64,000 bases of DNA, from the NCBI GenBank assembly GCA_963082975.1, contig OY720345.1:3857001-3921000 (forward strand). The letters run 5' to 3'. The number at the start of each line of letters is the position of its first letter. The stretch's first letter is position 1. This DNA comes from Labia minor. Lineage: Eukaryota > Arthropoda > Insecta > Dermaptera > Spongiphoridae. Positions 1-64,000 of this stretch are shown piece after piece. The notes beneath the pieces were generated by a model. That model did no database searches and was not told where the DNA came from. It was given only the letters and a program-made list of their open reading frames with translations. A program made the position numbers and the translations under genes.

Positions 1-150
1 AAAACGAACGCCAAGATATTTAACCAGTACATTGAAATTTACCTCAAGTGGCATGTGTTTCCGAGTTAGTAATATTATTTCCGTCTTTTCTGTAGCTAAA
101 CTTAGCCCATCATTTTCAAGTTCATAGTTTGCTTCTCAGTCAGCATTAAA
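1..150 (-). pseudogene. Non-LTR retrotransposon reverse transcriptase fragment
   Basis: Read on the minus strand, this edge of the window gives an open peptide containing LSLATEKTEIILL and, further on, VKYLGVRF. The pairing of a KTE block with a YLGV block after roughly 20-25 residues is typical of the palm/thumb region of LINE reverse transcriptases (Jockey/R1-like families). It stops where the window starts, and a stop is reached on the other side, so it is a fragment. It probably lies in an intron or the upstream flank of the sushi/HYR gene. Confidence 0.6.
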
Positions 151-783
151 ACATTTACACTTATAGTATATTTTTATATATATTTTCGTATAATTAAATA
201 TATGTAACAGTATTTGAACAATCATAATGATAATATGAAGTTTATAGTATAGCTCCATTAAAAAAGTATATTATATTCAGATATTAATTGTATTTTAATC
301 ATTAAAAATGTATTAAATTAATTTTAAAGAAAATAAAAATTATTATTCTATTTTTTATTATATTTTCTATTATGTTTCATAAAAGAATTCAGGTTATTTG
401 ACTGGTAGATAGGATAGGTATGAGTTTAATGAACATACAAATTTACATTTTTTTTTTATTATTATTTTTTCCTGTCATTTTTGAAAAGTGTAATATTTTT
501 CTTTCGATATTAAATATCTCAAAATGATATAAATAATGGCCTTTAATTTTCATATATTATGTAGAATATATATCTACATCCTCTATGTTGATTAATTATT
601 ATATTTTAAATATTTTCTCTTTACCACAATCGTAATTATTATAATCTAAATATTTTAAGAAGAATTTATGTATGTATGTATAACATATATACGAGTACAT
701 TGCTTTGATTGTAACAAAAATGAACTGTTTTTATCATCAAGTAATGAAAATCAAATATTGTCAAGGATATTAGTATTATAATA

Positions 784-1253
784 TACGTGGGTGTGGTGAA
801 AAGTTTCCGGCCTGACCAAGAAATACGATGTTTTTAATTTTTTTTTTTTTTTTTTTTTTTTGCTATATTTTTCAACATAATCTCATAACGGTGTTCTAAT
901 TTATTTATTTAATTAATTAATTTAATTAATTAAATTTGATTTAATTTAATAAAGTCCCATCAACAGTTATGAATCGACGCAAAAATTCGTTTGGATTACG
1001 TCTACAGTGCCAAATTGTCGGTAGAAATGGTTTTTCGAAGCAGTTTTTGGTGTAACGTTAGCAAACGCGGCAGCCACGTTGCAAACACCTTTCCATATTC
1101 AAATATTTGTGCAAAATATTTCGCACACGTTCAGCTGACATCGTACAGGTCTCAGCTATTTTGAATGTTGAAAAATAAAGCAGAAAAAAAAAAATTTAAA
1201 AACACCGTTTTTCTTGGTCTGACCGGAAACTTTTCACCCCACCCACCCTCGTA
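784..1253. mobile_element. mariner/Tc1-like short element with ~50-bp terminal inverted repeats
   Basis: The two ends are inverted copies of each other. The left end starts TACGTGGGTGTGGTGAAAAG and the right end, reverse-complemented, starts TACGAGGGTGGGTGGGGTG; both continue through AAGTTTCCGG and GACCAAGAAA. A TA dinucleotide sits at each outer edge, as expected for Tc1/mariner target duplication. The interior is degenerate, with stops in all frames, and includes a poly-T run near 838-862. It is probably a dead, shortened copy. Confidence 0.7.
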
Positions 1254-1961
1254 TGTTACATGTATTAATTAATGCTATAAGTTCATTATGTTTAAATTTT
1301 TATATTAAAATTCGACTTCAATCGTATAAAGAGATTCAAAAAGTAAATTAATTAAAATGGATAATACAAGTATAATAATCTATGGACAGTCACAATAAAC
1401 GCCTGAATTATTTTCAGGCTTAAAATATCAACGTTATTGTTTATGACATTGATGATGTATAAATTAAGATGGAAAAAAAATATATAATAGAATAATAAAA
1501 GTTTAAAAGCGTACATTAGAGAAACTAACTGGATAAAAACTCATACAGTCTGATGGCAGGGAGACCTCACCCGCCCGCAGGGTTCTATATTTGAAATTTG
1601 TTTTAAAGCGTCGAAACTAATTATTCCACTGATTTATGTTGAAAAAAAAAGACTGCTTTATGGAACAAACTCGAATTTCCTCTCTTGTTATTATAAAATG
1701 TGTTTCTATTTCGCTGATTTCATTAACTTTAAAAATCAAATATTAAATTTATATACTTATACATCATAATAATCCTATATAAACAAACAAACAGATATAC
1801 AAATATAACACCTATTTTATTATATTTGCATCTTTATTTCTATTTAGTAATAGATCAATTAATTTGATCAGTTAAATATCATAATCAGCAAAATTTAAAT
1901 CAAATTATACTAAAGTAATGCTATTTTTTTCATTCTTGATATTCCAGAAATTATACATTTG

Positions 1962-2409
1962 TACTATCTCGCCAGAGAATCATGAAATTTGTTATACGGG
2001 CATTATTCAAAATTCATAGTTTTCTATCCACTTTTGAGAAATGTAGTTCATCCGGAAGAGGGTCATTACCTACAACGTTTTGATATTTTTTCCTCTAAAG
2101 TGACCGAAAAAGTAAAGATATATGTTTGATAATTTTTCACATAATTAAAAATTGTATAAAACTGCTATATATAGAATTTCAGCTTGATTGAATCCTTGAA
2201 AGTACCAGAATTAATTTTTTAACACTGCAAATCTCACGCGCCAACACGTGACCACGTGACCAAGAGCCAAACATGCGCTAGTTTAATAAATATTATCTAT
2301 TAATTTTAAATTATAATTTATAATTAATTAAATTTAATTTAAATATATAATATCTTATGTTATTTAATCCAATTCAAATTGCGAGATAGTCGAGTGGAGA
2401 CACTCCAGC
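1962..2409 (+). mobile_element. HINE (Helentron-like non-autonomous) copy 1, internally deleted
   Basis: It starts with ACTATCTCGCCAGAG and ends with GCGAGATAGT followed by the stem-loop GAGTG-GAGA-CACTC and CCAGC. The first and last 10-mers are perfect inverted repeats (subterminal repeats). Compared with full-length copies in this window it lacks the segment with the GT microsatellite. It contains two CACGTG palindromes. Subterminal inverted repeats, a central microsatellite and a 3' stem-loop are the published hallmarks of DINE-1/HINE elements; assigning this family to them is an inference. Confidence 0.8.
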
Positions 2410-2439
2410 TAATTCTCGATGATTAGACGAGGGCAGGCC

Positions 2440-2760
2440 AATAAATCCTTAACTTTTTAAATGAAACATAGGTTTTTGGATAAAAAATTATTTTATTTTT
2501 CAATGTAGTCTTCTTTGGGCTCAATACACTTTGTTCAATGTTTCTTCAATTTATTTATTCCTTCCAAAAAAATAAGATTTGTCGAGGACATCAAAATAAG
2601 TATTTGTTTGTAAAATAATTTCATCATTGGAGTGCAATCTCTTTCCGCCCGCTGAGTCATTCGTTCAGGTTTGGAAACAAGAAATAGCCACTCGGGACTA
2701 AATCCGGAGAATAGGGCGGACGAGGGAAATTCACTTTGTTCCATTTTCTTCTTCAATCAC
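2440..2760 (-). pseudogene. Degenerate mariner transposase C-terminal fragment
   Basis: Minus-strand translation gives PPYSPDLVPSGYFLFPNL, the block around the third catalytic Asp of mariner transposases (usual form PPYSPDLAPSDYxLF). It is followed, after frame shifts and stops, by peptides resembling the family's C-terminal end (a KCIE-like segment near 2500-2530). Several in-frame stops show that it is dead. It lies directly downstream of HINE copy 1. Confidence 0.65.
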
Positions 2761-3112
2761 GAAGTAGTCTGCTATTAACGAATGTCAAACAAAAACTAAA
2801 AGACCCAGCTGGTTCTAATTTCAGCTGATAGTTGCCCGCTTACAAGAGTTAAAGTTAATTCATCTCCCTTCCTTTCACGCTTCTTCTCGATTTTAAATAA
2901 TTTAATTAAAATAATTTTAAAATATTACATGGCAATATGATTTTTTGCAAACTGGAAAGTGTTTTTATTTCAGTATATTTTGTAGTTGTTATAAATCAAT
3001 ATATAATTTGAATAAGCAATGAATGAATGTCTGTTATTCGCCATCTGACAAGCAAAGAGGCTTGCTTGTTTCTATATTCACTGCCATAATTCTTGTAATT
3101 GTGATGTTACAG

Positions 3113-3307
3113 CTGTAGCCTGCCCTCGACTCGTGTCTCCGATGCATGGTCGTGTCATACCTGAGTCATGTACTCGTGGTAAGACATTCGTTGGGGAGCA
3201 TTGCGTGGTCCACTGTGAGAGAGGATTCCTGGTCTCTGGTCCCGCACTCCTCACCTGCCAGGCTAATCGGCAATGGACCCTTGCAGAAATACCCACCTGT
3301 GTCAAAG
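3113..3307 (+). CDS. Exon: sushi (CCP) domain of the sushi/HYR gene
   Basis: A 195-bp exon between an acceptor TTACAG and a donor AAAG/GTATGC, phase 1 at both ends, so it is a symmetric domain-sized module. Its 65 residues run from VACPRL to PTCVKG and show the sushi pattern: Cys, then PMHGRV, Cys, KTFVGEHC, VVHCERGF, TCQANRQW and PTC. It has six cysteines, which is the selectin-like sushi variant with one extra disulphide. An apparently longer reading frame continues into the intron but breaks the splice consensus. Confidence 0.88.
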
Positions 3308-3767
3308 GTATGCGATTATATTACTATTACATAGGAATTCGCAACTAAATATTTATTAATTTAAATTGTTAACTTTCATATGTAGATATTATTCGTTTTG
3401 TTTAAATCCTGTCATACAGGTTGTTTTTTAATAATAATATTCTATTACTTATAGTATAATTTATCAAAAAAGTAAATAATTAATTTTTAATTTTAATATT
3501 TCATTATCAAATTAAGTAAATTGAATTTAAAATCGAAAAAACATTAAATTTTATTTGTTGTTTTGATTTATTTTAGTTTTTATTGAACTCTTAAATGCTG
3601 GCATTCAATGAAATTAATATTAATAATAATAAAAATATTATAAAATATATTTTTTTTGAATTATTATTTTTTTTACTATCTCGCCAGATTTTCGATGTCG
3701 AGATTTTGATGTTTTTATACGCTTTGAAGGTTCCTAAATCATTTTCACTAAGGTTGAGAAAAATGTC

Positions 3768-3817
<50 letters not shown>

Positions 3818-6800
3818 TGTTTATGTAGGCAAGATTACGCAAAAACAGTTTGAGCTAGAATAATTAAAATTTGTTATACGGGCATTATTCAAAATTCATA
3901 GTTTTCTATCCACTTTTGAGAAATGTAGCTCAACCGGAAGAGGGTCATTACCTGGAACGTTTTGATTTTTTTTTCCTCTAAAGTGACCGTAAAAATCAAG
4001 ATATATGTTTGATAGTTTTTCACATGATTAAAAATTGTATAAAACTGCTATATATATCGCTGAAAGTACCAGAATTAATTTTTTAACACGGCTGCAAATC
4101 ACGCGCCAATACGTGACATGGTGCCATCAACAAAGAGCCAAAGCCACGCGCTGATTTAATAAATATTATCTATTAATTTTAAATTATAATTTATAATTAA
4201 TTTTATTTAATTTAAATATATAATATATTATGTTATTTAATCCAATTCAAATTGCGAGATAGTCGAGTGGAGACACTCCAGCTTATTCTTTTTTTTTTAA
4301 TTTATTTTATCTCTGCTATTCAATAATAATATTCTTGTTCATTTTAATATATATACGAGTAGTTATTCAAGTTAAGATATAGAAAAAAAAATATTATAAT
4401 GGTAATGTAAATTATAAATAAAGGGATAAATAATAACAGAATATATTCGAAACATTCTATAATAATCATAATATTGCAGAGATTCTTTTTACTTTTAATG
4501 TCTAATAAACAAATATTAAACATTTTTAATAAATATGTACAATTTCCAAATAAACTAATTTGCATACTTGTTAAAAGTGTATTTATTTGTTTGCTTTTAA
4601 AAAAAAAACAAAACAAAAAAAAATCTCTCTACTTAATAAATTGCAATTAAAAGTTTTAGCAAAATATAAATCTGATCAGTGAAAATCGAGAAGTGATATA
4701 CACGATCGAACGACTTTAAGTTAAGGGTTTCAAACTTCTTGTTTGTTCTTTCTTTTTTCACATTTTACAGCAAGCAAGGCAAAAGTTCATCCATCAGCAG
4801 TCGAGTCAACGTTATTTTTATTTTTTGTATAGCTTCGATCTTCATGTATCACCAGCAACCCATGAATGGAAAAGTTCTTTTTTAGCCACTGCAAGAAGCT
4901 TGCTTGCCTACCGCCATTAAAAAATAAAAAAAATAAAAAAAAAAAAAATCTCGTGTGAAAAAACTCGCAACATTTTATAAATTATCGAAGCCATCGCGTT
5001 CTTTGGGATTGGAAGCATTTGCGAATAAGACGATTTTAACAAGAAACGCAACCACCCCTTCTAACGATTCGCAGCTGTACAAAGTTGATTGAATGCAATT
5101 CAATCATTCATGATGAATCTCTGGGTGAGAAGCCTTTGAGTAGAGAGATCCAATATTTGAATCTTTTCCAAACCATTTTTTACATCTTTCAATTTTTTTT
5201 CTTTTTTTTTCGTTTGCCTACCCACTCTGTTATTCATTCTTCCTCTCCTATTCTTGACTATGAATATTCAAGATAAATTGAACTTTCGAACAATTTATTT
5301 TGCCAAAAAATATTTATTTATATTAGGAGGCAATTTATATTCTCGCAATTTCCGAATTCCTCCAATCAAACGGTCATAATCTATCTTGGCTATTTTCAAC
5401 TTTAGCTGTCTTTGACCTTCTCTCCTCCCCCCCCCTCTCTCTCTCTCTCTTGTCTTTTTTGTACGTAACTCTTTCCATGTCGCTTTTGGATTTCTTTCTT
5501 TCATGCCTTAATAAATCTTCATAAACCAATAATCTGATGTTTTGTCACTGCCATTTGCTCAAAAGCCTTCTATTATTCTTGTAAAAATCTTAGAAAACCG
5601 TTGTATGCATTTATATATATATATATATATTGGCGACGTCTTCTCTTAAGCACTTTTCATAACTTAATATCACGATTTGAATAGGAAACTCGACTTCTTT
5701 CAACTTGAACTTTTGACTAAAACAAAATTAATTAAAAATATTCAGCAAAAGTTATGAAAGAATATCATTAAAAAAGAGGATATCTCGAAATTATAAATAT
5801 TCTTATTTAAATAACTTTTAGAAAAACATAATTTTCATATTCATCTTTTTCTTTTTTTTTTAATAGAAAATATGAAAAATGTTTTAATTTTTCTTAATGT
5901 GAAAAGTAAAAATTTTTAATTTTCTTATAAGAGATATTTTTTTTTTATAATCTATTATAATATTTATTTTAGATGTCAATAGGAAAAAAATAATAAATAA
6001 ATAAAAAATATCTAAGATGAGATTTTACAATAAATTTTCTAATAATATTAATATTCAATAAAATTTCAATTTTTTTTTTAATTTTATTAATTGTATTCAA
6101 TATTAGGCGTTAAATATGTTCAACATGTGTAACACGAGATCTATTTTTGTTTTACCATTTTTACTATCTCGCCAGAGGTAGGATTGTGATCACGAAAATT
6201 TTCGATTTTGATGTTTTTATACGTTTTAAAGGTTCCTGAATCATTTTCACTAAGGTTGAGAAAAATGTCTGTGTGTGTGTATGTGTATGTAGACAAGATT
6301 ACTCAAAAGCGGTTTGAGCTAGAATCATGAAATTTGGTATACGGGCATTATTCAAAATTCGTAGTTTTCTATCAACTTTGGAGAAATATAGCTCAACCAG
6401 AAGAGGGTCATTACCTACAACGTTTTGATTTTTTTTTTCCTCTAAAGTGACTGTAAAAATAAAGATATAGGTTTGATAATTTTTCATCTGATTAAAATTT
6501 ATATAAAACTGCTATTTATAGAAGAATTTCAGCTTGATTGAATCCCTAAAAGTCCCGGAATTAATTTATTTACTGGAAATCACGCGCCAGCACGTGATGT
6601 GGTGCCATCAACAAAGAGCCAAACATGCGCTGATTTAATAAATATTATTTATTAATTTTAATTTATAATTAATTAAATTTAATTTAAATATATAATAAAT
6701 GTTAATTAATTCAATTTAAATTTGCGAGATAGTCGAGTGGAGACACTCCAGCTTTTTTCATTTGAGGTTGCATAAACCTATTTACCCATAGAGTATCTTG

Positions 6801-9214
6801 ATTTTGATAAAATTTTGGTAATTCATTGAAGCTGACAAACTTTCCGTTCCCGTTCAAATGAGAATTTATGATAGAATAAATTAAATAATTGAAATGATAT
6901 TTGAATAATAGAAATTAAAATCAAAATTGAAAACTTCTAATAATTCTTTCTTTGTTTCTAGAATTATTACATATATGTATGAATTTTCTATGAATCGACT
7001 TTTTCAATGAGTCAACGGAGGCGAGGAGGCTCTGAATGAAACCTAAATCTAACCTAAATTCTGGCTTTGTATAAAAATTAAATTTGATTGTATTGTATTA
7101 ATACTAACAAATTTCTCTAAAAGAAAGAATAAACTTAGGTTTGTTATCTATGATGAGAGAGAAATCCATGGATTGTTTGTTTTGTTTCTTTAAAATCTAT
7201 AACATAAAACTTTTAAACTTTTAGGTACAAATAAATAAATAAGTAATTAATGGATAATTGTATCTCCTGATTATAAAAGTTTCCAATTGTAATACGTATG
7301 AATAGTTTATTTCATACTTTGATTTTATATTTTATGTTCTGTATTGTTCAATGATCTCGTAATAATCCTAAGGATTGTGAAATAACTTCAATTTTTTTAA
7401 TTTTTTTTTTCTAAAAAAAAAAACTTTTTTATACATTTTTTCAAAATTTTCTTTAAAGTATAAGTATGTACCTATTTATGCTTTTGAAAATAATAATAAT
7501 TTTCCAAATTTACTAAACTAATTTAATAATCACTTTTTTGCAATTAATTTATTTTATATAATTTAAGCGCAGACAGAATTTTAAATAAAACTAGCTGCTC
7601 AGAGCGCCTCCACACCTAGACGAGGGCTCCGCCCCCTGTACCCCCGAGTGGTACATAATATTTGGTTGAAAGTAGTAAAAGGTTTTCATCCATTTTGTTT
7701 CAATCCGTATATTACATAAAACATTCCTTTCTTTTTGTGTTCTTATTTAAAATCTATTTTAATTTAATCAGTAAATTAATTATATAATATATTAGCGGAG
7801 CAGTGTGAGAGCCCTCACACTTAAAGAAATTAAAACGCAAAAGATTGAAAAATACTATATGATATAAGAGGTACTGGATGTGACGTCACAAATGACGTCA
7901 CAAATAATAAAAAGTAAGAGAAAAATTATTTTTTCACTTTTCTCCAAAAGTATTTCTTGTTTTCCAATGAATTTCACGCTATTAATAGATTAGCGGGAGG
8001 AATATCCAATGGCATTGGAATGTCCCAAATCGCTTAAGTCGTTTAGGAGGAGTAGGGGATAGAACTGTCATTTCAATATATAGATTTGATATCGATAAAG
8101 GGTGATTGAAATAATATACTTACCTACTTATTACTAAATTTTGATTTAAATTGACAGTGATAATTTGAGATGAAAAAAAAAATCAAAAATCAATTAATAC
8201 AAATGATTAACAATTTAAGAGGATAATTCATGACCATTCACTGGCTACTTTAGCATGAATTAATTAAACTTTATTCATCTTTAACCGGTTAAGAGGGGTT
8301 GCAGATTGAGTAATATATATATATATATATATTGTATTTTTCGTAAAGATTTTAAATCATTTCAAAAGTTTCTATAGAGATTTTTTCAAAGGAGAACAGG
8401 ATTCTCAAGTATCGAAATAAAAGATATAAATCTCTGGTTGATAGAGAATTTTTTTTTCTCAGATTTGATGTCTTGGAGTCTGCGTAGAGTCTTTCGCCAG
8501 ATCCAAATTCTCCCAAGTTATACTGCGATCGCAATAGACCAGCTGGCCCAACGAGAATTTACTTTCTATGCGTTAAGGAAACGTTCATTCAGATAAAATT
8601 CTTTACGGTCAGATCGATAAAATAAATATTTTTCATAACTGAGAGGTCGAAGCACTTCCTTACACACTTCATTCAAATCCTATTAAATGAATTTTCTTGT
8701 ATATATCACGTATAAAACAATATAAACAGATAAAAATAGCTGGAGTGTCTCCACTCGAATATCTCGCAATTTGAATTACATTAAATAATATAACATATAT
8801 TATTTTTAAATTAAATTAAATTAATTAAATTATAAATTAAAATTAATAAATACTTAATATTTATTAAACCAGCACGTGTTTGGCTCTTTGTTGATGGAAC
8901 AACGTCACGTGCTGGCGCGTGATTTCCAGTAATAGTGTTAAATAAATTAATTGTGGTACTTTCAGGGATTCAATCAAGCTGAAATTCTATATATAGCAGT
9001 TTTATACAATTTTTAATCATGTGAAAAATTATCAAACCTATATCTTTATTTTTACGGTCACTTTAGAGGAAAAAAAATCAAAATGTTGTAGGTAATGACC
9101 CTCTTCCGGTTGAGCTACATTTCTCAAAAGTGGATTGAAAACTACGAATTTTGAATAATGCCCATGTACGAAATTTCATATTTCTAGCTCAAACCGTTTT
9201 AGCGTAATCTTATC

Positions 9215-9278
<64 letters not shown>

Positions 9279-10293
9279 CATATTTCTCAACCTTAGTGAA
9301 AATAATTCAGGAACCTTTAAAACGTATAAAACCATCAAAATCTCTACATCGAAAATTTTCGTGATTGCAATACTATCTCTGGCAAGATAGTAAAAAGATT
9401 TATTTAAGTTTTTTTATGTATTTAATAATTAATAATTGATAGAGAAGATATAAGATATGTTAAAATTTATTATTAATAGAGAGATAGAAAAGAATATTGT
9501 TATTTCTGTATGCAAATGCATAATCAAATAAGTAATCATTTTTTTTAACTTATTTTTTTATTTAATGAACAGTAATCTTTAAAAACAACTCTTTTGTAAA
9601 ATTGTATTTCTTATCTAAGTATCTAATCGTCTTATTTTTAATTATTTTTATTTTTATTCTTTTCATTTTAATAAATTTATAACTCCCTCCCCCCTCTCCC
9701 CCCTTTCTGTTTTTCTTTCTCTCTTTCTTTCCTTTCAACAAGACTGTTTTAAAAGGGAATTGGTGTTACTGCCAGAGACTTTTCAAAGAAAGTTGTCAGG
9801 TGCAAATATCACAATTGTGACAAGGTTATTGTATTTCAACAAAAAAAAGTCAAATTTAAAATAAGTTTGGAAAAAAAAACAATATCTCTAGTTACAGAAA
9901 TAAATGATAAATGATAGTCAAGAACCCAAAAATGAATTATATTTTATATTATAATGCATAATTTTATTAATAAATAATCTATCTATCTCTGTGGCTTTAC
10001 GGAACTCGAAAGTTCTTGGCCGCAGCAACCACCCTTCTCCAAGTATCCCTATTTTGAGCCACAACCCTCCAATCCCTACCCGCTCCCATCTCTCTCACCT
10101 CCCTTTCTACATTATCTACTTGGTCTTCCAAGCGGACTTTCCCCAAACGGTCTTCCCACACTGCGTCAGGGTTATTTTGATTATTTAGTGATAGCTTAAA
10201 TCAACGTTTTCCAACCTGTGGGGCGCGTCCCCCCTGGGGGGCGCGAGACTTTTGTAAGGGGCGCGCGAATGTTCAGAATCAATTTTTTTTTTC

Positions 10294-10324
<31 letters not shown>

Positions 10325-13300
10325 ACAGGTGTCGTCCAATTTTTTCAAAATGGTTATTAAGAAAAAAACAAAAAACGGTAAAATGTTTTTTGCGATAAAG
10401 CTTTTGAACATTTTCAATTTTTTTTTTTCAATTTTTTCAATATGGTTACTATATTATGTGAGTATTTATGAAATTAGATTCTTACAAAAATTAAGGGGGG
10501 TGCAAAATTTTTTTTTAAAAAAAGGGGGAGGGGCGCCGGTTCAGAAAGGTTAGAAACCACTGGCTTAAATACTGAATGAGCTGTTCTGCCTTCATCCAAT
10601 AAAGTTGCCGCAACATCCAATGGGATGTCATTATTATCATCGTATTTCGGCGAGAATTTGCGAAATAAGTAATGTCTTGCCAGTTCCACCTGATGCATCT
10701 AAAAAGAGGAACCCACCTTGTCCTGCTGAAACTGCGAGCGTAATGTGGTCGTAAACGTGTGATTCTTTATTTCTCATTCATTAGTGAGACATTGCGAGAA
10801 ACAATCGCCGCAGCCATTTATTCAGTGTTGTACTGCAGTTCACGATTCATTTTAGTGTTCATTAAATCAGATATACTTCGATGGGTAGGAAAAAATGTAG
10901 GATAAAAATGTGAGGAGAGAGATGAGAGAAAATAGGAGTTGGATACTTGAAGGTAACATATGTGGTTGCCCCGGCCAAGAACTTTCGAGTTCTAGAGAGC
11001 CACAGAGATAGATTTTTTTTTTTAATAGAATTTGATATAAATCAAGAGATCTTTTCAATAATAAATCATTTATAATTTTTTAAAATAATAATTCATTATT
11101 TTAGAATTTCTTTTATAAATATTTTATTAAAAAATCCAATCCAAATAATAGTAAAAGACAAGAACGATAAAATGAAAGGTACATAGGAACCTACCGTCAA
11201 CGCCCTTGGCGCTTTTCAGAGTAGTTAGTAAAATATACATATTCTCTAATTTCTCAATTTTGTACAATTACATTGAAATATTTGTCCAATAGGTACAAAT
11301 GTCTATAAAATAATACACTCTCCTGGTGGCCTCTTAAAAATTAAAAGTATTTTCCATATCAAATAACCCTATTAGTGAGTGTATCTTTATTTATAAACGT
11401 ATTTATTTTTAATAAATCTATTTTTCATGCATGACAGAGACTAAACTATAACTAGCATAATCAGAAGCGAAGGATGATTATTTGAATACAGCTCATTAAA
11501 TATTGCAGGATAATTTCATATGTGTTTAGTTTGAATTTTAAATGAATATATTCCGAATGGTACGAGATCGGGAATCTGACATTGATGAATTGGAATGGTA
11601 ATTAAATTCTATTTTGTTTTTTGTTTTTTTTTCATTTATTCTCATTTTAAATCATTTCTAATCACTTATTTTTTTAAATACCAATTAAAAGTATTTTGCT
11701 TTAATAAATCTTTTTTTTTTTTTTTTTTTTTTTTTTTGACTTAGTAAATTGAAATATTAAGAAGTTGTTTAATTAAAACATTAAAATATTTACTTCCTTT
11801 TTAGGGTTGGATTTTGTATTTTTTTTTTAACACCCTATTAGCGTTAAGAAAATTTTGCATGTTTAAATTTTACAAATGACATGATAAAGGAGGATCATGT
11901 TAAAATTTCATTTGACCCCACAGGCAAGTTAGAAATTGCTTTAAAAAAAAACAAAACAAACCAGTTCTAGCATCCGGACACCTTGAACCAATCTCAGCGC
12001 TTAATGAGTATCGTGGCATTCGAATACTACCATCTATTTTGAATTTGATAATTAAATTCTTTCTTTTTTTTTTTTTTTAAGTTAATTGAATAACCAAATT
12101 TGTTTAAAGGAATATAGAGCGATTGATATGAGGTTTATTTTTTATTTTTTTTTTTTTTTCAGTGAATAAATGTTGTGTCGCGAGTGATTTATGGAGTGAG
12201 CTTTGGTTATTTTATATTTTTTTCTCATGCTAATCCATCATCGCCCCGGTCAAGATAAAACGATTGAAAGATTGTCGCTTAGGGCATGTTTACATCTGTT
12301 CCTCTTTACCTTTTGCAGACATCGAGACCCCTCGGCCATTCATTCACTGCCCACCGGATATGCGAGTCTCGCTACCGCCTTACCGAAATTTGGTGAGAGT
12401 CCGAATACCACAACCGAAATCCAACATGGAGTGGTGGAGGTAAAGATTTAAATCAATTTATCTTTTTCTCTCTCTCTCTCTCTCTGTGTGTTCCTTTTCA
12501 CTAAAGATTCAAATTCAAATGTCTAATCAACTAAAAGTAATTATCTTCGTATGTTTTAATATAATACTAACTTTATTAATTATAGAACTTTTAATTTTAC
12601 ATAAAATAAATTATATTTTGTTCAGTTAATAATAATCTATAACCATTTCTCATATATATTGAATATTTAGATATAAGCAATGATGTATTGGTAAAATAAC
12701 AAGTAAGGGAACAAAAACGCATAGTGGGAGCAAAAAAAATGTCCTATTTTCAGCAAACTATTTTTTTCCATACATGTTTTTATTTTTTCTTATACAAAAT
12801 ATTAACGAACATGAAAAAAGAAATTCTAATAGTAGATTTAAGTGGGAGTTGTCGAAACATGAAAAAGTACTGGAACGCGTTCCGGTTCTGAAAAAAAGGT
12901 AAGGGAACGTCGTTCCCCCGCGTTCCCCTCCCAATACACCACTAGATATAAGTATATATGAGAATTTATTTTCAGGTTATTTTCACGTTTGATTGTGAAA
13001 TTTGAGTCTCGACAATTCAGCGCTCATTTTGGTGCAATTTTCAAGAGAGAGTTTATTTAGGAGGGAATTTTTTTTTTTTTAACAGATATATTCTTGTGTG
13101 TGTCGGGAAATATTAATATTAAATTGAAATCAAATCAAATTAATATTTTTATAAATATAAAAATATGAATACTTAATGTATTGAAAAGTCACCTACCTCT
13201 TATAATCAAATATTTTTAATTTTATTTATATTATTTTGTAAATTTAATTTAAAAAACAAAAATATTATAAAATAGATAATTTTGAATTTTATTTCGAAAT

Positions 13301-16300
13301 TGAATGTTTTGATTGATATAAATAATCTTTTTTCAAATTTATATCTTTTAATTAGAATTAATTTTATTAAAAATTCTAGAAATAACAAACCCTTTAAAAT
13401 CCGGCCTCGGCTTTGACCGACCAAGCACCACAACGAGATCAGCCACAACATCAACTTCTCTCTCCAAAGCCAAAACCTTAACACCCATTCAACTCCGACA
13501 TCCCAGACACCTGCTTGAAGCAATTGAGATAGAAAAACGTCCCACTTGTCTCAACACAAGGGATGACGCCCTGAAATTCACCCTGTCCTGAAAATTAACT
13601 CTAAAATCACACTCCCAACCTCCCGTCAAAACTCAAACTCAATCAACTTCAGCTCCAACTATTTATTGTCAAACTCCTAAAAACCTTACCTTAATAGCTG
13701 CAATTCCCAAATCAATCGATATCGACTGACTCCTGGTCACACAGATTGTGTAAGACCCAGAATCCCAAAAATATTCCCACCTAAATAACTACGTGAAAAT
13801 GGCGCCAATGTGGGTGCCGAAACGTCGTGAAAACAATCTCACAAACAAACGTGATTATATCCCGGATAAATTGTTTTTTTGATTTTAACTAATCTTTTCT
13901 TCCTAGTATTAAAAAAAAAATAATTATTTTATCATTTTGAAAAAATTGCAATTTAAGCGTTTCACCAAAATAAATATTTGTTCGTAGATTTATATACTTA
14001 TCTTCATGATTAATTACCGTTTATTCAAATGATTAGTAAATAATTTTCTTTCTTTACAAATTATATAATAAACTCAAAACAAATATTTCTTCTTTCTTAT
14101 TAAATAAAATCAAAAGTCACTGTTCTGAAATTATAAAGAGTTAATAAATTAAAAAAAAATGAATGTTATAAGTATATAAGTGATCTATGAATAAATATTT
14201 AAAATATTTAAGAAATATAATTTTTCTACATCTATAAAAAAAATAAATTAATATGTTAACTTTGTTTTTATTATTTTGATTAGATATACTGAAATTGAAA
14301 TATAAAAATATTTAAAATTGATTAAAAAGAGAACAGGAATAAAAACATTTATTTTTTTTATTTTTTTTTTTTTTTTTTTTTGATCGATGTTGAACAAGTA
14401 TGGAAATAGGAATTTGACAAATGTTATCCGAGTGACATTCAATTTGATTTTCATCAACTCTCAGCGAAAAAGTAATAGAAGTTTATTTGGATTCCGCAAA
14501 GAGATAGAAATGAAAAGATAACAATTTATTGTATGACAAAAATTGCAATTTAAGAATTCTTTTTGATTCATCTCTTTCCAAAGTTGAATGACTACTACCT
14601 ATGTAGTTAGGTTCTTTTTAGATTTCCATTTAAATTTGAACTCAAATTTTACTTATAATATATAACTAATGGTACTTTCTAATCAAGTAATGGTCAAATA
14701 TACTACTCTATTTTGTCAAATCATATTATTAATTATTATTATTTATAACTAAAGTAAGTATATTTTATTTTGGACTTTTCAATGAAAATGTGTTGATGAA
14801 ATGAATAGCCAATCAAATTCTTCAATTCCGAGTCACGTGTTCAAAAATAGCCAATAAGAGAATAATTACACTGAAAAGATCCCTCTTGCTGCAAACTGTT
14901 TTTGTCATTTAATAAATAGTAATCCTTTGCATTTTAAAATGTCATTTTCACGATATGGTGACGAAAATAATGATTCTATTAATTAAATTATTAAAAAATA
15001 ATACACGGAAAAATACTTTATCAAGATAAGAAGAAATACATTTGGAAATTATTTATAAACTTTTGCAACACCAGAGATGATAAATTAGATGGGCTTATTA
15101 GATAAACTCATAGGTAATTTATTAGTTATTTTTAGATTATTTACAAATTTAAAATGGCAAAAAATTTTCTCACCGTTGCTTACAGGAAACAGCCCCCCCA
15201 AGCAACATGCTTTCGGATTGTTATAAAATTATTTCGAATTATCAATGCCCTTGGGACATTACAGCTGATAACATTAATTGTTTAGAAATAAGTATATTGT
15301 GTAATTATTAAAATATAATAAATTATATCATATTCTCATTGCTTTTGAATTTTTATAATAGATAATTATAATTTGATATATAAAAAGAGTTAAAAGTTTT
15401 TTGGTTTTTTTACAAAAAAAAAAAAACAAAAAAATAATAAAATAAACAAATTAAATTTATTATAGCCTTTTGATAAAGTTATTCGTGTTTTCAGCTTTAA
15501 TCATCCCAGGAGAGAAGGGACAGGCATACACAGTAGCCATGTAGAAATTCAACTAACTAGATGTGTCATATGTTACTTCAATTATTTCTAGTTGAAATTA
15601 CAAAAGTTTTATGAGTTGAAAATTATATTCTAAACTATCGTTAATTTTTTTTCTTTTATTATTATCACTACCTGAACACTTGTAAGAAATTAAAAACTAT
15701 TTTATTGATTTTTCAATTTTTTTTTTTTAGTTTGAATTTATCTTTTCAATTGTAATAGATCACTAAAAAAATTGTAATTGGTATTCATTTAAAAAAAAAA
15801 AATTTTAATACAAGTTTTTCTCGAGGACTAAAAAAAATAAATTTTTTTTTCAATAAACCTGACAGTATGATTGAATTGATTCCTATTGAACGAAAAACGT
15901 TGGGCGCATGTATTTTATTAAATCAAATATTTGTAAAAATATAAATTTTATTAAACACACAAAAAACTGATATAAAATATTTCTATTATACAATAAAATT
16001 GACAGTTTAGGAGCTTAGAAATTATTTATTATCTATAATTATTATTTGTAAAGAAATAAATCAGATTTTATTAAGTTTAACACAAACATCCATCACCGCG
16101 GAGGTATTCGGGCTGGAGTCTCTTGTCTAGGTGTGAAGAATCTTTAGTAGCTAATGTATATATATATTATGAATTAAATCGATATTAATTAGGGATGCCA
16201 TAGTTCGAAAATAGAGATTTATATCCGACCTAATGCCCTATTGACTTATTTCTTCAGCTGTTTTGTTCTTCTTAATTGGCTTAATTGAGAAGGTCATTGA

Positions 16301-19300
16301 CATTTTATTTTTAGCTCAATATCAAATAAAATTTATTCATCATTTATTCTTTAATTATATTCCTTTTTTCATTTTTATTACAATTTAAATTAATCATTAT
16401 TACTGTTTTATTTACTAATATTTTAAAAAAATTTTGATCCATAGTTGAATAATTAAATATTTTTTTTTTTTTGTGGGAGAAGAGTCTGTTCAAATTTCTG
16501 CAAGATTGAAAAGAGCTTAATTTGGTTGTTTAATTGATATATATTATTTATTATAATTTTAGTAAAAAGATTTTATTTTTTTTTTCAATTTATAGGTTGA
16601 GTGTCCAATTTGCCTGCTTTATTGTTCTATAAATATGATTGATGATTTAATTTTAGTATAAAATAAAAATCTACTTGAGAAAAATTAAAACAAGTTCACC
16701 CGTACAATTGAAAAATATTGACTAGGTATCTATCCTCAGAATTTTGATGTGTTTAGTCGAAAAGATATCCAAATAATGAATTTCACGCAATCACTATCAA
16801 AAGAAAATCAGAGATAAAAAGATATCAGATTTCATAAAAAATCAAAAAATATGAAATTATTACTATCTCGCCATATGTTCGATGTCGAGATTTTGATGTT
16901 TTTATAAGTTTTGAAGGTTCCTGAATCATTTTCAAAATGTCTGTCTGTGTATGTGTATGTGTGTGTGTGTATGTTTTTCCTCTAAAGTGACCGTAAAAAT
17001 AAAGAGATATGTTTGATAGTTTTTTCCACATGATTAAAAATTGTATAAAACTATTATATATAGAATTTCAGCTTGATTGAATCGCTGAAAGTACCAGAAT
17101 TAATTTTTTAACACGGCTGCAAATCACGCGCCAGTACTTGACGTGGTGCCATCAACCAAGAGCCAAATATGCGCTGATTTAATAAATATTATTTATTAAT
17201 TTTAATTTATAATTTATAATTAATTAAATTTAATTTAAATATATAATATATTATGTTATTTAATCCAATTCAAATTGGGGGATAGTCGAGTGGAGACATT
17301 CCAGATTTTTTTTTATTTTAGTTTTTCCTTCATTATTCAAAGAATATCAAATACAAATCATTTGTAATTCACCTTGTAAAAAGTAATTGAAGTATTCATA
17401 GAGGAAGTTTATTAAACGAATAACTTTGATTAATTAATAATATATTTATAATTAAAAAGGAATTACTATTGGCTATATACAATATAATAGATGCTAATTA
17501 CCTGTTAGAACGTTCACTCAACAATTTTGACTAGTTTTTCTATTCACTGTTCAATGAAAACTAAAAATTACAATTCTTTTCTTTTATTTTATTTAAATAT
17601 TTTAATTTATTTTAATAATATTTTTCAAAGAATTGGCCGAGTCGCTTATCGCTTTTCAATGCAATAAATAATATAAACATTCGAATTCTTCTGGCTGTGC
17701 CCATTTGCCTCCTGCATTTAGAAAATAAAGAATATCATTTATTTTTTATATATTAATGATTCAATTGATTAAGAAAATAACTTAAGGAATGTTTTTCATT
17801 AGAAAAAGAGAATCTATAAATTTATACTCGTATATATAATTTATAAATGTATACTTATTTTCTTTTCCAATTACATTAGAAACAATTTTTTTTATTTTCT
17901 ATTATATATTATGATATTTTATAGACTAAGTGAGTTATTAATTATATTTATTAAATTTAATTATTTATAAGTGATAAAGTCATGAGGGCCTCGGACCCCC
18001 TCCATATATATATATCTTATTATTAAAATGGTATATATATTTGTATTTTTGAAATATTAAATTAATTTTTTAACACGGCTTCAAATCACGCGCCAGCACG
18101 TGACGTGGTGCCATCAACAAAGAACCAAATACGCGCTGGTTTAATAAATATTATTTATTAATTTATAATTTATAATTAATTAAATTTAATTTAAATATAA
18201 TATATTATGTTATTTAATCCAATTCAAATTTGCGAGATAGTCGAGTGGAGCCACTCCAGATTTTTCCTTTTTATATTATTTTAATTGTAATTTTTTAAAT
18301 AAAATGTTTTAAATTTATTTAACAATTATTAAGAAATGTTAAAATTTCATTGCATTAAATTTATATATTATTAATTATTTTTAAAAAAATCTCAGTGCAC
18401 ATTTTTTTTTATTCTTTGGCCAGCAGTGTATTTTAATATTTAAAATTCTTTATAGATTATATATTTCGTATTTTAATTTTTTGTTTTTTTTTTTTTGTTT
18501 TTTTATTTGGCAACCAATTGAAATATTATCATTTTCTTGTCAATGATCAAGAAATCATTGTCACGTTTCAAAGTGTTTTTAGGAATAATTTATTAGGGAA
18601 TAAGAAAAAATTTAAAAGATCAAAAGTTCCGCTTAGATTCTTTATTTCCTTTTTTTTCTTTTCTCTAATCAATCCAGATAACGAAATAAATTTTATAAAC
18701 TTTTGTAGGATTTTAATTAATCGAAATATTTTATTTTTAAAATGTTTAATATTTATGATGTGTCTGCACATACATTTTTTTTTTTTTGATTTTTTTTTCA
18801 CTATCTGATCTTTAACATTCGTGGATATAAAGTATTGGATTAGATACTGTTTAATATTCGACAGAATAGATGACGTTTTTTTTTCAAAAGAGTGTAAAAT
18901 ATGCGATTAAATCCCTCAATCTTTTTGTTCTGTATGAATATAAAATTATTTGAATATTTTTTCATTATATTAATATTCAATAAATCAATTAATTAGAAAA
19001 AAATTTAATATTAATTAATTCTATTTAAAAATAAATAATAAAAGTAAAAAAATAATTTATATAAAGGATGGTCCGTTTAAAGAGAATTTTTTTTTTTTTT
19101 GGATAATGTAATTTACCATATAACAATGTATATAATATGTAATTTTGTAGCCTAAATTCAATAGATAAATTATAAATTATATATTTATAAGGGAATTTTG
19201 TAAATTAAAAACACATATTGATATTTTTTATTGTAAATTTATTCAAAAAAAAAAAAAAAAGAAATACAAAAAATACGCGTTTCGATTCCTACTTTTGCAA

Positions 19301-22300
19301 TCGTTATCAAGCGACTGCAGAAGTAGCAATCGAAACGTTGTCTATTTTTTGTATTTCTTTTTTTTTTTTTTTTTGAATAAATTTAAAATGAAAATTATCA
19401 ATATGTGCTTTTATTTACAAAATCCCCTTATAAATAAAAACAGCCACCAATGCTTTAATAATTTTATAAATTATATATATTGTTTTTCACTATACTACCA
19501 ATACTAGTCATATTATAAGTAATAAATATTCAATGTTAATTAGATATTTGAAAAACCAAAATATTTGTAATCGCACATTTAAGACGACTCGTTTTTATAA
19601 AATGGGTCAAGGAGTGGCCCTATCTTTCATTTCATAGGAGAAATGAAAACTGAAAGTCTATCCTTGTTGTTACTTAAAAATTTTAAAATATTAGCTGCAT
19701 AAATTCAATCTCTATTAACATCTTGCTGAAACATTTCATTCATTAACACAAGAAAATTAGAATCAGGAGGTTAAAATCTTACAAACTTTCTTTCTGCCTA
19801 TTAGAAACATTTCAAAACTAAAATACAGTTATTGACTATTAAAAATAATATCTACGAGTACTGACTGAGATATTAAGAAAACTAATTTTACGTATATTAT
19901 CGTATATAATCGATAGAAACCGTCCTCTAGATATGTACAAATGTGATATTAATTTAATTATTTATTATTTCATGTAAGATATAATAAGTAATTCTCTTAA
20001 TTAAAATATAAAAGCATTAAACATTTTACGAGTAAAATCACAAAATTATATTTAATTACTATCTCGCCAGAGTATTGCCATGATGAAAATTTTCGATGTC
20101 GAGATTTTGATGTTTTTATACGTTTTGAAGGTCCCTGAGTCATTTTCACTAAGGCTGAGAAAAATGTCTGTGTGTATGTATGTGTGTATGTATGTAGGCA
20201 AGATTAAGCAAAAACGGTTTGAGTTAAAATTAGGAAATTTGGTATACGGGCATTATTCAAAATTCGTAGTTTTCTATCAACTTTTGAGAAATGTAGCTCA
20301 ATCGAAAGAGGGTCATTACTTACAACGTTTTGATTTTTTTTTCCTCTAAACTGAAAAATGTAAAAAAAAGATATGTTTGATAGTTTTTCACATTATTAAA
20401 AATTTATTATAAAATTGCTATATATAAAACTTCAACTCGATTGAATCGCTGAAAGTACCGGAATTAATTTTTTTAACACTTTAATACTGCAAATCACGCG
20501 CCAGCACGTGACGTGGTGCCATCAACAAAGATCCAAATACGCGCAGGTTTAATAAATATTATTTATTAATTTTAATTTATAATTTATAACTAATTAATTA
20601 AATTTAATTTAAATATCTAATAGAGTATGTGTTAATTAATCCAATTCAAATTGCGAGATAGTCGAGTGGAGACACTCTAGATTTTTTTTTATTTGTATAA
20701 TTTTAATAAGAAATCATTTGAATAGTTTTATTTGTAACATAATATAAAATTTATAAATGAAAAAGTTAATTTTTAATTTAATTAAATTTTAATGTTAATC
20801 ATAAGAAATTATACGATAAATTGAATTTCTTTTTAAACAAAAACAATTGTTAAAAAAACATTTAAATGGAAATATTTTAAGAAATTTAAATTTTTTTAAG
20901 ATTTGGATACTGTTTTGTTTAATTTTCTTATTTTCCCCTAATAATAATAACTAGCTGCTCCGAGCGCCTTCGGCGCTCTTCACACCTAGACGGGGGCTCC
21001 GCCCCCTGTACCCCCGAGTGATATATAGTATTTGGTTGAAAGTCTGTTTGTAAAAGGTTTTCATCCATTTTGTTTCAATCAGTATAAGTAGATAAGACAG
21101 GTATTTGTTTTCTTGTAAAATATATTTTAATTTAATCAGTAAATTAATTATATATTATTATTATTAATTGCGTATGGACCGTCTTGGATCACGTAAAGCT
21201 CCCATAAATTTTTTTAGAAGCGCATCGCATCCTCATGGTCATGATGCGATTGCTGATGACATTGACTTCTAATATTGAATCGATGATCTTCTTGTTCACA
21301 ATGAACGCAACGCCCAGAAGTGGTAAACCTCTTCCAATTCGCTTGGCCGTCTTGCTTTTGAATATGCGATAGTTCTTATAGTCCATTGTATTTTTCATCC
21401 GTGAATCTTGTCTCTTGAAGAGCAATTATCTGGATATTCTATCACGATTCATGGTTGCTTGTTTTTTGAGGTTATCCTGCCGGAGCAGGCTTTGTAGAAC
21501 CTGGGCTTGTCAGTTTCTGGAGCTGGGACACCCGATGTTAAATTAAATTAAATTTTTATTTTTATTAATTAAATAAATATAAATTAAATAAATATATTAT
21601 TATTGTATATGTTATATTTATCTAACTCTGTGTCTCTACAGTTTTCGAAAGTTTTTAGCCGCCCCATCCACATTTCTCTAAGCGTCCCTATCCTGAGCTA
21701 CAACCAAATCCTACCCTGTCCCATCTCTCCCATGTCCCTTCCTTCATTGTCCACCCACCTTGGTCCTTGGTCTTCACCGGATGTTTCCCAATCGGTTTCT
21801 CCCAATTTCTAGTTTATCCAATTCCAACCACGTCCCCTTCCCATCCCAGCCTTCTTGATTTTATAACCATAACTATATCTGGACATTATTTCTCGTTATG
21901 CCATCTCCGCCATCCCCCTGTGACCTCATCTTCTTTTGGCCTATAAATGCTGCGAACAATATTAATCTCACAAATACTCTAAATCTACTCTCGTCTCCCA
22001 GAGTCATCGATAGGGTGACCAAACGTCCCGTCTTTAGGTGCTCTGTCCCAACTGTCCTACTGTTTTTTCAATATTTAGGACATTTCGTAATTTTTTTTTC
22101 AAAATTTTTTCAATTTAGTTCTAAAAAATACTGTTTGTCCTGGTTTGGTGTTTTCGAAATATGGTCACCCTAGTCATCGATCAACATGAAAAATAATTGT
22201 TTTATATATTTTAATTTTGATCCTCTTTGATGAGATAAGCCCCTTTACTGCATAATAACAGGCGTTACTCAATTACAACGTCGATTTAAATTCTTCTCGA

Positions 22301-25300
22301 ATATTATTATCCTTCGTGATTAGAGATCTTAAGTATTTAAATATTTATACTTTTTCAAATTCTACATTTTGTATGTTAATTGTATGTAAGTCGTATCCGT
22401 ATCATAATTCTTGAATTTTTTTGTTTAATTACATTTCGGTTGATTTTTCCCCAATTTCTCTAATCATATGTCTCCTCTTCCAGTCCAATTCATTTACGTA
22501 TCAATGTTGCATAAGGAATTTAAATTTCTTAATTTGGCTAGAACACTCTATTTTTTAAAATTTTAAATAGAGGGAGAGAGAGAGGTTCTAATTATATATA
22601 TATATATATATCTGTTTCTATGACAGCAAAAAAGTAAACAAATTATATACATACAAACACTCTCCTTTATATATATTTCTGGAAAATGGAACACCCGCAG
22701 CTCAGCTCAGGAGTTACCTAAGATTCTAATTTCTTTTTTATTTTTCATCATTTGAGGTACCCTTCACCTCAGAAAAATTTGGTTACCTTACTCCTTGTAG
22801 TTTAGGCTCTGGAGTTTTTTGCGTACAGACGGACACTATCGTATTAAATATATAGATTAATCATTTATATTTTAATTATCATTCGATAAATTTGATAAAA
22901 CTCCTAAATACTTATTGAAAAATATTCTTAATTTTTATTTACGATTTATTAAATAACAATTTAAAAAATTGAAATTAATGTATGACAAATTAAAAACGAC
23001 ATTTTACTATATTAATAGAATAGAAATAATATAAATTTATAAATATATCATATATTAGAATTCTAATTTTATTAATTAATTCAAAAAAATCATAAATAAA
23101 TAAAAAAAAAATGGAAAAATTTTTGTTTATATTTTTATGCATTATTTAAAAATTTTAATTATATCTTTAATGGTGTGAGCGGGTTATCCCCTGGTTAAAT
23201 CACAAATTAAATATAAAATAATTTAGATTTATTTGAATCCAAATTTTAATTACATTTATAAACTCTAAAATATATGACAACTTAAAAGTAATTATTAAAA
23301 AAAAATAAATGTCTCAATTGAGATAATCACAAGTCTTCTTTCTTCTGGGGCCACACTCTCTTCGTTCCCTTCCTCTCACCTCAGTGTCCGAGCTCGGTCT
23401 GTCTAGCCAGCAGCAGGCAAACGCCAGCCACCCTCACCAGATCAAGGGTCATTTTTCCCACTATTACATCGTTCTCCCTTTAAGAAAGATTGTCCATTAA
23501 TTTCTTAGACAATCTTTGTCATTTATATCAGCGAGAGCGAAGGGACTCCGATTAGACACTAGCGAAACACCCCTCCGTCTTCGGTATCTCTCTTCTTTCT
23601 TCTGTCTTGAGGTTTATCTTAGTTTGAGAGTTCTTTTCCTCAGTTAGAATCACCACTATTATTATTACACTGTGTTAAACTATCTTCTGTTTCACAGTCA
23701 CTTCCTACAGCGAGAGGAATGGAATGAGCTGACATTGCTAATTCTGTTTCAGCACGATTGCCTAAAGTATTCCTAACTCTTAACCCATAGGGAGATCTAT
23801 TAACTTGACCGATATTTCTGCCTGGAATCCATTGAGAATCTTCAATGGAGGGACTCGAGCTGTCTTCTACCTCTTCTCTGATGGTGCTTTCAATTCCTTG
23901 CTCTCCTTCTACTCCTACAGTCTCATTCTCTGAGCATAAATCTTCCCCAACCACCCTTCTAGAACTTCTAAGGAAATAAGGAGATCTTTCACGGTGAGAT
24001 GACTCTCCTTCCGGAGTCCACTCTGATTCCGTCAAAATGGACCCATTATTTGAAGGCGAAGAGGTAACTTGAGTTTCATTATTATCTATATTATCATTTT
24101 CCTCTCTACTCAGAATCGGATCGTTTATAGCTAATTCTTCTATATTATCCGTTGAACGAGCTTGATTAAAGGAATTATCTATATTTGTGTTCATTTCCTT
24201 CGAGTATATCATGTTTGGTTCTTCATAAGGAAAGGTCTCTCTCGTACACTCCCAACATTCAGAATCTATAGGACTTTCTTCTAAATCATTTAATGTTTCT
24301 GTATAAATGCGGATTAAAATCGAATGATGTTTAATTTCTTCTAAAATAATTTCTCTAACTTTTTCCCAAGTTAATCGATCTGAACCGCAGCCTATGCGAG
24401 GTAATGCTATTTGTTTTATCCGTAAATTTTTAGCCTGGACTATCATAGATTTGATGCATTTTCTTAGTTGTTCAATTTTCACTTTCTCATCTATCGTTTC
24501 TTTTAAAATTAGATGAAAGATAATTCTCTCAGGGTGAAACTGAACAAGTGTATCACCTACTTTAGGAGTAGGTTTGATTTCTAGTGGATGACGAGGGTAT
24601 ACTCTTTTAATTTCCTTAGCAATACCACGTGACATTACTAAGTCGGCAGCAATTCCATAACCCAGCGCGAAATTCGTTGGTGCTTCTATAAGCTTACCTT
24701 CCACTTCTTCCAATCCGACGCTGTCTTTTATTTTTGAAGGTAATACGCTCGATTTTAATCGATTAACATGCACGTTCATAGTTTTATTTGGTCCGATAGC
24801 AACTTCATAGACTACCGGAGATTTTACCGAAACGATTACATACGGGCCCTTCCATGGTTTATGAAACTTTTTTGCTTGTTTTTCACCCGTTGCGGGTGTT
24901 AATAAAAATACGGAATCTCCTTCAAAAAATTGACGCATTTTTCTTTTTTTATTTTTATTTTTATGTGATAGTTTCAGCTCTTGGCGGGATTTATTTAGAG
25001 ATAAATAATAAGCTTTTTCCAAACGATTTATTAAATCTTCAATATATTTATCTCTAATGGAAGCGGAATAATGATACCGATATTCGTTCGCACAAGGTAA
25101 GTTTATTTCCCTTCCATATAATAAAAAATTTGGAGAGTAACCTGTGCTTCCATGTGGAGTGGAGCAATAGGCCATCATGGCATGAGGAAGCCACTGATCC
25201 CAATCTCTTCCATCAGGACGTACATAATGAGACATCGTGTCTATTAGTGTTCGATGGAATCTTTCTAATCGCCCATTAGATTCCGGGTGATAAGCTGTAG

Positions 25301-28300
25301 TGTTAATTTTTTTTATACCCAATAGCTTACAAAGGTGAGATAGAAGATTTGACATAAAGTTTTTACCTTTATCACTTAGCAACTTTTCAGGAGCCCCAAA
25401 TCTACAAATCACTCTTTCTACCAATGCTCTTGCTATACGCTCCGCTGTTTGGTTAGGGAGAGGAATTGCTTCAGCGTATCTGGTAAAATGATCAATACAG
25501 GTAAGAATGTATTTATTTCCTCTTTTTGTAGTTGGTAACGGTCCAACAATATCAACTGCTACCATTTGAAATGGTCTAGAGGTGTCTTCGTGTTCTTGAA
25601 TGGGTACTTTTAGACCAACCGGAGATTTTCTCAGATTACAACTTCGGCAAGTTTTCACATATTGCTCCACATCTTTTTTGAGTGTTTTCCAAAAGTATAA
25701 ACGTTCTATCAGTTTTTGTGTGGCTTCAATACCCCGGTGACCTGCCATAGGATGATCATGATGATGTTTAATAACTTGAAGAACGTATGATTTAGGTACT
25801 ATTAATTTAGGTTCATCATCATCTTCTGATTTTAAATATATAATTCCTCTTTCATCCTCTACAAAAGGTAAGTGTTGTTTTATCAATTGGCAGTCGATAT
25901 CCTTCAATTGAGCCTGTCTTAATTCCGTAGGATTATTATTTAATTCAATTATTTCAACCATTCCAACCGAACGACTCAATGCATCGGCATTTTTATGTAA
26001 TTTTCCTGCTTTATGCTCAACTTCATAATTAAATTCTGCTAGCTTTAAGGTCCAGCGTGTTAATCTGGATGAAGCATTTTTTAAGCTTAGCATCCATTTT
26101 AATGCTGCATGATCAGTTAATAATTTAAATTTTCTTCCATATAAATAACATCTGAATTGTTGGGTAGCCCATACTACCGCTAATAGCTCTTGCTCTGTAA
26201 CCGAATAGTTTTGCTCTGCCTTATTCAAATTTCTACTTGCAAAGGCCACAGGTCTTTCATACCCATTCCTCAGTTGAGAAAGTACGGCTCCTATCGCTCT
26301 ACCCGAAGCATCTGTCGCGAGAATAAAGGGATCTTTGAAATCTGGATAAATTAAAACATTATCCTTTATTAATTCAGACTTAAGTTTATTAAATGCAACT
26401 TCCTGATCATCATTCCATTTAAACGGTTGGTCTTTTTTGGTTAATTGGGTCAATGGTCGGGCTATATGAGCATAGCTAGGTATAAATCTCCTATACCAAC
26501 CAGAAAGGCCTAAAAACTGTCTTACCTCTCTGATATTCTTAGGTCGAGAATATAGTTTAATTGCTTCTGTATTTTTGGGATGCGGTTTTATACCATCGGC
26601 AGAAACAATATGACCCAGATATTCTACTTCGGAGACTGCAAAGTTGCATTTTGATATTTGTAATTTTAAATTTGCTTTTTGGAGCCTATTTAAAACATTT
26701 CGTAATCGAACAAGATGTTCATTCCATGAGTCTGAGAAGATGATAACATCGTCTAAGTATACGAAACATTCCTCTCCTTTTATATGAGCCAACACTCTAT
26801 CCATCAGCCTTTGAAAAGTCGCCGGTGCTCCTGCTAGGCCGAATGGCATGCGATTGTATTCAAAGTGCCCTTCAGGAGTAGAAAAAGCGGTCTTCTCCTT
26901 ATCCCGAGGGTCCACTAATATTTGATGATAACCACTGGCGAGATCTAAGGTAGTAAAAAGGCTTGCCTTACCAAGTGATTCTAACGTTTCGGTTATATTA
27001 GGTATTGGATAGCTTGCTACTTTCGTTATTTGATTCAATGATCGAAAATCTGTACAAAACCGATATTTTATTTCTCCATTTTTCTTTTTAGGTACTAATA
27101 TCACGGGCGCTGACCAAGGTGAGTCTGAGTCTTGTATAATATTCTTTTCCAGCAATTCCTTAATTTGATTTCTCATCTCATCTTTCAACGCATTGGGAAC
27201 CCGGTATGGTTTTTTACAAATAGGTGGGGAGAAATCAGTTATTATACGGTGCATGACACCCGAAGCACATCCAATATTTTTGTTACTTTCGTCGTAAATA
27301 ACCCCTGGATATTCGTTTAATAATGCCTTTAATTGATTTTTATGTTCTTTAGTTAAGTGTTTGATTTTATTTTCTAATATAGCCTTAAAGTCACTTGTTT
27401 CACATTCATTTTCCCATTTAATTTGATTCACCTCAAATACATCAGTTAATTCTCCAACCGCTATTTCAGTTTTATTATCTACTCTTAATTTCTTTCCCGT
27501 CATATTAATCATTTTAATAGGTGTCATTCCATTGACGATTCTCCCAATAGAATAAGCAATCCGTACACCTCCTCCTATTTGGGCAGGTTGAAGCAATAGA
27601 TTTCTTTTTTCTAAATTTTTTGATTTTGAAACTTTACCCCAAATAAATATTTCTGACCAAGGAGGAATTTCCACATTTTCAAGGCAATGCACTGAATATT
27701 CCTTTTTCGTGTCAGTTTCCAAACTAACCACTTGTTGGTTATCTTCTTTAATTTCGTTAAAACGCAATTCTTGAGAAGAAAAATCTAAAGTGGCTCCTAT
27801 TTTCTTTAATAGGTCTGCCCCGATCAGGCCTGCTCCGACATTTTTCAGAGGGGAAATAATAAATTGATGTTGCAATGTTTTTCCGCACAGTATTACTTTT
27901 ACCTTTTGAATACCTATTATATTAAGGAGGTCTCCAGTAATACCCCTAGCTACTCCCGACCAGGGATATATCGGAATGCCGGGTACCGGGTCTCTTAAAA
28001 TTGATACCTGTGCTCCTGTATCAACTAATAAACGACGATATACATCCCCCACTAAAGCACCCACGCGATTATCATCCCCCACTTTATTGGTAGTTACTGT
28101 TGTAATAATTATGCCCTGATTTTTGGATCGATTAACAGGTCTTTGCTCGATCCTTATTCGTTTCCCTTTTCTCTGAAGCTTTTTCGATTTTCTCCTTTGA
28201 TCGCTTGTATTCTTGGAGAAGTGCTAGATTCAAAAATTCTCGAACTCGATGTGCGAGGAGATTCCGTAGTGAGATTTGAACAATTTCTGGCCAAATGACC

Positions 28301-29344
28301 CTTTCCTCTGCATTTGAAACATACTATCTCCTTTGATGGTGAAGAAGCACAATGTCTAGCCATGTGACCTTTATTTCCACAATTGAAACAACTCTGGTTT
28401 TTTGTGTATGTAAAATTATTTGTATATAAATCATCCCCTTGATTTTTACAACCCGATTCCTTTCTCAATTTTTCCATTTCGAATTCGATTCTTTTAGCTC
28501 GTGATAGAGCCTCTTCTTCATCTTCTGGAGGTGATACTCGTAAAGTTTTACCTACTTCACCTTCAAGTCCCTCTAAGAAAAGTTCTAAAACTGTAAATCC
28601 AAATGATTCTCCACTTTCTAATACAGCTTTTATCCTATCATAAAAATCCCCAGCTTGTTCATAAGGTAATTGTTTTAAGCCCGTTAATTGTTTAATTCGA
28701 TCTAATTTATTAATTTTATTCCCGAAGCGATTTATAAGTTTAGCTTTTAGTTCAGCATAATTTAATTCACTAGATTGCCCCTGAACAAATAAAAGAGGTG
28801 TTCCTTCTAATTTTAATTTTAATACCACTAGTTTGTCAGCATCACTCCATCTCCCTAGCAGAGATAATTGCTCGAACCTAGTTATAAATTCGTCAAACGA
28901 TTGTTTACAATCCCAGGTTTTTATTTGATCTAAGAGTGTAAAGTTAGGTTCACGTTCAACTTTGACGGTAATTGCGGTGGGTCGTTTTGCAAGTTCTGCT
29001 TCTAAGATTGCAATTTTTTCTTCTAAATTAGCCATTTTTAAATAATATTAAACAAAATAAAATATAAAAATACCACTTATATATATAGAATATATATAAA
29101 TATTACACTCTAGGTATATAAATAATTATATTTTACATGAACATTGATTTTTATAAAAACACACAAATATTATATTTATTTAAAGATATAAATACACATT
29201 ACTATTATAAATAATATTATATAAATTTATAAATAAAACTTATTTTCTATTTGAAAAAAAAATTAAGTAGATTAACTGAATGAATACGCACTTTGAACAT
29301 ACACATTTTAGAAAAAAAAAAACTTTATATATTATAAAAATTCT

Positions 29345-29389
<45 letters not shown>

Positions 29390-30154
29390 ATGAAGGGTCC
29401 CTAATTTATTCTAATTGTAGAATAGTATAGGTAACTCACCTCACACCTGACACCAAATTGTGAGCGGGTTATCCCCTGGTTAAATCACAAATTAAATATA
29501 AAATAATTTAGATTTATTTGAATCCAAATTTTAATTACATTTATAAACTCTAAAATATATGACAACTTAAAAGTAATTATTAAAAAAAAATAAATGTCTC
29601 AATTGAGATAATCACAAGTCTTCTTTCTTCTGGGGCCACACTCTCTTCGTTCCCTTCCTCTCACCTCAGTGTCCGAGCTCGGTCTGTCTAGCCAGCAGCA
29701 GGCAAACGCCAGCCACCCTCACCAGATCAAGGGTCATTTTTCCCACTATTACAATGGGATCCAGTTAATGACTCGAGTTTTTTTTTTTGCAGTTACGTAG
29801 ATTCTCAGCCTGCCTGGGGCAAACAGCTCGAGGGGGAAGTACGCCCCGGAGTCACGGAAATGACGTTCATCGCCCGTAGTCCCCTGGGCAATGTCACCGC
29901 CACCTGCACCATGCGGATCAACGTAGAAGGCAAGTCCCATGGATTCTCCAGTCACAGCTGGCCCAGTAATCATGGATTTAAATTAAAAAAAAAAAAATAT
30001 TAGATTAGATTTCATCTTGATTTGACATGCAACAGATTGCCGATCAAATGCGGTTATCCAATTGCAGAGAACATTGGACAAAACAAACAAAGATCACTAA
30101 TGAATTACTAATCCAATATAACAACCGATCATTTTAAATATAAATGTACTATAC

Positions 30155-30195
<41 letters not shown>

Positions 30196-33100
30196 CACTA
30201 TTAAGGTTTATTTGCTAATAATTGAAATTTACATTGGATAAATTGAATATTTATTTATATAATACTAAAAATAATTTCTATAGTCTCGTAATTATGAAAT
30301 TCAAATTTCTATCGTTTCGTCCAAAAAGTATTTTTTTTTTTTACTATCTCGCTAGAGAACGTTTTGATTTTTTTTCCTCTAAACTGACCGTAAATATAAA
30401 GATATATGTATGATAATATTTCACATGATTAATAATTGTATAAAACTGTATAGAATTTCAACTTGATTGAATCGCTGAAAATACCGGAATTCATTTTTTA
30501 ACACTGCAAATCACGCGCCAACACGTGACGTGGTGCCATCAACAAAGAGCCAAACATGCGCTGATTTAATAAATATTATTTATTATTTATTTTTATTAAT
30601 TTATAATGAATTAAATTGAATTTAAATATAATATATTATGTTATTTAATCCAATTCAAATTGCGAGATAGTCGAGTGGAGACACTCCAGCTTTTTTAATT
30701 TTAATGATTATAGTAAATGTAGTAAAGTAAGTGATATTTGTTTTTTATCTAAATACCCATATCATCTCCGATGTATGGACATAGAATTTTTCTTTAAATA
30801 CAGAAAACATTGTGTAAAGTTCATTTTAATGATTCGTTTAATTCATATGACTTTCATATTTATGTATCCCCATAAAAGAAAATCATTGCTTTTCAAGTCC
30901 ATCTCAAAAGGATATTCTTGAAAAGAAGAAATTTAAAACGATTTTTTTATACTTTTTTCCCTATTTTATATCCTATATATAAAATTCCTAAAGTGAGTTG
31001 GTAAAAAAGGGGTTAGTTATCATTTAAATAAACAACGCTTTATAGAAAAAGTTCTCCCTGCTTGAGGTCGATATCCCCTTCTGGTTGATGACTCACCGTA
31101 AAAATAAATAACCCTTTATACGAATATAATTCAACTTTGAATTTGGTTCATCTTTTCAAATTAAATTTCTTTTACACGTAAACTACAACGAAACCTCCTC
31201 GTATTCCATTCATTCCTAGAGAAAAAGAAATGTAATGTAATTTCATAATAAAAAAACTTTATAAATTAAACTATAAAACAAAAAAATAAAAAATATTACT
31301 TAGTTATAAATTATAATAAATAAAATGAATATAAGATTATTTTTAACAGTTGGGGTGAAAAGTCTGTAGGTTAACAAACACAAAGTTCACATTACTAGGA
31401 TTAAATCCATGTGATTATTTGTTAGTATTATCCTTCAAAAGATATGGGTATAAATTTTTCAACTGTTGAGTATCGAGTAGTTGGTTTGTGAGATACACAA
31501 TAACATTTTTCAGGTTTTGTTATTTTCAAAAAGATATAAAGATAGAAAATATTGTCGTGGGATTTTTATTGAAAAAAAATACGGCTGAAGCCAAGGCTTG
31601 ACTTTATAAAATTATTCGGACTCTGTACTAGTAAAATCAACCATTGAATCATTTTCACTAAAGTTAAGAAAAATGTTTGTGTGTGTGTGTATGAAGACAA
31701 GATTACGCAAAAACGGTTTCAGCTAGAATCATGAAATTTGGATCATGGGCATTAATCAAAATTCGTAGTTTTCTATCAACTTTGGAGAAATATAGCTCAA
31801 CCAGAAGAGGGTCATTACCTACAACGTTTTGATTTTTTTTTTCCTCTAAAGTGACTGTAAAAATAAAGATATAGGTTTGATAATTTTTCATCTGATTAAA
31901 ATTTATATAAAACTGCTATTTATAGAAGAATTTCAGCTTGATTGAATCCCTAAAAGTCCCGGAATTAATTTATTTACTGGAAATCACGCGCCAGCACGTG
32001 ATGTGGTGCCATCAACAAAGAGCCAAACATGCGCTGATTTAATAAATATTATTTATTAATTTTAATTTAATTTTTAATTTAATATAATATATATGTGTCA
32101 ATTAATCCAATTCAAATTTGCGAGATAGACACTCCAGATTTTATATAATTCAGATGACTGTTTTTTTTTTTTTTTTATTAATAGAAAAAAAAATTTAAAT
32201 TAGAATCATAGATGTAACTTATGTTTAATCAAATTCAAAATTCCATTAGGTCCGAAATTGAAAAGTTACGTAGTTTATAATGAAAATTGATTTTCGTAGC
32301 ATTTTCTATCCTATACATTTATTCATTGATAAATGAATGCATAATATAACTTTTCAAAGTTTTGTTTTTATATTTAGAAGAAATGTTTATAATAAAAAAG
32401 CTACAATATTTTTCCCCTTTGAAAAATCATTTTTTTGAAAACTAAATTAATCTTGATTATTTGTTCTAATGCAATAGGAGATGAACGATTTATATATCCT
32501 GCCTTCTATTCTTAATTTAATTTTATCTCAACAACAACACAAATGGCTCTCCTATGTGGTCCATCTATCAATATAGATTTCTCTTTGATTTAATTTTTCT
32601 CTCTCTTTTTGTCTTTTTGTTACCATTGCACTTTTCTCTTTTTTTTATATTAGCTTTTAGTAACCAACATTTGAAGAAGATACTTTATCCTATTATATGT
32701 ACTATATTTATGATAGAAATCGACATTTTATAATGTAACAAAAAAAAAAAAAAAAGATAAAATGGGATTTTGAAAAATCCCTAAGGAATTGAAAGATATG
32801 ATATCTTCTCTGGTTGTAGATGTGGACGTGCCCCGAGTTCTCTCCTGTCCGCGGTCCTTCGAAGTGCAGCTGTTGCCCGGAGAGGCGGGCCGCAGCGTCA
32901 CTTGGCCTGAGCCCGTTTTTCACGACAACCACCACCTTCAGCATATCTACCGCTCTAAGGTATATAATAGAATATAAAAGTGCTCCTTTCTTAGAAAACA
33001 TCATCCCCTCTCATTCATCAATATTTGATACCAATAGGTCCCTTTTTTCTCAAGATAAAAAAAATATATATAAATATATACTAGTATATACCATGTCATA

Positions 33101-36100
33101 AATGAAACAAAAAAAAGCATATATAAATATTTTATAATACATTTAAAATATTTTAAATATAACAATTAATACAATATCAATTAAAAAAGAATGACAAGAG
33201 GCAAATATGGATGACGTTATTGGTGACGTCATTTTATCTTAAATTAAGAAAATACTAATAAAGTTGATTTTTCTCGAGGCTGAAACCACTACAGATCGAT
33301 TTATCTTTATGGTATGTGAATTTCAAAAAAATCCATCGAGCGATTTAATATCTCAAAAATATATAAATATATACAATTTTTGCTAGTATAATAATAAGAT
33401 GATAAGATATATGTAGACACGCTTCTTTCAAACATCAAATGTTAGGTTAGTTTTCGAAATATAGAAAACACGTCATATCAGTCAGTTTCACCTTATAATG
33501 TAAATAATATAAACATTATCAATTGTATTTATCAGTTTCATTTATGTTTGTATTTATTTACACTAAGATAATCAGTTAATGTGACATGTGACAATTGAAA
33601 GCTACTGGATTGAATGAATATTTGATTTCAAGTGGACGCGGTACTATAAATATTTTTTAAAATTACAACTTGAAATAATTTTAAAAAAGGTATAATATTA
33701 TGTTCTAATCTATTATAACCTCGCTAAAATAATCCCTGGGCTTACTTTAATGTCCTTAAATTTCATAACATTTTGGCAAATTGTTTTGGCAGGCATTGAG
33801 GACAAACAGGTTAACAGACAAACCCTCACATTGTATTTTATATCAGGGGTCGGCAAACTTTTTTAGGAAAGGCCCAATTATACAAATTTTAAGGATCTGG
33901 GGGCCAGACATGTTAGAATATATATTTTATTGTTTTAACGAAGAATCTAATAAAAAAAATAAATTTTAAATTAATTAATTAAATAAATAATAAATTTTGG
34001 AATTAATTTGACGAATGTAATATTTTTGTGATATTATTTTATCATAATTCGGTACAATGATACTACTTTCTATAATTAAAGTTGATTGAAAATGGTCATC
34101 TGTATTGCGATTTTGTATACTTCATTTTCGAAAATGTCTTTTCACATTGATATGTACTTCCAAATACAGAAATAAACCCTCGTGCATATGATTTTAATTG
34201 TCCGTATTCATTCTCGAAAAGATATTCATAGAATTTTTAGATTTTAGATTCATGCCTTTGAACTTCGTTTATAGTGTTTCATCATTTTGCAGAACAATTT
34301 TTTCCAACTGAAGTTCTGACAGAAATTCGTCAATCGTACACTCAAATAGATTTTGAAATATGGAAATTTCTTTGCATTTGCATAAAAAATGACAATATTT
34401 AACCGCGGGTCGAGTAAAAATACGAGATGGCGGACCGAATTTGGCCCGCGGGCCGTAGTTTGCCCACCCTTGTTATATATTATAGATATATTGTAATTTA
34501 AAGAGAGTCTCGGAATAGAATTGTTTTAATTCAATTGATTAGTTTTCATGATATTTTTTTTTCCATTTTTGTTCATTAATACGTAAACTACCTATTATAT
34601 AACAATTTAACATCAAAGTTATACGTATAAAAAGAAATTCGAAAGTTTAACTTGTGCGATATAATGCACCCAACATATTCCTTCTTTATTGAAAAATTAC
34701 ACAAATACTTATAGTTATAATTGAAAAATCAATTTACTTTTGTGAAGAGATAATATAATTTTAAGAAAGGAAATGAAGGAGGAACAAATATGAAAATGAG
34801 ACAAAAGGTTCTCTTATATAAATTTATTTTCTCAATTCTTTATCTTTAAGTTCATTATTCACTCTTTTACCGTAAAGGGTTGAGGAAATCCTTTTATATA
34901 ATTTTCGAATCATTAATCAACATGATGAAATTCCAAAGTGTTTTAAGGGTTGTAATTTCTAGTGGGGTGTTATTAAGATAGTTCAGATTTTGATGATAGG
35001 TCTTACTTTACCACCACTCTATAATTTATAATTAACGCCGACACGTTCACGTGCAAATGGAAATACAACTTTTTACCTTTTTACCGACCGACGATAGGAA
35101 GGGGAGGGTTATTTTCACATCAAATTTCACATGAGGACATTTTTTTTACCAAATCTCCACGAATCATGCACACTTTAGATTGGTTTTATCTTCGGGAAAA
35201 GTCATCTTCATTAGATTTTTCTTAATTTTAAATTATATGACGTCATCCAGCCACTCAGCGCCTCCTTATATATTATAAATAAAATAAAATTAAAAATATT
35301 TATGTTATATCCATATCTGTTGTTTATTCCATGAATAGATCTATTAAAATGATTAATTTGAAATTGTTTCTGTAGCTGGAAATTAATTTATTTCAAACCG
35401 TCGGTCGGTTCTGCGCCTGGCCACAGGTCAACTTATTATTTTATAATACAGACGTTTGTTAAGAATTACGAGTAAGTATGGATTGTTTGTTGTGTAGGAA
35501 CCTGGGCAATTAATGCTACCCGGTGTTCATCATGTCACTTATTGGGCGTCTGATCCTGCTGGAAATCAAGCAAAATGTCACTTCACTATCACGGTTAAAG
35601 GTAGAGTAGTATTATTCAATCATTTTCAATATCATTTAATAGAATGATGAAATCACATGAAAATATTTTTAAAAGAGCATAGAATCCCATTTGTCAAATC
35701 TTTTACGATAATTATAATTTTAATGAATTATAGTGTATGTTTAATTATTTAAATTGGTTTAGTATTTTTAAATTAAGTCATTTATAAGGATAAAAAAAAA
35801 TTAGAAGAGATAAATGCTTTACTGGAGATATAATTAAGAAAATTTGATTATAAAATGATCTCTTTTCTTCAAACAGAAAATACATATAGTACCTACATAA
35901 TATAATATTTATTCGTGAAAATAAATAAATATTATACAATATTATTAAAAATTAGTTTGTGATTTAGATTTTATAAAATTTAAATTTAATATTATTAAAG
36001 TGAGATTTAATTAAGTTAATTTATTTCAGTTTCTTTTAAGACTTCTTTTTAAAGTGATTATATATATTTTGTTTTTTGATATTAGATATAAAATTAATGG

Positions 36101-39100
36101 ACGATTTAAATATCAACATTTATACACACTCGCATTCATATTTATTTATCTTTATGATATTCCATCACTTTAGAATATTTTAAATGCCATTAATTGCGGA
36201 TCATAGTCAGAGATTCTTTAATCTTTCAAAATATATAATAAAACCTTTTAAAATGTTAAAAATCCAACTTACTTATCTATTATATACTTACAATATTAGG
36301 ATAAAATCAATAACATAGAGTAATAATTATTATTATATCTATATAAAATGTTACATACATAGCTGTTTTTATAACGTTTTTCTTAACTTCACTTGGCGTC
36401 TGTCTCTCTGTGTCTCTGTCTGTTCGCTCTTTTGACAAATTGAAATCGATTTTTTATCGACTTTTTATCGAGATAGACTTTTGAAAATTTTTATAGATAT
36501 TTCAATCGATCCCTAGAAGGTATAGAAGAAATATAATTGAATTATAATTAATTAATTGTAATTAATTTGCGATTAATTACTTTTAGTAACTAACTCCTTT
36601 TGTATTGCTCCGATTAATTTTTTTTCAACGGAATTTGAAACATAAATATTGATTTCAGGAACGTATTTTGAACGTATTTAAAAATATTTCATAGCATTAA
36701 AATTAATGATGAATCCTTATTAATCTGTTGTATCGCCAATAAGGAGGGGTTTCTTCTCCTCAGATGGTATAGAGAAAATATCTTTTAAATACACTTTACT
36801 TAACTCACACTGTCCGTTTGTCCGCGGTCTGTCCGCGGCATTTTATAATCGATATTTCAACAACTTTTCGTCATTCAATCAACTTGAAATTTTGCATACG
36901 CGCTTGCTCCTGCTAATAATACACGAATCAATTGAAAAATCCACTGAATTATTTATCTATTAGTGGTAATTAATTAACTAAACTTTCATATTAGGAATAT
37001 GGAATAGTTCACTATTTCAATCATAGATGGCGATAGCAGTTCTAGAGGCGCTGAACACGACAAATAAGTATAAAATAAATTTAAGTAAAAAGAAATCTTT
37101 TTAAAAAACACACTTTACTTAAAATTGCACTAAAAAGTAAAAAATAAAATCACTGTAAAGTGTGTGCGCTCAAATTATAATAACACCAAATGGAAGCAAA
37201 TGTTTTACGGTGTTATTATAATTTGAGCGCACACACTTTACAGTGATTTTATTTTTTACTTTTTAGTGCAATTTTAAGTAAAGTGTGTTTTTTAAAAAGA
37301 TTTCTTTTTACTTAAATTTATTTTTATACATTGTATATGTTCCCGATAGAAAGGACACAAAACAAAATAATAACCTTATTTTTATATATATATATATTGT
37401 AATGATTTTTTTATAAGGTTGAGAATTTGTCAGGGGAAAATTTTAAGAAAAAAAAATGTTTGTGGTCACAAAAGTGTATTGGGCAAAGGTTGGACTTTGA
37501 ATTGGCGTGAACTGTCCCGGAGATCTGGACTAAAAAAAGAGTAAAAAATTAAATTTAAAATTAATAATTAAAAATTTATTATAAGATTTGTTATATTTAA
37601 TGTTTAAATATAAACTTTTAATACCGTTAGATTTAAATATAAACTTTGAAAAACCTTAAGATTTAAATGTATAAATCTTTTAATTATAATTTTATATATA
37701 AAAAAATTTATTTTTATATTTTTTATAAAAAAAGAATAAAAGACATTTTATAAAAATTTGAGAGAAGACAATATTTGTTGTGAAACAAATTTTTTTAATT
37801 TTTAGATTAAAAAAAATTAAAAAAACAATCCTTGAAAAACACAATATTTCTTGTTAATGATGTAGCCGGTCCTTATATAAGCGATAATCAGTGGACTGGT
37901 GAATGGGGGTCCTTTTTTCCTCCAATAAAGTCCATCTACTCGGGACGCTAGAAAAATTATTTTATTCTTTTTAGTCCATTGGAAAAACGTTATTTTATAA
38001 AAATTTGTTATATTTATATTTTTTAATAAGAAAACATGCTAAATATTTTAACATTAAATTTAGCATTTATCCCCTTTATTTGTTATTTTCTTAAATAATA
38101 ATATAACAAGTGAACCAAATCCATGGATAAGAAGAAGGTTTGTATGTGTGACTCGCCTACTCTATTATCTTCAATAAAATCGGAAAGTTTCAAGGTGGCA
38201 GTCAGACAGTCTCTTTTAAGAGAAAGATTAAAATTTATCTTAAAAGTTAGCTAATTTAATTTGTTATTAAATTAAATTTTCCCCTTTTTAATCAAGCGAT
38301 GAAAAGACTTGATATAAACGTTACGAAAACACTTTCTATATAGTAGAATAGTTATTATTCTTTTAGGCATATCTACCATATAAACTCTAATTCAATATTT
38401 AAAATTGTGTTAAATTTTAAAAAGTATTATTAATTTAATTTATATGTATTTGTATATACAATATATATTACATAAATACATACTTATACTATTATATAGG
38501 TATTTTGTACCTCTTTAAAAGATATTTCTCGGTTTATAACTTTTACGGTGATTAAAGGACAGATTTTCAATTCTATTCATTTTATTTAAATGCTTCTAAA
38601 TAATATGAGACCTTATTCAATATTATATTTATGAAAAATTATCGCGTTAACATCAACTTTTTTCCCTTATTGATTTATTAATCTTATTTTCTATTTTTAC
38701 TATTTCGCCAGAGCTAGTATTGCTATCTCGAAAATTTTCGATGTTGAGATTTTGATGTTTTTATACGTTTTGAAGGTTCCTGAATCATTTTCACTAAGGA
38801 TGAGAAAAATGTCTGTGTGTATGTATGTAGACAAGATCAATGTTTCGGTTCATCAACTATTCGTAGCAAAGCATATGACTTTTTAGATCGGAAAAACTCT
38901 TAAAAATTTTAATTTTAATGAGAATCCCGAAAAAATTACTACTTATAATTAGGATTTGCCTAGAACAGGGGTCGCGAAGTGGTCTATATAGACCCCCAGG
39001 GGTCTATTTAGCAACAGTAGGGGTCGAAGGAAAAACAGTTTTGTTCTTTGTTGACATCCCTGATTTGATTATTGAGACATCAACTTGCAAGATGTGCTTG

Positions 39101-42100
39101 GTGAACTATTGTCGGTCGGATCTTGAGGCAAAAACACTTTTATTAAAAATTTGACAATACATAAATTTTGGACGAATATAAATATAGTGCAAAAAATATA
39201 TAAAACTTTCCGATATGTCTCAGCCATTTATGCTGGCTTTCCAAGTTCCTATATGGTTGAAGCCGGTTTCAGTCACGTTAATTCAATTTTAACTAAAAAC
39301 AGTAATTAATTAAATGTGGAGCTTTGGCGGGATTTACAGTTAGAATTTACTAATTTCGAATCCAATATAGCGAACCTTGCAAAGCAACACCAGACACATT
39401 CATCTCATTAATTTATTTCTTTTATGATGAATCTTGTCCTTGTCCATTCAAAATTAATATTTTATATTATGATAATTTAATTCATTAATATACAAGTTTT
39501 TTTTTTTAAGTCTTTTATTAAAAATGTGATATTACAATAATAATAATAATAATAATAATAAAATGGCTTTTTGACTATAATACCGTTTGTGTTATTTCAG
39601 TTCGATATTAAAGATTGAATTTATATTTTTAATTAAAATTGGATGATTGGTTTTTATGCTCTTGCACTTGGATGTTTTCAAAGACTACGTACATTTTTGT
39701 TTTTTTTAAAAGGGAAGTATAAAAGTACCTAAAAATTCATAATAATATTATTTGTTATAATAAATATATCAATTATCGGATAAATATTGAAATTATAAAA
39801 TTATATTTGTATAATATTTGTTAATCTTTAAACTATATGATAGTCTTTATTACTGCGGTGCCGATACATACCTATTTACATGCATATGTTATTTGCTCCG
39901 TAATTGTTTTTTGTTTTGTTTTTTTTTTTTTAATTTTGAAAATTAATTAAATAATTATACTTACTCTTCATATAAATTTTTAATTATTTTTTTATTTGTT
40001 TACAATAAAATAGAAAAATATTTTCTATTTTATTATTAAAAATAAAAATGAAATAAACTAGTTATATATTTTTTTTTTATTAATCAAAAATATTTTTTTA
40101 TATATATTTTTGGTATAAATGTTTCATTCCAAATGAAATTTGATGCCATGTTTACAAACCACACACACACACACACACACAAATACATACTCCACTTTCG
40201 ATATCTGTCTTAAATGAACTTATAGAAAGATATGAATGTTCTTTTTTTCTTATCCTATTTTATGAAATGTTATAAAAGTCACAAGGCCTCATGAAAAAAA
40301 AAATGGTTGTGAGTGAAAAGGGATTAGGAGCTTACTATATCCCAAATGGAAAAATATTCTATCCAATATCTAGAGAAAATGTTTTCTTCCCCTTGATTTC
40401 AAACCTATTTTCTCAATAGAACCCGATATTATGTCCTTACGAAATAGAAAGGATAAACAAGCCATGAAGGATCCATAAAGGAGCCCATGATTTCCAACAA
40501 AAAAAAAAAAGAAAAAAGAATTAAATCATATAAGATTCTTTGAGAGAATTCATAGGGAATGGATTTATTTCAATCGATTTTATCAAATAATCTTTTTTGT
40601 TTTTTTGTTTTTTAGTTTTTTTTTTTTGTTATATAGGAATCACACACACACACACACACAGACACACACAATATTCAATAATATCTGTAAGACAAATTAA
40701 AAAGAATAAAAATTTCCATTTAATAGAAAATATAATAATATTTAATAAAAGAAGTTGAATAGATTCAGAGGTGTTAACCCCCCCCCCCCCCCCATTTGAA
40801 TTCCATCCCATTGGGAAATTAATAATTTTAACTATTTGAATGTTTATCTATAAAGAATAGTTAAAATAATGGATATTTGAAAAATATACTGGGTCAGTTG
40901 ATGAAATGTACACATTTGAAATTTATTTTCAAAGAAAAAATATTTCAAATTCTCTTTAGTATTTTTGTTTTAATTTAAGAGTCTTACTAATGTAGAGTAG
41001 AGTAGTGAAGAATATACTTAAAAATCCGAGAAATAATAAATTTAATAATTTTTATAAATTAAATGTGTTTTAATTAAACTTGATAGCAAATATGTAAGTA
41101 TTCTTAGTATAACATGTGTTTAATATATGTATATCAAAGACCATCTACATATAAGACTAATAAACTCTATTGTCTTTGCTGAAACAAAGTTTTTGGCGCC
41201 ACCATGCGAGTGCAGGCAGTAACTAATTGAGAAAAAAAATCGAGATTGCATGTTTTTGCCTGGTTTTGCATGTAGAGTTATCGGTTATGCGCCTGCAGCG
41301 CCTCTTAGCGGTGCCACATAGAGACTTCATATTAAAAAAAACTGGTTTCACCGATTTCTAAGGAGTTGGGGGCCCTGATGTATATATATTAAACATTTAT
41401 TAATTTATTTATTAAATTTTTATATTTTATTTATTCATTTTGGAATTTATAATAATAAAATTAAATTGAATATAAAAATGTTGGTTTTTAATCATGATTA
41501 TATATTGATATTGGTTATTTCTTGTTAAAATAGCATACACGGATTTCAATGATGACAATTTTTATAAATCCCACTGATGGGGTTTGAGGTAATGTAATCA
41601 ATAGTAATTATTACTTTACTTTATAATTTTATTTATAAATCATTTATAAGTATTTATTAAAAAAAATCAATGAGAAGAATTTTGTTTTTTTTTATTTTAA
41701 ATATAAATGATAAACCAGATAATAATACTTAATCTTTAAAACAGCGTTTTCCAACCTATTGGGCGCGCTCCCCTTGGGGGGGCGCGATACTGTTGAAAAG
41801 GGGACGCGAAGGTATTAGAACCAATTTCAAGTGCTCGAAAACTTTTGAAAATTTTCGATTTTTTTATTTTTCAATTTTTTCAATATGGTTCAACAAAAAG
41901 GTCAGCAATTAAGGGGGAGGGCGCAAGAATTTTTTTTTAAAAAAAAGGGGGGCGCCGGTACAGAAAGGTTGGAAACCACTGCTTTAATATATCAATCAAA
42001 TGAATATTAATTCGATTTTCTTTTTAATTTTTATTACAGAAGGCGATATTCCCATAACCAATCATGTAAGTTTCTAAAGTTTTTTTTTTTTTTTTTTTTT

Positions 42101-45100
42101 TTATTATATATATATAAATTAGATAGAAATAATATTTTTCATTGTCTATTAATCTTGAAATTTGTAACTTTGTGTTTGACAGCGTCTTCAATACCGGAAA
42201 GTGATCTTATGCCCGGGGCGAAGTCACCTCGTGGGATCCAATTTCCCGGTAAGTGATCCCTGTTGACCACAGTTGAGTTGAGTTGCTGTCTCTTTTGGCT
42301 GTTGGCTTTCCACAAGAATGGAGAGCTGGTCATTCCATCATTCATCGTTCAATTCCATTCTTTATTTAATGGAGGCCTCGTTCATTGGAGTGTTTTTGAT
42401 TCTTTCGCAGTGTTACCCGTTTCTGAGACACATTCGCACGCAAACCGGATCGTATAATCCAAGGGCCTCGCCGAACACAGCCAGGACAGGTAAGGCCTTT
42501 GTATACAAACCAACACCCACTCTTGACTCTTCCTAAATGTATTTTTAATTGTGACTGACCGGTTGGAGGTAATAGATAGATATAAAAGGGATAATAAACT
42601 TTAGGATGAGGATTTAATGTTATCCAATTGAATTGAATCATTTTAAAAATAAAAATAGATTAAAAAAAATATCTATTTTATTTGTTTCTGTTATGTTTTT
42701 ATAGGGCAAAAAGAATTAATAAAATTTACATTTATATCTTAATTAAACTTTGAAACAAATTAAAAACAAATTTTTTTTTTACACCGCGTTTTAAACATTA
42801 TTATTTTTAATTTACAACCTTTCATAGAGAATAATTAAATTATGTTAAAAGTTGAGTGAAAATCGTTAGCACCATTTCATTGATGTTCCATATTTAAATT
42901 TTGAAAAAAAAAAACAAAAAAACTAAAATTTAATTATTAATCTATTCTTAAAGGGGATAAATATACAAATTTAAATTTATTATTATTAAATGAACCTGCT
43001 TTATACATATTTATAAACGTTAATTAAAATATAAGCAAATATACAAAAAGAAAAAGAAAAATATAAATACAAAAAAATTTACTAAATATTTATATTGAAG
43101 GGGACAAAAAAAATATAATATATATTATGGCCTAAATCCTAAATGTTAAATTCAATGTAGGATCAGTGGTGTATTGGGAGGGGAACGCGGGGGAACGACG
43201 TTCCCTTACCTTTTTTCAGAACCGGTACGCGTTCCAGTACTTTTTCATGTTCCGACAACTCTCACTTAAATTTACTGTTAGAATTTCTTTTTTTGTGTTC
43301 GTTAATATTTTGTATAGTAAGAATATGAAATAAGCTGGAGTGTCTCCACTCGACTATCTCGCAATTTGAATTGGATTAAATAACATAATATACTATATTT
43401 AAATTAAATTTAATTAATTATAAATTATAAATTAAAATTAATAAATAATATTTATTAAATCAGCATGTTGGGCTCTTTGTTGATGGCACCACGTCACGTG
43501 GTGGCGCGTGATTTAAAGTGTTAAAAAATTAAATCCGGTACTTTCAGCGATTCAATCGAGCTGAAATTCTATATATAGCAGTTTTATACAATTTTTAATC
43601 ATGTGAAAAACTATCAAACCTATATCTTTATTTTTACCGTCACTTTAGAGGAAAAAAAAATCAAAACGTTGTAGGTAATGACCTTCTTCCGGTTGAGCTA
43701 CATCTTTCAAAAGTGGATAGAAAACTACAAATTTTGAATAATGCCCATGTACCAAATTTCATGATTCTAGCTCAAACCGTTTTTGCGTAATCTTGTCTAC
43801 ACACACACACACAGTCATTTTTCCCAACCTTAGTGAAAATAACTCAGGGACCATCAAAACGTCAAGTGAGAGAGTAAAAAGTGGGCCATGTTATGTTAAC
43901 TAATGCGATTGATAATTTCTTCTTCTCCATTTTTAGCTTCTGATTAAATCAGTTTGCAAATATTTTATAAATTAGAAAATATTTTCAAAATATTAGAAAA
44001 TATTTTTTAAAAATTAAATTCCTAAATGGATATTTAATAACCAACCGGCTAATCCGAATACGGTAGTTTTCTGTATTGTCTGTATTTAATTTCTTTCTAA
44101 ACACATATTTAGAAGAAATAGACACATTATTTCTTGTTTTTCCTTAATCATATAGTAAAGGTAAAGTAAAGTAAAATAAAAATATTTTTGATTTAAAATA
44201 AAAATCAATAAGATAAAATTTACCTAGCATAGAAATATCGATTTCTTTTTCAATCTCTTCATAAATACTAAAATTATAATAATTTCATAATAAATATTTC
44301 GAGGTTTTTATATTGTTAGCATATTTATCAATATATAATAATATATATTTTTTTTTTATATTTTAATTCTTTTTATTTGAATTATTTTATATATTACCTT
44401 AAATAAATTTGTATCATCAATAGAAATAAATAGAAAATAGGTAGAAAAAAAATAATTGACATTGAGAATTCATATTTTCTTTTTACATTTCAAGATTCAC
44501 ATAAATAAATAAATAAATCGAGAAAATGGACAGGACATATATTTAGAAGGAGGCAAAAGTAAAGGTAAGTGTCATAGGAAAGCACGGAGCACGGAGGGGG
44601 AAAACATTTGATCGAAGAAGTGGGAAGATGTAGGATCAGATAAGGTCAGCAGGGAGATCAAATGGTAGAGATCAGGCAGGGCGCCACACCTTCCTTCCTT
44701 CTATTGTGCCCGACAACTTGCCAATTCATTAATGAGATTCAAAATATAGGCATATATATTTCAATAAGCCCAAAGCTTTGTATAATAAATAAAATATTTA
44801 TCAGATTCGAAATAACTATTTTCATTTAAAATTTTTTTAAAAAATACAATTTTACGCTTTATGCTGCTTTGTGGAACCAATTTCTTACCATAATTTGTCT
44901 CGGAGGGAGAAAAATTTAGCGTCTCAAATAGCCTGTATTATTTGGCTGAAACTCCTTGAATTATAAACTTTTTTCTTCAAATTCTTCAATTTTTAAAATG
45001 AGGACGATTCTAAATCAGTGATTCTGAACCACTGAGCCGCGGCACTTTTGTGTGCCGCGAGATTTTCAAAATATGCCGTCAAATTTTACAAATGTAAAGT

Positions 45101-48100
45101 TCAAATTAAGAAAAAGTACTTATTTATTTTATATATATATGTAAAAAAGATAAAATATTTTTGCGATCAGGCTCTTAAACTTTTTCAACTTTTGTTTTTC
45201 CATTCTTTTCAATATGGTTCTAAAAAAAAAGAAAAATGTTTTTGCGATTAGGCTTTTAAACATTTTCGTTTTTCAATATGGCTCTAAGTATCACCAAGTG
45301 TGCCGCGTTAAAAAAAAAGGTTGAGAATCACTGTTCTAAATGGACAAAGGGGAGAAATGATATATTGGCATTTATTTGTTTGCCCAAAGGAATAAAGAGG
45401 TTAATTATTATTTATAGGAGAGACACCTCCAAATTCTTATACCATCAATTTAGCGGACTGTATAGACTGTAAGTCTATTTTCTAAGTCGATCGATCGAGA
45501 GGAATTAAATGATGATTGAATTATAAAACAAAAATTCTCAACAGAATTTTCAACGAAATTTTAGATCGTTTATAAAATCTATATGTCAGTGTGTCTGTCG
45601 CCAAAAATTTTCGATTTTTTAAATTATGATTTTGGATTCGAGTAGAGCTTAAAAAAGTGTAAATGTAAAGTGGTATTGGTTTTTTAAAGGCGGTCAAAGC
45701 TATAATATATGGGAAATTTTTAACTTTGACCGCCGATTTGTCAATGTTCCCAATCGAATTTTAAAAAACCAATGCCACATTACACTTACACTTTTTTTAA
45801 GCTCTACTCGAATCCAAAATCAGAATTTAAAAAATCGAAAATTTTTGGTGACAGACACACAGACATATAGATTTAATATTAAAATTAATACTTATATATT
45901 GTAATTATAAATCTTGAAAACATTTTAAAAACATTGTTCTTATTTGGATTAAAATTACATTTTCATTCTGTAAATTAAATAATTTTATTTCATTTAAATA
46001 ATAAATATTCTTTGCTCTCTACATTATTTATCTAATTCTCACAATATACGAGTATTAAGATCATAAGTAAAAATTGGAATTATTTATGCAATTTTGTGAT
46101 AAATAGGAATAAAAGTTCGTTAATAGTAATGCTTCCTAGCATTCCCAGATGTTTTATAATTTATTTCAATTCAAAATAATCAAATTCAAAATAATTAAAA
46201 ACAAAAATAAATAAAGTGAGAAATGAATTTCTTTACCATAAACTAATAAAATCAATCAAATTTTACCTGTAATTGTTATTTATCCTAATTTTTTTACTTG
46301 GTTGCATAATAATCAGGGGGATTATTTTTCCTTGGTTAAATCTTAGTAAATAAATAATAAAAATAATAATAATAATAATGATCCATTTTAATGATTTTGG
46401 AACTATGAGAGTAATATTAAATTTATTATATGTATTAAATTATGTATAGGCTCAACTTTTTGGGGAAAGAAAAAATTTATTTTACATTTATATTGTCTAT
46501 TTATATAGGAAAGCATGTTCAACATGTTAAAGCAACACCTTTTCTACCGTGAATCTGTTAACATGACACGAATTTAATATATGTGTATAAAATGTAATGT
46601 ATATTTTAAATAAATATACCTACTTATATTTAAATATTTATTTTTTTATTTATATATGTTAATTTTTAAATTTATTTATTTATTTTTTATTTTTGAATAG
46701 ATTTTAATAATTGAAATCGATTTAATTTTTAAAAGTAACCAACTTTTGAAATAGCAACATTTTGCATATTTTATATTCTAATAACTTAAGATTTTAAAGA
46801 AGCTACCTACCTACCCACATAACAAGATTTTAAAATTAACTGGAGTGTCTCCACTCGACTATCTCGCAAATTGAATTGGATTAAATAACATAATATATTA
46901 TATTTAAATTAAATTTAATTAATTATAAATTATAAATTAAAATTAATAAATAATATTTATTAAACTAGCGCATGTTTGGCTCTTGGTTGATGGCACCACG
47001 TCACGTGTTGGCGCGTGAGATTTGCAGTGTTAAAAAATTAATTCTGGTACTTTCAGCGATTCAATCATGCTGAAATTCTATATATAGCAGTTTTAAACAA
47101 TTTTTAATCATGTGAAAAATTATCAAACATATATCTTTATTTTTACGGTCACTTTAGAGGAAAAAAAAATCAAAACGTTGTAGGTAATGGTCCTCCTCCG
47201 AATGAGCTACATTTCTTAAAAGTTGATAGAAAACTACGAATTTTGAATAATGCTCGTATACCAAATTTCATGATTCTAGCTGAAACCGTTTTTGCGTAAT
47301 CTTGTCTACATACATACACACATACAGACATTTTTCTCAACCTTAGTGAAAATGATTCAGGAACCTACAAAACGTATACAAATATCAAAATCTCAACATA
47401 GAAAATTTTCGTGATCGTAATACTATCTCTGACGAGGTAGTAAAAAGAGGGATTCCCTCTTACAATGTGCATTTGTTAAATGTGATTTAAATTATTAGAA
47501 AAATAAATAAAAAATAAAAAATTTAAAAAAATATTTTATTTAAAATTAAATTATGATAGAAATCAAGAATTTTATTTAAACTAAAAAGTCACTTGAATTT
47601 CTTGCTTTAAATTTATATTAAATAAATTGGAGAGTCCCTTATGGAAAATTTCTAATATTACCTTTTTAAAAAATATATGAATTTGTACTTATTTTGAAAT
47701 ATTTTAGAAATACTATATGTATCCATTGAATTATTTAATTTTTACCGACCGACGCGCGCGCGATAGTAAGGGAGGTATTGTTTCCAAACCAAATTTCATA
47801 TGTGGGGATTTTTACATATCTCCACGAATCATGCATTTTCTTAACAGAAAAAAAGTATTTTTAGCATGATGTCTGTCCGTCTGTCAGTATATATGTGTAC
47901 AGCTTGAACGGCTCAACGGATTTTGATGAAATTTGGTGTATTTACTTAATGCATCAGTATGATGAATGGATCAACTTTTGGTGTATATCCGGAAACCGGA
48001 AGTGGTAATATTAGCGATCGACGATAGGAAGGGAAGGGTTATTTTCACACCAAACTTCACATGAGAAGATTTTTTTATATATCTCCACAAATCATCCACT

Positions 48101-48810
48101 TTATTTTGGTTTTATCCTTGGGAAAATCATCTTTATTAGTTTTGCTCTTAATTTAAAATTATATGACGTCACCCAGCTCTTCATGACGTCTCAGCCAGCT
48201 CCTACTTATATATTATAAATAAAATAAAATTAAAAATATTTATGTTATATCCATATCTGTTGTTTATTGCATGAATAGATCTATTAAAATGATTAATTTG
48301 AAATTGTTTCTGTAGCTGGAAATTAATTTATTTCAAACCGTCGGTCGGTTCTGCGCCTGGCCACAGGTTAACTTATTTTAAACGGGCCCGGTTCTGCAGA
48401 AATGTTAACTGAAGAATATCTAAAAATTTCCCTCTTTTTTTTCATCCTCCTTCCCCCCATTTTTATTTTTCCAAGACCTAATTGATATTCTCTTCATTTA
48501 TTATTAAATTAATATATCATTAATTGATAAGGCAAATAGAAAAGCCATTTGTCTAACCTTGACATGGCACTTGTTTTTTTGCAGCACGTTCCCGGATGCT
48601 GAGCCACGAATGGCGAGCGACTCGACGGGATTCCGGAAGCAGCCGGCGTTCTTCGGAGCATCCAACGCAGCGAACTTCCAGACCCCCTCATCCACGGGCA
48701 GCCCTCCATCGTCGACGACATTGCTGCCCATGAGGTGGTTTCCCCATTTGCCCACATGTCCACCAACTTCCCCTTCCTTCGCCATTCTCCCTCCACTTGC
48801 CCAAATGTGA
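3113..48810 (+). CDS. Sushi- and HYR-domain extracellular protein gene (partial, 5' end outside window)
   Basis: Chain of plus-strand exons with consistent phases: 3113-3307, 12319-12439, 29793-29929, 32820-32959, 35498-35600, 42183-42248, 42411-42489, 48585-48810. They encode in order one sushi/CCP domain, two HYR (hyalin repeat) domains and a low-complexity Ser/Pro tail. Sushi and HYR domains are extracellular protein-binding and adhesion modules, so a secreted or cell-surface protein is expected. The first visible exon starts in phase 1, so the signal-peptide exon(s) must lie before the window. Introns reach 17 kb and are filled with transposons. An in-frame TAA at 42455-42457 interrupts the tail in the otherwise favoured frame. 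The orthologue is not named because the domain order alone does not fix it. Confidence 0.8.
3675..4282 (+). mobile_element. HINE copy 2 with (GT)n microsatellite
   Basis: A near full-length family member: 5' ACTATCTCGCCAG, the ATTTTGATGTTTTTATACG block, a (GT)n run at about 3774-3820, a conserved body, and the 3' GCGAGATAGT plus GAGTG/CACTC stem-loop. It is flanked by T runs at the 5' side and TT at the 3' side, consistent with Helentron insertion into T-rich sites. Several short reading frames here come from the microsatellite and are not genes. Confidence 0.82.
4283..6162. other. AT-rich intron stretch without recognisable gene
   Basis: Between HINE copies 2 and 3. The patch at about 4690-5100 is less AT-rich but has no open frame with splice sites. 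A C/T-rich low-complexity tract lies at 5410-5455 and an (AT)n tract at 5614-5630. No transposon termini or RNA-gene signature was seen. Confidence 0.5.
6163..6752 (+). mobile_element. HINE copy 3
   Basis: Full-length copy from ACTATCTCGCCAGAG to the GCGAGATAGT subterminal repeat and stem-loop, with a shortened GT tract. From about 6295 to 6650 it is almost identical to copy 9 (31699-32060), closer than to any other copy in the window, so these two form a young subfamily or a source/daughter pair. It contains CACGTG. Confidence 0.82.
7590..8085 (+). repeat. Interspersed repeat family B (LINE/SINE-like), copy 1
   Basis: It starts ACTAGCTGCTC, followed by a GC-rich block containing CCACACCTAGACG, GGGCTCCGCCCCCTGTAC and CCCGAGTG. 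The same block recurs at 20950 and, shortened, at 59093. The 3' part includes two TGACGTCA palindromes (about 7879-7901) and ends near a CATTTCAATATATAGAT tail. No open reading frame. The class is uncertain; the ends resemble non-LTR-derived repeats common in insects. Confidence 0.5.
8739..9392 (-). mobile_element. HINE copy 4 (minus orientation) with (CA)n(GA)n tract
   Basis: Reverse orientation: it begins with GCTGGAGTGTCTCCACTC (the 3' stem-loop reversed) and ends with GGCAAGATAGTA, a mutated form of the 5' subterminal repeat. The microsatellite is (CA)n at about 9229-9256 followed by (GA)n to 9278. The body matches the other copies. Confidence 0.8.
9990..10193 (-). pseudogene. LINE C-terminal fragment fused to Helitron remnant
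   Basis: Minus-strand translation gives VWEDRLGKVRLEDQ, then REMGAGRDWRVVAQNRDTW and RRVVAAAKNFRVP. This is the usual 3' end of LINE proteins in insects, where a RDWR..A.DR..W block precedes the stop. Upstream on the minus strand (10140-10193) the sequence instead continues the helicase remnant interrupted by the hAT element (LNNQNNPDA), so two elements are joined here. Confidence 0.6.
10202..10562. mobile_element. hAT MITE with 8-bp target duplication GCTTAAAT
   Basis: A 361-bp element whose ends are inverted repeats (left CAACGTTTTCCAACCTGTGG; right, reversed, CCAGTGGTTTCTAACCTTTC). It is flanked by perfect 8-bp repeats GCTTAAAT at 10194-10201 and 10563-10570. GC-rich GGGGGCGCG blocks lie inside each end. 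An 8-bp duplication and CAGTGGTT-type ends identify the hAT superfamily. It interrupts a Helitron helicase remnant. A second copy lies at 41742-41981. Confidence 0.88.
10563..10850 (-). pseudogene. Helitron helicase (PIF1-like) remnant
   Basis: Minus-strand frames contain GQGGFLFLDASGGTGKT (Walker A of the Helitron PIF1-like helicase) followed by KFSPKYDDNNDIPLDVAATLLDEGRTAHS, read here in pieces. The GGTGKT and ATLLDxGRTAHS blocks are diagnostic for Helitron Rep/helicase proteins. Stops and frame shifts separate them, so it is dead. The hAT MITE at 10202 splits the coding remnant just after the AHS block. Confidence 0.8.
10861..11012 (+). repeat. LINE 3'-end fragment, plus orientation
   Basis: The plus strand near 10970-11012 carries CCAAGAACTTTCGAGTTCTA and GCCACAGAGATAG, the inverted counterpart of the LINE terminus at 9975-10015. 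The two LINE ends therefore flank the Helitron/hAT remnant head to head. No intact coding. Confidence 0.5.
11013..12318. other. AT-rich intron, nothing recognised
   Basis: Homopolymer T runs (for example 11711-11738) and A/T-rich sequence leading to the HYR1 acceptor. A polypyrimidine tract TTCCTCTTTACCTTTTGCAG immediately precedes the exon at 12319. Confidence 0.5.
12319..12439 (+). CDS. Exon: first half of HYR domain 1
   Basis: A 121-bp exon between TTTTGCAG and donor GAG/GTAAAG, entering in phase 1 and leaving in phase 2. It codes for DIETPRPFIHCPPDM followed by a basic, Pro-rich stretch ending NMEWW. The PRPFIHCPPDM start is the typical opening strand of a HYR domain (P-x-hydrophobic-x-C-P-x-D). 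Joined to 29793-29929 the split Ser codon AG/T restores the frame. About 60% of its third positions are G or C, well above the surrounding intron. Confidence 0.82.
12678..12944. mobile_element. hAT MITE with target duplication GATATAAG
   Basis: Flanked by perfect 8-bp repeats GATATAAG (12670-12677 and 12945-12952). Ends: CAATGATGTATTGG on the left and, reversed, TAGTGGTGTATTGG on the right. The interior contains the GGGAACGACGTTCCC-type block also found, in reverse orientation, at 43164-43333. Confidence 0.85.
13375..13882 (+). pseudogene. Probable Penelope-like or other retroelement 3' fragment
   Basis: An island richer in C than its surroundings. One plus-strand frame gives LEAIEIEKRPTCLNTRDDA followed by a stop-broken LS...L stretch, resembling the REAIEI.K...N.RD pattern near the end of Penelope-like and related retroelement proteins. 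The tail contains GGCGCCAATGTGGGTGCCG and GAAACGTCGTGAAAA, of the kind seen at such 3' ends. Multiple stops. The class is uncertain. Confidence 0.35.
13883..16861. other. AT-rich intron stretch
   Basis: Very AT-rich, with long A or T runs. A short patch at 16085-16145 contains a reversed piece of repeat family B (GTCTAGGTGTGAAGA). No exon with splice sites, tRNA or intact element was seen. Confidence 0.45.
16862..17305 (+). mobile_element. HINE copy 5, internally deleted
   Basis: Starts ACTATCTCGCCATATG and ends GATAGTCGAGTGGAGACATTCCAG, where one base change weakens the stem-loop. Sequence between the GT tract and the CTCTAAAGTGACCG block is missing compared with the full-length copies. Confidence 0.78.
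18055..18260 (+). mobile_element. HINE copy 6, 5'-truncated
   Basis: Only the 3' third is present, from TTTTTAACACGGCTTC through CACGTGACGTGGTGCC to GCGAGATAGTCGAGTGGAGC and CACTCCAG. It lacks the 5' subterminal repeat. Confidence 0.75.
19185..19443. repeat. Imperfect foldback (inverted repeat), ~120-bp arms
   Basis: The left arm (TTTATAAGGGAATTTTGTAA ... GAAATACAAAAAATACGCG ... TTTCGATTCCTAC) is the reverse complement of the right arm (GTAGCAATCGAAACG ... TTTTTTGTATTTC ... AAAATCCCCTTATAAA) with some mismatches and indels. Only about 10-20 nt separate the arms near 19308. It could be a foldback element, two opposed copies of one repeat, or a hairpin-RNA source. Confidence 0.65.
20058..20681 (+). 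mobile_element. HINE copy 7, near full length
   Basis: Runs from ACTATCTCGCCAGAG to GCGAGATAGTCGAGTGGAGA and CACTCTAG, with a (TG/TATG)n tract. The terminal CTAG here matches the CTRR end of Helitron-type elements. It contains CACGTG. Confidence 0.8.
20950..21175 (+). repeat. Repeat family B, copy 2
   Basis: ACTAGCTGCTCCGAGCGCCT with a self-complementary CGCCTTCGGCG, then CACACCTAGACGGG and CTCCGCCCCCTGTACC, nearly as in the copy at 7590. The tail includes TTTTCATCCATTTTGTTTCA as in that copy. Confidence 0.55.
21189..21530 (-). pseudogene. LINE endonuclease fragment
   Basis: The minus-strand frame contains GRGLPLLGVAFIVNKKIIDS and a SNRIMTMRM-type block, matching the central part of the AP endonuclease domain of insect LINEs (G.GVAFIV.K.......V.NRI...R). 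It has no upstream LQETR motif in frame. Family not assigned. Confidence 0.6.
21619..22520 (-). pseudogene. LINE reverse transcriptase C-terminal fragment, interrupted by a hAT MITE
   Basis: On the minus strand: VEFEKV and FKYLRSLITKDNNIREEFKS, then NACYYAVKGLISSKRIKIKI (a typical thumb region), then after the [12 protein letters not shown] and GTWLELDK-like pieces and a VVAQDRDA..N tail. Stops and frame breaks show it is dead. It is the same family as the fragment in mle intron 15. Confidence 0.65.
22011..22172. mobile_element. hAT MITE (162 bp) with target duplication GTCATCGA
   Basis: Terminal inverted repeats TAGGGTGACCA / TGGTCACCCTA, with perfect 8-bp direct repeats GTCATCGA at 22003-22010 and 22173-22180. 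It sits inside a LINE fragment. A second copy lies in an mle intron at 54799-54985. Confidence 0.9.
22521..23169. other. AT-rich intron left of the retrotransposon
   Basis: A GA-rich tract and (TA)n near 22570-22610; a short GC-richer piece at 22685-22850 without a reading frame. Nothing else recognised. Confidence 0.45.
23174..23468 (-). repeat. 3' LTR (element orientation)
   Basis: Begins TGTGAGCGGGTTATCCCCTG and ends TTTTTCCCACTATTACA on the plus strand. I found no difference from the other LTR when comparing base by base. It lies next to the polypurine tract. Confidence 0.95.
23469..23481 (-). other. Polypurine tract
   Basis: On the minus strand AAAGGGAGAACGA lies immediately before the 3' LTR, the expected position for the plus-strand DNA primer. 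Confidence 0.75.
23640..28082 (-). CDS. pol: Pol polyprotein: protease, RT, RNase H, integrase, macro domain
   Basis: 1480 residues are open from 28082. The frame is also open upstream into gag, so it is translated as Gag-Pol by frameshifting rather than from its own start (the codon at 28082 is GTG). Protease LLVDTGAQVSIL (18-29); RT with CTDFRSLN (343-350) and YLDD (442-445); RNase H with LATDAS (588-593); integrase zinc finger (Cys812, Cys815) and catalytic D844, D904, E940 (D-35-E); a GPY/F-like KPWKGPYVIV (1075-1084). Residues ~1125-1262 form a macro domain: GIAADLVMSRGIA, HLILKE, ALPRIGCGSDRLTWE, closest by eye to TARG1/OARD1. Lys1194 and Asp1235 align with TARG1 Lys84 and Asp125. An acidic tail (1263-1480) holds two W.P....RSPY.LR repeats. 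No stops or frameshifts. Confidence 0.96.
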   Translation of the reverse strand: MGDDNRVGALVGDVYRRLLVDTGAQVSILRDPVPGIPIYPWSGVARGITGDLLNIIGIQKVKVILCGKTLQHQFIISPLKNVGAGLIGADLLKKIGATLDFSSQELRFNEIKEDNQQVVSLETDTKKEYSVHCLENVEIPPWSEIFIWGKVSKSKNLEKRNLLLQPAQIGGGVRIAYSIGRIVNGMTPIKMINMTGKKLRVDNKTEIAVGELTDVFEVNQIKWENECETSDFKAILENKIKHLTKEHKNQLKALLNEYPGVIYDESNKNIGCASGVMHRIITDFSPPICKKPYRVPNALKDEMRNQIKELLEKNIIQDSDSPWSAPVILVPKKKNGEIKYRFCTDFRSLNQITKVASYPIPNITETLESLGKASLFTTLDLASGYHQILVDPRDKEKTAFSTPEGHFEYNRMPFGLAGAPATFQRLMDRVLAHIKGEECFVYLDDVIIFSDSWNEHLVRLRNVLNRLQKANLKLQISKCNFAVSEVEYLGHIVSADGIKPHPKNTEAIKLYSRPKNIREVRQFLGLSGWYRRFIPSYAHIARPLTQLTKKDQPFKWNDDQEVAFNKLKSELIKDNVLIYPDFKDPFILATDASGRAIGAVLSQLRNGYERPVAFASRNLNKAEQNYSVTEQELLAVVWATQQFRCYLYGRKFKLLTDHAALKWMLSLKNASSRLTRWTLKLAEFNYEVEHKAGKLHKNADALSRSVGMVEIIELNNNPTELRQAQLKDIDCQLIKQHLPFVEDERGIIYLKSEDDDEPKLIVPKSYVLQVIKHHHDHPMAGHRGIEATQKLIERLYFWKTLKKDVEQYVKTCRSCNLRKSPVGLKVPIQEHEDTSRPFQMVAVDIVGPLPTTKRGNKYILTCIDHFTRYAEAIPLPNQTAERIARALVERVICRFGAPEKLLSDKGKNFMSNLLSHLCKLLGIKKINTTAYHPESNGRLERFHRTLIDTMSHYVRPDGRDWDQWLPHAMMAYCSTPHGSTGYSPNFLLYGREINLPCANEYRYHYSASIRDKYIEDLINRLEKAYYLSLNKSRQELKLSHKNKNKKRKMRQFFEGDSVFLLTPATGEKQAKKFHKPWKGPYVIVSVKSPVVYEVAIGPNKTMNVHVNRLKSSVLPSKIKDSVGLEEVEGKLIEAPTNFALGYGIAADLVMSRGIAKEIKRVYPRHPLEIKPTPKVGDTLVQFHPERIIFHLILKETIDEKVKIEQLRKCIKSMIVQAKNLRIKQIALPRIGCGSDRLTWEKVREIILEEIKHHSILIRIYTETLNDLEESPIDSECWECTRETFPYEEPNMIYSKEMNTNIDNSFNQARSTDNIEELAINDPILSREENDNIDNNETQVTSSPSNNGSILTESEWTPEGESSHRERSPYFLRSSRRVVGEDLCSENETVGVEGEQGIESTIREEVEDSSSPSIEDSQWIPGRNIGQVNRSPYGLRVRNTLGNRAETELAMSAHSIPLAVGSDCETEDSLTQCNNNSGDSN
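24297..24710 (-). other. Macro (ADP-ribose-binding) domain region of Pol
   Basis: Encodes Pol residues ~1125-1262. Seen: GYGIAADLVMSRGIAKEIK, then a HLILKE strand, then LPRIGCGSDRLTWEKV and LIRIYTE. Known: TARG1-type macro domains share MPRIGCGxDRLxW and a Lys about 40 residues before, and hydrolyse ADP-ribose from glutamate and from DNA. Inferred: the domain could be an active hydrolase, because both the Lys and the Asp are kept. Confidence 0.85.
28125..28166 (-). promoter_or_regulatory. Programmed -1 ribosomal frameshift signal between gag and pol
   Basis: On the minus strand the slippery heptamer G GGA AAC (28160-28166) is in the gag frame (codons AAG GGA AAC), two codons before the gag stop TAA (28154-28156). 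A six-base spacer GAATAA follows, then a stem GGATCGA (28147-28153) pairing perfectly with TCGATCC (28125-28131) across a 15-nt loop. Slipping back one base enters the open pol frame. Heptamer, spacing and stem all fit the classic rule. Confidence 0.85.
28154..29035 (-). CDS. gag: Gag protein with two CCHC zinc knuckles
   Basis: 293 residues from ATG (29033-29035) to TAA. The N-terminus MANLEEKIAILEAELAKRP is a likely short coiled coil. A capsid-like region follows, with FDEFITRFEQL and KAKLINRFGN, similar to retrotransposon gag (Retrotrans_gag/UBN2-type) domains. Two nucleocapsid zinc knuckles follow: CFNCGNKGHMARHC and CFKCRGKGHLARNC (C-X2-C-X4-H-X4-C). The Ser/Arg-rich C-terminus overlaps the frameshift site. 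It assembles the virus-like particle and packages RNA. Confidence 0.93.
   Translation of the reverse strand: MANLEEKIAILEAELAKRPTAITVKVEREPNFTLLDQIKTWDCKQSFDEFITRFEQLSLLGRWSDADKLVVLKLKLEGTPLLFVQGQSSELNYAELKAKLINRFGNKINKLDRIKQLTGLKQLPYEQAGDFYDRIKAVLESGESFGFTVLELFLEGLEGEVGKTLRVSPPEDEEEALSRAKRIEFEMEKLRKESGCKNQGDDLYTNNFTYTKNQSCFNCGNKGHMARHCASSPSKEIVCFKCRGKGHLARNCSNLTTESPRTSSSRIFESSTSPRIQAIKGENRKSFREKGNE
29036..29437 (-). other. Retrotransposon 5' leader
   Basis: Untranslated leader between the primer site and the gag ATG, very AT-rich, with an (AT)n run at about 29347-29388. No reading frame. Confidence 0.6.
29438..29455 (-). other. Primer binding site, tRNA-Leu type
   Basis: On the minus strand TGGTGTCAGG begins 3 nt after the 5' LTR. 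It is complementary to a tRNA 3' end CCTGACA plus CCA, which is the usual end of several eukaryotic tRNA-Leu species. Complementarity beyond ten bases is imperfect. Confidence 0.65.
29459..29753 (-). repeat. 5' LTR (element orientation)
   Basis: 295 bp, same sequence as 23174-23468. It ends directly at the duplicated ATGG and 39 bp before the HYR exon at 29793. Confidence 0.95.
29793..29929 (+). CDS. Exon: second half of HYR domain 1, with GC splice donor
   Basis: A 137-bp exon after TTTTTTTTTTTTGCAG. It codes for YVDSQPAWGKQLEGEV, then PGVTEMTFIARSPLGNVTA and CTMRINVEG. PG-T-x-aromatic-x-A...GN-x-A-x-C is the closing half of a HYR domain. It enters in phase 2 (Ser from AG/T) and leaves in phase 1. 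The donor is GAAG/GCAAGT, a GC-AG intron with an otherwise perfect donor consensus. About 70% of third positions are G or C. Confidence 0.85.
30343..30690 (+). mobile_element. HINE copy 8, internally deleted
   Basis: ACTATCTCGCTAGAG joins directly to the ACGTTTTGATTTTTTTTCC block; the 3' end GCGAGATAGT plus stem-loop and CCAGC is intact. It contains CACGTG. Confidence 0.78.
30691..31634. other. AT-rich intron, nothing recognised
   Basis: No splice-flanked open frame, element termini or RNA signature seen. Confidence 0.45.
31635..32138 (+). mobile_element. HINE copy 9, 5'-truncated, near-identical to copy 3
   Basis: Starts within the TGAATCATTTTCACTAAAG block and ends CGAGATAGACACTCCAG, where part of the stem-loop is deleted. 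The body from 31699 matches 6295 onward almost base for base. It contains CACGTG. Confidence 0.78.
32820..32959 (+). CDS. Exon: first half of HYR domain 2
   Basis: A 140-bp exon after GGTTGTAG, donor TCTAAG/GTATAT. It codes for DVDVPRVLSCPRSFEVQL, then a RSVTWPEPVFHDN block. The P-R-V-x-x-C-P opening, R-x-V-x-W-x-x-P and DN are typical HYR signatures. It enters in phase 1 and leaves in phase 0. GC-rich relative to the flanks. Confidence 0.85.
33844..34472. mobile_element. hAT-type element remnant with GC-rich ends
   Basis: Starts CAGGGGTCGGCAAACTTTTT and ends GGGCCGTAGTTTGCCCACCC plus TTG; the ends are imperfect inverted repeats of the CAGGGGTCGGCAAAC type known from hAT elements. Flanks TTTTATAT and TTATATAT agree at 7 of 8 positions. 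No transposase frame. Confidence 0.7.
35070..35437 (+). repeat. Repeat family C, copy 1
   Basis: The same sequence recurs at about 48005-48376. The last ~170 bp (from TATATTATAAATAAAATAAA to CTGCGCCTGGCCACAGGT) are nearly identical between copies. Contains TGACGTCA. It ends 60 bp before the exon at 35498. Confidence 0.75.
35498..35600 (+). CDS. Exon: second half of HYR domain 2
   Basis: A 103-bp exon after TTGTGTAG, donor AAAG/GTAGAG. It codes for EPGQLMLPGVHHVTYWAS then DPAGNQAKCHFTITVKG. The PGxHxVxYxAxDxAGNxAxCxFxxxV pattern is the canonical end of a HYR domain. Phase 0 in, phase 1 out. Confidence 0.87.
37069..37328. repeat. Near-perfect 260-bp palindrome (hairpin), 21-nt loop
   Basis: Bases 37081-37187 are, by eye, exactly the reverse complement of 37209-37315. 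The match extends about 12 bases further out with one indel. The loop is 37188-37208. A transcript would form a stem of at least 107 perfect base pairs. The sequence does not match the HINE, hAT or LINE families here. It lies in an intron of the sushi/HYR gene. Confidence 0.9.
38699..38837 (+). mobile_element. HINE copy 10, 3'-truncated
   Basis: Only the 5' part: ACTATTTCGCCAGAG through the ATTTTGATGTTTTTATACG block to ATGTAGACAAGAT. Confidence 0.7.
38966..39412 (+). pseudogene. hAT transposase remnant, internally deleted
   Basis: Starts with the hAT-like end CAGGGGTCGCGAAGTGGTC. At 39235-39412 a broken plus-strand frame reads FPSSYMVEAGFSHVNSILTK, then LNVELWRDLQLEFTNF and NIANLAKQHQTHSSH. 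This is the C-terminal dimerisation region of ZBED/SCAND3-type hAT transposases (EAGFS...L..K.RN.L.....LRL.L). The catalytic part is absent. Confidence 0.65.
39413..41741. other. AT-rich intron with simple repeats
   Basis: (AAT)n at about 39536-39561, (CA)n tracts at 40160-40182 and 40640-40670, and an uninterrupted 16-C run at 40778-40793. A GC-richer patch at 41190-41320 has no frame. Confidence 0.5.
41742..41981. mobile_element. hAT MITE, second copy of the 10202 family
   Basis: Ends CAGCGTTTTCCAACCTATTG and, reversed, CAGTGGTTTCCAACCTTTC. Flanks CTTTAAAA and CTTTAATA (7 of 8). 240 bp, shorter inside than the copy at 10202. Confidence 0.82.
42040..42065 (+). CDS. Candidate 26-bp micro-exon of the sushi/HYR gene
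   Basis: Has a good acceptor (TTTTTATTACAG) and donor (CAT/GTAAGT). It would code for EGDIPITNH and shift the next exon from phase 1 to phase 0. Inclusion gives a different, also open, reading of the next two exons (RLQYRKVILC... and CYPFLRHIR...). Its use cannot be decided from sequence. Confidence 0.35.
42183..42248 (+). CDS. Exon: start of the Ser/Pro-rich tail
   Basis: A 66-bp exon after TTTGACAG, donor CCCG/GTAAGT. In the phase delivered by the HYR2 exon it codes for ASSIPESDLMPGAKSPRGIQ then FP; in the phase delivered by the micro-exon it codes for RLQYRKVILCPGRS and so on. The first reading resembles the style of the downstream tail. Confidence 0.6.
42411..42489 (+). CDS. Exon: tail continuation with in-frame TAA
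   Basis: A 79-bp exon after TTCTTTCGCAG, donor ACAG/GTAAGG. In the phase compatible with both neighbours it reads VLPVSETHSHANRIV, TAA at 42455-42457, then SKGLAEHSQDS. Ten of the eleven codons between the TAA and the splice end in G or C, arguing that the sequence beyond the stop is coding. The alternative frame (CYPFLRHIRTQTGSY...) is open but leads to a less plausible reading of the last exon. Confidence 0.55.
43164..43333. mobile_element. hAT MITE fragment (family of 12678), cut by a HINE
   Basis: CAGTGGTGTATTGGGAGG, GGGGAACGACGTTCCC and TTTCAGAACCGG match the reversed right part of the element at 12678-12944. The sequence stops where HINE copy 11 begins, so the HINE probably inserted later. 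Confidence 0.75.
43334..43863 (-). mobile_element. HINE copy 11 (minus), 5'-truncated
   Basis: Begins GCTGGAGTGTCTCCACTCGA, CTATCTCGC and ends after a CACACACA tract and the TTAGTGAAAATAACTCAGG block without the 5' subterminal repeat. Confidence 0.78.
43864..45007. other. AT-rich intron stretch
   Basis: A GA-rich patch at 44560-44720 (with AGCACGGAGCACGGAGG) resembles degraded LINE tail sequence but has no clear frame. Nothing else recognised. Confidence 0.4.
45016..45333. mobile_element. hAT MITE with target duplication TTCTAAAT
   Basis: Ends CAGTGATTCTGAACC and, reversed, CAGTGATTCTCAACC. Perfect 8-bp direct repeats TTCTAAAT at 45008-45015 and 45334-45341. GC-rich GTGTGCCGCG blocks occur near both ends. 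318 bp, no gene. Confidence 0.9.
45576..45873. repeat. Foldback repeat, ~115-bp arms, about 93% paired
   Basis: The left arm from AAATCTATATGTC through ATTCGAGTAGAGCTTAAAA to TGGTATTGG is mirrored on the right by CCAATGCCACAT, TTTTAAGCTCTACTCGAAT and GACATATAGATTT. An inner hairpin GGCGGTCAAAG/CTTTGACCGCC lies in the centre. Confidence 0.85.
45874..46839. other. AT-rich intron, nothing recognised
   Basis: An (AAT)n-like tract at about 46350-46378; no splice-flanked frame or element ends. Confidence 0.4.
46840..47441 (-). mobile_element. HINE copy 12 (minus), near full length
   Basis: Begins ACTGGAGTGTCTCCACTCGA and CTATCTCGC, with CACGTG at about 47000, a short CACACA/CATACA tract, and ends CTGACGAGGTAGTA, a mutated 5' subterminal repeat. 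Confidence 0.8.
47745..48376 (+). repeat. Repeat family C, copy 2 (longer)
   Basis: Contains the full copy-1 sequence (from about 48005) plus additional upstream sequence with a second ACCGACCGACG block and a CGCGCGCGCG run. Ends GGCCACAGGTTAAC. About 210 bp before the exon at 48585. Confidence 0.72.
48585..48810 (+). CDS. Exon: C-terminal Ser/Pro-rich tail
   Basis: After TTGTTTTTTTGCAG the favoured frame reads STFPDAEPRMASDSTGFRKQ and on through SSTGSPPSSTTLLPMR to a TGA at 48808-48810. Roughly three quarters of third positions up to 48733 are G or C in this frame, against about half in the competing frame, so it is the best coding choice. The last ~25 codons are less biased. A weak donor (ATGAG/GTGGTT, 48734) with a short downstream terminal exon after GAGTTTCAG (about 48976) is an alternative end. 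No domain recognised. Confidence 0.6.
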
Positions 48811-49587
48811 TAACTTTCTAAGCTGGTCAAATCGAATAAGATACGCAAGTGTTCCAAATCAAGTCGCTCCTTCGGCGAGGATTTGAAAATATTTATTATA
48901 TCCATTGTAAATAATAATTAGCGATAAGAACGAACAAAGAACAATTAACCAACTTTCCTATCAACTGAGTTTCAGCTACGGTTCGTTGAAGACTGTCTGT
49001 GCCTTAAAAATTAATTTATAAAAACTAAAAACAGTCATTTCCAATGTTATTGTGAATTGTTTGTTATTTACGTTTCAGGACGATTGTTGTAGATTAACAA
49101 TTTTATAATTCACTAAAAAAATGATTTTATTAAAAATGTATGTTTATTAATATCTTGTCATTAAAAAGCTTTATTTTTATGTAATTACCATTTTGTTAAT
49201 TTTAGAAATTTATACTTATTGTAATTTAAAAATAAACCTAAATATATAAAACAAAACATAATAAAAAAGGATCATTCTTTAATTAAGTATTAACCCTTTC
49301 GTGGGCAATTGTTTTCTTTGATTTAAAAATAAAATTACAAAATGAAAAAAAAATAGCGCCCAATGAGGGCTTGAACCATTCATGCTTGTATAATAAGTTA
49401 AATGATACTAATTTAAAAATAAGATTGTAAATAATTTTAAAAAATAGTTTAATAAATAAATATATGAATAATTATGTGCATTCAAACGAATTTTATTTCC
49501 TTATTTTATTAGAAAATTGGGTATTTACCATCCTGAAATATAATTATGTAGCTTCCTTCTAAAAACATTGATAATACAAGAAAAAAA
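48811..49587. other. 3' flank of the sushi/HYR gene
   Basis: Probable 3' UTR and intergenic sequence. At 49340-49390 the minus strand holds a tRNA-like B box (GGTTCAAGCCC), but no cloverleaf can be drawn. Confidence 0.4.
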
Positions 49588-50761
49588 GCTGGAGTGTCTC
49601 CACTCGACTATCTCGCAAATTGAATTGGATTAAATAACATAATATATTATATTTCAATTAAATTTAATTAATTATACATTATAAATTAAAATTAATAGAT
49701 AATATTTATTAAATCAGCGCATGTTTGGCCAACTCTTTGTTGATGGATATTTGTATTGAATTAATTAATATATTCCAAAGATGATGATGAGAGCATTAAA
49801 AAATGAAAAATGAAATCAATGATCAAAAAGTAGATAAAATTTAGTCGTAAAAGTCAAATAATTTAATCCAAAAAAAAACATAAATAATTAATTAAAATTT
49901 TCATTTTAATAGAAAGTGTGGATAAAAAACAAACAATAAATAATATTTCTAATTAAAGAGAATGAATAAAATACTTATTAATGAATTACCTGGTAAGATG
50001 GACGGACACACAGCCCAACCGAGAAGTGACTTATCACATTCACTTTGCAATGCAAACTAAAATATTTTATTAAAATAAATATTAAAATAAATAAATTTTA
50101 ATTCTATTTTTTATTTATATTCTTTGAAATTTGACTGAGTTGCTTATCGCACGATTAGAAAAAAAACATTACTGGAATTGTACTAGTGAGGTTCGTTTAC
50201 TTTTTATCTAAAACAAAATAATATTATTTATATTATAATAATATTTATTATAATTATTAAAAAAATAATTTAAAAAGAATATTGACTGATAATCATTTAC
50301 TAAAAATCAGATATTTATTAAATAAAATAAATAAATTATATAATATATATTAGTATATATATTAATACATTAAATTATTATTTATTATTAAATAAATAAT
50401 TTATTAAATATATATAGCAGTTTTATTCAATTTTTAACCATGTGAAAAACTATCAAACCTATATCTTTATTTTACAATCACTTTATAGGAAAAAAAATCA
50501 AATGGGTAGGTAATGACCCACTTCCGGTTGAGCTACATTTCTCAAAAGTTGATAGAAATCTATGAATTTTGAATAATGCCCATGTACCAAATTTCATGAT
50601 TCTAGCTCAAACCGTTTTTGCTTAATCTTGTCTTCACACACACAGACATTTTTCTCAACCTTAGTGAAAATGATTCAGGAACCTTCAAAACGTATAAAAA
50701 CATCAAAATCTCAACATCGAAAATTTTCGTGATCGTAATACTATCACTGGCGAGATAGTAA
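49588..50761 (-). mobile_element. HINE copy 13 (minus), split by ~660 bp of AT-rich sequence
   Basis: The 3' part is at 49588-49747 (GCTGGAGTGTCTCCACTCGA ... AACTCTTTGTTGATGG) and the 5' part at about 50412-50761 (TATATAGCAGTTTTATTC ... CACTGGCGAGATAGTA). The central CACGTG block is missing and replaced by AT-rich sequence with no visible termini. Confidence 0.7.
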
Positions 50762-50856
50762 TAAATAATTGTTCAATTTTTATTATTTAATTTTAATAAA
50801 TCTTGTTTCGTTTCACAATATATCAATATTTATTTCCGAGTATAATAATATTAATA

Positions 50857-50897
<41 letters not shown>

Positions 50898-51880
50898 ACT
50901 ATTACACACAACTATTTTTTTATTCTTATTAATTTAAAGATACCTATAACAAACTTAATCGTTTCAAGATTGTATTAAATTTTTTATAAAATTAAATTTT
51001 ATTTTATATTTTATTCTTTGGAATTAAATAATTAATAATTGTTCAATTAATTCCATAAAACTAAATATAATCATTTTATATTAATGTACATTAATTTTAT
51101 TTAGTAATCAAAATTTATTTTTTTAAATAATGAGAAATAAACTTTGTATTTTAACAATTAATTATTAATATTGTTCTTATCCAACATAATTAGTAAAATC
51201 TTATATCCAAGAGAATTGGTTTTATTAAATGTAATTAATAATTCATTTTATAGGTAAGTTAATGGTTTATTTTACAATTCACTTTTTTCATTACGAGGAT
51301 TGGATTTTAATTATAAAATTAGCTATAATTTCTATCATTTTTATTAAAACTTAAAAATTTATGCAAAATTTTGTTCTTAGACTATTATTTCATTATAAAT
51401 ATTTATTACAAATATTCTTAGTAATCAATATATATTATTATTTTTTAAAAACTTCTATTTTTTTAAAGTCATTTTATAAAAATAGATTTTATAAATCAAA
51501 CTTTATTGAATAGTTAATTTTTTAATTAAAATCATCTAAATTATAGACAAAATACTTTGTTAATCGACCAAATTCCTTTTCGATATTTTAAATAGATCAG
51601 GGTTATATAGTTTTTGAATTCGATTTCTTCTTGGTAATTAAAATAATAACGATATCGAATTTTTTTATCATTTTGAGCTAATTTACCCACTTTCGTATTT
51701 GTATTTAACTCATATATTGGATATAATTTTAACAATAAAATATATCCAAAATATCTTGTTTTATGAAATAAATCATCATCAAATAAATTAATAATATAAT
51801 AATAATGTGCATTTTCTGAGGACCATCTAATTTATTCGGATTAATGTGTATTTCTACATATGATTTAAAAAATTTCGACC

Positions 51881-51911
<31 letters not shown>

Positions 51912-52003
51912 AATATTATTAAAATATTAAAGTAAAATCGAATTTTTAAAAAAATTTTCATGATTGTTTCCAAATATTCTAGAGTTTTAATTATATCAGG
52001 AAG
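50762..52003. other. AT-rich intergenic sequence
   Basis: (TA)n at about 50864-50891 and 51883-51905. Nothing else recognised. Confidence 0.4.
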
Positions 52004-52270
52004 CAGGGGTCGGCAACCTGGGGCTTGCGAGCTGCATATGGCTCAAGATGTGGTTCTCCAGTTCCATACACAAATATTAATAATTATATTATTTTATTTT
52101 TAAAACTAAAAATATTATATTGCAATGAAAAAATATTTCATGCAAACAAGATAAAAACACTCAAAAGAGAACAGTTTATTTATTTTAAATCAAAAATCAA
52201 ATCTATATATTTAATCCTAATTAAATGCATTAATAATGAAACAAAAATGTTAGTAGCTCTTTAAAAATTT
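52004..52270. mobile_element. hAT-type element, 5' end only
   Basis: Starts CAGGGGTCGGCAACCTGGGG, the hAT end also seen at 33844. It includes GAGCTGCATATGGCTC and fades into AT-rich sequence with TAGCTCTTT near 52253-52261; no matching right end or target duplication found. Confidence 0.55.
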
Positions 52271-52833
52271 TGTAAGTTGTATTTGTCATGGAGTGATACA
52301 TTGAAATATAAACGATTTAAATTTTGCGCACCTTTTCTATGCTGAGAAGATAGCAACGAAATACAATTCCTCGTTTATCGATTTTTATATTTACAATTCA
52401 TGTTGTGATTCTTAATTTGAACTCTTTCTTACTTTGACAATTGGAAAAATTTATATATAGAAAAAAATAATCAATTATTCTTTAAAAGCAATTATTTCTA
52501 TAATAGTAAGTATTTCACCCACTTCAATATAAAATTTAATTTATAAATATTATATATTTCAAATTAATTAATTATTAAAATCAATATATTAAAAATGTTT
52601 TCCAAAGAAAAAAATCTTTTTTTTACCCGATTACGTTATTTTATAATAGATTGAGCTTCTGGTTACAAGTGATCCTCTTTAATTAAAAAAAAATCAGTTA
52701 AAACATTCTAAATAATTGAAGTAAAATATAAAAATTGAAAATACCCCTATTTCAGTGGAATAATACAAGACGGCATTAATATTACTATAATTATCCTATT
52801 TTTTTTTTAGGATTATAGAATTTTTATGAAAAG

Positions 52834-54764
52834 ATGTCTGATGTAAAATCCTTTTTTCATGAGTGGTGTAGTAAAAAGAAAGTCAATCCACAGTTTGAAG
52901 TTAGACCAACAGGTATCTATTTTATATTTTTAATTTTATTGGAAGAAATAAAAAATAATTCTATTTTTTCGTTTCTAAAGGGTCGAAACAAAGGCAAAGA
53001 TTTTTATGTGAAGTACGTGTTGAGGGATTCCAATATGTAGGAGCTGGAAATTCTACCAATAAAAAGGATGCCCAAAGCAATGCCGCTAGAGATTTTTTAC
53101 AATTTCTTGTGAGGCAGGGATTAGTTAATCCAAATGATATTCCTGGCGAAAATGAGAAACGTGGTGACGATCCAGATAAAAATCGAGATCAACCAGACGC
53201 ATCCTTTTCAACGAATTCCGCTCCAATGCGACCTGTTTTTCAACCTGGAATGGGCCCCAATGAGATTGGGGAAGCTTACAGGCCGTACACCGAGAAAAAT
53301 GATCGTCCATACACATATATGGATAGAATTGCGGATCAGAAAAAAGTGGAAGAAGTAAGTTGTTGAAATCCTACAGTATTAATAGAAGTAACTTGTAAAT
53401 TGGTTTTTAATTTTACAGGCGGAAGATTTAGATGTAAATGCAAGTATTCATGGCAATTGGACGATTGAAAATGCAAAATCGAAGTTGCATCAATTTATGC
53501 AAATGCACCGTATCCAAATTGATTATAAGTATACCCCAGTAGGACCAGATCACACAAGGTGCATAAATAAATTAAACGAAATTATATTGATATTTGTTGA
53601 TACTTTACATTTTTTATAGTCAAATTGAGCAGATGATTTGCACAATATATTTATTTTTATCAATCACTTTCTATACCTAGGCACAAGTGATCTATAGAAA
53701 TAATAATTAATTGATGCTGGCCTCTTGATGTATGCATTCTATACACCAATTTGCTTAGCAATTTGTTAGTATTTCAGGGCTTGGAATTGATATTGATTTT
53801 AAAATAATTTAATATCTTTATCAAGCCTAAAGAGGATAAATAAATTCATGAAACGAGCACTATTATTTATTTATAAGCAACAAAGAAATAAAAGATAGAA
53901 TCTTGTTGGAAAAAATGATTAAATGATATTGTTTCGAAGACAAAGAGCTCATCAACCGACGAACATAAACATTCTAGAATCCATGTTGATGAAAAATCTT
54001 CGAAACTAGTCTAACTTAAAAACATTCTTTTTTAGAATGAAATCTTTCATCTTTTATTTCTTTGATGCTTATAAGCATGAACGTATCATTTCTTTGATTT
54101 TAAAGAACTATCTCTTCTTTTTCCTTTGAAAAACAAAAAAAAATTAAAGATTGAGTAAGCATAAAATTTGTTCTTTTTTTTTTGCTTATTCCATCTTGAC
54201 AGATTTTATAAATAATAGCAAGTCATCTGCTCAAATTTGAATCAAGGTGAGTTTATTATTTAAAATATGTATTTTTTAAATTTTAAAATTATTAATACGA
54301 TTTAAAACAATAACTAATATTTTATTTTATTATTATTGTAAAGGAGTTTCGTGGCGGAAATGAGTCTTTTTATTAAACAATTGAACCGAAGTAAGTTTAA
54401 TCCTAAAACAATAAAAAAAAAATTGATAAATAAACATTAATTTATATTTTTCATTTGATGCAGCGATTACTGGAAGAGAAACTGGTTCCAATAAACAAAC
54501 TGCTTCTAAAAGTTGTGCCCTTTCACTTGTACGACAACTCTTTCATTTAGGGGTAATTGAAGCATTTTCAGGAACTTTGAAAAAGAATAAAGAAGGCGAA
54601 CAAATGAAACCTTACAAAGTATCTATTTCTCCTGAATTGGAATCACAAGTTTTTGATGTTTTGAATACTGTTAATGTAATTCCGGTTAAAATTGTGAGTA
54701 TTGATTTTTTTAATTGAAAAAAATAATTGATCAATTGTATTTTATAAGGGTTCTTATATACACT

Positions 54765-54801
<37 letters not shown>

Positions 54802-57800
54802 GGTGACCAAACGTCCCGTTTTTAGGTGCTCTGTCCCGGCGTCCCGAAAAATGTCTTCGGGACAGCCTATTGCCCCGTTTTTTAAATATTTAGGACATTT
54901 CGTACTTTTTTCACTTTGATTCTAGAAAAAAAAGGTAAAATATCCCGGTTTGGTGTTTTTAAAATATGGCCACCCTACCACCCTATATATAGTTTATTAT
55001 AATCAATTTCCTTTATAAATTCAATCTCAAATGGTCAAACTGGGAGTTAATTAATATAAAATAACAGTACAATATAATAATAGTTTAATAATAATTTTTC
55101 AAATCTCTTATTGTAATTTTTAACCGAAATATTATATTAGTCGTTGAGATTTTGTTAACCCCTTATAAAGTAAAGGGGTTTTCCAAAAATTGCAACCCAA
55201 CATATAAACTATGTCGAGATGCGGGTTTTAATTTTAATGGGTGTCAGCAACAATGCCCTCACTATACGTTCATTGGACATTATGCTCCCCAAGACAAGGA
55301 CTAGCTATTTTATTATCCACCCTTCTCTATAATCAAACACTACGAATATTTTAGTCACATAAGATGGCCCTTGTAAATCATTATTTAAAAATTTATTATT
55401 AGCTATAGATGCAATAATTTTGTATTAAACAAAATCTGACATTAATTATGAAATATTAAGTATTATAGAATATTAATTTATATTTTAAATCTTTAATTAA
55501 TTAAGATTAATGAATTTCATTAGACATAACAATAGCGCTAAATTCAAAATTTTCAAAATTTTAAAAAATAAATCCATTTATTAAAAAAAATTTCGATTTT
55601 CCTTATTTATAAAAAACTATAATTAAGTAAAATTTAGTAACTTAGTAAAATTAATTTTAAAATATTTTATTTCTCAATATTTTAAATATGAACTTTAATT
55701 TTATTAAGTAATTCATTTTTATAACTTTATTATTTAAAAATAATAATTTAATTATTCATTATTTCTAGCCTGAAAATCCGGAAGGGCCTGTGTCGCTTTT
55801 AACAGATCAAGTTTTGGATGATTTCTTAATCTCTAAACCACAAATGGCTGGAGTCGTTTCTTGGTCACCACCACAAGTCAATTGGAATACTTGGACAGGA
55901 TGTAATATTGATGAAGGTCCTTTAGCAACTAAAAATTTAGATGAGATTAGTGAAACCCTTCATCTTGAACAAAGGGAAAAAATGATGAATAATCAAGATC
56001 TTTTGAATTCTATTAATGAAAGATCGAAACTTCCTGTAAATCACATGAAATCCAAAATTATGACAGAAATCAATGAAAATCCAGTGATAATAATTAGAGG
56101 AAATACTGGTTGTGGAAAAACTACTCAAGTAATTTTTTTTTTTAATTTAATAATGATTATAGCTATTTTTTTAAATGATTTTTTTTAGGTTTGTCAATAT
56201 ATCCTAGATGACTATATTCAAACAGGCCAGGGAGCTTATTGTAATATAGTAGTTACTCAACCTCGAAGAATATCAGCTGTATCTGTTGCTGATCGTGTCG
56301 CTGTTGAACGTTGTGAAAATCTTGGAGAATCAGTTGGATATAGCGTTCGATTTGAATCATGTCTCCCCCGACCTTATGGTAGTATACTTTTCTGTACTGT
56401 CGGTGTCCTATTAAGACGTCTTGAGAATGGTTTGCGAGGAGTTTCTCATGTCATTGTCGATGAAATTCATGAACGAGATGTTAATTCTGACTTCATTATG
56501 GTTGTATTAAGAGATATGATTCATACTTATCCGGATATGCGATTAATTCTTATGTCGGCGACAATTGATACTACTCTATTTAGCAAATATTTCAATGATT
56601 GTGCCGTTATTGAAATTGAAGGACGAGCTTTTCCAGTTCAAGGTATTTCTAATATTTACTAATTTATATAATGCAATTTATAGTATCTAAAACATTTAAC
56701 AACTTCTTTCCTTTCAAGAATTGAACATAAAACATAAAATATTTTTAATTCCAGAATATTATCTTGAAGATTGTGTACAACTTCTTGATTTTGTTCCTCC
56801 TACGGATACTAGAAAAAAATCTAAAGATAAAGATGATGAAACTGGTGGTGAAGAAGATGAAAATTTGAATAATCAAGTATCAGAAGACTATACAGTAAAA
56901 ACAAGAAATGTTGTTGCTCAATTAAGTGAAAAAGAATTAAGCTTTGAACTTATTGAAGGATTATTAAAATATATTAAATCGTTAAATATTCCCGGAGCCG
57001 TTCTCATTTTCCTACCAGGATGGAATCTCATCTTTGCATTGATGAAACATTTGCAAAATAATCCATCCTTTTGTAAGAATCATTTTAAAATTTTACGATT
57101 CTATATATTTCAATAATGATATTGATATATTCTCATTAAATTATTTATTTTAGCAAGCCATTCTTACTGTATTATCCCATTACATTCTCAACTTCCAAGA
57201 GAAGATCAAAGAAGAGTTTTTGATCCAGTTCCACCTGGCGTTTTTAAAGTATCCTCATTTTTGTGAATTTTTTTCTAATTTGCTATTTGTTATGATAATC
57301 TTAAAAATTTTTCAGATTATATTATCAACAAATATTGCTGAAACTTCATTAACTATAAATGATGTTGTGTATGTGATTGATAGTTGCAAAGCAAAAATGA
57401 AACTTTTTACTTCACATAATAATATGACCAATTATGCGACTGTTTGGGCTTCTAAAACTAATTTGGAACAACGAAAAGGAAGAGCAGGACGTGTTCGACC
57501 TGGGTTTTGTTTTCATCTTCTCTCTAAGGTTTGTCTTTTACATCAGCAAAAGAATCCTCCAATATTATTTTTAAATCTTTAAATAATTTTTTAGGCTCGA
57601 TATGCCAAACTTGATCAACATATGACACCTGAAATGTTCCGCACACCCTTACATGAATTAGCGTTAAGTATTAAATTACTCCGGTTAGGTTCTATTGGTC
57701 AATTTTTGAGTAAAGCAATAGAGCCACCGCCGATAGACGCAGTAATAGAGGCTGAAGTCCTCCTTAAAGGTTCGTTCAACAATTTTTTTTGTCTTTTTTT

Positions 57801-60548
57801 TAACCTAATATTTTTCTTTTTTATTATTCTAGAAATGAAATGTCTGGACTTGAATGATGAATTAACACCTCTTGGGCGAATTTTGGCCAAACTGCCTATT
57901 GAACCCCGTCTTGGCAAAATGATGGTGCTTGGTTGTATTTTCTCCTGTGGAGATGCTCTTTCAACAATTGGTGCAAATAGTTCTACGTTTCCAGAAGTTT
58001 TTACAACAGGACAAGATCATCGAAGACTTACATTTCAACAAAGAGCTTTTGCTGGGAATCGATTTTCTGATCACGTAGCGATGTTGAATGCTTTTCAATG
58101 TTGGGAAGATGCACGCATGAACGGAGAAGAAAATGAACTTTATTTCTGTGACCAAAAAATGTTAAATTTGCCAACTTTAAGAGTCACTTGGGATGCCAAA
58201 GTAATTATTCAATTTCTATATACCTTTTAAATAGAATATATTTCTGGAATAAATATATTAATTGTGTTATATATTTTAGAATCAATTAAAAGTATTATTA
58301 CAATCTTGTGGTTTTCCTGAAGAAACAATGATTCCTCAAATATTTAATTATTCTGGTCCTGATGCTAAACTTGATATGGTAATAGCACTTCTAGGAATGG
58401 GATTATATCCAAATGTATGTTTCCATAAAGAAAAACGAAAAGTTATTACCACAGAATCAAAACCAGCACTTATTCATAAAACTTCTGTAAATTGTAGTAA
58501 TATGGAACAAAATTTTCCATTCCCTTTTTTTGTTTTTGGGGAAAAAGTAAGATTTATTGGATTTCTATTAATAATTTGTTAAAAAAGTAATTTTTTTAAA
58601 TTATAATTTATTTTTATTTAGATACGCACTAGAGCAGTTTCTTGTAAACAAATGACAATGGTCACCCCCATTCATCTTTTATTATTTGGTTCTAGAAAAG
58701 TTGAATTTGTAGAAAATATGATACGGTTAGACAATTGGTAAGAATAACATTCTTTGTTTTTTTCATTTTTTTCTTAAATATTTATTACAATAATAGTTAA
58801 ATATATTAATTTATTATTTATAGGATAAATCTTGATATGAAACCAGAAGTTGCTGCGGGTCTTGTTGCTTTAAGACCTATACTGGAATCTTTAGTAGTTC
58901 GAGCCGCTAAAGATCCAGAAACGATTACAGAATTATCTGAAATTGATGAAAAAGTAATGAATGTCATTAAACATCTTTGCAAATTCAATGCCGGTCTCCA
59001 TGGACTAGATAATAATTTAAATATGACAAGGTAAATAAATATTTGGAAACACTAATACTTAATTAATTATTTTATAGTTATTTTATAATATAACTAGCTG
59101 CTCCTGCTCCGCCCCCTGTACCCCCCGAGTGTCCTTATTCTGAACTATAACCATCTAACTCCTACCCTGTCCCATCTCTCTCACGTTCCTTCCTACATTG
59201 TCCACCCTGTTCACAATTGGTCTTCCAAACGGACGTTTTCCAATTGAATTCCCCACCAATATATTTTTCCTCTCCCATTCTAGCCATGTGCCCTGCCGAT
59301 CCCAGCCTTCTCTATTTTATTTTATGACCTATATCTAGAGATGCATAGAGGTCATGCAATTCCTTGTTATGCAGTCTCCGCCATTCCCCGGTGTCCTCAT
59401 CTTTCTTTGGCCCATAAATGCTGGGAAGAATCCTATTCTCAAATACTCTGAATCTACTCTCATCTCCCAGGGTTATAGACCATGCCTCCCACCCATATAA
59501 TACAATTAATAATTTAATAATTTTGATCCCCTTTGATAATAATTTCCCGATTGCAACCTCGATTTAAATTCTTTGCAAATATTATTCTCTCTGATACTAA
59601 TTATTTTGTCTTATCAAATTAATTAATTTCAAACCCCATCACTTTTCCTGCCTCGATTAATTTTTTATGCCTCTTTAAATGTTATTAATTTATTTTAAAA
59701 AAAATAAAGTAAACAAAATAAAAATAAAATATAAAGAAATTAGCATAACACTAAACTACTATAAAAATATATATTAAAATCTTACGTGAAAATCCAATTA
59801 TGAGATCAAATTTTCTTAATTAAAATGATTTACTCACATAATCTTAATTATCTTACATAAAATTAATTTAATAAAATATTAAAATAATAAAATTTAATAA
59901 ATTTGTAAAAAAAATATATAATACTTAAAAAAAATGTGCCTTTGCGAGTTTCGAACTGAGGGTGCAAAGTCATAAGATCATGTTTGCAATTCTCCTATAA
60001 GGGTATATATAGAAGTCAAATTATCTTCACCAGCGCCTCTATGATCTAGCATAGTAACTCTAAACTATTTTTATTTAAATTCCACCCCCTGGACACACCT
60101 TAGCAATTAGCGGTTTAATAAAAGAAGTCTGACATGCCCTGAGACCTACTGAATATGCATGAAAAATTTCATAAGAATCGGTCCAGCCGTTTCGGAGGAG
60201 TATCATTTCAAAGTTTTGTGACACGAGAATTTTATATATAAGAAGATATAAATATAATTATATTTTTTCAGCTTTCGAGGTAAAAGACCACCACGTACTG
60301 AGTTTTTCCGTGGAAATGGACCTCCAAATAAAATGTTTAGAGGTTAATAAATATTATATTGATAGGTGAAATCTATTAATTAATTTAAAAAATAATTTAT
60401 TATATTTTCAGGTGGAGGTAGAGGCTTTGGTGGTGGATTTTCAGGAAGAGGATTTCGAGGAGGAGAAAGAGGATTTAGAGGATATGGAGGTGGTAGAGGT
60501 TATGGTGGCGGAGGATTTGGAAGAGGAGGATATAATCAAGGATATTAA
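52834..60548 (+). CDS. mle: maleless (DHX9-type dsRNA helicase, dosage-compensation/RNA helicase A)
   Basis: 17 exons: 52834-52912, 52981-53354, 53419-53558, 54344-54390, 54464-54693, 55769-56128, 56189-56642, 56755-57072, 57154-57248, 57316-57528, 57595-57769, 57833-58200, 58280-58546, 58622-58737, 58824-59030, 60272-60342, 60412-60548. They total 3651 nt, giving 1216 residues in one frame. Two N-terminal dsRNA-binding domains (~1-75, ~160-235), helicase core with GNTGCGKT (401-408), DEIH (501-504), SAT (533-535) and QRKGRAGR (751-758), then the HA2/OB region, and a Gly/Arg-rich C-terminus (RGG-type, ~1170-1216). Very close to Drosophila MLE. A 3'-to-5' RNA/DNA helicase acting in the nucleus on structured RNAs; the roX/MSL role is known only in flies. 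A 5' UTR intron may end at 52810. Codons are AT-rich. Confidence 0.97.
53620..54240 (+). other. Long nested hairpin filling intron 3 of mle
   Basis: Three nested complementary pairs lie in order: 53620-53641 with 54218-54240 (core GAGCAGATGA); 53871-53896 with 54049-54074 (26 bases, one mismatch); 53931-53956 with 53985-54006 (GTTTCGAAGA / TCTTCGAAAC and CTCATCAAC / GTTGATGA). Between the outer and middle stems the left side has its own hairpins (for example GCTTGG...ATATT with AATATC...CAAGC at 53779-53826). The whole intron RNA could fold into a branched dsRNA. Confidence 0.75.
54799..54985. mobile_element. hAT MITE in mle intron 5 (family of 22011)
   Basis: Starts TAGGGTGACCAAACGTCCCG and ends GGCCACCCTA plus a duplicated CCACCCTA. 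Flanked by TATATAGT on both sides (54791-54798, 54986-54993). Same internal GGTGCTCTGTCCC and TTTAGGACATTTCGTA blocks as the copy at 22011. Confidence 0.85.
59093..60245. mobile_element. Composite repeat in mle intron 15 with antisense LINE fragment
   Basis: The left edge is a shortened family B start (ACTAGCTGCTCCTGCTCCGC ... CCCCCGAGTG). From 59117 to about 59660 the minus strand holds LINE coding remnants (SITLG-like, [40 protein letters not shown]) broken by stops. The right part (60150-60242) contains AGAATCGGTCCAGCCGTTTC, GGAGGAGTAT and ACACGAGAATTTTATATATA, a tail seen on many insect non-LTR repeats. It enlarges this intron to 1.24 kb; the other mle introns are mostly under 120 bp. Confidence 0.65.
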
Positions 60549-60684
60549 TATAAAATAATTATTAATTTAAAAAAAAAATGAACAATTCAATTTTTTTATT
60601 TTATATTTAACAGTTGAATAATATACATAATTTTACACCATTTTAAGAATTATATTAAATATATACATTCTTTTACTATATTAG

Positions 60685-60706
60685 AATAAAATATTATCTG
60701 AATAAA
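60685..60706 (+). terminator. mle polyadenylation signals
   Basis: AATAAA occurs at 60685-60690 and again at 60701-60706, about 140 bp after the stop codon, in AT-rich 3' UTR. The convergent VhaSFD stop is at 61117, leaving about 570 bp for both 3' ends. Confidence 0.55.
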
Positions 60707-61116
60707 GTTTAAACTAGATTATGAGTTTTAATGATAAGATATAGATTTAGAAATAATATAATTCCTAAATTGTTTAGAAATATAATTTTGTTATTTTTCT
60801 AATCAATGGTAAATATTAGTATTTATTGTCTTAAAACCTTTATAATACTTTTAAAAAATGATAACCAATAAAATAAATTGATTATAAAAAATTAAATGTG
60901 TTTTAATTCCATTTATTTGTTAATAAAGGAATGTAGTTTTTTAAATTACAAATAATATCCCCATTACTATACTAATATTTATTATATTTTATTTATATTT
61001 ATAATATAATAAGCAAGTAAAACATTTGTTATATATTTATATTTTTGAAAAATTTTCTATACATGAATTTTTAATAGCATCTACATTAATATTATAATAA
61101 TACTCCAAAGCAAAAA

Positions 61117-62577
61117 CTAAGCTTTGCCTTCTAAAGCTTTCCCCCCTGCTCCTGGAACTTTAGGGGTAGTTTGAGTTTGTTCTTTTTCTAATTGACGACC
61201 TAAATATTCCCAATTATGTACCATGAGCTTTTGTACAGCCAAAAGTGCTTCGTAACGAACATTTGGATCGTCATGGCCCAAGAGCTGCATCACAAGCTGC
61301 TTGCCCCCCAATTGCTCAATAACATTTTTACCTCGAGGATAATGGCGAACATATTCGCCAATATCAAAACTGGCAACACTTAACACCAGTGGCTCTTTGC
61401 TGGTTTCTAATAAATGAACAAGAATACGTAATAATTCATAATTTTTTTCATTTAATCTTGGGGCATTTTCTCGCCAAAATTTTGCTGATTTATGTACTGG
61501 ACTCCATTCCAGACGTCCAGATTTAACTTCAGTAGCATACTCATCAAAAGAACTCAAATCCTGAACAGAAGCCTGTAATTTTTCATTCAAGAATTCAACA
61601 TCAGAAAATATATCTTCATCATCAAATTTACGTTGTTCTAAAATGCTTAATTGTTTTAAAACCTTGCATTGTACCATTGCAATACAATGTTCTTTGGAAA
61701 CTTGATTATCCTCTGGCTTTTCGATAAGATTTCTAAAAACGGCTAAGATAATGCGAGTAACCTTTTCTTTGACGGAATCGCTCAAAATATCAGCAAGTAT
61801 TGGGATTACATTAAATTTATTCATTTTTTCAGCAAGAAGAGGATTGAATGTCAAAACCCAGAGACAAAATATCAATTGATATTGGACTTGGAAATTGACT
61901 CGTCCTTGTAAAACTGCAAGAAGTGTTGAAATTCCATCCACAGAAACAAATGCAAAACGATATTCATCAATGCGTAGCATCATTTGAAGACATCTTGCCA
62001 CCGATTGCATATATTCATTACTATTCTCTTGCAGTTGATCTTTAAGCCAAGTTAGATAGAAATGAAGGTCAGATTGATCCATTAATTCTTGACTCCAACA
62101 GGCAATTTTAGCAATAATTCTTGAAGTCATATTCATTATAAATCCATCAGGTCTATTTAATAGATTAAGAAAAGGCCCCCATACACTTTCTTTTTTTTTA
62201 TTTGAATGCTCACGAAAGATTTCAACTCGACTTCTGTCTTCCTGTAACATATCATCAATCATAATCAGAATATATTGAATGGTTTGATCTTTAGAAACAT
62301 GGCCAAGAAGATTCAGAAATGTTTTTGCACATTGAGCTCGATTTTCTTTAAGAAGAACATCACGAGAATTGGCATCGGTACTATTGTCAAAAAGAACAAT
62401 AAAATTATAATCTTCTTGCGAAATCATTTGGGATTGAAGATAGGATTGCCAATTAACGCGTTGTGTTCTAATTTCAGTAGCTTGTTGTTGAAGCACACTA
62501 GTAGCTGCTAACATATCTATTTTTTCATCTTGTAAAGCAGGAATGATTGTTTTAATTGAAGGATCGGACCCTGCCAT
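61117..62577 (-). CDS. VhaSFD: V-type proton ATPase subunit H (VhaSFD)
   Basis: 486 residues in one uninterrupted coding exon, ATG at 62575-62577. The length and sequence are those of the V-ATPase subunit H (SFD) family: [18 protein letters not shown] near the N-terminus, [13 protein letters not shown] (helical repeats), [20 protein letters not shown] segment, [19 protein letters not shown], and [20 protein letters not shown] then [20 protein letters not shown] near the C-terminus. Subunit H is an armadillo/HEAT superhelix that couples and regulates V1 and V0, needed for ATP-driven proton pumping at endomembranes. A 56-bp 5' UTR intron (62595-62650, donor GTAAGT, acceptor TTTTTTTTTTAG) precedes the ATG, so this is not a processed copy. 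Head-to-head with Clk, tail-to-tail with mle. Confidence 0.96.
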
Positions 62578-62594
62578 ATTTATTTAAATATATC

Positions 62595-63130
62595 CTAAAA
62601 AAAAAATATACATTAAAATTAAATCGCAAAAAATTTCTTGAATGACTTACCCTTTTTGAAAAATTAGAATAATAAATTTTAGAAAAAAACAATTAAATAT
62701 ATCCACCAAAGAATTTTTTTGATGGAAGAACAAAATTAATATCAAGTCTTGTGACTTGAGTGAGTAGGGGAGAAAACGATATATCGTCTTAATAAAAACA
62801 TCAATGTATTTTAAAATTTTCTGAGAGATATTAAGTTATATTGTAATTAATATTACAATTAATATATTTTAAAAATTGTTTTTAATTTCCAAAAAATTAT
62901 ATAAAAACTTTATTAATAATTTAATTAATTGTTTGAAGTTTGTAGAAAGTAATAACGCCTATCTTCATTCTAATCAATAATTTACATATAATCTGTTTTT
63001 AACTTCATATGCAAATTTTTATTAAATAGAATGTCAAAGAATGTCAACTAATTATTCAAGAAATATTTTTTAAAAATTCTAATTTATAATTGATTTTTAT
63101 AAATGCTTTATAAGTAGACAATTATTAATA
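62595..63130. promoter_or_regulatory. VhaSFD/Clk divergent intergenic region
   Basis: Contains the VhaSFD 5' UTR (with a 56-bp intron at 62595-62650) and the region from which both genes must start. The palindrome ACGATATATCGT at about 62777-62788 is the only conspicuous site; no CACGTG E-box was seen in this interval. A shared bidirectional promoter is inferred from spacing only. Confidence 0.5.
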
Positions 63131-64000
63131 ATGTCAAGTTTTATTAAAAAAACATTAACAAAAAGATCTGAGTAAGTTTCTATTATTTTGACAATATATA
63201 TTCTTTTATTAAATTAAAAGTTAAATAAAAGTATAATCATTTTAATAAAATTTCATTTATTATTTTTCTATTTTGAATATTTTTTAGTGATACAATGGAT
63301 GAGGATAATGATGACAAAGATGATAGTAAAAGGTTTACAAAACTTTCAGAATTTTCATTGATTTTCAATTTCTTATAATAATTATCTTTATACATTTTTT
63401 TAAAATAAATTTTATAGGAAATCACGTAATTTAAGTGAGAAAAAGAGACGAGATCAATTTAATATGTTAATAAATGAATTAAGTTCAATGGTTTCAACAA
63501 ATTCAAGAAAAATGGATAAATCTACTGTCTTAAAATCAACTATATCATTTTTAAAAAATCACAATGGTAAGTAATTCTGCTTTATGAAGAAAATTATTTA
63601 ATGTCATTCTCTTTATATTTTATTTTAATTTAAATTACTTAGTTTATCTTTATTTTAGTAGTCCATATAAAAAAAAGAATAAATATTTTTTCATAAATAA
63701 TAATATAATCATATTTATTTAATAAATTTATCTTTTAGAAATTGCTGTTCAATCTAGAGCCTATGAAATTCAAGAAGATTGGAAACCATCTTTCCTTTCA
63801 AACGAAGAATTTACTCACCTGATCTTGGAGGCAAGGCCAAACATTCTCTTCCTACTTCTCAGTTAAAACATATGTTAAGTTTTTTTTTTATTAATTAACC
63901 TAAACTAATTTCTAGGCTTTAGATGGATTTATCATGGTATTTTCATCATCTGGAAAAATCTATTATGCATCAGAAAGTATTACTTCTCTTCTTGGATATT
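63131..64000 (+). CDS. Clk: Clock (bHLH-PAS circadian transcription factor), 5' exons, partial
   Basis: Exons 63131-63171, 63288-63332, 63418-63566, 63739-63830 and 63916 to the window end. The start gives [17 protein letters not shown]; a second ATG at 63295 ([12 protein letters not shown]) matches the usual insect CLK start better. Then the basic helix-loop-helix: [20 protein letters not shown] and [20 protein letters not shown]. The next exons give [20 protein letters not shown] and [20 protein letters not shown], the beginning of PAS-A. CLK pairs with CYC/BMAL1 on CACGTG E-boxes to drive clock genes. Intron 4 uses a GC donor (GAG/GCAAGG, 63831). The gene runs out of the window. Confidence 0.96.

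What the first reader, a model, noticed from the sequence alone, without database searches (positions are those of the whole stretch)
24297..24710. TARG1/OARD1-like macro domain fused to the Pol of an LTR retrotransposon
After the integrase and its GPY/F-like segment, Pol continues without a break into a domain with GIAADLVMSRGIA, HLILKE and LPRIGCGSDRLTW. These blocks match the macro domain of the ADP-ribosyl-acceptor hydrolase TARG1/OARD1. Lys1194 and Asp1235 sit where TARG1 has Lys84 and Asp125, the two residues known to be needed for removing ADP-ribose from glutamate and DNA. Macro domains of RNA viruses counter host PARP defence, so an LTR element with one could shield its Gag, integrase or cDNA from ADP-ribosylation. 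I do not know of a described Ty3/gypsy lineage with this domain. That it is captured and functional is inference.
Basis: partly seen in the sequence, partly recalled or inferred. Interest (0 to 1): 0.93.

Follow-up and report, generated by a model that had tools for sequence, protein, structure and literature searches.

The report
Retrotransposon carrying a TARG1-like macro domain
A virus-like jumping gene, with 21 near-identical full-length copies seen in one likely arthropod genome, ends its Pol protein in a domain that matches TARG1, the human enzyme that strips ADP-ribose marks, and this domain likely protects the element by removing such marks that the host would place on it.

The parts
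29459..29753 (-). 5' LTR of the element (element reads on the - strand), 295 bp
   Evidence: identical to the other LTR, 0 mismatches in 295
23174..23468 (-). 3' LTR, 295 bp
   Evidence: repeat family D2
29754..29757 (.). target-site duplication ATGG, right flank
   Evidence: read from sequence
23170..23173 (.). target-site duplication ATGG, left flank
   Evidence: read from sequence
29440..29455 (-). primer-binding-site-like stretch TGGTGTCAGGTGTGAG next to the 5' LTR; tRNA-Leu-like is recalled, not tested
   Evidence: read from sequence
23472..23481 (-). polypurine-tract-like stretch AAAGGGAGAA before the 3' LTR
   Evidence: read from sequence
28154..29035 (-). gag, 293 aa, two CCHC zinc knuckles
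   Evidence: Pfam zf-CCHC 39.2 bits, 2 stretches
28160..28166 (-). slippery heptamer G GGA AAC in the gag frame, 6 nt before a 7-bp stem (28125-28153): predicted -1 frameshift into pol
   Evidence: read; whole 103-nt fold not better than shuffles (z -0.55)
23640..28223 (-). pol open frame (-1 to gag), PR-RT-RNaseH-IN-macro-tail
   Evidence: motifs LVDTGA, YLDD and integrase blocks located
24753..24848 (-). integrase C-terminal (GPY/F-like) segment, Pol 1079-1110
   Evidence: Pfam Integrase_p58_C 34.8 bits; Ty3 Pol alignment ends at Pol 1103
24300..24707 (-). TARG1/OARD1-like macro domain, Pol 1126-1261
24501..24503 (-). Lys1194, aligned with catalytic Lys84 of TARG1
   Evidence: Lys in 120 of 120 listed OARD1-type hits and in 21 of 21 copies
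24378..24380 (-). Asp1235, aligned with catalytic Asp125 of TARG1
24693..24695 (-). Lys1130 at the place of TARG1 Asp20 (adenine contact, recalled)
   Evidence: Asp in 106 of 120 listed hits
23643..24296 (-). C-terminal Pol tail, Pol 1263-1480, no Pfam match, little sign of constraint among copies

Best explanation
This is a Ty3/gypsy LTR retrotransposon whose Pol protein continues from the integrase into a TARG1-type macro domain, which is predicted to act as an ADP-ribosyl hydrolase that likely removes ADP-ribose placed by host PARP-type enzymes on the element's own Gag, integrase or cDNA. Shown: the fusion, the sequence match, the match of the predicted fold, the aligned Lys/Asp dyad, its presence in all 21 scored full-length copies and in a second family with an envelope-like ORF, and an excess of synonymous changes. 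Predicted: Pol is made by -1 frameshifting as Gag-Pol, so the domain would be packed into the particle beside integrase and cDNA. Inferred: the attack on ADP-ribose follows the proposed TARG1 route (Lys1194, deprotonated by Asp1235, attacks the anomeric carbon of the distal ribose), and the benefit is escape from host ADP-ribosylation. The domain likely entered a common ancestor of the two families once.
Against: No enzyme activity shown. The TARG1 Asp20 position is Lys1130 in the window family (Asp in 106 of 120 listed hits; Glu in one of 21 copies; Asp in the second family), and Gly41 is Ser (Ser in 3 of 27 OARD1-type rows), so binding may be weakened or changed. Identity to OARD1 is only about 30%. 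The best NCBIfam match is DarG, far under its cut-off (40.1 of 250 bits). A synonymous excess shows protein constraint, not which function. Placement with animal OARD1 is not supported (AU p 0.068 for one clade). No evidence here that the host ADP-ribosylates retroelement parts.
Confidence: 0.55

Rival explanations
1. The macro domain is a targeting module. Sitting right after the GPY/F segment, where chromoviruses carry a chromodomain (recalled), it would bind ADP-ribosylated chromatin and steer integration, with hydrolysis secondary or absent.
For: Position directly C-terminal to the integrase; loss of the usual adenine Asp with the predicted fold intact suggests a changed ligand; constraint on the protein.
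Against: A pure reader would not need the Lys/Asp dyad, which both families keep at 39% identity. No insertion-site analysis was done.
Confidence: 0.2
2. A captured domain that now serves only as a folded spacer or solubility module of Pol, without ADP-ribose chemistry.
For: Lys1130 at the adenine position, Gly41 to Ser, several other unusual residues around the pocket.
Against: The catalytic dyad is kept in 21 of 21 copies and the PRIGCG loop is as in OARD1; shared variants are all synonymous; the second family has an even better TARG1 match.
Confidence: 0.12
3. The domain hydrolyses small molecules such as O-acyl-ADP-ribose rather than protein- or DNA-linked ADP-ribose.
For: [quoted passage not shown]
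Against: Gives no obvious benefit to a mobile element; no test here separates the substrates.
Confidence: 0.08
4. The fusion is an assembly or annotation artefact or a one-off insertion.
For: None found.
Against: 21 full-length copies on six contigs, 20 without stops, all 21 with the domain; second family with the same order.
Confidence: 0.01

Closest known systems
TARG1/OARD1 (C6orf130), terminal ADP-ribose protein glycohydrolase, ALC1-like macrodomain class
   Same: Predicted fold over the whole domain, Lys84/Asp125 dyad, PRIGCG.D.L.W block
   Different: About 30% identical; part of Pol, not a free protein; Lys at Asp20 and Ser at Gly41 in the window family; not placed inside the sampled OARD1 clade
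DarG macrodomain (antitoxin of DarTG)
   Same: Next-best fold and sequence match after TARG1; best NCBIfam match, under its cut-off
   Different: DarG has only the Lys of the dyad (PMC9411070, passages); here the domain is joined to an integrase
Macro-domain ORFs of teleost epsilon-like endogenous retroviruses (Basta et al. 2009, cited in PMC4977317; passage seen, original not held)
   Same: A retroelement carrying a macro domain
   Different: There additional ORFs in vertebrate retroviruses; here fused to the integrase end of Pol in Ty3/gypsy elements of a likely arthropod. The class of the fish macro domains was not seen
Ty3 (Saccharomyces) Gag-Pol
   Same: Best solved-structure match of Pol 1-1112, over 291-1103, E 1.1e-118
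   Different: The aligned part ends before the macro domain
Errantiviruses (env-bearing insect Ty3/gypsy elements)
   Same: The second family has a Baculo_F-type envelope-like ORF after Pol
   Different: A macro domain in Pol is not part of the recalled errantivirus plan; in the window family only 171 bp lie between pol and the 3' LTR
Macro domains in arthropod RNA viruses (Kadipiro virus VP8, Frankliniella-associated flavi-like and negev-like viruses)
   Same: Ranks 1, 4 and 7 among predicted structures of viral proteins
   Different: RNA viruses, no reverse transcription; their sequences were not fetched and their dyads not checked

Membership tests
Ty3/gypsy (Metaviridae) LTR retrotransposon | LTRs and target-site duplication | tested here: met
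   295-bp LTRs, 0 mismatches, ATGG duplication
Ty3/gypsy (Metaviridae) LTR retrotransposon | Order protease, RT, RNase H, integrase | tested here: met
   Pfam RVP, RVT_1, RT_RNaseH, Integrase_H2C2, rve in that order; Ty3 best match
TARG1-type (ALC1-like class) macro domain | Macro fold closest to TARG1 | tested here: met
   predicted models; second family
TARG1-type (ALC1-like class) macro domain | Lys84/Asp125 dyad | tested here: met
   second family
TARG1-type (ALC1-like class) macro domain | Hydrolysis of Glu/Asp-linked or DNA-linked ADP-ribose | not testable with these tools
   needs enzyme assay
OARD1 orthologue (host gene in a new place) | Falls inside animal OARD1 in a tree | tested here: inconclusive
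   outside the 18 sampled OARD1 rows, long branches; one clade with OARD1 not rejected, AU p 0.068; no insect OARD1 was at hand
OARD1 orthologue (host gene in a new place) | Asp20 adenine contact | tested here: not met
   Lys1130 in the window family; Asp in the second family; Asp in 106 of 120 listed hits; so not filed as an OARD1 orthologue
DarG | Lys without the Asp of the dyad, and the curated DarG score | tested here: not met
   dyad Asp present; NCBIfam DarG 40.1 bits, cut-off 250
Errantivirus (env-bearing) | Envelope ORF after pol | tested here: not met
   window family: 171 bp between pol and the 3' LTR, no ORF of 80 aa there. Met by the second family

The most novel reading that the evidence does not exclude
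An arthropod Ty3/gypsy lineage, including an env-bearing errantivirus-like member, has made a TARG1-type ADP-ribosyl hydrolase a fixed part of its integrase polyprotein: the first LTR element known to carry its own eraser of ADP-ribose into the particle, cleaning integrase and cDNA. This would mean that ADP-ribosylation of retroelement protein or DNA is an antiviral and anti-transposon defence in arthropods.
Probability: 0.4. Interest if true: 0.92.

Novelty: new variant of a known kind. Interest (0 to 1): 0.8.

Why it matters
RNA viruses with macro domains use them against host ADP-ribosylation (established knowledge). For retroelements the idea has hardly been testable: the only precedent met in these searches is extra ORFs in fish retroviruses. 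Here a catalytic-looking TARG1-type domain is fixed to integrase in two families of one genome, under constraint, with identical LTRs in the window copy. That turns 'does ADP-ribosylation restrict transposons and retroviruses in animals' into a direct biochemical question with a small purified domain, and gives a possible second kind of integrase-linked module besides the chromodomain.

Tried and rejected
Relatives by protein search: Pol with words from the macro region, 374 candidates, none at E 0.01; cut domain, 26 candidates, none. That search did not return OARD1 either, so it says nothing about distant relatives. Pol in IMG/VR, 4 pattern matches, none confirmed; in GTDB contigs, 15, none confirmed. 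TARG1-type macro domains in IMG/VR (80 kept of 119) and GTDB contigs (42): 0 of these 122 loci had a tblastn match to Pol 1-1112 at E 0.01. Alignment of the two element macros in IMG/VR: 40 pattern matches, none confirmed.

Origin: I tried to place the domain by tree. The two element rows join at 100/99, but both have long branches (1.77 and 1.88) and sit next to one long bacterial row; the program warns that such joins may be false. The join of the two element rows also rests on shared residues. After five long rows were dropped, a clade of elements plus OARD1 was not rejected, p 0.068. The rows for the tree were a part of what was at hand: 20 of the 79 IMG/VR rows, 18 of the 40 GTDB rows, 17 of the 120 listed proteins plus human OARD1 and two element rows. 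I saw no insect OARD1 among the 120 hits listed of 3,358 (the query held human OARD1, and vertebrates lead the list). Origin from bacteria or a virus is not excluded.

Host OARD1 and other macro genes of the genome, and more diverged element families, could not be sought: the genome search answered once (32 of 2,422 candidates scored). An artefact of assembly was considered and rejected. The frameshift stem is read; the whole fold is no better than shuffles.

Papers: all ten searches used; nine bear on macro domains or ADP-ribosylation and retroelements, on the TARG1 residues. One search held 3,262 papers, of which 15 were listed. 'macro domain' with 'LTR retrotransposon' gave 2 papers, one the fish review; 'Appr-1-p', 'retrotransposon', 'integrase' gave 0. 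Passages only were seen of PMC4977317, PMC7217437, PMC5928194 (no useful passage), PMC5087735, PMC9411070 and PMC8195603; the rest as listings. Not met in print is claimed only for these searches in this library.

Full report
On the minus strand, Pol is open from 28223 to 23640. Pfam finds protease, RT, RNase H, integrase zinc finger, integrase core, an integrase C-terminal segment (Pol 1079-1110) and then a Macro domain (32.1 bits, cut-off 22; 38.6 bits on the cut domain). Against solved structures the domain matches human TARG1/OARD1 over 136 residues at E 2.6e-14, ahead of DarG at 1.7e-8. Pol 1-1112 matches Ty3 Gag-Pol at E 1.1e-118 over 291-1103, that is, up to the point where the macro domain follows.

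The element is whole and its insertion looks recent. Two 295-bp LTRs without a mismatch bound it, with ATGG on both sides. Gag (293 aa) has two zinc knuckles. Pol lies in the -1 frame. The heptamer G GGA AAC stands in the gag frame six bases before a 7-bp stem. This is the usual form of a -1 frameshift site (established knowledge); its use is predicted, and the 103-nt fold as a whole is not better than shuffles (z -0.55).

The catalytic pair is present. Published work gives TARG1 a Lys84/Asp125 dyad, DarG only the Lys, SCO6735 neither (PMC9411070 and PMC5087735, passages). Lys1194 and Asp1235 align with that dyad. The dyad is found in 120 of 120 listed OARD1-type hits, 76 of 79 IMG/VR rows and 39 of 40 GTDB rows (119 of 122 loci gave an open row). 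The GTDB loci were partly found by a pattern that contains the Asp, so that count leans. So the dyad marks the TARG1 type, but not an animal origin. Against a fully conserved pocket: the position of TARG1 Asp20 is Lys1130 (Asp in 106 of 120, Asn in 9, Ser in 4, one gap), and Gly41 is Ser. That Asp20 holds the adenine is recalled.

It is a family trait. The genome of the window (604,477,936 bases, 71 contigs) gave 34 scored matches to Pol; 32 of 2,422 candidates were scored, so counts are lower bounds. Twenty-one are full length at 98-100% on six contigs; 20 of these have no stop, one has a TAA. Of the 30 rows of this family, 25 reach the macro domain; the other five are partial and end before it. 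In all 21 full-length copies the domain is 98.6-100% identical, and both catalytic residues are kept. One copy has Glu at Lys1130.

The domain is under constraint. Among the 21 copies, distinct changes from the window copy are 12 synonymous and 6 nonsynonymous in the macro domain; 23-29% synonymous is expected without selection (p 0.0001 to 0.001). The integrase end (Pol 960-1112) has 11 to 9 (p 0.001 to 0.012). The tail has 14 to 27 (p 0.05 to 0.23); one of the 21 copies was set aside there because it differs at 355 bases when laid in register, as a small indel would give. Minor variants carried by at least two copies are 6 synonymous to 0 in the macro domain, 3 to 3 in the integrase end and 3 to 5 in the tail; those in one copy are 6 to 6, 8 to 6 and 11 to 22. 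Copies are related, so these counts are not fully independent.

One capture is likely, the donor unknown. The two element domains share residues that the OARD1 rows lack (for example YPRHP, against the rows) and form one clade at 100/99, though both branches are long. They fall outside the 18 OARD1 rows; a common clade with OARD1 is not rejected (p 0.068). Codon use equals that of Pol, so nothing points to a recent arrival. None of 122 bacterial and viral loci with a TARG1-type domain has a Pol-like match nearby.

Host. One exon-like stretch (56189-56659) matches chains named dosage compensation regulator (Drosophila MLE, recalled) better than RNA helicase A (7.9e-77 against 8.8e-68), so the host is likely an arthropod; the species is not known.

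Mechanism. Most likely Gag-Pol carries a TARG1-type hydrolase into the particle, where it would remove ADP-ribose from Gag, integrase or cDNA. The retained dyad and constraint speak for chemistry rather than mere binding. The strongest rival is an integration-targeting reader in the place of the chromodomain. The Lys at the adenine position in the window family is the main reason for doubt, and the second family is the better one to assay first.

Known and new. Macro-domain ORFs in fish epsilon-like endogenous retroviruses are in print (Basta 2009, as cited in a passage of PMC4977317). Arthropod RNA viruses have similar predicted folds. A TARG1-type domain fused to the integrase of Ty3/gypsy elements was not met in nine searches of the held library.

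Noticed in passing
L131 (G000:C2:92210500-92219500) and L132 (G000:C1:41811500-41820500): Errantivirus-like family (gag, pol, Baculo_F-type ORF) with the same macro domain; two loci seen, frames open.
   Followed up: partly
window 55179-55304 (-): U4atac minor spliceosomal RNA gene, 101.4 bits, just before helicase exons.
   Followed up: no
window 52959-58582 (+): Exon-like frames of an MLE/DHX9-type RNA helicase: dsRNA-binding motif at 52959-53363, helicase part at 56189-56659; the others look alike by eye.
   Followed up: partly
window 61117-62577 (-): V-ATPase subunit H in one open frame of 486 aa (Pfam 334 bits).
   Followed up: no
window 29788-30003 (+): Exon-like open stretch a few dozen bases from the insertion point, by eye; no Pfam match for 29692-30000. 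If an exon, the element sits in an intron, antisense to the gene.
   Followed up: partly
G000:C9:51812594-51815836 and C9:51833993-51837235: Two partial copies with the same score and the same stops, 21 kb apart: likely a later duplication of host DNA.
   Followed up: no
window 18079-32111: Repeat families D1, D3, D4 and D5 with copies on both sides of the element (about 10-11.5 kb apart across it): older repeats apart from the element.
   Followed up: no
window 23643-24296 (-): Pol tail of 218 aa with two similar SPY.LR blocks, no Pfam match, little constraint among copies.
   Followed up: partly
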